From Crossaster papposus (lineage: Eukaryota; Echinodermata; Asteroidea; Velatida; Solasteridae), in assembly GCA_037893245.1 (NCBI GenBank), contig JBAIAA010000094.1:682001-746000 (forward strand): a stretch of DNA of 64,000 nt. Reading direction: 5' to 3'. This document shows, piece after piece, positions 1 to 64,000 of the stretch. The notes beneath the pieces are model-generated. The model was not told where the DNA came from, searched no databases, and saw only the letters and a program-made list of their open reading frames with translations. The first letter of the stretch is position 1; each line of letters begins with the position of its first letter. A program made the translations under genes and the position numbers.

Positions 1-3000
1 CGAGAAAATTATCCTCATTCGCAGCCACCTTTTCTTATGTGTTTGTTTGTACACGTGTATTGCCGCATAGGCCTATGTCGCCAGTGCCCTGACGCATGGG
101 TCTCACGGTTTGGGTTCTTTCCAGTGGGAAATTTGGCAATATTTTGGATCAAATGTCGAGCTGGTGAGTGTCTCTTCATTCTCAAACAACGTTGAGGTTC
201 GCAGCTCAGATATAAGTCGAGAAAACTATCCTCATTCGCAGCCCTGTTTTCTTATGTGTATCTATGTACACGTGTATTGGCGCATGGGCCTATGTCGCCA
301 GTGCCCTGACGCACGAGTCTCACAGTTTGGGTTATTTCCATTGAGAAATTTGGCAATAATTTGGCTTAGATGTCGAGCTGGTGAGTGTCTCTTCATTCTC
401 GAACAACGTTGAGGTTCGCAGCTAAGATATAAGTCGAGAAAATTATCCTCATTCGCAGCCACCTTTTCTTATGAGTATGTTTGTACACGTGTATTGCCGC
501 ATAGGCCTATGCCGCCAGTGGCCTGACGCATGAGTCTCACGGTTTGGTTTTTTTCCAGTGAGAAGTTTGGCAATATTTTGGCTCAGATGTTGAGCTGGTG
601 AGTTTCTCTTCATTCTCGAACAACGTTGAGGTTCGCAGCTCAAATATAAGTCGAGAAATTTAAGCTCATTCGCAGCCACCTTTTCTGATGTGTATGTTTG
701 TACACGTGTATTGCCGCATAGGCCTATGTCGCCAGTGCCCTGACGCATGAGCCTCACAGTTTGGGTTCTTTCTATTGAGAAATTTGGCAATATTTTGGCT
801 CAGATGTCGAGCTGGTGAGTGTCTCTTCATTCTCGAACAACGTTGAGGTTCGCAGCTCAGATATAAGTCGAGAAAATTATCCTCATTCGCAGCCATGTTT
901 TCTTATGTGTATCTATGTACACGTGTATTGGCGGATGGGCCTATGTCGCCAGTGCCCTGACGCACGAGTCTCACAGTTTGGGTTCTTTCCATTGAGAAAT
1001 TTGGCAATAATTTGGCTCAGATGTCGAGCTGGTGAGTGTCTCTTCATTCTCGAACAACGTTGAGGTTCGCAGCTCAGATATAAGTCGAGAAAATTATCCT
1101 CATTCGCAGCTACCTTTTCTTATGTGTATGTTTTTACATGTGTATTGCCGCATAGGCCTATGCCGCCAGTGGCCTGACGCATGAGTCTCACGGTTTGGTT
1201 TTTTTCCAGTGAGAAGTTTGGCAATATTTTTGCTCAGATGTTGAGCTGGTGAGTGTCTCGTCATTCTCGAACAACGTTGAGGTTCTCAGCTCAGATATAA
1301 GTCAAGAAATTATCCTCATTCGCAGCCACTTTTTCTTATGTGTATGTTTGTACACGTGTATTGCCGCATAGGCCTATGCCGCCAGTGGCCTGACGCATGA
1401 GTCTCACGGTTTGGGTTCTTTCCATTGAGAGATTTGGCAATATTTTGGCTCAGATGTCGAGCTGGTGAGTGACTCTTCATTCTCGAACAACGTTGAGGTT
1501 CGCAGCTCAAATATAAGTCGAGAAAATTATCCTCATTCGCAGCCACCTTTTCTGATGTGTATGTTTGTACACTTGTATTGCCGCATAGGCCTATGCCGTC
1601 AGTGCCCTGACGCATGGGTCTCACGGTTTGGTTTTTTTCCAGTGAGAAATTTGGCAATATGTTGGCTCCGATGTCGAGCTGGTGAGTGTTCGTTCATTCT
1701 GGAACAACGTTGAGGTTCGCAGCTCAGATATAAGTCGAGAAAATTATCCTCATTCGCAGCCATGTTTTCTTATGTGTATCTATGTACACGTGTATTGCCG
1801 CATAGGCCTATGCCGCCAGTGGCCTGACGCATGAGTCTCACGGTTTGGGTTCTTTCCATTGAGAGATTTGGCAATATTTTGGCTCAGATGTCGAGCTGGT
1901 GAGTGACTCTTCATTCTCGAACAACGTTGAGGTTCGCAGCTCAAATATAAGTCGAGAAAATTATCCTCATTCGCAGCCACCTTTTCTGATGTGTATGTTT
2001 GTACACTTGTATTGCCGCATAGGCCTATGCCGTCAGTGCCCTGACGCATGGGTCTCACGGTTTGGTTTTTTTCCAGTGAGAAATTTGGCAATATGTTGGC
2101 TCCGATGTCGAGCTGGTGAGTGTTCGTTCATTCTCGAACAACGTTGAGGTTCCCAGCTAAGATTTAAGTCGAAAAAATAATCCTCATTCGCAGCCACTTT
2201 TTCTGATGTGTATGTTTGTACACGTGTATTGCCGCATAGGCCTATGCCGCCAGTGGCCTGACGCAGGAATCTCACAGTTTGGGTTCTTTCCATTGAGAAA
2301 TTTGGCAATATTTTGTCTAAGATGTCGAGCTGGTGAATGTCTCTTCATTCTCGAACAACGTTGAGGTTCGCAGCTCAGATATAAGTCGAGAAAATTATCC
2401 TCATTCGCAGCCACCTTTTCTTATGTGTTTGTTTGTACACGTGTATTGCCGCATAGGCCTATGTCGCCAGTGCCCTGACGCATGGGTCTCACGGTTTGGG
2501 TTCTTTCCAGTGGGAAATATCGCAATATTTTGGATCAAATGTCGAGCTGGTGAGTGTCTCTTCATTCTCAAACAACGTTGAGGTTCGCAGCTCAGATATA
2601 AGTCGAGAAAATTATCCTCATTCGCAGCCCTGTTTTCTTATGTGTATCTATGTACACGTGTATTGGCGCATGGGCCTATGTCGCCAGTGCCCTGGCGCAC
2701 GAGTCTCACAGTTTGGGTTCTTTCCATTGAGAAATTTGGCAATAATTTGGCTCAGATGTCGAGCTGGTGAGTATCGCTTCATTCTCGAACAACGTTGAGG
2801 TTCCCAGCTAAGATATAAGTCGAGAAAATAATCCTCATTCGCAGCCACCTTTTCTGATGTGTATGTTTGTACACGTGTATTGCCGCCTAGGCCTATGCCG
2901 CCAGTGGCCTGACGCATGAATCTCACAGTTTGGGTTCTTTCCATTGAGAAATTTTGGCAATATTTTGTCTAAGATGTCGAGCTGGTGAATGTCTCTTCAT

Positions 3001-4281
3001 TCTCGAACAACGTTGAGGTTCGCCGCTCAGATATAAGTCGAGAAAATTATCCTCATTAGCAGCCACCTTTTCTTATGTGTATGTTTGTACACGTGTATTG
3101 CCGCATAGGCCTATGCCGCCAGTGGCCTGACACATGAGTCTCACGGTTTGGGTTGTTTCCAGTGAGAAGTTTGGCAATATGTTGGCTCAGATGTCGAGCT
3201 GGTGAGTGTCTATTCATTCTCGAACAACGTTGAGGTTCGCAGCTCATATATAAGTCGAGAAATTTAAGCTCATTCGCAGCCACCTTTTCTGATGTGTATG
3301 TGTGTACACTTGTATTGCCGCATAGGCCTATGCCGCCAGTGCCCTGACGCATGGGTCTCACGGTTTGGGTTCCTTTCAGTGAGAAATTTGGCAATATTTT
3401 GCCTCAAATGTCGAGCTGGTGAGTGTCTCTTCATTCTCAAACAACGTTGAGGTTCGCAGCTCAGATATAAGTCGAGAAAATTATCCTCATTCGCAGCCAT
3501 GTTTTCTTATGTGTATCTATGTACACGTGTATTGGCGCATGGGCCTATGCCCTGACGCACGAGTCTCACAGTTTGGGTTATTTCCATTGAGAAATTTGGC
3601 AATATTTTGGCTCAGATGTCGAGCTGGTGAGTATCTCTTCATTCTCGAACAACGTTGAGGTTCCCAGCTGAGATTTAAGTCGAGAAAATAATCCTCATTC
3701 GCAGCCACTTTTTCTGATGTGTATGTTTGTACACGTGTATTGCCGCATAGGCCTATGCCGCCAGTGGCCTGACGCAGGAATCTCACAGTTTGGGTTCTTT
3801 CCATTGAGAAATATGGCAATATTTTGTCTAAGATGTCGAGCTGATGAATGTCTCTTCATTCTCGAACAACGTTGAGGTTCGCAGCTCAGATATAAGTCGA
3901 GAAAATTATCCTCATTCGCAGCCACCTTTTCTTATGTGTTTGTTTGTACACGTGTATTGCCGCATAGGCCTATGTCGCCAGTGCCCTGACGCATGGGTCT
4001 CACGGTTTGGGTTCTTTCCAGTGGGAAATTTGGCAATATTTTGGATCAAATGTCGAGCTGGTGAGTGTCTCTTCATTCTCAAACAACGTTGAGGTTCGCA
4101 GCTAAGTCGAGAAAATTATCCTCATTCGCAGCCCTGTTTTCTTATGTGTATCTATGTACACGTGTATTGGCGCATGGGCCTATGTCGCCAGTGCCCTGAC
4201 GCACGAGTCTCACAGTTTGGGTTCTTTCCATTGAGAAATTTGGCAATAATTTGGCTCAGATGTCGAGCTGGTGAGTATCGC
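1..4281. repeat. Heterogeneous satellite segment without a clear long HOR
   Basis: Monomers of several types are intermixed and long-range copies are less regular than further right. A 434-bp dimer is visible (about 1356–1700 matches 1790–2134). Two monomers carry small internal deletions: about 9 bp near 3549 (the TCGCCAGTG stretch is missing) and about 7 bp near 4103 (CAGATAT is missing). No gene or other element is seen. Confidence 0.8.
1356..2134. repeat. Tandem satellite dimer duplication, offset 434 bp
   Basis: The sequence from about 1356 to 1700 recurs at about 1790–2134. It shares rare variants including GTGAGTGACTCTTC, the CACTTG form of the palindrome, GGTTTTTTTCCAG and GTGAGTGTTCGTTC. 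The offset is exactly two monomers. One difference seen is CTGGAAC against CTCGAAC near 1700/2134. Confidence 0.8.
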
Positions 4282-6916
4282 TTCATTCTCGAACAACGTT
4301 GAGGTTCCCAGCTAAGATATAAGTCGAGAAAATAATCCTCATTCGCAGCCACCTTTTCTGATGTGTATGTTTGTACACGTGTATTGCCGCATAGGCCTAT
4401 GCCGCCAGTGGCCTGACGCATGAATCTCACAGTTTGGGTTCTTTCCATTGAGAAATTTTGGCAATATTTTGTCTAAGATGTCGAGCTTGTGAATGTCTCT
4501 TCATTCTCGAACAACGTTGAGGTTCGCAGCTCAGATATAAGTCGAGAAAATTATCCTCATTCGCAGCCACCTTTTCTTATGTGTATGTTTGTACACGTGT
4601 ATTGCCGCATAGGCCTATGCCGCCAGTGGCCTGACACATGAGTCTCACGGTTTGGGTTGTTTCCAGTGAGAAGTTTGGCAATATGTTGGCTCAGATGTCG
4701 AGCTGGTGAGTGTCTCTTCATTCTCGAACAACGTTGAGGTACGCAGCTCAGATATAAGTCGAGAAAATTATCCTCATTCGCAGCCATGTTTTCTTATGTG
4801 TATCTATGTACACGTGTATTGCCGCATTGGCCTAGGTCGCCAGTGCCCTGACGCATGAGTCTCACAGTTTGGGTTCTTTCCATTGAGAAATTTGGCAATA
4901 TTTTGGCTCAGATGTCGAGCTGGTGAGTATCTCTTCATTCTCGAACAACGTTGAGGTTCCCAGCTAAGATTTAAGTCGAGAAAATAATCCTCATTCGCAG
5001 CCACTTTTTCTGATGTGTATGTTTGTACACGTGTATTGCCGCATAGGCCTATGCCGCCAGTGGCCTGACGCAGGAATCTCACAGTTTGGGTTCTTTCCAT
5101 TGAGAAATTTGGCAATATTTTGGCCCAGATGTCGAGCTGGTGAGTGTCTCTTCATTCTCGAACAACGTTGAGGTACGCAGCTCAGATATAAGTCGAGAAA
5201 ATTATCCTCATTCGCAGCCATGTTTTCTTATGTGTATCTATGTACACGTGTATTGCCGCATTGGCCTAGGTCGCCAGTGCCCTGACGCATGTGTCTCACA
5301 GTTTGGGTTCTTTCCATTGAGAAATTTGGCAATATTTTGGCTCAGATGTCGAGCTGGTGAGTATCTCTTCATTCTCAAACAACGTTGAGGTTCCCAGCTA
5401 AGATTTAAGTCGAGAAAATAATCCTCATTCGCAGCCACTTTTTCTGATGTGTATGTTTGTACACGTGTATTGCCGCATAGGCCTATGCCGCCAGTGGCCT
5501 GACGCAGGAATCTCACAGTTTGGGTTCTTTTCCAGTGAGAAGTTTGGCAATATTTTGGCTCAGATGTCGAGCTGGTGAGTGTCTCTTCATTCTCGAACAA
5601 CGTTGAGGTTCCCAGCTAAGATATAAGTCGAGAAAATAATCCTCATTCGCAGCCACCTTTTCTGATGTGTATGTTTGTACACGTGTATTGCCGCATAGGC
5701 CTATGCCGCCAGTGGCCTGACGCATGAATCTCACAGTTTGGGTTCTTTCCATTGAGAAATTTTGGCAATATTTTGTCTAAGATGTCGAGCTTGTGAATGT
5801 CTCTTCATTCTCGAACAACGTTGAGGTTCGCAGCTCAGATATAAGTCGAGAAAATTATCCTCATTCGCAGCCACCTTTTCTTATGTGTATGTTTGTACAC
5901 GTGTATTGCCGCATAGGCCTATGCCGCCAGTGGCCTGACACATGAGTCTCACGGTTTGGGTTGTTTCCAGTGAGAAGTTTGGCAATATGTTGGCTCAGAT
6001 GTCGAGCTGGTGAGTGTCTCTTCATTCTCGAACAACGTTGAGGTACGCAGCTCAGATATAAGTCGAGAAAATTATCCTCATTCGCAGCCATGTTTTCTTA
6101 TGTGTATCTATGTACACGTGTATTGCCGCATTGGCCTAGGTCGCCAGTGCCCTGACGCATGAGTCTCACAGTTTGGGTTCTTTCCATTGAGAAATTTGGC
6201 AATATTTTGGCTCAGATGTCGAGCTGGTGAGTATCTCTTCATTCTCGAACAACGTTGAGGTTCCCAGCTAAGATTTAAGTCGAGAAAATAATCCTCATTC
6301 GCAGCCACTTTTTCTGATGTGTATGTTTGTACACGTGTATTGCCGCATAGGCCTATGCCGCCAGTGGCCTGACGCAGGAATCTCACAGTTTGGGTTCTTT
6401 CCATTGAGAAATTTGGCAATATTTTGGCCCAGATGTCGAGCTGGTGAGTGTCTCTTCATTCTCGAACAACGTTGAGGTACGCAGCTCAGATATAAGTCGA
6501 GAAAATTATCCTCATTCGCAGCCATGTTTTCTTATGTGTATCTATGTACACGTGTATTGCCGCATTGGCCTAGGTCGCCAGTGCCCTGACGCATGTGTCT
6601 CACAGTTTGGGTTCTTTCCATTGAGAAATTTGGAAATATTTTGGCTCAGATGTCGAGCTGGTGAGTATCTCTTCATTCTCAAACAACGTTGAGGTTCCCA
6701 GCTAAGATTTAAGTCGAGAAAATAATCCTCATTCGCAGCCACTTTTTCTGATGTGTATGTTTGTACACGTGTATTGCCGCATAGGCCTATGCCGCCAGTG
6801 GCCTGACGCAGGAATCTCACAGTTTGGGTTCTTTTCCAGTGAGAAGTTTGGCAATATTTTGGCTCAGATGTCGAGCTGGTGAGTGTCTCTTCATTCTCGA
6901 ACAACGTTGAGGTTCG
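4282..6916. repeat. Six-monomer HOR, two copies, period 1304 bp
   Basis: Two consecutive copies of a block of six monomers (6 x 217 plus 2). Shared rare variants include GAGCTTGTGAATG, GGCCTAGGTCGCC followed by GCATGTGTCTC, and TTCTTTTCCAGTGAG. Copies are about 4282–5585 and 5586–6889 plus a short overrun. Edges are placed where diagnostic variants stop agreeing and are good to about 30 bp. Confidence 0.85.
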
Positions 6917-7015
6917 CAGCTCAAATATAAGTCGAGAAAATTATCCTCATTCGCAGCCATGTTTTCGTATGTGTATCTATGTACACGTGTATTGGCGCAT
7001 GGGCCTATGTCGACA

Positions 7016-8650
7016 GTGCCCTGACGCACGAGTCTCACAGTTTGGGTTCTTTCCATTGAGAAATTTGGCAATAATTTGGCTCAGATGTCGAGCTGGTGAG
7101 TGTCTCTTCATTCTCGAACAACGTTGAGGTTCGCAGCTTAAATATAAGTCGAGAAAATTATCCTCATTCGCAGCCACCTTTTCTGATGTGTATGTTTGTA
7201 CACTTGTATTGCCGCATAGGCCTATGCCGTCAGTGCCCTGACGCATGGGTCTCACGGTTTGGTTTTTTTCCAGTGAGAAATTTGGCAATATGTTGGCTCC
7301 GATGTCGAGCTGGTGAGTGTTCGTTCATTCTCGAACAACGTTGAGGTTCGCAGCTCAGATATAAGTCGAGAAAATTATCCTCATTCGCAGCCATGTTTTC
7401 TTATGTGTATCTATGTACACGTGTATTGCCGCATTGGCCTAGGTCGCCAGTGCCCGGACGCATGAGTCTCACAGTTTGGGTTCTTTCCATTGAGAAATTT
7501 GGCAATAGTTTGGCTCAGATGTCGAGCTGGTGAGTATCTCTTCATTCTCGAACAACGTTGAGGTTCCCAGCTGAGATTTAAGTCGAGAAAATAATCCTCA
7601 TTCGCAGCCACTTTTTCTGATGTGTATGTTTGTACACGTGTATTGCCGCATAGGCCTATGCCGCCAGTGGCCTGACGCAGGAATCTCACAGTTTGGGTTC
7701 TTTCCATTGAGAAATTTGGCAATATTTTGTCTAAGATGTCGAGCTGGTGAATGTCTCTTCATTCTCGAACAACGTTGAGGTTCGCAGCTCAGATATAAGT
7801 CGAGAAAATTATCCTCATTCGCAGCCACCTTTTCTTATGTGTTTGTTTGTACACGTGTATTGCCGCATAGGCCTATGTCGCCAGTGCCCTGACGCATGGG
7901 TCTCACAGTTTGGGTTCTTTCCAGTGGGAAATTTGGCAATATTTTGGCTCAGATGTCGAGCTGGTGAGTATCTCTTCATTCTCGAACAACGTTGAGGTTC
8001 CCAGCTGAGATTTAAGTCGAGAAAATAATCCTCATTCGCAGCCACCTTTTCTGATGTGTATGTTTGTACACGTGTATTGCCGCATAGGCCTATGCCGCCA
8101 GTGGCCTGACGCATGAATCTCACAGTTTGGGTTCTTTCCTTTGAGAAATTTTGGCAATATTTTGTCTAAGATGTCGAGCTGGTGAATGTCTCTTCATTCT
8201 CGAACAACGTTGAGGTTCGCAGCTCAGATATAAGTCGAGAAAATTATCCTCATTCGCAGCCACCTTTTCTTATGTGTATGTTTGTACACGTGTATTGCCG
8301 CATAGGCCTATGCCGCCAGTGGCCTGACACATGAGTCTCACGGTTTGGGTTGTTTCCAGTGAGAAGTTTGGCAATATGTTGGCTCAGATGTCGAGCTGGT
8401 GAGTGTCTCTTCATTGTCGAACAACGTTGATGTACGCAGCTCAGATATAAGTCGAGAAAATTATCCTCATTCGCAGCCATGTTTTCTTATGTGTATCTAT
8501 GTACACGTGTATTGCCGCATTGGCCTAGGTCGCCAGTGCCCTGACGCATGAGTCTCACAGTTTTGGTTCTTTCCATTGAGAAATTTGGCAATATTTTGGC
8601 TCAGATGTCGAGCTGGTGAGTATCTCTTCATTCTCGAACAACGTTGAGGT
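7016..8650. repeat. Satellite segment duplicated at 9404–11038 (offset 2388)
   Basis: This stretch of about 1.63 kb matches 9404–11038 nearly base for base. Shared private variants include AGCTTAAATATAAG, GTGCCCGGACGCATGAG, CAATAGTTTGGCTC and CATTGTCGAACAACGTTGATG. The offset is eleven monomers plus one base. The match breaks near 8650, where CGCAGCTCAAAT on the left replaces CCCAGCTAAGAT on the right. Confidence 0.85.
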
Positions 8651-9490
8651 TCGCAGCTCAAATATAAGTCGAGAAAATTATCCTCATTCGCAGCCATGTT
8701 TTCTTATGTGTATCTATGTACACGTGTATTGGCGCATGGGCCTATGTCGCCAGTGCCCTGACGCACGAGTCTCACAGTTTGGGTTCTTTCCATTGAGAAA
8801 TTTGGCAATATGTTGGCTCAGATGTCGAGCTGGTGAGTATCTCTTCATTCTCGAACAACGTTGAGGTTCCCAGCTGAGATTTAAGTCGAGAAAATAATCC
8901 TCATTCGCAGCCACTTTTTCTGATGTGTATGTTTGTACACGTGTATTGCCGCATAGGCCTATGCCGCCAGTGGCCTGACGCAGGAATCTCACAGTTTGGG
9001 TTCTTTCCATTGAGAAATTTGGCAATATTTTGTCTAAGATGTCGAGCTGGTGAATGTCTCTTCATTCTCGAACAACGTTGAGGTTCGCAGCTCAGATATA
9101 AGTCGAGAAAATTATCCTCATTCGCAGCCACCTTTTCTTATGTGTTTGTTTGTACACGTGTATTGCCGCATAGGCCTATGTCGCCAGTGCCCTGACGCAT
9201 GGGTCTCACGGTTTGGGTTCTTTCCAGTGGGAAATTTGGCAATATTTTGGATCAAATGTCGAGCTGGTGAGTGTCTCTTCATTCTCAAACAACGTTGAGG
9301 TTTGCAGCTCAGATATAAGTCGAGAAAACTATCCTCATTCGCAGCCCTGTTTTCTTATGTGTATCTATGTACACGTGTATTGGCGCATGGGCCTGGGTCG
9401 CCAGTGCCCTGACGCACGAGTCTCACAGTTTGGGTTCTTTCCATTGAGAAATTTGGCAATAATTTGGCTCAGATGTCGAGCTGGTGAGTG
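8633..9490. repeat. Satellite segment duplicated at 11239–12096 (offset 2606)
   Basis: Where the 2388-bp register ends, the array continues in a new register of twelve monomers plus two bases: 8633–9490 corresponds to 11239–12096. The switch between adjacent registers is what one expects when unequal exchanges are superimposed on an older duplication. Shared variants include TTGGATCAAATGTCG and GAAAACTATCC. Confidence 0.8.
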
Positions 9491-11861
9491 TCTCTTCATT
9501 CTCGAACAACGTTGAGGTTCGCAGCTTAAATATAAGTCGAGAAAATTATCCTCATTCGCAGCCACCTTTTCTGATGTGTATGTTTGTACACTTGTATTGC
9601 CGCATAGGCCTATGCCGTCAGTGCCCTGACGCATGGGTCTCACGGTTTGGTTTTTTTCCAGTGAGAAATTTGGCAATATGTTGGCTCCGATGTCGAGCTG
9701 GTGAGTGTTCGTTCATTCTCGAACAACGTTGAGGTTCGCAGCTCAGATATAAGTCGAGAAAATTATCCTCATTCGCAGCCATGTTTTCTTATGTGTATCT
9801 ATGTACACGTGTATTGCCGCATTGGCCTAGGTCGCCAGTGCCCGGACGCATGAGTCTCACAGTTTGGGTTCTTTCCATTGAGAAATTTGGCAATAGTTTG
9901 GCTCAGATGTCGAGCTGGTGAGTATCTCTTCATTCTCGAACAACGTTGAGGTTCCCAGCTGAGATTTAAGTCGAGAAAATAATCCTCATTCGCAGCCACT
10001 TTTTCTGATGTGTATGTTTGTACACGTGTATTGCCGCATAGGCCTATGCCGCCAGTGGCCTGACGCAGGAATCTCACAGTTTGGGTTCTTTCCATTGAGA
10101 AATTTGGCAATATTTTGTCTAAGATGTCGAGCTGGTGAATGTCTCTTCATTCTCGAACAACGTTGAGGTTCGCAGCTCAGATATAAGTCGAGAAAATTAT
10201 CCTCATTCGCAGCCACCTTTTCTTATGTGTTTGTTTGTACACGTGTATTGCCGCATAGGCCTATGTCGCCAGTGCCCTGACGCATGGGTCTCACAGTTTG
10301 GGTTCTTTCCAGTGGGAAATTTGGCAATATTTTGGCTCAGATGTCGAGCTGGTGAGTATCTCTTCATTCTCGAACAACGTTGAGGTTCCCAGCTGAGATT
10401 TAAGTCGAGAAAATAATCCTCATTCGCAGCCACCTTTTCTGATGTGTATGTTTGTACACGTGTATTGCCGCATAGGCCTATGCCGCCAGTGGCCTGACGC
10501 ATGAATCTCACAGTTTGGGTTCTTTCCTTTGAGAAATGTTGGCAATATTTTGTCTAAGATGTCGAGCTGGTGAATGTCTCTTCATTCTCGAACAACGTTG
10601 AGGTTCGCAGCTCAGATATAAGTCGAGAAAATTATCCTCATTCGCAGCCACCTTTTCTTATGTGTATGTTTGTACACGTGTATTGCCGCATAGGCCTATG
10701 CCGCCAGTGGCCTGACACATGAGTCTCACGGTTTGGGTTGTTTCCAGTGAGAAGTTTGGCAATATGTTGGCTCAGATGTCGAGCTGGTGAGTGTCTCTTC
10801 ATTGTCGAACAACGTTGATGTACGCAGCTCAGATATAAGTCGAGAAAATTATCCTCATTCGCAGCCATGTTTTCTTATGTGTATCTATGTACACGTGTAT
10901 TGCCGCATTGGCCTAGGTCGCCAGTGCCCTGACGCATGAGTCTCACAGTTTTGGTTCTTTCCATTGAGAAATTTGGCAATATTTTGGCTCAGATGTCGAG
11001 CTGGTGAGTATCTCTTCATTCTCGAACAACGTTGAGGTTCCCAGCTAAGATTTAAGTCGAGAAAATAATCCTCATTCGCAGCCACTTTTTCTGATGGGTA
11101 TGTTTGTACACGTGTATTGCCGCATAGGCCTATGCCGCCAGTGGCCTGACGCAGGAATCTCACAGTTTGGGTTCTTTTCCAGTGAGAAGTTTGGCAATAT
11201 TTTGGCTCAGATGTCGAGCTGGTGAGTGTCTCTTCATTCTCGAACAACGTTGAGGTTCGCAGCTCAAATATAAGTCGAGAAAATTATCCTCATTCGCAGC
11301 CATGTTTTCTTATGTGTATCTATGTACACGTGTATTGGCGCATGGGCCTATGTCGCCAGTGCCCTGACGCACGAGTCTCACAGTTTGGGTTCTTTCCATT
11401 GAGAAATTTGGCAATATGTTGGCTCAGATGTCGAGCTGGTGAGTATCTCTTCATTCTCGAACAACGTTGAGGTTCCCAGCTGAGATTTAAGTCGAGAAAA
11501 TAATCCTCATTCGCAGCCACTTTTTCTGATGTGTATGTTTGTACACGTGTATTGCCGCATAGGCCTATGCCGCCAGTGGCCTGACGCAGGAATCTCACAG
11601 TTTGGGTTCTTTCCATTGAGAAATTTGGCAATATTTTGTCTAAGATGTCGAGCTGGTGAATGTCTCTTCATTCTCGAACAACGTTGAGGTTCGCAGCTCA
11701 GATATAAGTCGAGAAAATTATCCTCATTCGCAGCCACCTTTTCTTATGTGTTTGTTTGTACACGTGTATTGCCGCATAGGCCTATGTCGCCAGTGCCCAG
11801 ACGCATGGGTCTCACGGTTTGGGTTCTTTCCAGTGGGAAATTTGGCAATATTTTGGATCAA

Positions 11862-14800
11862 ATGTCGAGCTGGTGAGTGTCTCTTCATTCTCAAACAACG
11901 TTGAGGTTCGCAGCTCAGATATAAGTCGAGAAAACTATCCTCATTCGCAGCCCTGTTTTCTTATGTGTATCTATGTACACGTGTATTGGCGCATGGGCCT
12001 GGGTCGCCAGTGCCCTGACGCACGAGTCTCACAGTTTGGGTTCTTTCCATTGAGAAATTTGGCAATAATTTGGCTCAGATGTCGAGCTGGTGAGTAACGC
12101 TTCATTCTCGAACAACGTTGAGGTTCCCAGCTAAGATATAAGTCGAGAAAATAATCCTCATTCGCAGCCACCTTTTCTGATGTGTATGTTTGTACACGTG
12201 TATTGCCGCATAGGCCTATGCCGCCAGTGGCCTGACGCATGAATCTCACAGTTTGGGTTCTTTCCATTGAGAAATGTTGGCAATATTTTGTCTAAGATGT
12301 CGAGCTGGTGAATGTCTCTTCATTCTCGAACAACGTTGAGGTTCGCAGCTCAGATATAAGTCGAGAAAATTATCCTCATTCGCAGCCACCTTTTCTTATG
12401 TGTATGTTTGTACACGTGTATTGCCGCATAGGCCTATGCCGCCAGTGGCCTGACACATGAGTCTCACGGTTTGGGTTGTTTCCAGTGAGAAGTTTGGCAA
12501 TATGTTGGCTCAGATGTCGAGCTGGTGAGTGTCTCTTCATTGTCGAACAACGTTGAGGTACGCAGCTCAGATATAAGTCGAGAAAATTATCCTCATTCGC
12601 AGCCATGTTTTCTTATGTGTATCTATGTACACGTGTATTGCCGCATTGGCCTAGGTCGCCAGTGCCCTGACGCATGAGTCTCACAGTTTGGGTTCTTTCC
12701 ATTGAGAAATTTGGCAATATTTTGGCTCAGATGTCGAGCTGGTGAGTATCTCTTCATTCTCGAACAACGTTGAGGTTCCCAGCTAAGATTTAAGTCGAGA
12801 AAATAATCCTCATTCGCAGCCACTTTTTCTGATGTGTATGTTTGTACACGTGTATTGCCGCATAGGCCTATGCCGCCAGTGGCCTGACGCAGGAATCTCA
12901 CAGTTTGGGTTCTTTTCCAGTGAAAAGTTTGGCAATATTTTGGCTCAGATGTTGAGCTGGTGAGTGTCTCTTCATTCTCGAACAACGTTGAGGTTCGCAG
13001 CTCAGATATAAGTCGAGAAAATTATCCTCATTCGCAGCCATGTTTTCTTATGTGTATCTATGTACACGTGTATTGCCGCATTGGCCTATGTCGCCAGTGC
13101 CCTAACGCATGAGTCTCTCAGTTTGGGTTCTTTCCATTGAGAAATTTTGCAATAGTTTGGCTCAGATGTCGAGCTGGTGAGTGTCTCTTCATTCTCGAAC
13201 AACGTTGAGGTTCGCAGCTCAAATATAAGTCGAGAAAATTATCCTCATTCGCAGCCACCTTTTCTGATGTGTATGTTTGTACACTTGTATTGCCGCATAG
13301 GCCTATGCCGTCAGTGCCCTGACGCATGGGTCTCACGGTTTGGTTTTTTTCCAGTGAGAAATTTGGCAATATGTTGGCTCCGATGTCGAGCTGGTGAGTG
13401 TTCGTTCATTCTCGAACAACGTTGAGGTTCGCAGCTCAGATATAAGTCGAGAAAATTATCCTCATTCGCAGCCATGTTTTCTTATGTGTATCTATGTACA
13501 CGTGTATTGCCGCATTGGCCTAGGTCGCCAGTGCCCGGACGCATGAGTCTCGCAGTTTGGGTTCTTTCCATTGAGAAATTTGGCAATATTTTGTCTAAGA
13601 TGTCGAGCTGGTGAATGTCTCTTCATTCTCGAACAACGTTGAGGTTCGCAGCTCAGATATAAGTCGAGAAAATTATCCTCATTCGCAGCCACCTTTTCTT
13701 ATGTGTTTGTTTGTACACGTGTATTGCCGCATAGGCCTATGTCGCCAGTGCCCTGACGCATGGGTATCACAGTTTGGGTTCTTTCCAGTGGGAAATTTGG
13801 CAATATTTTGGCTCAGATGTCGAGCTGGTGAGTATCTCTTCATTCTCGAACAACGTTGAGGTTCCCAGCTGAGATTTAAGTCGAGAAAATAATCCTCATT
13901 CGCAGCCACCTTTTCTGATGTGTATGTTTGTACACGTGTATTGCCGCATAGGCCTATGCCGCCAGTGGCCTGACGCATGAATCTCACAGTTTGGGTTCTT
14001 TCCATTGAGAAATTTTGGCAATATTTTGTCTAAGATGTCGAGCTGGTGAATGTCTCTTCATTCTCGAACAACGTTGAGGTTCGCAGCTCAGATATAAGTC
14101 GAGAAAATTATCCTCATTCGCAGCCACCTTTTCTTATGTGTATGTTTGTACACGTGTATTGCCGCATAGGCCTATGCCGCCAGTGGCCTGACACATGAGT
14201 CTCACGGTTTGGGTTGTTTCCAGTGAGAAGTTTGGCAATATGTTGGCTCAGATGTCGAGCTGGTGAGTGTCTCTTCATTGTCGAACAACGTTGATGTACG
14301 CAGCTCAGATATAAGTCGAGAAAATTATCCTCATTCGCAGCCATGTTTTCTTATGTGTATCTATGTACACGTGTATTGCCGCATTGGCCTAGGTCGCCAG
14401 TGCCCTGACGCATGAGTCTCACAGTTTGGGTTCTTTCCATTGAGAAATTTGGCAATATTTTGGCTCAGATGTCGAGCTGGTGAGTATCTCTTCATTCTCG
14501 AACAACGTTGAGGTTCCCAGCTAAGATTTAAGTCGAGAAAATAATCCTCATTCGCAGCCACTTTTTCTGATGTGTATGTTTGTACACGTGTATTGCCGCA
14601 TAGTCCTATGCCGCCAGTGGCCTGACGCAGGAATCTCACGGTTTGGGTTCTTTTCCAGTGAGAAGTTTGGCAATATTTTGGCTCAGATGTCGAGCTGGTG
14701 AGTGTCTCTTCATTCTCGAACAACGTTGAGGTTCGCAGCTCAAATATAAGTCGAGAAAATTATCCTCATTCGCAGCCATGTTTTCTTATGTGTATCTATG

Positions 14801-17800
14801 TACACGTGTATTGGCGCATGGGCCTATGTCGCCAGTGCCCTGACGCACGAGTCTCACAGTTTGGGTTCTTTCCATTGAGAAATTTGGCAATATGTTGGCT
14901 CAGATGTCGAGCTGGTGAGTATCTCTTCATTCTCGAACAACGTTGAGGTTCCCAGCTGAGATTTAAGTCCAGAAAATAATCCTCATTCGCAGCCACTTTT
15001 TCTGATGTGTATGTTTGTACACGTGTATTGCCGCATAGGCCTATGCCGCCAGTGGCCTGACGCAGGAATCTCACAGTTTGGGTTCTTTCCATTGAGAAAT
15101 TTGGCAATATTTTGTCTAAGATGTCGAGCTGGTGAGTGTCTCTTCATTCTCAAACAACGTTGAGGTTCGCAGCTCAGATATAAGTCGAGAAAACTATCCT
15201 CATTCGCAGCCCTGTTTTCTTATGTGTATCTATGTACACGTGTATTGGCGCATGGGCCTGGGTCGCCAGTGCCCTGACGCACGAGTCTCACAGTTTGGGT
15301 TCTTTCCATTGAGAAATTTGGCAATAATTTGGCTCAGATGTCGAGCTGGTGAGCAACGCTTCATTCTCGAACAACGTTGAGGTTCCCAGCTAAGATATAA
15401 GTCGAGAAAATAATCCTCATTCGCAGCCACCTTTTCTGATGTGTATGTTTGTACACGTGTATTGCCGCATAGGCCTATGCCGCCAGTGGCCTGACGCATG
15501 AATCTCACAGTTTGGGTTCTTTCCATTGATAAATTTTGGCAATATTTTGTCTAAGATGTCGAGCTGGTGAATGTCTCTTCATTCTCGAACAACGTTGAGG
15601 TTCGCAGCTCAGATATAAGTCGAGAAAATTATCCTCATTCGCAGCCACCTTTTCTTATGTGTATGTTTATACACGTGTATTGCCGCATAGGCCTATGCCG
15701 CCAGTGGCCTGACACATGAGTCTCACGGTTTGGGTTGTTTCCAGTGAGAAGTTTGGCAATATGTTGGCTCAGATGTCGAGCTGGTGAGTGTCTCTTCATT
15801 GTCGAACAACGTTGAGGTACGCAGCTCAGATATAAGTCGAGAAAATTATCCTCATTCGCAGCCATGTTTTCTTATGTGTATCTATGTACACGTGTATTGC
15901 CGCATTGGCCTAGGTCGCCAGTGCCCTGACGCATCAGTCTCACAGTTTGGGTTCTTTCCATTGAGAAATTTGGCAATATTTTGGCTCAGATGTCGAGCTG
16001 GTGAGTATCTCTTCATTCTCGAACAACGTTGAGGTTCCCAGCTAAGATTTAAGTCGAGAAAATAATCCTCATTCGCAGCCACTTTTTCTGATGTGTATGT
16101 TTGTACACGTGTATTGCCGCATAGGCCTATGCCGCCAGTGGCCTGACGCAGGAATCTCACAGTTTGGGTTCTTTTCCAGTGAAAAGTTTGGCAATATTTT
16201 GGCTCAGATGTTGAGCTGGTGAGTGTCTCTTCATTCTCGAACAACGTTGAGGTTCGCAGCTCAGATATAAGTCGAGAAAATTATCCTCATTCGCAGCCAT
16301 GTTTTCTTATGTGTATCTATGTACACGTGTATTGCCGCATTGGCCTATGTCGCCAGTGCCCTAACGCATGAGTCTCTCAGTTTGGGTTCTTTCCATTGAG
16401 AAATTTTGCAATAGTTTGGCTCAGATGTCGAGCTGGTGAGTGTCTCTTCATTCTCGAACAACGTTGAGGTTCGCAGCTCAAATATAAGTCGAGAAAATTA
16501 TCCTCATTCGCAGCCACCTTTTCTGATGTGTATGTTTGTACACTTGTATTGCCGCATAGGCCTATGCCGTCAGTGCCCTGACGCATGGGTCTCACGGTTT
16601 GGTTTTTTTCCAGTGAGAAATTTGGCAATATGTTGGCTCCGATGTCGAGCTGGTGAGTGTTCGTTCATTCTCGAACAACGTTGAGGTTCGCAGCTCAGAT
16701 ATAAGTCGAGAAAATTATCCTCATTCGCAGCCATGTTTTCTTATGTGTATCTATGTACACGTGTATTGCCGCATTGGCCTAGGTCGCCAGTGCCCGGACG
16801 CATGAGTCTCACAGTTTGGGTTCTTTCCATTGAGAAATTTGGCAATATTTTGTCTAAGATGTCGAGCTGGTGAATGTCTCTTCATTCTCGAACAACGTTG
16901 AGGTTCGCAGCTCAGATATAAGTCGAGAAAATTATCCTCATTCGCAGCCACCTTTTCTTATGTGTTTGTTTGTACACGTGTATTGCCGCATAGGCCTATG
17001 TCGCCAGTGCCCTGACGCATGGGTATCACAGTTTGGGTTCTTTCCAGTGGGAAATTTGGCAATATTTTGGCTCAGATGTCGAGCTGGTGAGTATCTCTTC
17101 ATTCTCGAACAACGTTGAGGTTCCCAGCTGAGATTTAAGTCGAGAAAATAATCCTCATTCGCAGCCACCTTTTCTGATGTGTATGTTTGTACACGTGTAT
17201 TGCCGCATAGGCCTATGCCGACAGTGGCCTGACGCATGAATCTCACAGTTTGGGTTCTTTCCATTGAGAAATTTTGGCAATATTTTGTCTAAGATGTCGA
17301 GCTGGTGAATGTCTCTTCATTCTCGAACAACGTTGAGGTTCGCAGCTCAGATATAAGTCGAGAAAATTATCCTCATTCGCAGCCACCTTTTCTTATGTGT
17401 ATGTTTGTACACGTGTATTGCCGCATAGGCCTATGCCGCCAGTGGCCTGACACATGAGTCTCACGGTTTGGGTTGTTTCCAGTGAGAAGTTTGGCAATAT
17501 GTTGGCTCAGATGTCGAGCTGGTGAGTGTCTCTTCATTGTCGAACAACGTTGATGTACGCAGCTCAGATATAAGTCGAGAAAATTATCCTCATTCGCAGC
17601 CATGTTTTCTTATGTGTATCTATGTACACGTGTATTGCCGCATTGGCCTAGGTCGCCAGTGCCCTGACGCATGAGTCTCACAGTTTGGGTTCTTTCCATT
17701 GAGAAATTTGGCAATATTTTGGCTCAGATGTCGAGCTGGTGAGTATCTCTTCATTCTCGAACAACGTTGAGGTTCCCAGCTAAGATTTAAGTCGAGAAAA

Positions 17801-18853
17801 TAATCCTCATTCGCAGCCACTTTTTCTGATGTGTATGTTTGTACACGTGTATTGCCGCATAGTCCTATGCCGCCAGTGGCCTGACGCAGGAATCTCACGG
17901 TTTGGGTTCTTTTCCAGTGAGAAGTTTGGCAATATTTTGGCTCAGATGTCGAGCTGGTGAGTGTCTCTTCATTCTCGAACAACGTTGAGGTTCGCAGCTC
18001 AAATATAAGTCGAGAAAATTATCCTCATTCGCAGCCATGTTTTCTTATGTGTATCTATGTACACGTGTATTGGCGCATGGGCCTATGTCGCCAGTGCCCT
18101 GACGCACGAGTCTCACAGTTTGGGTTCTTTCCATTGAGAAATTTGGCAATATGTTGGCTCAGATGTCGAGCTGGTGAGTATCTCTTCATTCTCGAACAAC
18201 GTTGAGGTTCCCAGCTGAGATTTAAGTCGAGAAAATAATCCTCATTCGCAGCCACTTTTTCTGATGTGTATGTTTGTACACGTGTATTGCCGCATAGGCC
18301 TATGCCGCCAGTGGCCTGACGCAGGAATCTCACAGTTTGGGTTCTTTCCATTGAGAAATTTGGCAATATTTTGTCTAAGATGTCGAGCTGGTGAGTGTCT
18401 CTTCATTCTCAAACAACGTTGAGGTTCGCAGCTCAGATATAAGTCGAGAAAACTATCCTCATTCGCAGCCCTGTTTTCTTATGTGTATCTATGTACACGT
18501 GTATTGGCGCATGGGCCTGGGTCGCCAGTGCCCTGACGCACGAGTCTCACAGTTTGGGTTCTTTCCATTGAGAAATTTGGCAATAATTTGGCTCAGATGT
18601 CGAGCTGGTGAGCAACGCTTCATTCTCGAACAACGTTGAGGTTCCCAGCTAAGATATAAGTCGAGAAAATAATCCTCATTCGCAGCCACCTTTTCTGATG
18701 TGTATGTTTGTACACGTGTATTGCCGCATAGGCCTATGCCGCCAGTGGCCTGACGCATGAATCTCACAGTTTGGGTTCTTTCCATTGATAAATTTTGGCA
18801 ATATTTTGTCTAAGATGTCGAGCTGGTGAATGTCTCTTCATTCTCGAACAACG
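11862..18853. repeat. Fifteen-monomer HOR, period 3259 bp
   Basis: Tandem copies about 11862–15120 and 15121–18379, with a partial third to about 18853. The unit is 15 x 217 plus 4. Shared rare variants include GCCCTAACGCATGAGTCTCTC, TTTTGCAATAGTTTGG, GCATGGGTATCACAG, TCCAGTGAAAAG and GAGC/TAACGCTTC. The first copy has GTGAGTAACGC and the second GTGAGCAACGC, so the second probably seeded later amplification. Confidence 0.85.
13355..13393 (+). other. Mini-exon-like segment in a satellite monomer (example)
   Basis: This 39-nt segment is preceded by CTCAC and GGTTTGGTTTTTTTCCAG, a branch-point-like pentamer and pyrimidine tract ending in AG. It is followed by GTGAGTG, a close match to the U1 5' splice consensus. 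The same layout recurs in many monomers, for example 42030–42068. The length is 13 codons, so chained copies would keep frame, and one frame lacks stops. Splicing is not demonstrated, and many monomers have CCATTG in place of CCAGTG, which destroys the AG. Confidence 0.35.
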
Positions 18854-19380
18854 TTGAGGTTCCCAGCTAAGATATAAGTCGAGAAAATAATCCTCATTCG
18901 CAGCCACCTTTTCTGATGTGTATGTTTGTACACGTGTATTGCCGCATAGGCCTATGCCGCCAGTGGCCTGACACATGAGTCTCACGGTTTGGGTTGTTTC
19001 CAGTGAGAAGTTTGGCAATATGTTGGCTCAGATGTCGAGCTGGTGAGTGTCTCTTCATTCTCGAACAACGTTGAGGTACGCAGCTCAGATATAAGTCGAG
19101 AAAATTATCCTCATTCGCAGCCATGTTTTCTTATGTGTATCTATGTACACGTGTATTGCCGCATTGGCCTAGGTCGCCAGTGCCCTGACGCATGAGTCTC
19201 ACAGTTTGGGTTCTTTCCATTGAGAAATTTGGCAATATTTTGGCTCAGATGTCGAGCTGGTGAGTATCTCTTCATTCTCGAACAACGTTGAGGTTCCCAG
19301 CTAAGATTTAAGTCGAGAAAATAATCCTCATTCGCAGCCACTTTTTCTGATGTGTATGTTTGTACACGTGTATTGCCGCA
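13960..19380. repeat. 5.4-kb satellite segment repeated at about 21565–26985 (offset 7605)
   Basis: A block of about 5.4 kb, containing parts of the 3259- and 1521-bp HORs, is repeated nearly identically 7605 bp downstream. Private variants are retained, including AAGTCCAGAAAATAATCC at 14966 and 22571, TGTTTATACACG at 15666 and 23271, and TATGCCGACAGTGG at 17214 and 24819. It is a large recent segmental duplication within the satellite. Confidence 0.85.
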
Positions 19381-20900
19381 TAGTCCTATGCCGCCAGTGG
19401 CCTGACGCAGGAATCTCACGGTTTGGGTTCTTTTCCAGTGAGAAGTTTGGCAATATTTTGGCTCAGATGTCGAGCTGGTGAGTGTCTCTTCATTCTCGAA
19501 CAACGTTGAGGTTCGCAGCTCAAATATAAGTCGAGAAAATTATCCTCATTCGCAGCCATGTTTTCTTATGTGTATCTATGTACACGTGTATTGGCGCATG
19601 GGCCTATGTCGCCAGTGCCCTGACGCACGAGTCTCACAGTTTGGGTTCTTTCCATTGAGAAATTTGGCAATATGTTGGCTCAGATGTCGAGCTGGTGAGT
19701 ATCTCTTCATTCTCGAACAACGTTGAGGTTCCCAGCTGAGATTTAAGTCGAGAAAATAATCCTCATTCGCAGCCACTTTTTCTGATGTGTATGTTTGTAC
19801 ACGTGTATTGCCGCATAGGCCTATGCCGCCAGTGGCCTGACGCAGGAATCTCACAGTTTGGGTTCTTTCCATTGAGAAATTTGGCAATATTTTGTCTAAG
19901 ATGTCGAGCTGGTGAGTGTCTCTTCATTCTCAAACAACGTTGAGGTTCGCAGCTCAGATATAAGTCGAGAAAACTATCCTCATTCGCAGCCCTGTTTTCT
20001 TATGTGTATCTATGTACACGTGTATTGGCGCATGGGCCTGGGTCGCCAGTGCCCTGACGCACGAGTCTCACAGTTTGGGTTCTTTCCATTGAGAAATTTG
20101 GCAATAATTTGGCTCAGATGTCGAGCTGGTGAGCAACGCTTCATTCTCGAACAACGTTGAGGTTCCCAGCTAAGATATAAGTCGAGAAAATAATCCTCAT
20201 TCGCAGCCACCTTTTCTGATGTGTATGTTTGTACACGTGTATTGCCGCATAGGCCTATGCCGCCAGTGGCCTGACGCATGAATCTCACAGTTTGGGTTCT
20301 TTCCATTGATAAATTTTGGCAATATTTTGTCTAAGATGTCGAGCTGGTGAATGTCTCTTCATTCTCGAACAACGTTGAGGTTCCCAGCTAAGATATAAGT
20401 CGAGAAAATAATCCTCATTCGCAGCCACCTTTTCTGATGTGTATGTTTGTACACGTGTATTGCCGCATAGGCCTATGCCGCCAGTGGCCTGACACATGAG
20501 TCTCACGGTTTGGGTTGTTTCCAGTGAGAAGTTTGGCAATATGTTGGCTCAGATGTCGAGCTGGTGAGTGTCTCTTCATTCTCGAACAACGTTGAGGTAC
20601 GCAGCTCAGATATAAGTCGAGAAAATTATCCTCATTCGCAGCCATGTTTTCTTATGTGTATCTATGTACACGTGTATTGCCGCATTGGCCTAGGTCGCCA
20701 GTGCCCTGACGCATGAGTCTCACAGTTTGGGTTCTTTCCATTGAGAAATTTGGCAATATTTTGGCTCAGATGTCGAGCTGGTGAGTATCTCTTCATTCTC
20801 GAACAACGTTGAGGTTCCCAGCTAAGATTTAAGTCGAGAAAATAATCCTCATTCGCAGCCACTTTTTCTGATGTGTATGTTTGTACACGTGTATTGCCGC
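17551..20900. repeat. Seven-monomer HOR, period 1521 bp
   Basis: About 2.2 copies of a seven-monomer block (7 x 217 plus 2). Diagnostic variants repeated at this spacing include GCATAGTCCTATG, GTGAGCAACGCTTC, CATTGATAAATTTTGG and the GGCCTGACACATGAG type. The same 1521-bp unit explains two larger offsets further right, 6084 (4 x 1521) and 7605 (5 x 1521). Confidence 0.85.
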
Positions 20901-21885
20901 ATAGGCCTATGCCGCCAGTGGCCTGACGCAGGAATCTCACAGTTTGGGTTCTTTTCCAGTGAAAAGTTTGGCAATATTTTGGCTCAGATGTCGAGCTGGT
21001 GAGTGTCTCTTCATTCTCGAACAACGTTGAGGTTCGCAGCTCAAATATAAGTCGAGAAAATTATCCTCATTCGCAGCCATGTTTTCTTATGTGTATCTAT
21101 GTACACGTGTATTGGCGCATGGGCCTATGTCGCCAGTGCCCTGACGCACGAGTCTCACAGTTTGGGTTCTTTCCATTGAGAAATTTGGCAATAATTTGGC
21201 TCAGATGTCGAGCTGGTGAGTATCTCTTCATTCTCGAACAACGTTGAGGTTCGCAGCTCAAATATAAGTCGAGAAAATTATCCTCATTCGCAGCCACCTT
21301 TTCTTATGTGTTTGTTTGTACACGTGTATTGCCGCATAGGCCTATGTCGCCAGTGCCCTGACGCATGGGTCTCACAGTTTGGGTTCTTTCCAGTGGGAAA
21401 TTTGGCAATATTTTGGCTCAGATGTCGAGCTGGTGAGTATCTTTTCATTCTCGAACAACGTTGAGGTTCCCAGCTAAGATATAAGTCGAGAAAATAATCC
21501 TCATTCGCAGCCACCTTTTCTGATGTGTATGTTTGTACACGTGTATGGCCGCATAGGCCTATGCCGCCAGTGGCCTGACGCATGAATCTCACAGTTTGGG
21601 TTCTTTCCATTGAGAAATTTTGGCAATATTTTGTCTAAGATGTCGAGCTGGTGAATGTCTCTTCATTCTCGAACAACGTTGAGGTTCGCAGCTCAGATAT
21701 AAGTCGAGAAAATTATCCTCATTCGCAGCCACCTTTTCTTATGTGTATGTTTGTACACGTGTATTGCCGCATAGGCCTATGCCGCCAGTGGCCTGACACA
21801 TGAGTCTCACGGTTTGGGTTGTTTCCAGTGAGAAGTTTGGCAATATGTTGGCTCAGATGTCGAGCTGGTGAGTGTCTCTTCATTG
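19072..21885. repeat. 2.8-kb satellite segment repeated at about 25156–27969 (offset 6084)
   Basis: The stretch matches the sequence 6084 bp downstream, four times the 1521-bp unit. Shared variants include GTGTATGGCCGCATAGG, GTATCTTTTCATTC and TTTTCCAGTGAAAAGTTTGG. It overlaps the 7605-bp duplication, so the two duplications are successive and not independent. Confidence 0.82.
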
Positions 21886-24800
21886 TCGAACAACGTTGAT
21901 GTACGCAGCTCAGATATAAGTCGAGAAAATTATCCTCATTCGCAGCCATGTTTTCTTATGTGTATCTATGTACACGTGTATTGCCGCATTGGCCTAGGTC
22001 GCCAGTGCCCTGACGCATGAGTCTCACAGTTTGGGTTCTTTCCATTGAGAAATTTGGCAATATTTTGGCTCAGATGTCGAGCTGGTGAGTATCTCTTCAT
22101 TCTCGAACAACGTTGAGGTTCCCAGCTAAGATTTAAGTCGAGAAAATAATCCTCATTCGCAGCCACTTTTTCTGATGTGTATGTTTGTACACGTGTATTG
22201 CCGCATAGTCCTATGCCGCCAGTGGCCTGACGCAGGAATCTCACGGTTTGGGTTCTTTTCCAGTGAGAAGTTTGGCAATATTTTGGCTCAGATGTCGAGC
22301 TGGTGAGTGTCTCTTCATTCTCGAACAACGTTGAGGTTCGCAGCTCAAATATAAGTCGAGAAAATTATCCTCATTCGCAGCCATGTTTTCTTATGTGTAT
22401 CTATGTACACGTGTATTGGCGCATGGGCCTATGTCGCCAGTGCCCTGACGCACGAGTCTCACAGTTTGGGTTCTTTCCATTGAGAAATTTGGCAATATGT
22501 TGGCTCAGATGTCGAGCTGGTGAGTATCTCTTCATTCTCGAACAACGTTGAGGTTCCCAGCTGAGATTTAAGTCCAGAAAATAATCCTCATTCGCAGCCA
22601 CTTTTTCTGATGTGTATGTTTGTACACGTGTATTGCCGCATAGGCCTATGCCGCCAGTGGCCTGACGCAGGAATCTCACAGTTTGGGTTCTTTCCATTGA
22701 GAAATTTGGCAATATTTTGTCTAAGATGTCGAGCTGGTGAGTGTCTCTTCATTCTCAAACAACGTTGAGGTTCGCAGCTCAGATATAAGTCGAGAAAACT
22801 ATCCTCATTCGCAGCCCTGTTTTCTTATGTGTATCTATGTACACGTGTATTGGCGCATGGGCCTGGGTCGCCAGTGCCCTGACGCACGAGTCTCACAGTT
22901 TGGGTTCTTTCCATTGAGAAATTTGGCAATAATTTGGCTCAGATGTCGAGCTGGTGAGCAACGCTTCATTCTCGAACAACGTTGAGGTTCCCAGCTAAGA
23001 TATAAGTCGAGAAAATAATCCTCATTCGCAGCCACCTTTTCTGATGTGTATGTTTGTACACGTGTATTGCCGCATAGGCCTATGCCGCCAGTGGCCTGAC
23101 GCATGAATCTCACAGTTTGGGTTCTTTCCATTGATAAATTTTGGCAATATTTTGTCTAAGATGTCGAGCTGGTGAATGTCTCTTCATTCTCGAACAACGT
23201 TGAGGTTCGCAGCTCAGATATAAGTCGAGAAAATTATCCTCATTCGCAGCCACCTTTTCTTATGTGTATGTTTATACACGTGTATTGCCGCATAGGCCTA
23301 TGCCGCCAGTGGCCTGACACATGAGTCTCACGGTTTGGGTTGTTTCCAGTGAGAAGTTTGGCAATATGTTGGCTCAGATGTCGAGCTGGTGAGTGTCTCT
23401 TCATTGTCGAACAACGTTGAGGTACGCAGCTCAGATATAAGTCGAGAAAATTATCCTCATTCGCAGCCATGTTTTCTTATGTGTATCTATGTACACGTGT
23501 ATTGCCGCATTGGCCTAGGTCGCCAGTGCCCTGACGCATGAGTCTCACAGTTTGGGTTCTTTCCATTGAGAAATTTGGCAATATTTTGGCTCAGATGTCG
23601 AGCTGGTGAGTATCTCTTCATTCTCGAACAACGTTGAGGTTCCCAGCTAAGATTTAAGTCGAGAAAATAATCCTCATTCGCAGCCACTTTTTCTGATGTG
23701 TATGTTTGTACACGTGTATTGCCGCATAGGCCTATGCCGCCAGTGGCCTGACGCAGGAATCTCACAGTTTGGGTTCTTTTCCAGTGAAAAGTTTGGCAAT
23801 ATTTTGGCTCAGATGTTGAGCTGGTGAGTGTCTCTTCATTCTCGAACAACGTTGAGGTTCGCAGCTCAGATATAAGTCGAGAAAATTATCCTCATTCGCA
23901 GCCATGTTTTCTTATGTGTATCTATGTACACGTGTATTGCCGCATTGGCCTATGTCGCCAGTGCCCTAACGCATGAGTCTCTCAGTTTGGGTTCTTTCCA
24001 TTGAGAAATTTTGCAATAGTTTGGCTCAGATGTCGAGCTGGTGAGTGTCTCTTCATTCTCGAACAACGTTGAGGTTCGCAGCTCAAATATAAGTCGAGAA
24101 AATTATCCTCATTCGCAGCCACCTTTTCTGATGTGTATGTTTGTACACTTGTATTGCCGCATAGGCCTATGCCGTCAGTGCCCTGACGCATGGGTCTCAC
24201 GGTTTGGTTTTTTTCCAGTGAGAAATTTGGCAATATGTTGGCTCCGATGTCGAGCTGGTGAGTGTTCGTTCATTCTCGAACAACGTTGAGGTTCGCAGCT
24301 CAGATATAAGTCGAGAAAATTATCCTCATTCGCAGCCATGTTTTCTTATGTGTATCTATGTACACGTGTATTGCCGCATTGGCCTAGGTCGCCAGTGCCC
24401 GGACGCATGAGTCTCACAGTTTGGGTTCTTTCCATTGAGAAATTTGGCAATATTTTGTCTAAGATGTCGAGCTGGTGAATGTCTCTTCATTCTCGAACAA
24501 CGTTGAGGTTCGCAGCTCAGATATAAGTCGAGAAAATTATCCTCATTCGCAGCCACCTTTTCTTATGTGTTTGTTTGTACACGTGTATTGCCGCATAGGC
24601 CTATGTCGCCAGTGCCCTGACGCATGGGTATCACAGTTTGGGTTCTTTCCAGTGGGAAATTTGGCAATATTTTGGCTCAGATGTCGAGCTGGTGAGTATC
24701 TCTTCATTCTCGAACAACGTTGAGGTTCCCAGCTGAGATTTAAGTCGAGAAAATAATCCTCATTCGCAGCCACCTTTTCTGATGTGTATGTTTGTACACG

Positions 24801-26639
24801 TGTATTGCCGCATAGGCCTATGCCGACAGTGGCCTGACGCATGAATCTCACAGTTTGGGTTCTTTCCATTGAGAAATTTTGGCAATATTTTGTCTAAGAT
24901 GTCGAGCTGGTGAATGTCTCTTCATTCTCGAACAACGTTGAGGTTCGCAGCTCAGATATAAGTCGAGAAAATTATCCTCATTCGCAGCCACCTTTTCTTA
25001 TGTGTATGTTTGTACACGTGTATTGCCGCATAGGCCTATGCCGCCAGTGGCCTGACACATGAGTCTCACGGTTTGGGTTGTTTCCAGTGAGAAGTTTGGC
25101 AATATGTTGGCTCAGATGTCGAGCTGGTGAGTGTCTCTTCATTGTCGAACAACGTTGATGTACGCAGCTCAGATATAAGTCGAGAAAATTATCCTCATTC
25201 GCAGCCATGTTTTCTTATGTGTATCTATGTACACGTGTATTGCCGCATTGGCCTAGGTCGCCAGTGCCCTGACGCATGAGTCTCACAGTTTGGGTTCTTT
25301 CCATTGAGAAATTTGGCAATATTTTGGCTCAGATGTCGAGCTGGTGAGTATCTCTTCATTCTCGAACAACGTTGAGGTTCCCAGCTAAGATTTAAGTCGA
25401 GAAAATAATCCTCATTCGCAGCCACTTTTTCTGATGTGTATGTTTGTACACGTGTATTGCCGCATAGTCCTATGCCGCCAGTGGCCTGACGCAGGAATCT
25501 CACGGTTTGGGTTCTTTTCCAGTGAGAAGTTTGGCAATATTTTGGCTCAGATGTCGAGCTGGTGAGTGTCTCTTCATTCTCGAACAACGTTGAGGTTCGC
25601 AGCTCAAATATAAGTCGAGAAAATTATCCTCATTCGCAGCCATGTTTTCTTATGTGTATCTATGTACACGTGTATTGGCGCATGGGCCTATGTCGCCAGT
25701 GCCCTGACGCACGAGTCTCACAGTTTGGGTTCTTTCCATTGAGAAATTTGGCAATATGTTGGCTCAGATGTCGAGCTGGTGAGTATCTCTTCATTCTCGA
25801 ACAACGTTGAGGTTCCCAGCTGAGATTTAAGTCGAGAAAATAATCCTCATTCGCAGCCACTTTTTCTGATGTGTATGTTTGTACACGTGTATTGCCGCAT
25901 AGGCCTATGCCGCCAGTGGCCTGACGCAGGAATCTCACAGTTTGGGTTCTTTCCATTGAGAAATTTGGCAATATTTTGTCTAAGATGTCGAGCTGGTGAG
26001 TGTCTCTTCATTCTCAAACAACGTTGAGGTTCGCAGCTCAGATATAAGTCGAGAAAACTATCCTCATTCGCAGCCCTGTTTTCTTATGTGTATCTATGTA
26101 CACGTGTATTGGCGCATGGGCCTGGGTCGCCAGTGCCCTGACGCACGAGTCTCACAGTTTGGGTTCTTTCCATTGAGAAATTTGGCAATAATTTGGCTCA
26201 GATGTCGAGCTGGTGAGCAACGCTTCATTCTCGAACAACGTTGAGGTTCCCAGCTAAGATATAAGTCGAGAAAATAATCCTCATTCGCAGCCACCTTTTC
26301 TGATGTGTATGTTTGTACACGTGTATTGCCGCATAGGCCTATGCCGCCAGTGGCCTGACGCATGAATCTCACAGTTTGGGTTCTTTCCATTGATAAATTT
26401 TGGCAATATTTTGTCTAAGATGTCGAGCTGGTGAATGTCTCTTCATTCTCGAACAACGTTGAGGTTCCCAGCTAAGATATAAGTCGAGAAAATAATCCTC
26501 ATTCGCAGCCACCTTTTCTGATGTGTATGTTTGTACACGTGTATTGCCGCATAGGCCTATGCCGCCAGTGGCCTGACACATGAGTCTCACGGTTTGGGTT
26601 GTTTCCAGTGAGAAGTTTGGCAATATGTTGGCTCAGATG

Positions 26640-29600
26640 TCGAGCTGGTGAGTGTCTCTTCATTCTCGAACAACGTTGAGGTACGCAGCTCAGATATAAG
26701 TCGAGAAAATTATCCTCATTCGCAGCCATGTTTTCTTATGTGTATCTATGTACACGTGTATTGCCGCATTGGCCTAGGTCGCCAGTGCCCTGACGCATGA
26801 GTCTCACAGTTTGGGTTCTTTCCATTGAGAAATTTGGCAATATTTTGGCTCAGATGTCGAGCTGGTGAGTATCTCTTCATTCTCGAACAACGTTGAGGTT
26901 CCCAGCTAAGATTTAAGTCGAGAAAATAATCCTCATTCGCAGCCACTTTTTCTGATGTGTATGTTTGTACACGTGTATTGCCGCATAGGCCTATGCCGCC
27001 AGTGGCCTGACGCAGGAATCTCACAGTTTGGGTTCTTTTCCAGTGAAAAGTTTGGCAATATTTTGGCTCAGATGTCGAGCTGGTGAGTGTCTCTTCATTC
27101 TCGAACAACGTTGAGGTTCGCAGCTCAAATATAAGTCGAGAAAATTATCCTCATTCGCAGCCATGTTTTCTTATGTGTATCTATGTACACGTGTATTGGC
27201 GCATGGGCCTATGTCGCCAGTGCCCTGACGCACGAGTCTCACAGTTTGGGTTCTTTCCATTGAGAAATTTGGCAATAATTTGGCTCAGATGTCGAGCTGG
27301 TGAGTATCTCTTCATTCTCGAACAACGTTGAGGTTCGCAGCTCAAATATAAGTCGAGAAAATTATCCTCATTCGCAGCCACCTTTTCTTATGTGTTTGTT
27401 TGTACACGTGTATTGCCGCATAGGCCTATGTCGCCAGTGCCCTGACGCATGGGTCTCACAGTTTGGGTTCTTTCCAGTGGGAAATTTGGCAATATTTTGG
27501 CTCAGATGTCGAGCTGGTGAGTATCTTTTCATTCTCGAACAACGTTGAGGTTCCCAGCTAAGATATAAGTCGAGAAAATAATCCTCATTCGCAGCCACCT
27601 TTTCTGATGTGTATGTTTGTACACGTGTATGGCCGCATAGGCCTATGCCGCCAGTGGCCTGACGCATGAATCTCACAGTTTGGGTTCTTTCCATTGAGAA
27701 ATTTTGGCAATATTTTGTCTAAGATGTCGAGCTGGTGAATGTCTCTTCATTCTCGAACAACGTTGAGGTTCGCAGCTCAGATATAAGTCGAGAAAATTAT
27801 CCTCATTCGCAGCCACCTTTTCTTATGTGTATGTTTGTACACGTGTATTGCCGCATAGGCCTATGCCGCCAGTGGCCTGACACATGAGTCTCACGGTTTG
27901 GGTTGTTTCCAGTGAGAAGTTTGGCAATATGTTGGCTCAGATGTCGAGCTGGTGAGTGTCTCTTCATTCTCGAACAACGTTGAGGTACGCAGCTCAGATA
28001 TAAGTCGAGAAAATTATCCTCATTCGCAGCCATGTTTTCTTATGTGTATCTATGTACACGTGTATTGCCGCATTGGCCTAGGTCGCCAGTGCCCTGACGC
28101 ATGAGTCTCACAGTTTGGGTTCTTTCCATTGAGAAATTTGGCAATATTTTGGCTCAGATGTCGAGCTGGTGAGTATCTCTTCATTCTCGAACAACGTTGA
28201 GGTTCCCAGCTAAGATTTAAGTCGAGAAAATAATCCTCATTCGCAGCCACTTTTTCTGATGTGTATGTTTGTACACGTGTATTGCCGCATAGGCCTATGC
28301 CACCAGTGGCCTGACGCAGGAATCTCACAGTTTGGGTTCTTTCCATTGAGAAATTTGGCAATATTTTGGCTCAGATGTCGAGCTGGTGAGTGTCTCTTCA
28401 TTCTCGAACAACGTTGAGGTACGCAGCTCAGATATAAGTCGAGAAAATTATCCTCATTCGCAGCCATGTTTTCTTATGTGTATCTATGTACACGTGTATT
28501 GCCGCATTGGCCTAGGTCGCCAGTGCCCTGACGCATGAGTCTCACAGTTTGGGTTCTTTCCATTGAGAAATTTGGCAATATTTTGGCTCAGATGTCGAGC
28601 TGGTGAGTATCTCTTCATTCTCGAACAACGTTGAGGTTCCCAGCTAAGATTTAAGTCGAGAAAATAATCCTCATTCGCAGCCACTTTTTCTGATGTGTAT
28701 GTTTGTACACGTGTATTGCCGCATAGGCCTATGCCGCCAGTGGCCTGACGCAGGAATCTCACAGTTTGGGTTCTTTTCCAGTGAAAAGTTTGGCAATATT
28801 TTGGCTCAGATGTCGAGCTGGTGAGTGTCTCTTCATTCTCGAACAACGTTGAGGTTCGCAGCTCAAATATAAGTCGAGAAAATTATCCTCATTCGCAGCC
28901 ATGTTTTCTTATGTGTATCTATGTACACGTGTATTGGCGCATGGGCCTATGTCGCCAGTGCCCTGACGCACGAGTCTCACAGTTTGGGTTCTTTCCATTG
29001 AGAAATTTGGCAATAATTTGGCTCAGATGTCGAGCTGGTGAGTATCTCTTCATTCTCGAACAACGTTGAGGTTCGCAGCTCAAATATAAGTCGAGAAAAT
29101 TATCCTCATTCGCAGCCACCTTTTCTTATGTGTTTGTTTGTACACGTGTATTGCCGCATAGGCCTATGTCGCCAGTGCCCTGACGCATGGGTCTCACAGT
29201 TTGGGTTCTTTCCAGTGGGAAATTTGGCAATATTTTGGCTCAGATGTCGAGCTGGTGAGTATCTCTTCATTCTCGAACAACGTTGAGGTTCCCAGCTAAG
29301 ATATAAGTCGAGAAAATAATCCTCATTCGCAGCCACCTTTTCTGATGTGTATGTTTGTACACGTGTATGGCCGCATAGGCCTATGCCGCCAGTGGCCTGA
29401 CGCATGAATCTCACAGTTTGGGTTCTTTCCATTGAGAAATTTTGGCAATATTTTGTCTAAGATGTCGAGCTGGTGAATGTCTCTTCATTCTCGAACAACG
29501 TTGAGGTTCGCAGCTCAGATATAAGTCGAGAAAATTATCCTCATTCGCAGCCACCTTTTCTTATGTGTATGTTTGTACACGTGTATTGCCGCATAGGCCT

Positions 29601-30770
29601 ATGCCGCCAGTGGCCTGACACATGAGTCTCACGGTTTGGGTTGTTTCCAGTGAGAAGTTTGGCAATATGTTGGCTCAGATGTCGAGCTGGTGAGTGTCTC
29701 TTCATTCTCGAACAACGTTGAGGTACGCAGCTCAGATATAAGTCGAGAAAATTATCCTCATTCGCAGCCATGTTTTCTTATGTGTATCTATGTACACGTG
29801 TATTGCCGCATTGGCCTAGGTCGCCAGTGCCCTGACGCATGAGTATCACAGTTTGGGTTCTTTCCATTGAGAAATTTGGCAATATTTTGGCTCAGATGTC
29901 GAGCTGGTGAGTATCTCTTCATTCTCGAACAACGTTGAGGTTCCCAGCTAAGATTTAAGTCGAGAAAATAATCCTCATTCGCAGCCACTTTTTCTGATGT
30001 GTATGTTTGTACACGTGTATTGCCGCATAGGCCTATGCCACCAGTGGCCTGACGCAGGAATCTCACAGTTTGGGTTCTTTCCATTGAGAAATTTGGCAAT
30101 ATTTTGGCTCAGATGTCGAGCTGGTGAGTGTCTCTTCATTCTCGAACAACGTTGAGGTACGCAGCTCAGATATAAGTCGAGAAAATTATCCTCATTCGCA
30201 GCCATGTTTTCTTATGTGTATCTATGTACACGTGTATTGCCGCATTGGCCTAGGTCGCCAGTGCCCTGACGCATGTGTCTCACAGTTTGGGTTCTTTCCA
30301 TTGAGAAATTTGGCAATATTTTGGCTCAGATGTCGAGCTGGTGAGTATCTCTTCATTCTCGAACAACGTTGAGGTTCCCAGCTAAGATTTAAGTCGAGAA
30401 AATAATCCTCATTCGCAGCCACTTTTTCTGATGTGTATGTTTGTACACGTGTATTGCCGCATAGGCCTATGCCGCCAGTGGCCTGACGCAGGAATCTCAC
30501 AGTTTGGGTTTTTTTCCAGTGAGAAGTTTGGCAATATTTTGGCTCAGATGTCGAGCTGGTGAGTGTCTCTTCATTCTCGAACAACGTTGAGGTTCGCAGC
30601 TCAAATATAAGTCGAGAAAATTATCCTCATTCGCAGCCATGTTTTCTTATGTGTATCTATGTACACGTGTATTGGCGCATGGGCCTATGTCGCCAGTGCC
30701 CTGACGCACGAGTCTCACAGTTTGGGTTCTTTCCATTGAGAAATTTGGCAATAATTTGGCTCAGATGTCG
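26640..30770. repeat. Eight-monomer HOR, period 1738 bp
   Basis: About 2.4 copies of an eight-monomer block (8 x 217 plus 2). Variants repeated at this spacing include GTATGGCCGCATAGG, TATGCCACCAGTGG (28299 and 30037) and the acceptor-like TTTTCCAGTGAAAAG. The last partial copy has diverged. Confidence 0.8.
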
Positions 30771-33700
30771 AGCTGGTGAGTGTCTCTTCATTCTCGAACA
30801 ACGTTGAGGTTCGCAGCTAAGATATAAGTCGAGAAAATTATCCTCATTCGCAGCCACCTTTTCTTATGTGTATGTTTGTACATGTGTATTGCCGCATAGG
30901 CCTATGCCGCCAGTGGCCTGACGCATGAGTCTCACGGTTTGGTTTTTTTTCCAGTGAGAAGTTTGGCAATATTTTGGCTCAGATGTTGAGCTGGTGAGTG
31001 TCTCTTCATTGTCGAACAACGTTGAGGTTCGCAGCTCAGATATAAGTCGAGAAAATTATCCTCATTCGCAGCCATGTTTTCTTATGTGTATCTATGTACA
31101 CGTGTATTGCCGCATTGGCCTATGTCGCCAGTGCCCTAACGCATGAGTCTCTCAGTTTGGGTTCTTTCCATTGAGAAATGTTGCAATAGTTTGGCTCAGA
31201 TGTCGAGCTGGTGAGTGTCTCTTCATTCTCGTACAACGTTGAGGTTCGCAGCTCAAATATAAGTCGAAAAAATTATCCTCATTCGCAGCCACCTTTTCTG
31301 ATGTGTATGTTTGTACACTTGTATTGCCGCATAGGCCTATGCCGTCAGTGCCCTGACTCATGAGTCTCACAGTTTGGGTTCTTTCCATTGAGAAATTTGG
31401 CAATATTTTGGCTCAGATGTCGAGCTGGTGAATGTCTCTTCATTCTCGAACAACGTTGAGGTTCGCAGCTCAGATATAAGTCGAGAAAATTATCCTCATT
31501 CGCAGCCACCTTTTCTTATGTGTATGTTTGTACACGTGTATTGCCGCATAGGCCTATGCCGCCAGTGGCCTGACACATGAGTCTCACGGTTTGGGTTGTT
31601 TCCAGTGAGAAGTTTGGCAATATGTTGGCTCAGATGTCGAGCTGGTGAGTGTCTCTTCATTCTCGAACAACGTTGAGGTACGCAGCTCAGATATAAGTCG
31701 AGAAAATTATCCTCATTCGCAGCCATGTTTTCTTATGTGTATCTATGTACACGTGTATTGCCGCATTGGCCTATGTCGCCAGTGCCCTGACGCATGAGTC
31801 TCACAGTTTGGGTTCTTTCCATTGAGAAATTTGGCAATATTTTGGCTCAGATGTCGAGCTGGTGAGTATCTCTTCATTCTCGAACAACGTTGAGGTTCCC
31901 AGCTAATATTTAAGTCGAGAAAATAATCCTCATTCGCAGCCACTTTTTCTGATGTGTATGTTTGTACACGTGTATTGCCGCATAGGCCTATGCCGCCAGT
32001 GGCCTGACGCAGGAATCTCACAGTTTGGGTTCTTTCCATTGAGAAATTTGGCAATATTTTGTCTAAGATGTCGAGCTGGTGAATGTCTCTTCATTCTCAA
32101 ACAACGTTGAGGTTCGCAGCTCAGATATAAGTCGAGAAAATTATCCTCATTCGCAGCCCTGTTTTCTTATGTGTATCTATGTACACGTGTATTGGCGCAT
32201 GGGCCTATGTCGCCAGTGCCCTGACGCACGAGTCTCTCAGTTTGGGTTCTTTCCATTGAGAAATTTGGCAATAATTTGGCTCAGATGTCGAGCTGGTGAG
32301 TGTCTCTTCATTCTCGAACAACGTTGAGGTTCGCAGCTCAAATATAAGTCGAGAAAATAATCCTCATTCGCAGCCACCTTTTCTGATGTGTATGTTTGTA
32401 CACGTGTATTGCCGCATAGGCCTATGCCGTCAGTGCCCTGACTCATGAGTCTCACAGTTTGGGTTCTTTCCATTGAGAAATTTGGCAATATTTTGGCTCA
32501 GATGTCGAGCTGGTGAGTATCTCTTCATTCTCGAACAACGTTGAGGTTCCCAGCTGAGATTTAAGTCGAGAAAATAATCCTCATTGGCAGCCACTTTTTC
32601 TGATGTGTATGTTTGTACACGTGTATTGCCGCATAGGCCTATGCCGCCAGTGGCCTGACGCAGGAATCTCACAGTTTGGGTTCTTTCCATTGAGAAATTT
32701 GGCAATATTTTGTCTAAGATGTCGAGCTGGTGAGTGTCTCTTCATTCTCGAACAACGTTGAGGTACGCAGCTCAGATATAAGTCGAGAACATTATCCTCA
32801 TTCGCAGCCATGTTTTCTTATGTGTATCTATGTACACGTGTATTGCCGCATTGGCCTAGGTCGCCAGTGCCCTGACGCATGAGTCTCACAGTTTGGGTTC
32901 TTTCCATTGAGAAATTTGGCAATATTTTGGCTCAGATGTCGAGCTGGTGAGTATCTCTTCATTCTCGAACAACGTTGAGGTTCCCAGCTAAGATTTAAGT
33001 CGAGAAAATAATCCTCATTCGCAGCCACTTTTTCTGATGTGTATGTTTGTACACGTGTATTGCCGCATAGGCCTATGCCGCCAGTGGCCTGACGCAGGAA
33101 TCTCACAGTTTGGGTTCTTTCCATTGAGAAATTTGGCAATAGTTTGGCTCAGATGTCGAGCTGGTGAGTGTCTCTTCATTCTCGAACAACGTTGAAGTAC
33201 GCAGCTCAGATATAAGTCGAGAAAATTATCCTCATTCGCAGCCATGTTTTCTTATGTGTATCTATGTACACGTGTATTGCCGCATTGGCCTAGGTCGCCA
33301 GTGCCCTGACGCATGAGTCTCACAGTTTGGGTTCTTTCCATTGAGAAATTTGGCAATATTTTGGCTCAGATGTCGAGCTGGTGAGTATCTCTTCATTCTC
33401 GAACAACGTTGAGGTTCCCAGCTAAGATTTAAGTCGAGAAAATAATCCTCATTCGCAGCCACTTTTTCTGATGTGTATGTTTGTACACGTGTATTGCCGC
33501 ATAGGCCTATGCCGCCAGTGGCCTGACGCAGGAATCTCACAGTTTGGGTTCTTTCCATTGAGAAATTTGGCAATATTTTGGCTCAGATGTCGAGCTGGTG
33601 AGTGTCTCTTCATTCTCGAACAACGTTGAGGTTCGCAGCTTAAATATAAGTCGAGAAAATTATCCTCATTCGCAGCCACCTTTTCTGATGTGTATGTTTG

Positions 33701-34391
33701 TACACTTGTATTGCCGCATAGGCCTATGCCGTCAGTGCCCTGACGCATGGGTCTCACGGTTTGGGTTTTTTCCAGTGAGAAATTTGGCAATATTTTGGCT
33801 CCGATGTCGATCTGGTGAGTGTCTCTTCATTCTCGAACAACGTTGAGGTTCGCAGCTCAGATATAAGTCGAGAAAATTATCCTCATTCGCAGCCATGTTT
33901 TCTTATGTGTATCTATGTACACGTGTATTGCCGCATTGGCCTAGGTCGCCAGTGCCCTGACGCATGAGTCTCACAGTTTGGGTTCTTTCCATTGAGAAAT
34001 TTTGCAATATTTTGGCTCAGATGTCGAGCTGGTGAGTATCTCTTCATTCTCGAACAACGTTGAGGTTCCCAGCTAAGATTTAAGTCGAGAAAATAATCCT
34101 CCTTCGCAGCCACTTTTTCTGATGTGTATGTTTGTACACGTGTATTGCCGCATAGGCCTATGCCGCCAGTGGCCTGACGCATGAATCTCACAGTTTGGGT
34201 TCTTTCCATTGAGAAATTTGGCAATATTTTGTCTAAGATGTCGAGCTGGTGAATGTCTCTTCATTCTCGAACAACGTTGAGGTTCGCAGCTCAGATATAA
34301 GTCGAGAAAATTATCCTCATTCGCAGCCACCTTTTCTTATGTGTATGTTTGTACACGTGTATTGCCGCATAGGCCTATGTCGCCAGTGCCC
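30771..34391. repeat. Mixed satellite monomers bordering the insertion
   Basis: Monomers of several types with no long period I can establish. Mildly private variants occur, such as TGACTCATGAGTC (31352 and 32440), ATTGGCAGCC near 32583 and CCTTCGCAGCC near 34101. The final 300 bp closely matches about 43.4–43.7 kb and 45.15–45.45 kb in the right block, which links the two blocks' history. Confidence 0.75.
34383..34391 (+). repeat. Target-site duplication, left copy
   Basis: CCAGTGCCC immediately before the element; it belongs to the satellite consensus. The next base, T, is both the first base of the TIR and the satellite base in this position, so the duplication may be read as nine or ten bases. 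Confidence 0.88.
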
Positions 34392-34420
34392 TAGTCTAGT
34401 CCTAGACCCTTGTGTTATTT
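34392..34420 (+). repeat. Left terminal inverted repeat
   Basis: About 29 bp starting TAGTCTAGTCCTAGACC and ending TTGTGTTATTT. It aligns with the reverse complement of 37177–37207 with a few mismatches and small gaps. The first bases form a mini-hairpin: GTCTAG 34394–34399, TC, CTAGAC 34402–34407. Confidence 0.82.
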
Positions 34421-34735
34421 CGGCGCCCACGCGCGCAGATTCGTTAACGCTGTCTCTTTTTCAAATCCCGACTTCGTGTGCGTTGGTGTCTCACGCATGC
34501 GTAGTTTACATAATGCAGCTGGATCCATACTCGCACTGGAGCCGACGTTTGACAAACGTACATGATTTTGGATTCCCCAATGGGTCTAGCACTAGTTGGC
34601 AATCAATTGTTAACTTTAACCTTAGTTTTCGACGAATCTCCCTCGCTTTTCCGAGGGATCCAATCAGCGACCGAGTTTGAGCCTCATCATGAATTATTGA
34701 TTATACACAAATATAAGATACTGTGTGTGTGTACA
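34421..34735. other. Element interior, unique sequence, no gene
   Basis: No credible coding frame and no recognised family. Two short hairpins are visible: ACGTTTG-A-CAAACGT at 34545–34559, and TCCCTCG/CGAGGGA with a six-base loop at 34639–34658. This may be the remaining original body of the transposon. Confidence 0.6.
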
Positions 34736-34860
34736 CAAGACAGTGTACATGTACAACATTGTACATGTACAATGTACATGTATGTGATGGTGACTGTATG
34801 CACGTGCATTGCGCGAAATGTGCAGACTTTTAATAGCATTGTACATGTACGTGTGTCCGA
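34727..34860. repeat. GTACATGTAC-rich palindromic tract
   Basis: A run of GTGTGTGTACAC and overlapping TACATGTA motifs. It includes a perfect 20-bp palindrome at 34756–34775 (ACATTGTACA followed by its inverse). It is low-complexity DNA of a kind common between genes in several marine invertebrates. Confidence 0.8.
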
Positions 34861-35093
34861 TCTTCCGGGGCATGGCAGTGCAAGCTAGCTACAGCCACCG
34901 GTACCGTATCGCGGGTCTGCCCGCTGCAGCATCGCTATGTTATGGTGCTTCAGCGCGGTGCGTTTTTTTGTATTCCAGTGTATCGAACGTACAGTACGTC
35001 AGTATTAGCCTCAAATCTAGTGAGGTCGTGCTTCATTTTGGCAAACAGTTAATTACCTGTAAAAACTACCTTTCCCTGAAATAAAAGGGGACA
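34861..35093. other. Element interior, no gene or known feature
   Basis: Unique sequence with no convincing frame. A small hairpin GCGGG-TCTG-CCCGC lies near 34912. Nothing else is recognised before the foldback structure that follows. Confidence 0.55.
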
Positions 35094-35627
35094 TTTATGG
35101 TGGCTCTGCATGGAGGGACATAAAAGTCGTGAATTTGTTTGCGAGTAGTTGTGAAACTATTCGCGACTTGTCGTGAATTTATTCGCGACTGGTTGTTAAT
35201 ATTTTTGCGACTGTTCGTGAATATTTTTGCGACTAGTCGTATAATTCGTGATTATTAGTGAATTTTTTCGCTACTAGTCGCGAATTTTTTTCGCGACTAT
35301 TGAAAATATTGACGACTATTCGCGAACAAATATTTACGACTAGTCGCAAAAAACAAGTCGTAAAAAATTCAGGACTCAAATTTGCGACTTGTCGTTAATT
35401 TATTTGCGACTGGTCGTAAATATTTTTGCAACTAGTCGCAAATAATTTCACAACTAGTCGTGACAAAATTCGCGACTAGTCGCAAATTTTGTCACGACTA
35501 GTTGTGAAATTATTTGCGACTAGTTGCAAAAATATTTACGACCAGTCGCAAATAAATTAACGACAAGTCGCAAATTTGTCGTGAAAATGTTCACAACTTT
35601 TGATATCCCTCAGGGCCACCATATAAA
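35094..35627. mobile_element. Nested foldback/MITE-like element 1
   Basis: About 534 bp bounded by imperfect inverted ends: TATGGTGGCTCTG at 35096–35108 and CAGGGCCACCATA at 35611–35623. Similarity extends inward (AGGGACATAAAAGT on the left; ACTTTTGATATCCCT on the right). The body is built almost wholly of short units around GCGACTAGTCG and TTGCGACTTGTCG, alternating with AT-rich links. The whole segment can fold on itself. The design, inverted arms made of short repeats, resembles foldback elements such as Drosophila FB and sea urchin TU; homology to either is not shown. No coding sequence is present. Confidence 0.75.
35380..35575. repeat. 196-bp near-perfect palindrome
   Basis: Two 98-base arms meet with no spacer between 35477 and 35478, in the middle of GACTAGTC. 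By eye the arms pair at 97 of 98 positions. The single mismatch is the C of AATTCGCG on the left, opposite the A in CGCAAATT on the right. The palindrome is expected to extrude a cruciform or fold as one long hairpin. Confidence 0.92.
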
Positions 35628-35632
35628 TTAGT

Positions 35633-36395
35633 AGCCCCAGTCCCACTGAAGCCGGATATGCTACGGATCGCCCCGGATCGCCCCGGATGAAACTACGTTT
35701 GATCCGGGGTGGTCCGGGAAGGAAATCAAAAACAAAGTGACATGTTCCCCGATCCTACTACGGTTCTACTACGGTTTGACTACGGTTCTGCCACGAATGG
35801 GCCCGGATCACCCCGGTTCAAGCCTGTTTTTCCCCCATGACCCCGGATGGTCACGGATTCACTACGGTTCCGCCACGGTTTCACTACGGATGCGCCACGG
35901 TTCATCCCGGATGTGCCACGGTTCACCCCGGATGACCCCGGATACACTACGGTTCATCCCGGTTAATCCGGGAAATACCGTGGTGACACCGTAGTGAATC
36001 CGTGGTGATCCGTAGTGGAACCGTAGTGGAACCAACTCCCGTTTCATCCTGGATAAACACGGTTACACTACGGTTACGCTACTTTTTATCCCGGATACAC
36101 TAGGGATCATCACGATCGCACTACGGTTTCACTACGGTTCTTCGCCGCCCCCCTCTCCCTTCCCGGATGGCCCCGGATCACTCCGGATGCTAGATGCTGA
36201 TCCAGGGTGACGCTCGACTTCCCGGACTCACTACGGATGTCCCCGGATGGTCCCGGATGCATGGCCCCGGATAGTCCCGGATAGTCCCGGATTATCACGG
36301 TTTGACTAAGGTTCCACTCCGGATGACCCCGGATATGAACCGTAGTGCATCCGGGTTGATCCGTAGCGTATCCGGCTTTCGGTGGGACTGGGGCT
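35633..36395. mobile_element. Nested foldback/MITE-like element 2
   Basis: About 763 bp with inverted ends. The left arm 35633–35669 starts AGCCCCAGTCCCACTGAAGC and reaches GCTACGGATC. The right arm 36358–36395 is its inverse (GATCCGTAGCGTATCCGGC to GGGACTGGGGCT) with about three differences. The interior is a degenerate array of 10–11 bp units of the form GGNTNNNNCCC/CACTACGGTTC, mostly CCCCGGAT- and CTACGGTT-like, with some inverted units (CCGTAGTGGAACC) around 35970–36030. Open frames of 85–106 codons here are repeat artefacts. No clear target duplication was found. Confidence 0.75.
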
Positions 36396-36488
36396 TTGGA
36401 GGTTTTCACCATAGAGCAAAGTTGTTTCAATCAACAAATTCACCCGCAGTCACAAATAAACGCCGGGGCAGCTATGATTTGCTGTGTC
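36396..36488. other. Short unique stretch in the element
   Basis: About 90 bp with no recognisable feature between foldback element 2 and the next TACATGTA tract. Confidence 0.5.
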
Positions 36489-36540
36489 AATGTACATGTA
36501 AAGTACATGTACATGTACATATGTACATGTACTGTATGGT
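36489..36540. repeat. TACATGTA tract with a 24-bp palindrome
   Basis: Overlapping GTACATGTAC motifs. Bases 36509–36532 form a perfect 24-bp palindrome centred on CATATG. Confidence 0.85.
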
Positions 36541-36680
36541 GCGAAATACGGTACCTCTGGAGACATGAACACAATGGGGACAATGGGAGTAAAAAGGTCT
36601 CCAAAGGGTGATTTATATTTAGGTCTCCATTAGGAATTTCACGAATTAGATGTTGGGATTGTACTTAAATTACTCAAAAG
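36541..36680. other. Element interior, no gene
   Basis: Unique sequence with a direct repeat AGGTCTCCA near 36596 and 36621. CTGGAGACATG near 36557 and CCATGTCTCC near 36858 are loosely inverted, which could mark the ends of another decayed nested element; the evidence is weak. Confidence 0.45.
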
Positions 36681-36736
36681 CTAGGGTTAGGATGTGGGTT
36701 AGGGTTAGTGTTTGGGTTAGGGTATAATATAGGGTA
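36681..36736 (+). repeat. Telomere-like TTAGGG patch
   Basis: Several GGGTTAGGGTTAG motifs interspersed with variants (GGATGTGGGTTAGGG, GTGTTTGGGTTAGGG). It is too short and degenerate to be a telomere end and lies inside the inserted element. TTAGGG is the usual metazoan telomere unit. Confidence 0.7.
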
Positions 36737-36891
36737 TATTGGTTGGAAATTTCAACCCAGGAAAATAATTGTGGTTAAAATGGGAGCATTTTGAAAAAAG
36801 TGCTCGACTTTCTAACCATTTTGTACACGAGAACATGTCATGTTCGGTAAGGGAAGCCATGTCTCCGTCCACAGTGATACAAAAATGCGAA
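36737..36891. other. Element interior with a nested hairpin, no gene
   Basis: AAAATGG...CCATTTT encloses GAGCA...TGCTC at about 36777–36826, a foldable structure of two nested short stems. No credible frame. Confidence 0.5.
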
Positions 36892-36930
36892 TACATGTAC
36901 AGTATAGTACATGTACAGTATAGTACATGC
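36892..36930 (+). repeat. 16-bp direct repeat, TACATGTACAGTATAG
   Basis: Two perfect tandem copies at 36892–36907 and 36908–36923, followed by a partial third (TACATGC). Confidence 0.9.
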
Positions 36931-37078
36931 ACATCACGGCCGGGTCAATCGCGGCGTGTAACGTTTTGCGTAACCCTCGTATCGCACGAATTTGCCTATA
37001 ACCGTCCATCATTATCACGTGATATGAATAATGCATATATTACAATAGTCTGACCACGCCCCCTGTGTGCCAACTTGT
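36931..37078. other. Element interior near the right end, no gene
   Basis: Unique sequence containing TATCACGTGATA near 37014, a 12-bp palindrome with a CACGTG core. Otherwise nothing is recognised. Confidence 0.5.
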
Positions 37079-37196
37079 CCAAGACCTTCGAGTGAGTCCA
37101 CTGAGTTCGCGGGTGCGATTCGTCTGTAGATAGCGCCCTCTATAACATCGGTGGTTTGTGTCAGTGATCGCGGAATAAACAACACGAAGGTCTTGG
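37079..37196. repeat. Subterminal inverted repeat in the element
   Basis: CCAAGACCTTCG at 37079–37090 is the perfect inverse of CGAAGGTCTTGG at 37185–37196, part of the right TIR. A TIR-like motif is therefore present a second time, in opposite orientation, about 100 bp inside the end. Such subterminal copies often serve as extra transposase binding sites; that role is inference here. Confidence 0.75.
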
Positions 37197-37207
37197 AACC
37201 AAGACTA
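37177..37207 (-). repeat. Right terminal inverted repeat
   Basis: Read on the minus strand it starts TAGTCTTGGTTCCAAGACC and continues TTCGTGTTGTTT. It carries its own terminal hairpin: GTCTTGG 37190–37196, AA, CCAAGAC 37199–37205. The hairpin position is the same as at the left end but the stem sequence differs. Confidence 0.82.
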
Positions 37208-37216
37208 CCAGTGCCC
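37208..37216 (+). repeat. Target-site duplication, right copy
   Basis: CCAGTGCCC immediately after the element, followed by the normal satellite continuation TGACGCATGAGTC. It is identical to the left copy. Confidence 0.88.
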
Positions 37217-37949
37217 TGACGCATGAGTCTCACAGTTTGTGTTCTTTCTATTGAGAAATTTGGCAATATTTTGGCTCAGATGTCGAGCTGGTGAGTGTCT
37301 CTTCATTCTCGAACAACGTTGAGGTTCGCAGCTCATATATAAGTCGAGAAATTTAAGCTCATTCGCAGCCACCTTTTCTGATGTGTATGTGTGTACACTT
37401 GTATTGCCGCATCGGCCTATGCCGCCAGTGCCCTGACGCATGGGTCTCACGGTTTGGGTTCTTTCCAGTGAGAAATTTGGCAATATTTTGCCTCAAATGT
37501 CGAGCTGGTGAGTGTCTCTTCATTCTCAAACAACGTTGATGTTCGCAGCTCAGATATAAGTCGAGAAAATTATCCTCATTCGCAGCCCTGTTTTCTTATG
37601 TGTATCTATGTACACGTGTATTGGCGCATGGGCCTATGTCGCCAGTGCCCTGACGCACGAGTCTCACAGTTTGGGTTCTTTCCATTGAGAAATTTGGCAA
37701 TAATTTGGCTCAGATGTCGAGCTGGTGAGTCTCGCTTCATTCTCGAACAACGTTGAGGTTCCCAGCTAAGATATAAGTCGAGAAAATAATCCTCATTCGC
37801 AGCCACCTTTTCTGATGTGTATGTTTGTACACGTGTATTGCCGCATAGGCCTATGCCGCCAGTGGCCTGACGCATGAATCTCACAGTTTGGGTTCTTTCC
37901 ATTGAGAAATTTTGGCAATATTTTGTCTAAGATGTCGAGCTGGTGAATG

Positions 37950-38410
37950 TCTCTTCATTCTCGAACAACGTTGAGGTTCGCAGCTCAGATATAAGTCGAG
38001 AAAATTATCCTCATTCGCAGCCACCTTTTCTTATGTGTATGTTTGTACACGTGTATTGCCGCATAGGCCTATGTCGCCAGTGGCCTGACGCAGGAATCTC
38101 ACAGTTTGGGTTCTTTCCATTGAGAAATTTGGCAATATTTTGGCTCAGATGTCGAGCTGGTGAGTGTCTCTTCATTCTCGAACAACGTTGAGGTTCGCAG
38201 CTTAAATATAAGTCGAGAAAATTATCCTCATTCGCAGCCACCTTTTCTGATGTGTATGTTTGTACACTTGTATTGCCGCATAGGCCTATGCCGTCAGTGC
38301 CCTGACGCATGGGTCTCACGGTTTGGGTTTTTTCCAGTGAGAAATTTGGCAATATTTTGGCTCCGATGTCAATCTGGTGAGTGTCTCTTCATTCTCGAAC
38401 AACGTTGAGG
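37950..38410. repeat. Satellite segment repeated at 40121–40590 and 42330–42760
   Basis: Two-monomer stretch present three times at offsets near 2171 and 2172 (ten monomers plus one or two). Shared variants include GCCAGTGGCCTGACGCAGG after CATAGGCCTATGTC, AGCTTAAATATAAG and the private GATGTCAATCTGGTGAG. Confidence 0.8.
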
Positions 38411-38769
38411 TTCGCAGCTCAAATATAAGTCGAGAAAATTATCCTCATTCGCAGCCATGTTTTCTTATGTGTATATATGTACACGTGTATTGCCGCATTG
38501 GCCTATGTCGCCAGTGCCCTGAAGCATGAGTCTCACAGTTTGGGTTCTTTCCGTTGAGAAATTTGGCAATATTTTGGCTCAGATGTCGAGCTGGTGAGTA
38601 TCTCTTCATTCTCGAACAACGTTGAGGTTCCCAGCTAAGATTTAAGTCGAGAAAATAATCCTCATTCGCAGCCACTTTTTCTGATGTGTATGTTTGTACA
38701 CGTGTATTGCCGTATAGGCCTATGCCGCCAGTGGCCTGACGCAGGAATCTCACAGTTTGGGTTTATTCC

Positions 38770-39530
38770 ATTGAGAAATTTGGCAATATTTTGGCTCAGA
38801 TGTCGAGCTGGTGAGTATCTCTTCATTCTCGAACAACGTTGATGTTCCCAGCTAAGATTTAAGTCGAGAAAATAATCCTCATTCGCAGCCACTTTTTCTG
38901 ATGTGTATGTTTGTACACGTGTATTGCCGCATAGGCCTATGCCGCCAGTGGCCTGACGCAGGAATCTCACAGTTTGGGTTCTTTCCATTGAGAAATTTGG
39001 CAATATTTTGGCTCAGATGTCGAGCTGGTGAGTGTCTCTTCATTCTCGAACAACGTTGAGGTTCGCAGCTTAAATATAAGTCGAGAAAATTATCCTCATT
39101 CGCAGCCACCTTTTCTGATGTGTATGTTTGTACACTTGTATTGCCGCATAGGCCTATGCCGTCAGTGCCCTGACGCATGGGTCTCACGGTTTGGGTTTTT
39201 TCCAGTGAGAAATTTGGCAATATTTTGGCTCCGATGTCGATCTGGTGAGTGTCTCTTCATTCTCGAACAACGTTGAGGTTCGCAGCTCAGATATAAGTCG
39301 AGAAAATTATCCTCATTTGCAGCCATGTTTTCTTATGTGTATCTATGTACACGTGTATTGCCGCATTGGCCTAGGTCGCCAGTGCCCTGACGCATGAGTC
39401 TCACAGTTTGGGTTCTTTCCATTGAGAAATTTTGCAATATTTTGGCTCAGATGTCGAGCTGGTGAGTATCTCTTCATTCTCGAACAACGTTGAGGTTCCC
39501 AGCTAAGATTTAAGTCGAAAAAATAATCCT
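38770..39530. repeat. Satellite segment repeated at about 41594–42350 (offset 2824)
   Basis: Thirteen monomers plus three bases apart. It shares CAACGTTGATGTTCCC, CTCCGATGTCGATCTGG and CATTTGCAGCCATG. Confidence 0.8.
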
Positions 39531-40101
39531 CATTCGCAGCCAGTTTTTCTGATGTGTATGTTTGTACACGTGTATTACCGCATAGGCCTATGCCGCCAGT
39601 GGCCTGACGCAGGAATCTCACAGTTTGTGTTCTTTCTATTGAGAAATTTGGCAATATTTTGGCTCAGATGTCGAGCTGGTGAGTGTCTCTTCATTCTCGA
39701 ACAACGTTGAGGTTCCCAGCTAAGATATAAGTCGAGAAAATAATCCTCATTCGCAGCCACCTTTTCTGATGTGTATGTTTGTACACGTGTATTGCCGCAT
39801 CGGCCTATGCCGCCAGTGGCCTGACGCATGAATCTCACAGTTTGGGTTCTTTCCATTGAGAAATTTTGGCAATATTTTGTCTAAGATGTCGAGCTGGTGA
39901 ATGTCTCTTCATTCTCGAACAACGTTGAGGTTCGCAGCTCAGATATAAGTCGAGAAAATTATCCTCATTCGCAGCCACCTTTTCTTATGTGTATGTTTGT
40001 ACACGTGTATTGCCGCATAGGCCTATGTCGCCAGTGGCCTGACGCAGGAATCTCACAGTTTGGGTTCTTTCCATTGAGAAATTTGGCAATATTTTGGCTC
40101 A

Positions 40102-40318
40102 GATGTCGAGCTGGTGAGTGTCTCTTCATTCTCGAACAACGTTGAGGTTCGCAGCTCAGATATAAGTCGAGAAAATTATCCTCATTCGCAGCCACCTTTT
40201 CTTATGTGTATGTTTGTACACGTGTATTGCCGCATAGGCCTATGTCGCCAGTGGCCTGACGCAGGAATCTCACAGTTTGGGTTCTTTCCATTGAGAAATT
40301 TGGCAATATTTTGGCTCA
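40102..40318 (+). repeat. Representative satellite monomer (217 bp)
   Basis: A typical intact copy. Its left neighbour 39885–40101 and the next start at 40319 are spaced at exactly 217. Motifs inside: GAGCTG 40108–40113 pairing with CAGCTC 40152–40157; CGAAC 40133–40137 pairing with GTTCG 40147–40151; palindrome CAACGTTG 40137–40144; palindrome TACACGTGTA 40217–40226, whose core CACGTG is an E-box-type hexamer; palindrome CATAGGCCTATG 40233–40244, which contains AGGCCT. The start at GATGTCGAG is arbitrary. Confidence 0.95.
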
Positions 40319-41549
40319 GATGTCGAGCTGGTGAGTGTCTCTTCATTCTCGAACAACGTTGAGGTTCGCAGCTTAAATATAAGTCGAGAAAATTATCCTC
40401 ATTCGCAGCCACCTTTTCTGATGTGTATGTTTGTACACTTGTATTGCCGCATAGGCCTATGCCGTCAGTGCCCTGACGCATGGGTCTCACGGTTTGGGTT
40501 TTTTCCAGTGAGAAATTTGGCAATATTTTGGCTCCGATGTCAATCTGGTGAGTGTCTCTTCATTCTCGAACAACGTTGAGGTTCGCAGCTCAGATATACG
40601 TCGAGAAAATTATCCTCATTCGCAGCCATGTTTTCTTATGTGTATCTATGTACACGTGTATTGCCGCATTGGCCTAGGTCGCCAGTGCCCTGACGCATGA
40701 GTCTCACAGTTTGGGTTCTTTCCATTGAGAAATTTGGCAATATTTTGGCTCAGATGTCGAGCTGGTGAGTATCTCTTCATTCTCGAACAACGTTGAGGTT
40801 CCCAGCTAAGATTTAAGTCGAGAAAATAATCCTCATTCGCAGCCACTTTTTCTGATGTGTATGTTTGTACACGTGTATTGCCGCATAGGCCTATGCCGCC
40901 AGTGGCCTGACGCAGGAATCTCACAGTTTGGGTTCTTTCCATTGAGAGATTTGGCAATAATGTGGCTCAGATGTCGAGCTGGTGAGTGTCTCTTCATTCT
41001 CGAACAACGTTGAGGTTCGCAGCTCAAATATAAGTCGAGAAAATTATCCTCATTCGCAGCCATGTTTTCTTATGTGTGTATATATGTACACGTGTATTGC
41101 CGCATTGGCCTATGTCGCCAGTGCCCTGAAGCATGAGTCTCACAGTTTGGGTTCTTTCCATTGAGAAATTTGGCAATATTTTGGCTCAGATGTCGAGCTG
41201 GTGAGTATCTCTTCATTCTCGAACAACGTTGAGGTTCCCAGCTAAGATTTAAGTCGAGAAAATAATCCTCATTCGCAGCCACTTTTTCTGATGTGTATGT
41301 TTGTACACGTGTATTGCCGTATAGGCCTATGCCGCCAGTGGCCTGACGCAGGAATCTCACAGTTTGGGTTTATTCCATTGAGAAATTTGGCAATATTTTG
41401 GCTCAGATGTCGAGCTGGTGAGTGTCTCTTCATTCTCGAACAACGTTGAGGTACGCAGCTCAGATATAAGTCGAGAAAATTATCCTCATTCGCAGCCATG
41501 TTTTCTTATGTGTATATATGTACACGTGTATTGCCGCATTGGCCTAGGT

Positions 41550-43590
41550 CGCCAGTGCCCTGACGCATGAGTCTCACAGTTTGGGTTCTTTCCATTGAGA
41601 AATTTGGCAATATTTTGGCTCAGATGTCGAGCTGGTGAGTATCTCTTCATTCTCGAACAACGTTGATGTTCCCAGCTAAGATTTAAGTCGAGAAAATAAT
41701 CCTCATTCGCAGCCACTTTTTCTGATGTGTATGTTTGTACACGTGTATTGCCGCATAGGCCTATGCCGCCAGTGGCCTGACGCAGGAATCTCACAGTTTG
41801 GGTTCTTTCCATTGAGAAATTTGGCAATATTTTGGCTCAGATGTCGAGCTGGTGAGTGTCTCTTCATTCTCGAACAACGTTGAGGTTCGCAGCTTAAATA
41901 TAAGTCGAGAAAATTATCCTCATTCGCAGCCACCTTTTCTGATGTGTATGTTTGTACACTTGTATTGCCGCATAGGCCTATGCCGTCAGTGCCCTGACGC
42001 ATGGGTCTCACGGTTTGGGTTTTTTCCAGTGAGAAATTTGGCAATATTTTGGCTCCGATGTCGATCTGGTGAGTGTCTCTTCATTCTCGAACAACGTTGA
42101 GGTTCGCAGCTCAGATATAAGTCGAGAAAATTATCCTCATTTGCAGCCATGTTTTCTTATGTGTATCTATGTACACGTGTATTGCCGCATTGGCCTAGGT
42201 CGCCAGTGCCCTGACGCATGAGTCTCACAGTTTGGGTTCTTTCCATTGAGAAATTTTGCAATATTTTGGCTCAGATGTCGAGCTGGTGAGTATCTCTTCA
42301 TTCTCGAACAACGTTGAGGTTCGCAGCTCAGATATAAGGCGAGAAAATTATCCTCATTCGCAGCCACCTTTTCTTATGTGTATGTTTGTACACGTGTATT
42401 GCCGCATAGGCCTATGTCGCCAGTGGCCTGACGCAGGAATCTCACAGTTTGGGTTCTTTCCATTGAGAAATTTGGCAATATTTTGGCTCAGATGTCGAGC
42501 TGGTGAGTGTCTCTTCATTCTCGAACAACGTTGAGGTTCGCAGCTTAAATATAAGTCGAGAAAATTATCCTCATTCGCAGCCACCTTTTCTGATGTGTAT
42601 GTTTGTACACTTGTATTGCCGCATAGGCCTATGCCGTCAGTGCCCTGACGCATGGGTCTCACGGTTTGGGTTTTTTCCAGTGAAAAATTTGGCAATATTT
42701 TGGCTCCGATGTCAATCTGGTGAGTGTCTCTTCATTCTCGAACAACGTTGAGGTTCGCAGCTCAGATATACGTCGAGAAAATTATCCTCATTCGCAGCCA
42801 TGTTTTCTTATGTGTATCTATGTACACGTGTATTGCCGCATTGGCCTAGGTCGCCAGTGCCCTGACGCATGAGTCTCACAGTTTGGGTTCTTTCCATTGA
42901 GAAATTTGGCAATATTTTGGCTCAGATGTCGAGCTGGTGAGTATCTCTTCATTCTCGAACAACGTTGAGGTTCCCAGCTAAGATTTAAGTCGAGAAAATA
43001 ATCCTCATTCGCAGCCACTTTTTCTGATGTGTATGTTTGTACACGTGTATTGCCGCATAGGCCTATGCCGCCAGTGGCCTGACGCAGGAATCTCACAGTT
43101 TGGGTTCTTTCCATTGAGAGATTTGGCAATAATGTGGCTCAGATGTCGAGCTGGTGAGTGTCTCTTCATTCTCGAACAACGTTGAGGTTCGCAGCTCAAA
43201 TATAAGTCGAGAAAATTATCCTCATTCGCAGCCATGTTTTCTTATGTGTATATATGTACACGTGTATTGCCGCATTGGCCTATGTCGCCAGTGCCCTGAA
43301 GCATGAGTCTCACAGTTTGGGTTCTTTCCATTGAGAAATTTGGCAATATTTTGGCTCAGATGTCGAGCTGGTGAGTATCTCTTCATTCTCGAACAACGTT
43401 GAGGTTCCCAGCTAAGATTTAAGTCGAGAAAATAATCCTCCTTCGCAGCCACTTTTTCTGATGTGTATGTTTGTACACGTGTATTGCCGCATAGGCCTAT
43501 GCCGCCAGTGGCCTGACGCATGAATCTCACAGTTTGGGTTCTTTCCATTGAGAAATTTGACAATATTTTGTCTAAGATGTCGAGCTGGTG
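41550..43590. repeat. 2-kb satellite segment repeated at 45890–47930 (offset 4340)
   Basis: The offset is exactly twenty monomers. Private variants kept in both include GATATAAGGCGAG, GATATACGTCGAG, GTCAATCTGGTGAG, ATTTGCAGCCATG and CAATAATGTGGCTC. Few differences are visible (for example CCATTTAG near 47237 against CCATTGAG). Confidence 0.85.
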
Positions 43591-44031
43591 AATGTCTCTT
43601 CATTCTCGAACAACGTTGAGGTTCGCAGCTCAGATATAAGTCGAGAAAATTATCCTCATTCGCAGCCACCTTTTCTTATGTGTATGTTTGTACACGTGTA
43701 TTGCCGCATAGGCATATGTCGCCAGTGCCCTGACGCATGAGTTTCACAGTTTGGGTTCTTTCTATTGAGAAATTTGGCAATATTTTGGCTCAGATGGCGT
43801 GCTGGTGAGTGTCTCTTCATTCTCGAACAACGTTGAGGTTCGCAGCTCATATATAAGTCGAGAAAGTTAAGCTCATTCGCAGCCACCTTTTCTGATGTGT
43901 ATGTGTGTACACTTGTATTGCCGCATAGGCCTATGCCGCCAGTGCCCTGACGCATGGGTCTCACGGTTTGGGTTCTTTCCAGTGAGAAATTTGGCAATAT
44001 TTTGCCTCAAATCTCGAGCTGGTGAGTGTCT
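43345..44031. repeat. Satellite segment repeated at 45081–45767 (offset 1736)
   Basis: Exactly eight monomers apart. Shared variants include TTTGACAATATTTTGTC, GCATAGGCATATGTC, GAGTTTCACAG, AGATGGCG and CATATATAAGTCGAG. Both copies hold an uninterrupted version of the site used by the 2816-bp insertion. Confidence 0.85.
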
Positions 44032-44239
44032 CTTCATTCTCGAACAACGTTGAGGTTCCCAGCTAAGATTTAAGTCGAGAAAATAATCCTCATTCGCAGC
44101 CACTTTTTCTGATGTGTATGTTTGTACACGTGTATTGCCGTATAGGCCTATGCCGCCAGTGGCCTGACGCAGGAATCTCACAGTTTGGGTTTATTCCATT
44201 GAGAAATTTGGCAATATTTTGGCTCAGATGTCGAGCTGG

Positions 44240-45495
44240 TGAGTGTCTCTTCATTCTCGAACAACGTTGAGGTACGCAGCTCAGATATAAGTCGAGAAAA
44301 TTATCCTCATTCGCAGCCATGTTTTCTTATGTGTATCTATGTACACGTGTATTGCCGCATTGGCCTAGGTCGCCAGTGCCCTGACGCATGAGTCTCACAG
44401 TTTGGGTTCTTTCCATTGAGAAATTTGGCAATATTTTGGCTCAGATGTCGAGCTGGTGAGTATCTCTTCATTCTCGAACAACGTTGATGTTCCCAGCTAA
44501 GATTTAAGTCGAGAAAATAATCCTCATTCGCAGCCACTTTTTCTGATGTGTATGTTTGTACACGTGTATTGCCGCATAGGCCTATGCCGCCAGTGGCCTG
44601 ACGCAGGAATCTCACAGTTTGGGTTCTTTCCATTGAGAAATTTGGCAATATTTTGGCTCAGATGTCGAGCTGGTGAGTGTCTCTTCATTCTCGAACAACG
44701 TTGAGGTTCGCAGCTTAAATATAAGTCGAGAAAATGATCCTCATTCGCAGCCACCTTTTCTGATGTGTATGTTTGTACACTTGTATTGCCGCATAGGCCT
44801 ATGCCGTCAGTGCCCTGACGCATGGGTCTCACGGTTTGGGTTTTTTCCAGTGAGAAATTTGGCAATATTTTGGCTCCGATGTCGATCTGGTGAGTGTCTC
44901 TTCATTCTCGAACAACGTTGAGGTTCGCAGCTCAGATATAAGTCGAGAAAATTATCCTCATTTGCAGCCATGTTTTCTTATGTGTATCTATGTACACGTG
45001 TATTGCCGCATTGGCCTAGGTCGCCAGTGCCCTGACGCATGAGTCTCACAGTTTGGGTTCTTTCCATTGAGAAATTTTGCAATATTTTGGCTCAGATGTC
45101 GAGCTGGTGAGTATCTCTTCATTCTCGAACAACGTTGAGGTTCCCAGCTAAGATTTAAGTCGAGAAAATAATCCTCCTTCGCAGCCACTTTTTCTGATGT
45201 GTATGTTTGTACACGTGTATTGCCGCATAGGCCTATGCCGCCAGTGGCCTGACGCATGAATCTCACAGTTTGGGTTCTTTCCATTGAGAAATTTGACAAT
45301 ATTTTGTCTAAGATGTCGAGCTGGTGAATGTCTCTTCATTCTCGAACAACGTTGAGGTTCGCAGCTCAGATATAAGTCGAGAAAATTATCCTCATTCGCA
45401 GCCACCTTTTCTTATGTGTATGTTTGTACACGTGTATTGCCGCATAGGCATATGTCGCCAGTGCCCTGACGCATGAGTTTCACAGTTTGGGTTCT
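44240..45495. repeat. Satellite segment repeated at 47929–49184 (offset 3689)
   Basis: Exactly seventeen monomers apart. Private shared variant: GAAAATGATCCTC at about 44731 and 48420. The match fades near CTATTGAG against CCATTGAG. Confidence 0.85.
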
Positions 45496-48400
45496 TTCTA
45501 TTGAGAAATTTGGCAATATTTTGGCTCAGATGGCGAGCTGGTGAGTGTCTCTTCATTCTCGAACAACGTTGAGGTTCGCAGCTCATATATAAGTCGAGAA
45601 AGTTAAGCTCATTCGCAGCCACCTTTTCTGATGTGTATGTGTGTACACTTGTATTGCCGCATAGGCCTATGCCGCCAGTGCCCTGACGCATGGGTCTCAC
45701 GGTTTGGGTTCTTTCCAGTGAGAAATTTGGCAATATTTTGCCTCAAATCTCGAGCTGGTGAGTGTCTCTTCATTCTCAAACAACGTTGAGGTTCGCAGCT
45801 CAGATATAAGTCGAGAAAATTATCCTCATTCGCAGCCATGTTTTCTTATGTGTATCTATGTACACGTGCATTGCCGCATTGGTCTAGGTCGCCAGTGCCC
45901 TGACGCATGAGTCTCACAGTTTGGGTTCTTTCCATTGAGAAATTTGGCAATATTTTGGCTCAGATGTCGAGCTGGTGAGTATCTCTTCATTCTCGAACAA
46001 CGTTGATGTTCCCAGCTAAGATTTAAGTCGAGAAAATAATCCTCATTCGCAGCCACTTTTTCTGATGTGTATGTTTGTACACGTGTATTGCCGCATAGGC
46101 CTATGCCGCCAGTGGCCTGACGCAGGAATCTCACAGTTTGGGTTCTTTCCATTGAGAAATTTGGCAATATTTTGGCTCAGATGTCGAGCTGGTGAGTGTC
46201 TCTTCATTCTCGAACAACGTTGAGGTTCGCAGCTTAAATATAAGTCGAGAAAATTATCCTCATTCGCAGCCACCTTTTCTGATGTGTATGTTTGTACACT
46301 TGTATTGCCGCATAGGCCTATGCCGTCAGTGCCCTGACGCATGGGTCTCACGGTTTGGGTTTTTTCCAGTGAGAAATTTGGCAATATTTTGGCTCCGATG
46401 TCGATCTGGTGAGTGTCTCTTCATTCTCGAACAACGTTGAGGTTCGCAGCTCAGATATAAGTCGAGAAAATTATCCTCATTTGCAGCCATGTTTTCTTAT
46501 GTGTATCTATGTACACGTGTATTGCCGCATTGGCCTAGGTCGCCAGTGCCCTGACGCATGAGTCTCACAGTTTGGGTTCTTTCCATTGAGAAATTTTGCA
46601 ATATTTTGGCTCAGATGTCGAGCTGGTGAGTATCTCTTCATTCTCGAACAACGTTGAGGTTCGCAGCTCAGATATAAGGCGAGAAAATTATCCTCATTCG
46701 CAGCCACCTTTTCTTATGTGTATGTTTGTACACGTGTATTGCCGCATAGGCCTATGTCGCCAGTGGCCTGACGCAGGAATCTCACAGTTTGGGTTCTTTC
46801 CATTGAGAAATTTGGCAATATTTTGGCTCAGATGTCGAGCTGGTGAGTGTCTCTTCATTCTCGAACAACGTTGAGGTTCGCAGCTTAAATATAAGTCGAG
46901 AAAATTATCCTCATTCGCAGCCACCTTTTCTGATGTGTATGTTTGTACACTTGTATTGCCGCATAGGCCTATGCCGTCAGTGCCCTGACGCATGGGTCTC
47001 ACGGTTTGGGTTTTTTCCAGTGAGAAATTTGGCAATATTTTGGCTCCGATGTCAATCTGGTGAGTGTCTCTTCATTCTCGAACAACGTTGAGGTTCGCAG
47101 CTCAGATATACGTCGAGAAAATTATCCTCATTCGCAGCCATGTTTTCTTATGTGTATCTATGTACACGTGTATTGCCGCATTGGCCTAGGTCGCCAGTGC
47201 CCTGACGCATGAGTCTCACAGTTTGGGTTCTTTCCATTTAGAAATTTGGCAATATTTTGGCTCAGATGTCGAGCTGGTGAGTATCTCTTCATTCTCGAAC
47301 AACGTTGAGGTTCCCAGCTAAGATTTAAGTCGAGAAAATAATCCTCATTCGCAGCCACTTTTTCTGATGTGTATGTTTGTACACGTGTATTGCCGCATAG
47401 GCCTATGCCGCCAGTGGCCTGACGCAGGAATCTCACAGTTTGGGTTCTTTCCATTGAGAGATTTGGCAATAATGTGGCTCAGATGTCGAGCTGGTGAGTG
47501 TCTCTTCATTCTCGAACAACGTTGAGGTTCGCAGCTCAAATATAAGTCGAGAAAATTATCCTCATTCGCAGCCATGTTTTCTTATGTGTATATATGTACA
47601 CGTGTATTGCCGCATTGGCCTATGTCGCCAGTGCCCTGAAGCATGAGTCTCACAGTTTGGGTTCTTTCCATTGAGAAATTTGGCAATATTTTGGCTCAGA
47701 TGTCGAGCTGGTGAGTATCTCTTCATTCTCGAACAACGTTGAGGTTCCCAGCTAAGATTTAAGTCGAGAAAATAATCCTCCTTCGCAGCCACTTTTTCTG
47801 ATGTGTATGTTTGTACACGTGTATTGCCGCATAGGCCTATGCCGCCAGTGGCCTGACGCATGAATCTCACAGTTTGGGTTCTTTCCATTGAGAAATTTGA
47901 CAATATTTTGTCTAAGATGTCGAGCTGGTGAATGACTCTTCATTCTCGAACAACGTTGAGGTACGCAGCTCAGATATAAGTCGAGAAAATTATCCTCATT
48001 CGCAGCCATGTTTTCTTATGTGTATCTATGTACACGTGTATTGCCGCATTGGCCTAGGTCGCCAGTGCCCTGACGCATGAGTCTCACAGTTTGGGTTCTT
48101 TCCATTGAGAAATTTGGCAATATTTTGGCTCAGATGTCGAGCTGGTGAGTATCTCTTCATTCTCGAACAACGTTGATGTTCCCAGCTAAGATTTAAGTCG
48201 AGAAAATAATCCTCATTCGCAGCCACTTTTTCTGATGTGTATGTTTGTACACGTGTATTGCCGCATAGGCCTATGCCGCCAGTGGCCTGACGCAGGAATC
48301 TCACAGTTTGGGTTCTTTCCATTGAGAAATTTGGCAATATTTTGGCTCAGATGTCGAGCTGGTGAGTGTCTCTTCATTCTCGAACAACGTTGAGGTTCGC

Positions 48401-49356
48401 AGCTTAAATATAAGTCGAGAAAATGATCCTCATTCGCAGCCACCTTTTCTGATGTGTATGTTTGTACACTTGTATTGCCGCATAGGCCTATGCCGTCAGT
48501 GCCCTGACGCATGGGTCTCACGGTTTGGGTTTTTTCCAGTGAGAAATTTGGCAATATTTTGGCTCCGATGTCGATCTGGTGAGTGTCTCTTCATTCTCGA
48601 ACAACGTTGAGGTTCGCAGCTCAGATATAAGTCGAGAAAATTATCCTCATTTGCAGCCATGTTTTCTTATGTGTATCTATGTACACGTGTATTGCCGCAT
48701 TGGCCTAGGTCGCCAGTGCCCTGACGCATGAGTCTCACAGTTTGGGTTCTTTCCATTGAGAAATTTTGCAATATTTTGGCTCAGATGTCGAGCTGGTGAG
48801 TATCTCTTCATTCTCGAACAACGTTGAGGTTCCCAGCTAAGATTTAAGTCGAGAAAATAATCCTCCTTCGCAGCCACTTTTTCTGATGTGTATGTTTGTA
48901 CACGTGTATTGCCGCATAGGCCTATGCCGCCAGTGGCCTGACGCATGAATCTCACAGTTTGGGTTCTTTCCATTGAGAAATTTGACAATATTTTGTCTAA
49001 GATGTCGAGCTGGTGAATGTCTCTTCATTCTCGAACAACGTTGAGGTTCGCAGCTCAGATATAAGTCGAGAAAATTATCCTCATTCGCAGCCACCTTTTC
49101 TTATGTGTATGTTTGTACACGTGTATTGCCGCATAGGCATATGTCGCCAGTGCCCTGACGCATGAGTTTCACAGTTTGGGTTCTTTCCATTGAGAAATTT
49201 GGCAATATTTTGGCTCAGATGTCGAGCTGGTGAGTGTCTCTTCATTCTCGAACAACGTTGAGGTACGCAGCTCAGATATAAGTCGAGAAAATTATCCTCA
49301 TTCGCAGCCACCTTTTCTGATGAGTATGTTTGTACACTTGTATTGCCGCATAGACC

Positions 49357-52300
49357 TATGCCGTCAGTGCCCTGACGCATGGGTCTCACGGTTTGGGTTT
49401 TTTCCAGTGAGAAATTTGGCAATATTTTGGCTTCGATGTTGAGCTGGTGAGTGTCTCTTCATTCTCGAACAACGTTGAGGTTCGCAGCTCAAATATAAGT
49501 CGAGAAAATGATCCTCATTCGCAGCCATGTTTTCTTATGTGTATCTATGTACACGAGTATTGCCGCATTGGCCTAGGTCGCCAGTGCCCTGACGCATGAG
49601 TCTCACAGTTTGGGTTCTTTCTATCGAGAAATTTGGCAATATTTTGGCTCCGATGTCGAGCTGGTGAGTGTCTCTTCATTCTCGAACATCGTTGAGGTTC
49701 GCAGCTCAAATATAAGTCGAGAAAATTATCCTCATTCGCAGCCACCTTTTCTAATGTGTATGTTTGTACACTTGTATTGCCGCATAGGCCTATGCCGTCA
49801 GTGCCCTGACGCATGGGTCTCACGGTTTAGGTTTTTTCCAGTGAGAAATTTGGAAATATTTTGGCTCCGATGTCGAGCTGGTGAGTGTCTCGTCATTCTC
49901 GAACAACGTTGAGGTTCTCAGCTCAGATATAAGTCAAGAAAATTATCCTCATTCGAAGCCACCTTTTCTTATGTGTATGTTTGTACACGTGTATTGCCGC
50001 ATAGGCCTATGCCGCCAGTGGCCTGACGCATGAGTCTCACAATTTGGGTTCTTTCCATTGAGAGATTTTTCAATAATGTGGCTCAGATGTCGAGCTGGTG
50101 AGTGTCTCTTCATTCTCGAACAACGTTGAGGTTCGCAGCTCAAATATAAGTCGAGAAAATTATCCTCATTCGCAGCCACCTTTTCTTATATGTATGTTTG
50201 TACACTTGTATTGCCGCATAGGCCTATGCCGTCAGTGCCCTGACGCATGGGTCTCACGGTTTGGGGTTTTTTCCAGTGAGAAATTTGGCAATATTTTTGC
50301 TCCGATGTTGAGCTGGTGAGTGTCTCTTCATTCTCGAACAACGTTGAGGTTCGCAGCTCAAATATAAGTCGAGAAAATTAACGTCATTCGCAGCCATGTT
50401 TTCTTATGTGTATATATGTACACGTGTATTGCCGCATTGGCCTATGTCGCCAGTGCCCTGACGCATGAGTCTCACAGTTTGGGTTCTTTCCATTGGGAAA
50501 TTTGGCAATATTTTGGCACAGATGTCGAGCTGGTGAGTGTCTCTTCATTCTCGAACAACGTTGAGGTTCGCAGCTCAGATATAAGTCGAGAAAATTATCC
50601 TCATTTGCAGCCATGTTTTCTTATGTGTATGTTTGTAAACGTGTATTGCCGCATAGGCCTATGCCGCCAGTGGCCTGACGCATGGGTCTCACGGTTTGGG
50701 TTTTTTCCAGTGAGAAATTTGGCAATATTTTGGCTCCGATGTCGAGCTGGTGAGTGTCTCTTCATTCTCGAACAACGTTGAGGTTCGCAGCTCAAATATA
50801 AGTCGAGAAAATTATCCTCATTCGCATCCATGTTTTCTTATGTGTATCTATGTACACGAGTATTGCCGCATTGGCCTAGGTCGCCAGTGCCCTGACGCAT
50901 GAGTCTCACAGTTTGGGTTCTTTTCATTGGGAAATTTGGCAATATTTTGGCTCAGATGTCGAGCTGGTGAGTATCTCTTCATTCTCGAACAACGTTGAGG
51001 TTCCCAGCTAAGATAAAAGTCGAGAAAATAATCCTCATTCGCAGCCACCTTTTCTGATGTGTATGTTTGTACACGTGTATTGCCGCATTGGCCTATGCCG
51101 CCAGTGCCCTGACGCATGAGTCTCACAGTTTCGGTTCTTTCTATTAAAAAAATTTGCAATATTTTGGCTCCGATGTTGAGCTGGTGAGTCTCTCTTCATT
51201 CTCGAACAACGTTGAGGTTCGCAGATCAAATATAAGTCGAGAAAATTATCCTCATTCGCAGCCACCTTTTCTGATGTGTATGTTTGTACACTTGAATTGC
51301 CGCATAGGCCTATGCCGTCAGTGCCCTGACGCATGGGTCTCACGGTTTGGGTTTTTTCCAGTGAGAAATTTGGAAATATTTTGACTCCGATGTCGAGCTG
51401 GTGAGTGTCTCGTCATTCTCGAACAACGTTGAGGTTCTCAGCTCAGATATAAGTCAAGAAAATTATCCTCATTCGAAGCCACCTTTTCTTATGTGTATGT
51501 TTGTACACGTGTATTGCCGCATAGGCCTATGCCGCCAGTGGCCTGACGCATGAGTCTCACAGTTTGGGTTCTTTCCATTGAGAGATTTGGCAATAATGTG
51601 GCTCAGATGTCGAGCTGGTGAGTGTCTCTTCATTCTCGAACAACGTTGAGGTTCGCAGCTCAAATATAAGTCGAGAAAATTGTCCTCATTCGCAGCCACC
51701 TTTTCTTAGGTGTATCTATGTACACGTGTATTGGCGCATTGGCCTATGCCGCCAGTGACCTGACGCATGAGTCTCACAGTTTGGGTTCTTTCCATTGAGA
51801 AATTTGGCAATATTTTGGCTCAGATGTCGAGCTGGTGAGCGTCTCTTCATTCTCGAACAACGTTGAGGTTCGCAGCTAAGATATAAGTCGAGAAAATTAT
51901 CCTCATTCGCAGCCACCTTTTCTTATATGTATGTTTGTACACTTGTATTGCCGCATAGGCCTATGCCGTCAGTGCCCTGACGCATGGGTCTCACGGTTTG
52001 GGTTTTTTCCAGTGAGAAATTTGGCAATATTTTGGCTTCGATGTTGAGCTGGTGAGTGTCTCTTCATTCTCGAACAACGTTGAGGTTCGCAGCTCAAATA
52101 TAAGTCGAGAAAATGATCCTCATTCGCAGCCATGTTTTCTTATGTGTATCTATGTACACGAGTATTGCCGCATTGGCCTAGGTCGCCAGTGCCCTGACGC
52201 ATGAGTCTCACAGTTTGGGTTCTTTCTATCGAGAAATTTGGCAATATTTTGGCTCCGATGTCGAGCTGGTGAGTGTCTCTTCATTCTCGAACATCGTTGA

Positions 52301-54603
52301 GGTTCGCAGCTCAAATATAAGTCGAGAAAATTATCCTCATTCGCAGCCACCTTTTCTAATGTGTATGTTTGTACACTTGTATTGCCGCATAGGCCTATGC
52401 CGTCAGTGCCCTGACGCATGGGTCTCACGGTTTAGGTTTTTTCCAGTGAGAAATTTGGAAATATTTTGGCTCCGATGTCGAGCTGGTGAGTGTCTCGTCA
52501 TTCTCGAACAACGTTGAGGTTCTTAGCTCAGATATAAGTCAAGAAAATTATCCTCATTCGAAGCCACCTTTTCTTATGTGTATGTTTGTACACGTGTATT
52601 GCCGCATAGGCCTATGCCGCCAGTGGCCTGACGCATGAGTCTCACAATTTGGGTTCTTTCCATTGAGAGATTTTTCAATAATGTGGCTCAGATGTCGAGC
52701 TGGTGAGTGTCTCTTCATTCTCGAACAACGTTGAGGTTCGCAGCTCAAATATAAGTCGAGAAAATTATCCTCATTCGCAGCCACCTTTTCTTATATGTAT
52801 GTTTGTACACTTGTATTGCCGCATAGGCCTATGCCGTCAGTGCCCTGACGCATGGGTCTCACGGTTTGGGGTTTTTTCCAGTGAGAAATTTGGCAATATT
52901 TTTGCTCCGATGTTGAGCTGGTGAGTGTCTCTTCATTCTCGAACAACGTTGAGGTTCGCAGCTCAAATATAAGTCGAGAAAATTAACGTCATTCGCAGCC
53001 ATGTTTTCTTATGTGTATATATGTACACGTGTATTGCCGCATTGGCCTATGTCGCCAGTGCCCTGACGCATGAGTCTCACAGTTTGGGTTCTTTCCATTG
53101 GGAAATTTGGCAATATTTTGGCACAGATGTCGAGCTGGTGAGTGTCTCTTCATTCTCGAACAACGTTGAGGTTCGCAGCTCAGATATAAGTCGAGAAAAT
53201 TATCCTCATTTGCAGCCATGTTTTCTTATGTGTATGTTTGTAAACGTGTATTGCCGCATAGGCCTATGCCGCCAGTGGCCTGACGCATGGGTCTCACGGT
53301 TTGGGTTTTTTCCAGTGAGAAATTTGGCAATATTTTGGCTCCGATGTCGAGCTGGTGAGTGTCTCTTCATTCTCGAACAACGTTGAGGTTCGCAGCTCAA
53401 ATATAAGTCGAGAAAATTATCCTCATTCGCATCCATGTTTTCTTATGTGTATCTATGTACACGAGTATTGCCGCATTGGCCTAGGTCGCCAGTGCCCTGA
53501 CGCATGAGTCTCACAGTTTGGGTTCTTTTCATTGGGAAATTTGGCAATATTTTGGCTCAGATGTCGAGCTGGTGAGTATCTCTTCATTCTCGAACAACGT
53601 TGAGGTTCCCAGCTAAGATAAAAGTCGAGAAAATAATCCTCATTCGCAGCCACCTTTTCTGATGTGTATGTTTGTACACGTGTATTGCCGCATTGGCCTA
53701 TGCCGCCAGTGCCCTGACGCATGAGTCTCACAGTTTCGGTTCTTTCTATTAAAAAAATTTGCAATATTTTGGCTCCGATGTTGAGCTGGTGAGTCTCTCT
53801 TCATTCTCGAACAACGTTGAGGTTCGCAGATCAAATATAAGTCGAGAAAATTATCCTCATTCGCAGCCACCTTTTCTGATGTGTATGTTTGTACACTTGA
53901 ATTGCCGCATAGGCCTATGCCGTCAGTGCCCTGACGCATGGGTCTCACGGTTTGGGTTTTTTCCAGTGAGAAATTTGGAAATATTTTGACTCCGATGTCG
54001 AGCTGGTGAGTGTCTCGTCATTCTCGAACAACGTTGAGGTTCTCAGCTCAGATATAAGTCAAGAAAATTATCCTCATTCGAAGCCACCTTTTCTTATGTG
54101 TATGTTTGTACACGTGTATTGCCGCATAGGCCTATGCCGCCAGTGGCCTGACGCATGAGTCTCACAGTTTGGGTTCTTTCCATTGAGAGATTTGGCAATA
54201 ATGTGGCTCAGATGTCGAGCTGGTGAGTGTCTCTTCATTCTCGAACAACGTTGAGGTTCGCAGCTCAAATATAAGTCGAGAAAATTGTCCTCATTCGCAG
54301 CCACCTTTTCTTAGGTGTATCTATGTACACGTGTATTGGCGCATTGGCCTATGCCGCCAGTGACCTGACGCATGAGTCTCACAGTTTGGGTTCTTTCCAT
54401 TGAGAAATTTGGCAATATTTTGGCTCAGATGTCGAGCTGGTGAGCGTCTCTTCATTCTCGAACAACGTTGAGGTTCGCAGCTAAGATATAAGTCGAGAAA
54501 ATTATCCTCATTCGCAGCCACCTTTTCTTATATGTATGTTTGTACACTTGTATTGCCGCATAGGCCTATGCCGTCAGTGCCCTGACGCATGGGTCTCACG
54601 GTT
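49357..54603. repeat. Twelve-monomer HOR, two near-identical copies of 2605 bp
   Basis: Copies about 49357–51961 and 51962–54566 plus a short overrun (12 x 217 plus 1). Reading the two side by side I noticed one clear substitution, C at 49919 against T at 52524. Shared private variants include CGAACATCGTTGAGG, GAAAATTAACGTC, GCATCCATGTTTTC, CTATTAAAAAAATTTGC and TTAGGTGTATC. This is the most recent large duplication visible in the window. Confidence 0.9.
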
Positions 54604-57306
54604 TGGGTTTTTTTCCAGTGAGAAATTTGGCAATATTTTGGCTCCGATGTTGAGCTGGTGAGTGTCTCTTCATTCTCGAACAACGTTGAGGTTCGCAGCT
54701 CAAATATAAGTCGAGAAAATTATCGTCATTCGCAGCCATGTTTTCTTATGTGTATATATGTACACGTGTATTGCCGCATTGGCCTATGTCGCCAGTGCCC
54801 TGACGCATGAGTCTCACAGTTTGGGTTCTTTCCATTGGGAAATTTGGCAATATTTTGGCACAGATGTCGAGCTGGTGAGTGTCTCTTCATTCTCGAACAA
54901 CGTTGAGGTTCGCAGCTCAGATATAAGTCGAGAAAATTAACCTCATTCGCAGCCATGTTTTCTTGTGTGTATCTATGTACACGTGTATTGTCGCATAGGC
55001 CTATGCCGTCAGTGCCCTGACGCATGAGTCTCACGGTTTGGTTTTTTTCCAGTGAGAAATTTGGCAATATTTTGGCTCCGATGTCGAGCTGGTGAGTGTC
55101 TCTTCATTCTCGAACAATGTTGAGGTTCGCAGCTCAAATATAAGTCGAGAAAATTATCCTCATTCGCAGCCATGTTTTCTTATGTGTATCTATGTACACG
55201 AGTATTGCCGCATTGGCCTAGGTCGCCAGTGCCCTGACGCATGAGTCTCACAGTTTGGGTTCTTTTCATTGGGAAATTTGGCAATATTTTGGCTCAGATG
55301 TCGAGCTGGTGAGTATCTCTTCATTCTCGAACAACGTTGAGGTTCCCAGCTAAGATAAAAGTCCAGAAAATAATCCTCATTCGCAGCCACCTTTTCTGAT
55401 GTGTATGTTTGTTCACGTGTATTGCCGCATTGGCCTATGCCGCCAGTGCCCTGACGCATGAGTCTCACAGTTTGGGTTCTTTCTATTGAAAATTTTGGCA
55501 ATATTTGGGCTCCGATGTTGAGCTGGTGAATGTCTCTTCATTCTCGAACAACGTTGAGGTTCGCAGCTCAAATATAAGTCGAGAAATTATCCTCATTCGC
55601 AGCCATGTTTTCTTATGTGTATATATGTACACGTGTATTGCCGCATTGGCCTATGTCGCCAGTGCCCTGACGCATGAGTCTCACAGTTTGGGTTCTTTCC
55701 ATTGAGAAATTTGGCAATATTTTGGCACAGATGTCGAGCTGGTGAGTGTCTCTTCATTCTCGAACAACGTTGAGGTTCGCAGCTCAAATATAAGTCGAGA
55801 AACTTATCCTCATTCGCAGCCACCTTTTCTGATGTGTATGTTTGTACACTTGTATTGCCGCATAGGCCTATGCCGTCAGTGCCCTGAGGCATGGGTCTCA
55901 CGGTTTGGTTTTTTTCCAGTGAGAAATTTGGCAATATTTTGGCTCAGATGTCGACCTGGTGAGTGTCTCTTCATTCTCGAACAACGTTGAGGTTCGCAGC
56001 TCAGATATAAGTCGAGAAAATTAACCTCATTCCTAGCCATGTTTTCTTGTGTGTATCTATGTACACGTGTATTGTCGCATAGGACTATGCCGCCAGTGGC
56101 CTGACGCATGAGTCTCACGGTTTGGGATTTTTCCAGTGAGAAATTTGGCAATATTTTGGCACAGATGTCGAGCTGGTGAGTGTCTCTTCATTCTCGAACA
56201 ACGTTGAGGTTCGCAGCTAAGATATAAGTCGAGAAAATTATCCTCATTCGCAGCCACCTTTTCTGATGTGTATGTTTGTACACTTGTATTGCCGCATTTG
56301 CCTATGCCGCCTGTGCCCTGACGCATGAGTCTCACAGTTTGGGTTCTTTCTATTGAGAAATTTAGCAAAATATTTTGGCTCCGATGTCGAGCTGGTGAGT
56401 GTCTCTTCATTCTCGAACAACGTTGAGGTTCGCAGCTCAAATATAAGTAGGGAAAATTATCCTCATTCGCAGCCATGTTTTCTTATGTGTATCTATGTAC
56501 ACGAGTATTGCCGCATTGGCCTAGGTCGCCAGTGCCCTGACGCATGAGTCTCACAGTTTGGGTTCTTTTCATTTGGAAATTTGGCAATATTTTGGCTCGG
56601 ATGTCGAGCTGGTGAGTATCTCTTCATTCTCGAACAACGTTGAGGTTCCCAGCTAAGATAAAAGTCGAGAAAATAATCCTCATTCGCAGCTACCTTTTCT
56701 GATGTGTATGTTTGTACACGTGTATTGCCGCATTGGCCTATGCCGCCAGTGCCCTGACGCATGAGTCTCACAGTTTCGGTTCTTTCTATTGAAAAAAATT
56801 GCAATATTTTGGCTCCGATGTTGAGCTGGTGAGTCTCTCTTCATTCTCGAACAACGTTGAGGTTCGCAGATCAAATATAAGTCGAGAAAATTATCCTCAT
56901 TCGCAGCCACCTTTTCTGATGTGTATGTTTGTACACTTGTATTGCCGCATAGGCCTATGCCGTCAGTGCCCTGACGCATGGGTCTCACGGTTTGGGTTTT
57001 TTCCAGTGAGAAATTTGGCAATATTTTGACTCCGATGTCGAGCTGGTGAGTGTCTCGTCATTCTCGAACAACGTTGAGGTTCTCAGCTCAGATATAAGTC
57101 AAGAAAATTATCCTCATTCGAAGCCACCTTTTCTTATGTGTATGTTTGTACACGTGTATTGCCGCATAGGCCTATGCCGCCAGTGGCCTGACGCATGAGT
57201 CTCACAGTTTGGGTTCTTTCCATTGAGAGATTTGGCAATAATGTGGCTCAGATGTCGAGCTGGTGAATGTCTCTTCATTCTCGAACAACGTTGAGGTTCG
57301 CAGCTC
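54552..57306. repeat. 2.75-kb satellite segment repeated at 59549–62303 (offset 4997)
   Basis: Twenty-three monomers plus six bases apart. Shared private variants include TTGTTCACGTG, GATAAAAGTCCAG, TTCCTAGCCATG, TAAGTAGGGAAAAT, TTTAGCAAAATATTTTGG and CGCCTGTGCCC. Scattered single-base differences make it older than the 2605-bp pair. Confidence 0.88.
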
Positions 57307-58569
57307 CAATATAAGTCGAGAAAATTGTCATCATTCGCAGCCACCTTTTCTTAGGTGTATCTATGTACACGTGTATTGGCGCATTGGCCTATGCCGCCAG
57401 TGCCCTGACGCATGAGTCTCATAGTTTTGGGTTCTTTCCATTGAGAGGTTTGGCAATATTGTGGCTCAGATGTTGAGCTTGTGAGTGTCTCTTCATTCTC
57501 GAACAACGTTGAGGTTCGCTGCTCAGATATAAGTCGAGAAAATTATCCTCATTCGCAGCCATGTGTTCTTATGTGTATCTATGTACACGTGTATTGCCGC
57601 ATTGGCCTATGTCGCCAGTGCCCTGACGCATGAGTCTCACAGTTTGGGTTCTTTCCATTGAGAAATTTGGCAATATTTTGGCTCAGATGTCGAGCTGGTG
57701 AGTGTCTCTTCATTCTCGAACAACGTTGAGGTTCGCAGCTCAAATATAAGTCGAGAAAATTATCCTCATTCGCAGCCAACTTTTCTGATGTGTATGTTTG
57801 TACACTTGTATGGCCGCATAGGCCTATGCCGTCAGTGCCCTGACGCATGGGTCTCACGGTTTGGTTTTTTTTCAGTGAGAAATCTGGCAATATTTTGGCT
57901 CCGATGTCGAGCTGATGAGTGTCTCTTCATTCTCGAACAACGTTGAGGTTCGCAGCTCAGATATAAGTCGAGAAAATTATCCTCATTCGCAGCCATGTTT
58001 TCTTATGTGTATCTATGTACACGTGTATTGCCGCATTGGCCTATGTCGCCAGTGCCCTGACGCATGAGTCTCACAGTTTGGGTTCTTTCCATTGAGAAAT
58101 TTGGCAATATTTTGGCTCAGATGTCGAGCTGGTGAGTGTCTCTTCATTCTCGAACAACGTTGAGGTTCGCAGCTCCAATATAAGTCGAGAAAATTGTCAT
58201 CATTCGCAGCCACCTTTTCTTAGGTGTATCTATGTACACGTGTATTGGCGCATTGGCATATGCCGCCAGTGCCCTGACGCATGAGTCTCATAGTTTTGGG
58301 TTCTTTCCATTGAGAAGTTTGGCAATATTGTGGCTCAGATGTTGAGCTTGTTAGTGTCTCTTCATTCTCGAACAAGGTTGAGGTTCGCAGCTCAAATATA
58401 AGTCGAGAAAATTATCCTCATTCGCAGCCACCTTTTCTTATGTGTATGTTTGTACACTTGTATTGCAGCATAGGCCTATGCCGTCAGTGCCCTGACGCAT
58501 GGGTCTCACGGTTTGGGTTTTTTTCCAGTGAGAAATTTGGCAATATTTTGGCTCCGATGTTGAGCTGGT
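57270..58569. repeat. Satellite segment repeated at 62701–64000 (offset 5431)
   Basis: Twenty-five monomers plus six bases apart, matching up to the window end. Shared private variants include CAGCTCCAATATAAG, AATTGTCATCATTCGC, CATAGTTTTGGG, CATGTGTTCTTATG and GTATGGCCGCATAGG. Confidence 0.85.
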
Positions 58570-58849
58570 GAGTGTCTCTTCATTCTCGAACAACGTTGAG
58601 GTTCGCAGCTCAAATATAAGTCGAGAAAATTATCGTCATTCGCAGCCATGTTTTCTTATGTGTATATATGTACACGTGTATTGCCGCATTGGCCTATGTC
58701 GCCAGTGCCCTGACGCATGAGTCTTACAGTTTGGGTTCTTTCTATTGGGACATTTGGCAATATTTTGGCACAGATGTCGAGCTGGTGAGTGTCTCTTCAT
58801 TCTCGAACAACGTTGAGGTTCGCAGCTCAGATATAAGTCGAGAAAATTA

Positions 58850-59675
58850 TCCTCATTGGCAGCCATGTTTTTTTATGTGTATGTTTATAAACGTGTATTG
58901 CCGCATAGGCCTATGCCGCCAGTGGCCTGACGCATGAGTCTCACGGTTTGGAATGTTTCCAGTGAGAAATTTGGCAATATTTTGGCTCAGATGTCGACCT
59001 GGTGAGTGTCTCTTCATTCTCGAACAACGTTGAGGTTCGCAGCTCAGATATAAGTCGAGAAAATTAACCTCATTCGCAGCCATGTTTTCTTGTGTGTATC
59101 TATGTACACGTGTATTGTCGCATAGGCATATGCCGTCAGTGCCCTGACGCATGAGTCTCACGGTTTGGATTTTTTCCAAGTGAGAAATTTGGCAATATTT
59201 TTGCTCCGATGTCGAGCTGGTGAGTGTCTCTTCATTCTCGAACAACGTTGAGGTTCGCAGCTCAGATATAAGTCGAGAAAATTATCCTCATTGGCAGCCA
59301 TGTTTTTTTATGTGTATGTTTATAAACGTGTATTGCCGCATAGGCCTATGCCGCCAGTGGCCTGACGCATGAGTCTCACGGTTTGGAATTTTTCCAGTGA
59401 GAAATTTGGCAATATTTTGGCTCAGATGTCGACCTGGTGAGTGTCTCTTCATTCTCGAACAACGTTGAGGTTCGCAGCTCAGATATAAGTCGAGAAAATT
59501 ATCCTCATTCGCAGCCATGTTTTCTTGTGTGTATCTATGTACACGAGTATTGCCGCATAGGCCTATGCCGTCAGTGCCCTGACGCATGGGTCTCACGGTT
59601 TGGGTTTTTTTCCAGTGAGAAATTTGGCAATATTTTGGCTGCGATGTTGAGCTGGTGAGTGTCTCTTCATTCTCG
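58850..59675. repeat. Satellite dimer repeat, offset 435 bp
   Basis: About 58850–59240 resembles 59285–59675. They share CCTCATTGGCAGCCATGTTT, TATGTTTATAAACGTG and GATGTCGACCTGG. Differences such as GGAATGTTTCC against GGAATTTTTCC show divergence since duplication. Confidence 0.75.
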
Positions 59676-62600
59676 AACAACGTTGAGGTTCGCAGCTCAA
59701 ATATAAGTCGAGAAAATTATCGTCATTCGCAGCCATGTTTTCTTATGTGTATATATGTACACGTGTATTGCCGCATTGGCCTATGTCGCCAGTGCCCTGA
59801 CGCATGAGTCTCACAGTTTGGGTTCTTTCCATTGGGAAATTTGGCAATATTTTGGCACAGATGTCGAGCTGGTGAGTGTCTCTTCATTCTCGAACAACGT
59901 TGAGGTTCGCAGCTCAGATATAAGTCGAGAAAATTAACCTCATTCGCAGCCATGTTTTCTTGTGTGTATCTATGTACACGTGTATTGTCGCATAGGCCTA
60001 TGCCGTCAGTGCCCTGACGCATGAGTCTCACGGTTTGGTTTTTTTCCAGTGAGAAATTTGGCAATATTTTGGCTCCGATGTCGAGCTGGTGAGTGTCTCT
60101 TCATTCTCGAACAACGTTGAGGTTCGCAGCTCAAATATAAGTCGAGAAAATTATCCTCATTCGCAGCCATGTTTTCTTATGTGTATCTATGTACACGAGT
60201 ATTGCCGCATTGGCCTAGGTCGCCAGTGCCCTGACGCATGAGTCTCACAGTTTGGGTTCTTTTCATTGGGAAATTTGGCAATATTTTGGCTCAGATGTCG
60301 AGCTGGTGAGTATCTCTTCATTCTCGAACAACGTTGAGGTTCCCAGCTAAGATAAAAGTCCAGAAAATAATCCTCATTCGCAGCCACCTTTTCTGATGTG
60401 TATGTTTGTTCACGTGTATTGCCGCATTGGCCTATGCCGCCAGTGCCCTGACGCATGAGTCTCACAGTTTGGGTTCTTTCTATTGAAAATGTTGGCAATA
60501 TTTGGGCTCCGATGTTGAGCTGGTGAATGTCTCTTCATTCTCGAACAACGTTGAGGTTCGCAGCTCAAATATAAGTCGAGAAATTATCCTCATTCGCAGC
60601 CATGTTTTCTTATGTGTATATATGTACACGTGTATTGCCGCATTGGCCTATGTCGCCAGTGCCCTGACGCATGAGTCTCACAGTTTGGGTTCTTTCCATT
60701 GAGAAATTTGGCAATATTTTGGCACAGATGTCGAGCTGGTGAGTGTCTCTTCATTCTCGAACAACGTTGAGGTTCGCAGCTCAAATATAAGTCGAGAAAC
60801 TTATCCTCATTCGCAGCCACCTTTTCTGATGTGTATGTTTGTACACTTGTATTGCCGCATAGGCCTATGCCGTCAGTGCCCTGAGGCATGGGTCTCACGG
60901 TTTGGGTTTTTTCCAGTGAGAAATTTGGCAATATTTTGGCTCAGATGTCGACCTGGTGAGTGTCTCTTCATTCTCGAACAACGTTGAGGTTCGCAGCTCA
61001 GATATAAGTCGAGAAAATTAACCTCATTCCTAGCCATGTTTTCTTGTGTGTATCTATGTACACGTGTAATGTCGCATAGGCCTATGCCGCCAGTGGCCTG
61101 ACGCATGAGTCTCACGGTTTGGGATTTTTCCAGTGAGAAATTTGGCAATATTTTGGCACAGATGTCGAGCTGGTGAGTGTCTCTTCATTCTCGAACAACG
61201 TTGAGGTTCGCAGCTAAGATATAAGTCGAGAAAATTATCCTCATTCGCAGCCACCTTTTCTGATGTGTATGTTTGTACACTTGTATTGCCGCATTTGCCT
61301 ATGCCGCCTGTGCCCTGACGCATGAGTCTCACAGTTTGGGTTCTTTCTATTGAGAAATTTAGCAAAATATTTTGGCTCCGATGTCGAGCTGGTGAGTGTC
61401 TCTTCATTCTCGAACAACGTTGAGGTTCGCAGCTCAAATATAAGTAGGGAAAATTATCCTCATTCGCAGCCATGTTTTTTTATGTGTATCTATGTACACG
61501 AGTATTGCCGCATTGGCCTAGGTCGCCAGTGCCCTGACGCATGAGTCTCACAGTTTGGGTTCTTTTCATTTGGAAATTTGGCAATATTTTGGCTCGGATG
61601 TCGAGCTGGTGAGTATCTCTTCATTCTCGAACAACGTTGAGGTTCCCAGCTAAGATAAAAGTCGAGAAAATAATCCTCATTCGCAGCCACCTTTTCTGAT
61701 GTGTATGTTTGTACACGTGTATTGCCGCATTGGCCTATGCCGCCAGTGCCCTGACGCATGAGTCTCACAGTTTCGGTTCTTTCTATTGAAAAAATTTGCA
61801 ATATTTTGGCTCCGATGTTGAGCTGGTGAGTCTCTCTTCATTCTCGAACAACGTTGAGGTTCGCAGATCAAATATAAGTCGAGAAAATTATCCTCATTCG
61901 CAGCCACCTTTTCTGATGTGTATGTTTGTACACTTGTATTGCCGCATAGGCCTATGCCGTCAGTGCCCTGACGCATGGGTCTCACGGTTTGGGTTTTTTC
62001 CAGTGAGAAATTTGGCAATATTTTGACTCCGATGTCGAGCTGGTGAGTGTCTCGTCATTCTCGAACAACGTTGAGGTTCTCAGCTCAGATATAAGTCAAG
62101 AAAATTATCCTCATTCGAAGCCACCTTTTCTTATGTGTATGTTTGTACACGTGTATTGCCGCATAGGCCTATGCCGCCAGTGGCCTGACGCATGAGTCTC
62201 ACAGTTTGGGTTCTTTCCATTGAGAGATTTGGCAATAATGTGGCTCAGATGTCGAGCTGGTGAATGTCTCTTCATTCTCGAACAACGTTGAGGTTCGCAG
62301 CTCAAATATAAGTCGAGAAAATTATCCTCATTCGCAGCCACCTTTTCTGATGTGTATGTTTGTACACTTGTATTGCCGCATAGGCCTATGCCGTCAGTGC
62401 CCTGACGCATGGGTCTCACGATTTGGGTTTTTTCCAGTGAGAAATTTGGCAATATTTTGGCTCAGATGTCGACCTGGTGAGTGTCTCTTCATTCTCGAAC
62501 AACGTTGAGGTTCGCAGCTCAGATATAAGTCGAGAAAATTAACCTCATTCCTAGCCATGTTTTCTTGTGTGTATCTATGTACACGTGTATTGCCGCATAG

Positions 62601-64000
62601 GCCTATGCCGTCAGTGCCGTGACGCATGAGTCTCACAGTTTGGGTTCTTTCCATTGAGAGATTTGGCAATATTTTGGCTCAGATGTCGAGCTGGTGAGTG
62701 TCTCTTCATTCTCGAACAACGTTGAGGTTCGCAGCTCCAATATAAGTCGAGAAAATTGTCATCATTCGCAGCCACCTTTTCTTAGGTGTATCTATGTACA
62801 CGTGTATTGGCGCATTGGCCTATGCCGCCAGTGCCCTGACGCATGAGTCTCATAGTTTTGGGTTCTTTCCATTGAGAGGTTTGGCAATATTGTGGCTCAG
62901 ATGTTGAGCTTGTGAGTGTCTCTTCATTCTCGAACAACGTTGAGGTTCGCAGCTCAGATATAAGTCGAGAAAATTATCCTCATTCGCAGCCATGTGTTCT
63001 TATGTGTATCTATGTACACGTGTATTGCCGCATTGGCCTATGTCGCCAGTGCCCTGACGCATGAGTGTCACAGTTTGGGTTCTTTCCATTGAGAAATTTG
63101 GCAATATTTTGGCTCAGATGTCGAGCTGGTGAGTGTCTCTTCATTCTCGAACAACGTTGAGGTTCGCAGCTCAAATATAAGTCGAGAAAATTATCCTCAT
63201 TCGCAGCCAACTTTTCTGATGTGTATGTTTGTACACTTGTATGGCCGCATAGGCCTATGCCGTCAGTGCCCTGACGCATGGGTCTCACGGTTTGGTTTTT
63301 TTTCAGTGAGAAATCTGGCAATATTTTGGCTCCGATGTCGAGCTGATGAGTGTCTCTTCATTCTCGAACAACGTTGAGGTTCGCAGCTCAGATATAAGTC
63401 GAGAAAATTATCCTCATTCGCAGCCATGTTTTCTTATGTGTATCTATGTACACGTGTATTGCCGCATTGGCCTATGTCGCCAGTGCCCTGACGCATGAGT
63501 CTCACAGTTTGGGTTCTTTCCATTGAGAAATTTGGCAATATTTTGGCTCAGATGTCGAGCTGGTGAGTGTCTCTTCATTCTCGAACAACGTTGAGGTTCG
63601 CAGCTCCAATATAAGTCGAGAAAATTGTCATCATTCGCAGCCACCTTTTCTTAGGTGTATCTATGTACACGTGTATTGGCGCATTGGCATATGCCGCCAG
63701 TGCCCTGACGCATGAGTCTCATAGTTTTGGGTTCTTTCCATTGAGAAGTTTGGCAATATTGTGGCTCAGATGTTGAGCTTGTGAGTGTCTCTTCATTCTC
63801 GAACAAGGTTGAGGTTCGCAGCTCAAATATAAGTCGAGAAAATTTTTCTCATTCGCAGCCACCTTTTCTTATGTGTATGTTTGTACACTTGTATTGCCGC
63901 ATAGGCCTATGCCGTCAGTGCCCTGACGCATGGGTCTCACGGTTTGGGTTTTTTTCCAGTGAGAAATTTGGCAATATTTTGGCTCCGATGTTGAGCTGGT

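What the first reader, a model, noticed from the sequence alone, without database searches (positions are those of the whole stretch)
34383..37216. Clean transposon insertion into a satellite monomer
The 2816-bp segment is flanked by CCAGTGCCC on both sides, has inverted ends starting TAGTCT, and its removal restores exactly 217 bp (3042 minus 2825). Few satellite interruptions are dated and bounded so precisely. It lacks any transposase-like frame. The 9–10 bp target duplication suits a Mutator-like element, but the terminal bases do not identify a family for me.
Basis: partly seen in the sequence, partly recalled or inferred. Interest (0 to 1): 0.72.

Follow-up and report, generated by a model that had tools for sequence, protein, structure and literature searches.

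The report
Transposon that picks one satellite position
A 2.8-kb non-coding jumping element sits cleanly inside a 217-bp tandem repeat; it belongs to a large family whose examined copies duplicate 9 bases and favour a palindromic target, which the repeat offers about once per unit, so several copies landed at that same spot.

Summary
Window 34392-37207 (2816 bp) lies inside one monomer of a 217-bp satellite, flanked on both sides by CCAGTGCCC; the monomer anchors around it are 3042 bp apart, so removing the element and one 9-mer restores 217 bp. It is one copy of an abundant non-autonomous DNA transposon family in an unnamed 1.02-Gb genome. In 10 of 10 loci holding both ends (the window's own included) the duplication is exactly 9 bp. 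Versions of about 300 bp share the ends. No transposase-like frame was found in it, and no element that could supply one; Mutator-like is the best guess, unproven.

New: insertions prefer a palindromic target, C three bases before and G three bases after the duplication. A matrix trained without satellite insertions puts the real satellite position first of 217 (8.59, next 4.49). Two of two other satellite insertions in the sample, and seven junctions in searches aimed at it, sit there, in both orientations. A new member of a known kind.

The parts
34383..34391 (+). left copy of the 9-bp target-site duplication CCAGTGCCC
34392..37207 (+). non-autonomous DNA transposon, 2816 bp
   Evidence: same boundaries in other genomic copies
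34392..34420 (+). 5' terminal inverted repeat, 29 bp, imperfect
   Evidence: alignment of ends
37177..37207 (-). 3' terminal inverted repeat, 31 bp, imperfect
   Evidence: alignment of ends
34392..34581 (+). 5' segment kept in the ~300-bp short versions (element 1 to about 170-194)
37088..37207 (+). 3' segment kept in the short versions (element about 2694-2700 to 2816)
35377..35578 (.). 202-bp near-perfect palindrome, 200 of 202 positions self-complementary
35125..35570 (.). 22-bp degenerate tandem repeats (CGACTAGTCG motif) overlapping the palindrome
35664..36375 (.). second block of short degenerate tandem repeats (CCCCGGAT / ACTACGGTT motifs)
37208..37216 (+). right copy of the 9-bp target-site duplication CCAGTGCCC
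1..34382 (+). 217-bp satellite array left of the element (host array)
37217..64000 (+). 217-bp satellite array right of the element (host array)

Best explanation
This is a non-autonomous, terminal-inverted-repeat DNA transposon. Shown: it belongs to an abundant family with fixed ends, each insertion examined with both ends has an exact 9-bp duplication, and insertions follow a palindromic target preference (C at -3, G at +3; more weakly, C avoided at -1 and G avoided at +1, and G or C at both ends of the duplication). Inferred: a DDE transposase encoded elsewhere binds the ends in trans, cuts the element out, and joins it to target DNA with a 9-bp stagger; it acts as a symmetric dimer or higher complex, hence the palindromic target. 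The 217-bp satellite carries one strong match per monomer, so arrays act as repeated landing sites and independent copies land at the same monomer position, in either orientation. The most likely superfamily is Mutator-like (about 65%, from duplication length and end structure only).
For: Copies: besides the window's own, 25 rows at 94-98% identity covering element 1-2816 (23), 1-2776 (1) or 38-2816 (1), among the 40 scored of 4502 first-look candidates; 848 and 816 first-look candidates for the two 100-bp ends, 40 scored each. Duplication: 10 of 10 loci with both ends, plus L039 with ends 8.3 kb apart and GCCGCGGCC on both sides and L048 with GGCTGATGG on both sides. Target: among non-satellite insertions C at -3 in 25 of 31 (background 0.213) and G at +3 in 25 of 30 (background 0.199); in a leave-one-out test the true site ranked 1st of 84 local positions in 13 of 18 insertions and in the first two in 16 of 18. 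Satellite: a matrix trained without satellite insertions ranks the true position 1st of 217 (8.59, next 4.49), gives it 73% of predicted weight, and has its best position at 161-166 in 260 of 280 monomers of the window. Of 46 distinct duplications in the sample, 3 places have satellite flanks (L001 = this window, L007, L015), all at that position. Two searches aimed at it found seven 5' junctions, 3 in one orientation and 4 in the other. Short derivatives keep only element ~1-190 and ~2697-2816.
Against: No transposase partner was found. 79 MULE-domain matches are listed for the genome (150 of 225 candidates scored), but by eye none lies within about 59 kb of an element copy listed (lists that are themselves capped), and the one MULE gene read with flanks has no TAGTCT on either strand in 5.4 kb. 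The window's own site is a weak example of the target rule: it has T at -3 and A at +3 (its score, 5.61, is still the highest locally, next 4.80). The other copies were those most like the query, so divergence figures lean to young copies. The two junction searches could find only this one satellite position; they do not test specificity. Two of the seven junctions (C94:1965228 and 1974313, identical, 9 kb apart) may be one duplicated insertion, and the far ends of five of the seven were not seen.
Confidence: 0.8

Rival explanations
1. Same mode of movement, but the transposase is of another superfamily that makes duplications of about 8-9 bp (Merlin, P, hAT relatives, or an undescribed group).
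For: No MULE gene was linked to these ends. A P-type transposase gene is present in this genome, inside an insert in a family copy. The ends TAGTCT... do not by themselves name a family.
Against: Exactly 9 bp in 10 of 10; P and hAT make about 8 bp according to PMC3706591 (passages). Maize Mu makes 9 bp and has G or C at both ends of the duplication (PMC2774946, passages), a bias also seen here.
Confidence: 0.3
2. The satellite copies descend from one insertion that was spread by amplification and exchange of satellite arrays, not from repeated targeting.
For: Satellites can spread inserts (general knowledge); two junctions on C94 9 kb apart are identical.
Against: Both orientations occur. The 9-mers differ (CCAGTGCCC, CCAGTGTCC, and CCAGTATCC in reverse). 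The element copies differ: L007 is 96% and the seen half of L015 is 90-96% identical to the window copy. A matrix from non-satellite sites predicts the position.
Confidence: 0.07
3. The insert is an assembly error in a repeat array.
For: Satellite arrays are hard to assemble (general knowledge).
Against: The boundaries are those of copies in non-satellite DNA, and other contigs carry the same junction.
Confidence: 0.02

Closest known systems
Maize Mu / Mutator superfamily (PMC2774946; abstract and passages seen)
   Same: 9-bp duplication; many non-autonomous classes sharing ends; symmetric target consensus SW::SWNNNNNWS::WS with G or C at both ends of the duplication.
   Different: Here the inverted repeat is about 30 bp, not about 215 bp; the strongest signal is C at -3 and G at +3, outside the duplication; no transposase is linked.
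MuTAnT, Mutator-like elements targeting TA microsatellites in Medicago (PMC4486113; abstract seen)
   Same: Mutator-like family with short non-autonomous copies and a preference for a class of tandem repeat.
   Different: [quoted passage not shown] here only 3 of 46 sampled insertions are in the satellite, at one position of a 217-bp unit.
Dada superfamily (PMC3706591; passages seen)
   Same: DNA transposons that insert at a fixed position of a multicopy target.
   Different: Dada makes 6-7 bp duplications, and the Dada-U6 and Dada-U1 families lack terminal inverted repeats; this family makes 9 bp, has them, and mostly inserts elsewhere.
Tetris foldback transposon of Drosophila virilis (PMC4079207; title and start of abstract in a listing only)
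   Same: Link between a DNA transposon and satellite DNA.
   Different: There the transposon supplied the building blocks of a satellite; here the transposon lands in a satellite of different sequence.

Membership tests
TIR DNA transposon, non-autonomous | defined ends with inverted repeats, shared by dispersed copies | tested here: met
TIR DNA transposon, non-autonomous | constant-length target-site duplication | tested here: met
   9 bp in 10 of 10 loci with both ends
TIR DNA transposon, non-autonomous | no transposase of its own | tested here: met
   longest frame 114 aa, 10 frames without Pfam match above cut-off
Mutator-like (MULE/MuDR) | target duplication of about 9 bp (8-11 recalled; 9 for maize Mu in PMC2774946) | tested here: met
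   passages
Mutator-like (MULE/MuDR) | autonomous relative with a MULE-type DDE transposase between the same ends | tested here: inconclusive
   79 MULE matches listed, none seen near listed copies by eye; one of the 79 read with flanks, ends absent; three further MULE regions asked for, tool not answering (the first repeated without answer)
Mutator-like (MULE/MuDR) | long inverted repeats (about 215 bp in maize Mu) | tested here: not met
   29/31 bp; MULEs with short repeats are known to me from recall only, so this is not decisive
Dada | 6-7 bp duplication; no terminal inverted repeats in the families described in the passages | tested here: not met
   against passages
P superfamily | about 8-bp duplication | tested here: not met
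   passages
Merlin | IS1016-like transposase, 8-9 bp duplication (recalled) | not tested
   duplication length alone would allow it; no search made

The most novel reading that the evidence does not exclude
The family's transposase reads a palindromic target of about 17 bp so sharply that a satellite array, with one match per 217-bp unit, works as a renewable, harmless landing field for a DNA transposon: a safe haven created by the sequence rule alone. A bolder form is that the transposase belongs to a superfamily not yet described.
Probability: 0.12. Interest if true: 0.55.

Novelty: new member of a known kind. Interest (0 to 1): 0.36.

Why it matters
The target preference of a natural transposon was read from insertions in ordinary sequence and then used to predict, without fitting, where it lands inside a satellite; the true position came first of 217. 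This gives a plain sequence-level reason why a satellite can collect a particular transposon at a particular position, and arrays of similar monomers repeat the same experiment many times. Otherwise it is an ordinary non-autonomous DNA transposon.

Tried and rejected
Autonomous partner: L019/L039, L020/L040 and L022/L041 share at first sight only the first 209-364 bp of the element and looked like partners. L039 proved to be an element copy broken by nested inserts. The C273 copy (L020, L040, L043, L044, L052) has its two ends 35 kb apart with inserts between, one carrying a P-type transposase; the insert borders at element 330/363 show no clean duplication or inverted repeat, so it was rejected as the autonomous form. 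The C241 copy (L022/L041) holds other genes after element 364; the same 9-mer TTGGCTGAC flanks a 3' half on contig C153 (L065), so it is probably an insert within an element copy, not proven. The 10.3-kb unit on C11, a further candidate, could not be fetched. MULE gene L075 rejected for lack of the ends.

Rfam: no match at gathering score in 34100-37500. Repeated TAGTC/GACTA in the internal repeats (13 against a shuffle mean of 0.56) might suggest binding sites like the ends, but the repeats are not independent, so I make no claim. The titles listed by six paper searches (2 to 20 rows shown of up to 834) showed no description of this element or satellite; the library is open-access only and the organism is unknown, so this is weak evidence of absence.

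Rows dropped before counts: 9-mers from misplaced or partial ends (GGGTGATCC in L012, AGCAATAAC in L017, ATGGTAGTC in L048/L049) and loci L039-L044 and L075 were left out of the target counts; satellite insertions were left out of training. The figure 'both 20' pairs 5' and 3' flanks by equal 9-mers, so it is no test of the duplication; one search is. At least one such pair (TTGGCTGAC) lies on two contigs. The satellite consensus was out of register; the flank test was repeated with the better one and gave the same loci.
Full report
Observation. The segment is as described: 2816 bp at 34392-37207 in a 64-kb array of a 217-bp satellite. Of the 280 distances between the 281 monomer anchors found in the window, 226 are 217 and 45 are 218 bases, and the 226 monomers average 95% identity to their consensus. 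The only distance above 400 is 3042 bp, from 34220 to 37262. The element's ends form an imperfect 29/31-bp inverted repeat beginning TAGTCT. Because CCAGTGCCC is present 125 times in the window, the duplication here is not strong evidence alone.

Family. The whole element matches copies throughout an unnamed 1.02-Gb genome (40 of 4502 first-look candidates scored, so counts are lower bounds): 25 rows besides its own cover nearly all of it at 94-98% identity. Each 100-bp end has over 800 first-look candidates, and the 40 scored for each are 100% identical to the query. At, ten loci held both ends: L001 (this window), L002, L003, L006, L007, L008 and the short versions L023, L024, L027, L029. 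All ten have an exact 9-bp duplication, with ten different sequences. Later, L039 showed GCCGCGGCC on both sides of ends 8.3 kb apart, and the C273 copy shows GGTCCAACG at both ends about 35 kb apart, with other sequence lodged between. The script scored no duplication for L048/L049 because it placed the 5' end five bases inside a slightly altered terminus; GGCTGATGG stands on both sides.

Short versions. Six places hold versions that keep only about the first 170-194 and the last 117-123 bases; five measured are 297-321 bp long. Four that were aligned are almost identical except at the junction, which differs in each. The junctions cluster within a few bases on the right side; whether this reflects several deletions or one with later small changes is open. 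The kept segments presumably hold all sequence needed for movement (inference).

Internal anatomy. The element codes for nothing recognisable in the frames searched. It has two blocks of short degenerate repeats and a 202-bp palindrome, 35377-35578, 200 of 202 self-complementary; the stretch 35370-35590 folds at -119 kcal/mol as a DNA strand against a shuffle mean of -25.2 (z -26.6). Of 33 rows (two of them this same copy), 16 hold it at full length without gaps, 194-200 of 202 self-complementary; in the other 17 rows the best match is partial, gapped or altered. So it is widespread but not universal.

Age. Over the first 330 bp, 31 rows (the window copy, counted twice as E and L001, and 29 of the 36 others) differ by 0.5% on average; over the last 330 bp, 20 rows differ by 0.8% (a few rows are one place under two locus ids). 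These samples were picked by identity to the query, so they lean young. The family looks recently active on this scale, but no date can be given without a mutation rate.

Target preference. Taking one context per distinct insertion (46 distinct duplications; 34 with 5' and 32 with 3' flank), the strongest signal lies outside the duplication and is palindromic: -3 C in 26 of 34 and +3 G in 26 of 32. Without the three satellite insertions it is 25 of 31 (p 3e-12) and 25 of 30 (p 1.5e-13). Weaker signals, on 61 half-sites: C is rare at -1 (2 of 61, with G or A in 46), and the first base of the duplication is G or C in 44. Leaving out each of 18 non-satellite insertions in turn, the true site ranked 1st of 84 neighbouring positions in 13, 2nd in 3, and 5th and 7th in the other two.

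The satellite. Applied to the satellite consensus, that matrix scores the CCAGTGCCC position 8.59 and the next best 4.49, first of 217. It carries 73% of the summed predicted weight, and the best position lies at 161-166 in 260 of 280 monomers of the window. In the sample, satellite flanks occur at three places: L001 (the query itself; L037 and L070 are the same place), L007 and L015 (repeated with a better consensus). All three are at this position; as the query chose itself, the independent count is 2 of 2. Searches made for this junction found seven: C94:716372, C337:3202782 and C9:3046783 in one orientation, C94:1965228, C94:1974313, C9:666643 and C646:1529522 in the other; these include the three just named. 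The window's own site is imperfect, T at -3 and A at +3, and scores 5.61 against 4.80 for the next local position. How much of the genome is satellite is unknown; the count was asked for but not answered. So preference for the position is supported; preference for the satellite as such is not tested, and 43 of 46 sampled insertions are elsewhere.

Mechanism. Shown: fixed ends, 9-bp duplication, palindromic target, no recognisable coding capacity. Inferred: action in trans by a DDE transposase, cuts staggered by 9 bp, symmetric target reading. A 9-bp duplication with G or C at its ends resembles maize Mu, whose consensus is SW::SWNNNNNWS::WS (PMC2774946, passages). The genome has many MULE matches (79 listed), so a source may be at hand, but no link was shown. 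The one MULE gene read with its surroundings has no TAGTCT in 5.4 kb.

Verdict. It is a new member of a known kind, with one pleasing twist: the satellite position is predicted by the target rule learned elsewhere.

Noticed in passing
L041 1472-3781 (-), 8267-9088 (+), 9298-9972 (+); G000:C241: Inside an element copy, after element base 364: a 769-aa frame weakly like a tyrosine recombinase (Phage_integrase 19.5 bits, below cut-off 27.1), a frame weakly like a rolling-circle replication protein (17.7, cut-off 27.8) and one weakly like a parvovirus-type helicase (18.1, cut-off 20); the first has no PDB match at E 0.1. Could be an unusual mobile element combining the three; not shown to be one unit.
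   Followed up: partly
L040 4412-6343 (-) and 2657-2986 (-); G000:C273: P-type transposase pieces (TNP-like RNase H N 91.7 bits and C 38.8 bits) within a large insert in an element copy whose ends are 35 kb apart.
   Followed up: partly
window 35377-35578 and copies: A 202-bp near-perfect palindrome is kept at full length and nearly perfect in 16 of the 33 rows that match it; long palindromes are usually unstable (recalled), so its upkeep is curious.
   Followed up: partly
L023, L024, L027, L029, L048, L068: Short versions have junctions that differ but cluster within 7 bases on the right and 25 on the left: repeated deletion at one place, or one deletion altered later.
   Followed up: no
L048/L049; G000:C305:2231192-2231680: Two short versions in inverted orientation share the same flanking sequence, apparently an inverted duplication of one insertion.
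   Followed up: no
L075 (G000:C641:1684200-1689600): A 609-aa MULE-type frame sits near an array of short tandem repeats of over 1 kb.
   Followed up: no
window 36682-36723: Short stretch of repeats resembling telomere-type TTAGGG (unit TAGGGTTAGGATGTGGGT) inside the element.
   Followed up: no
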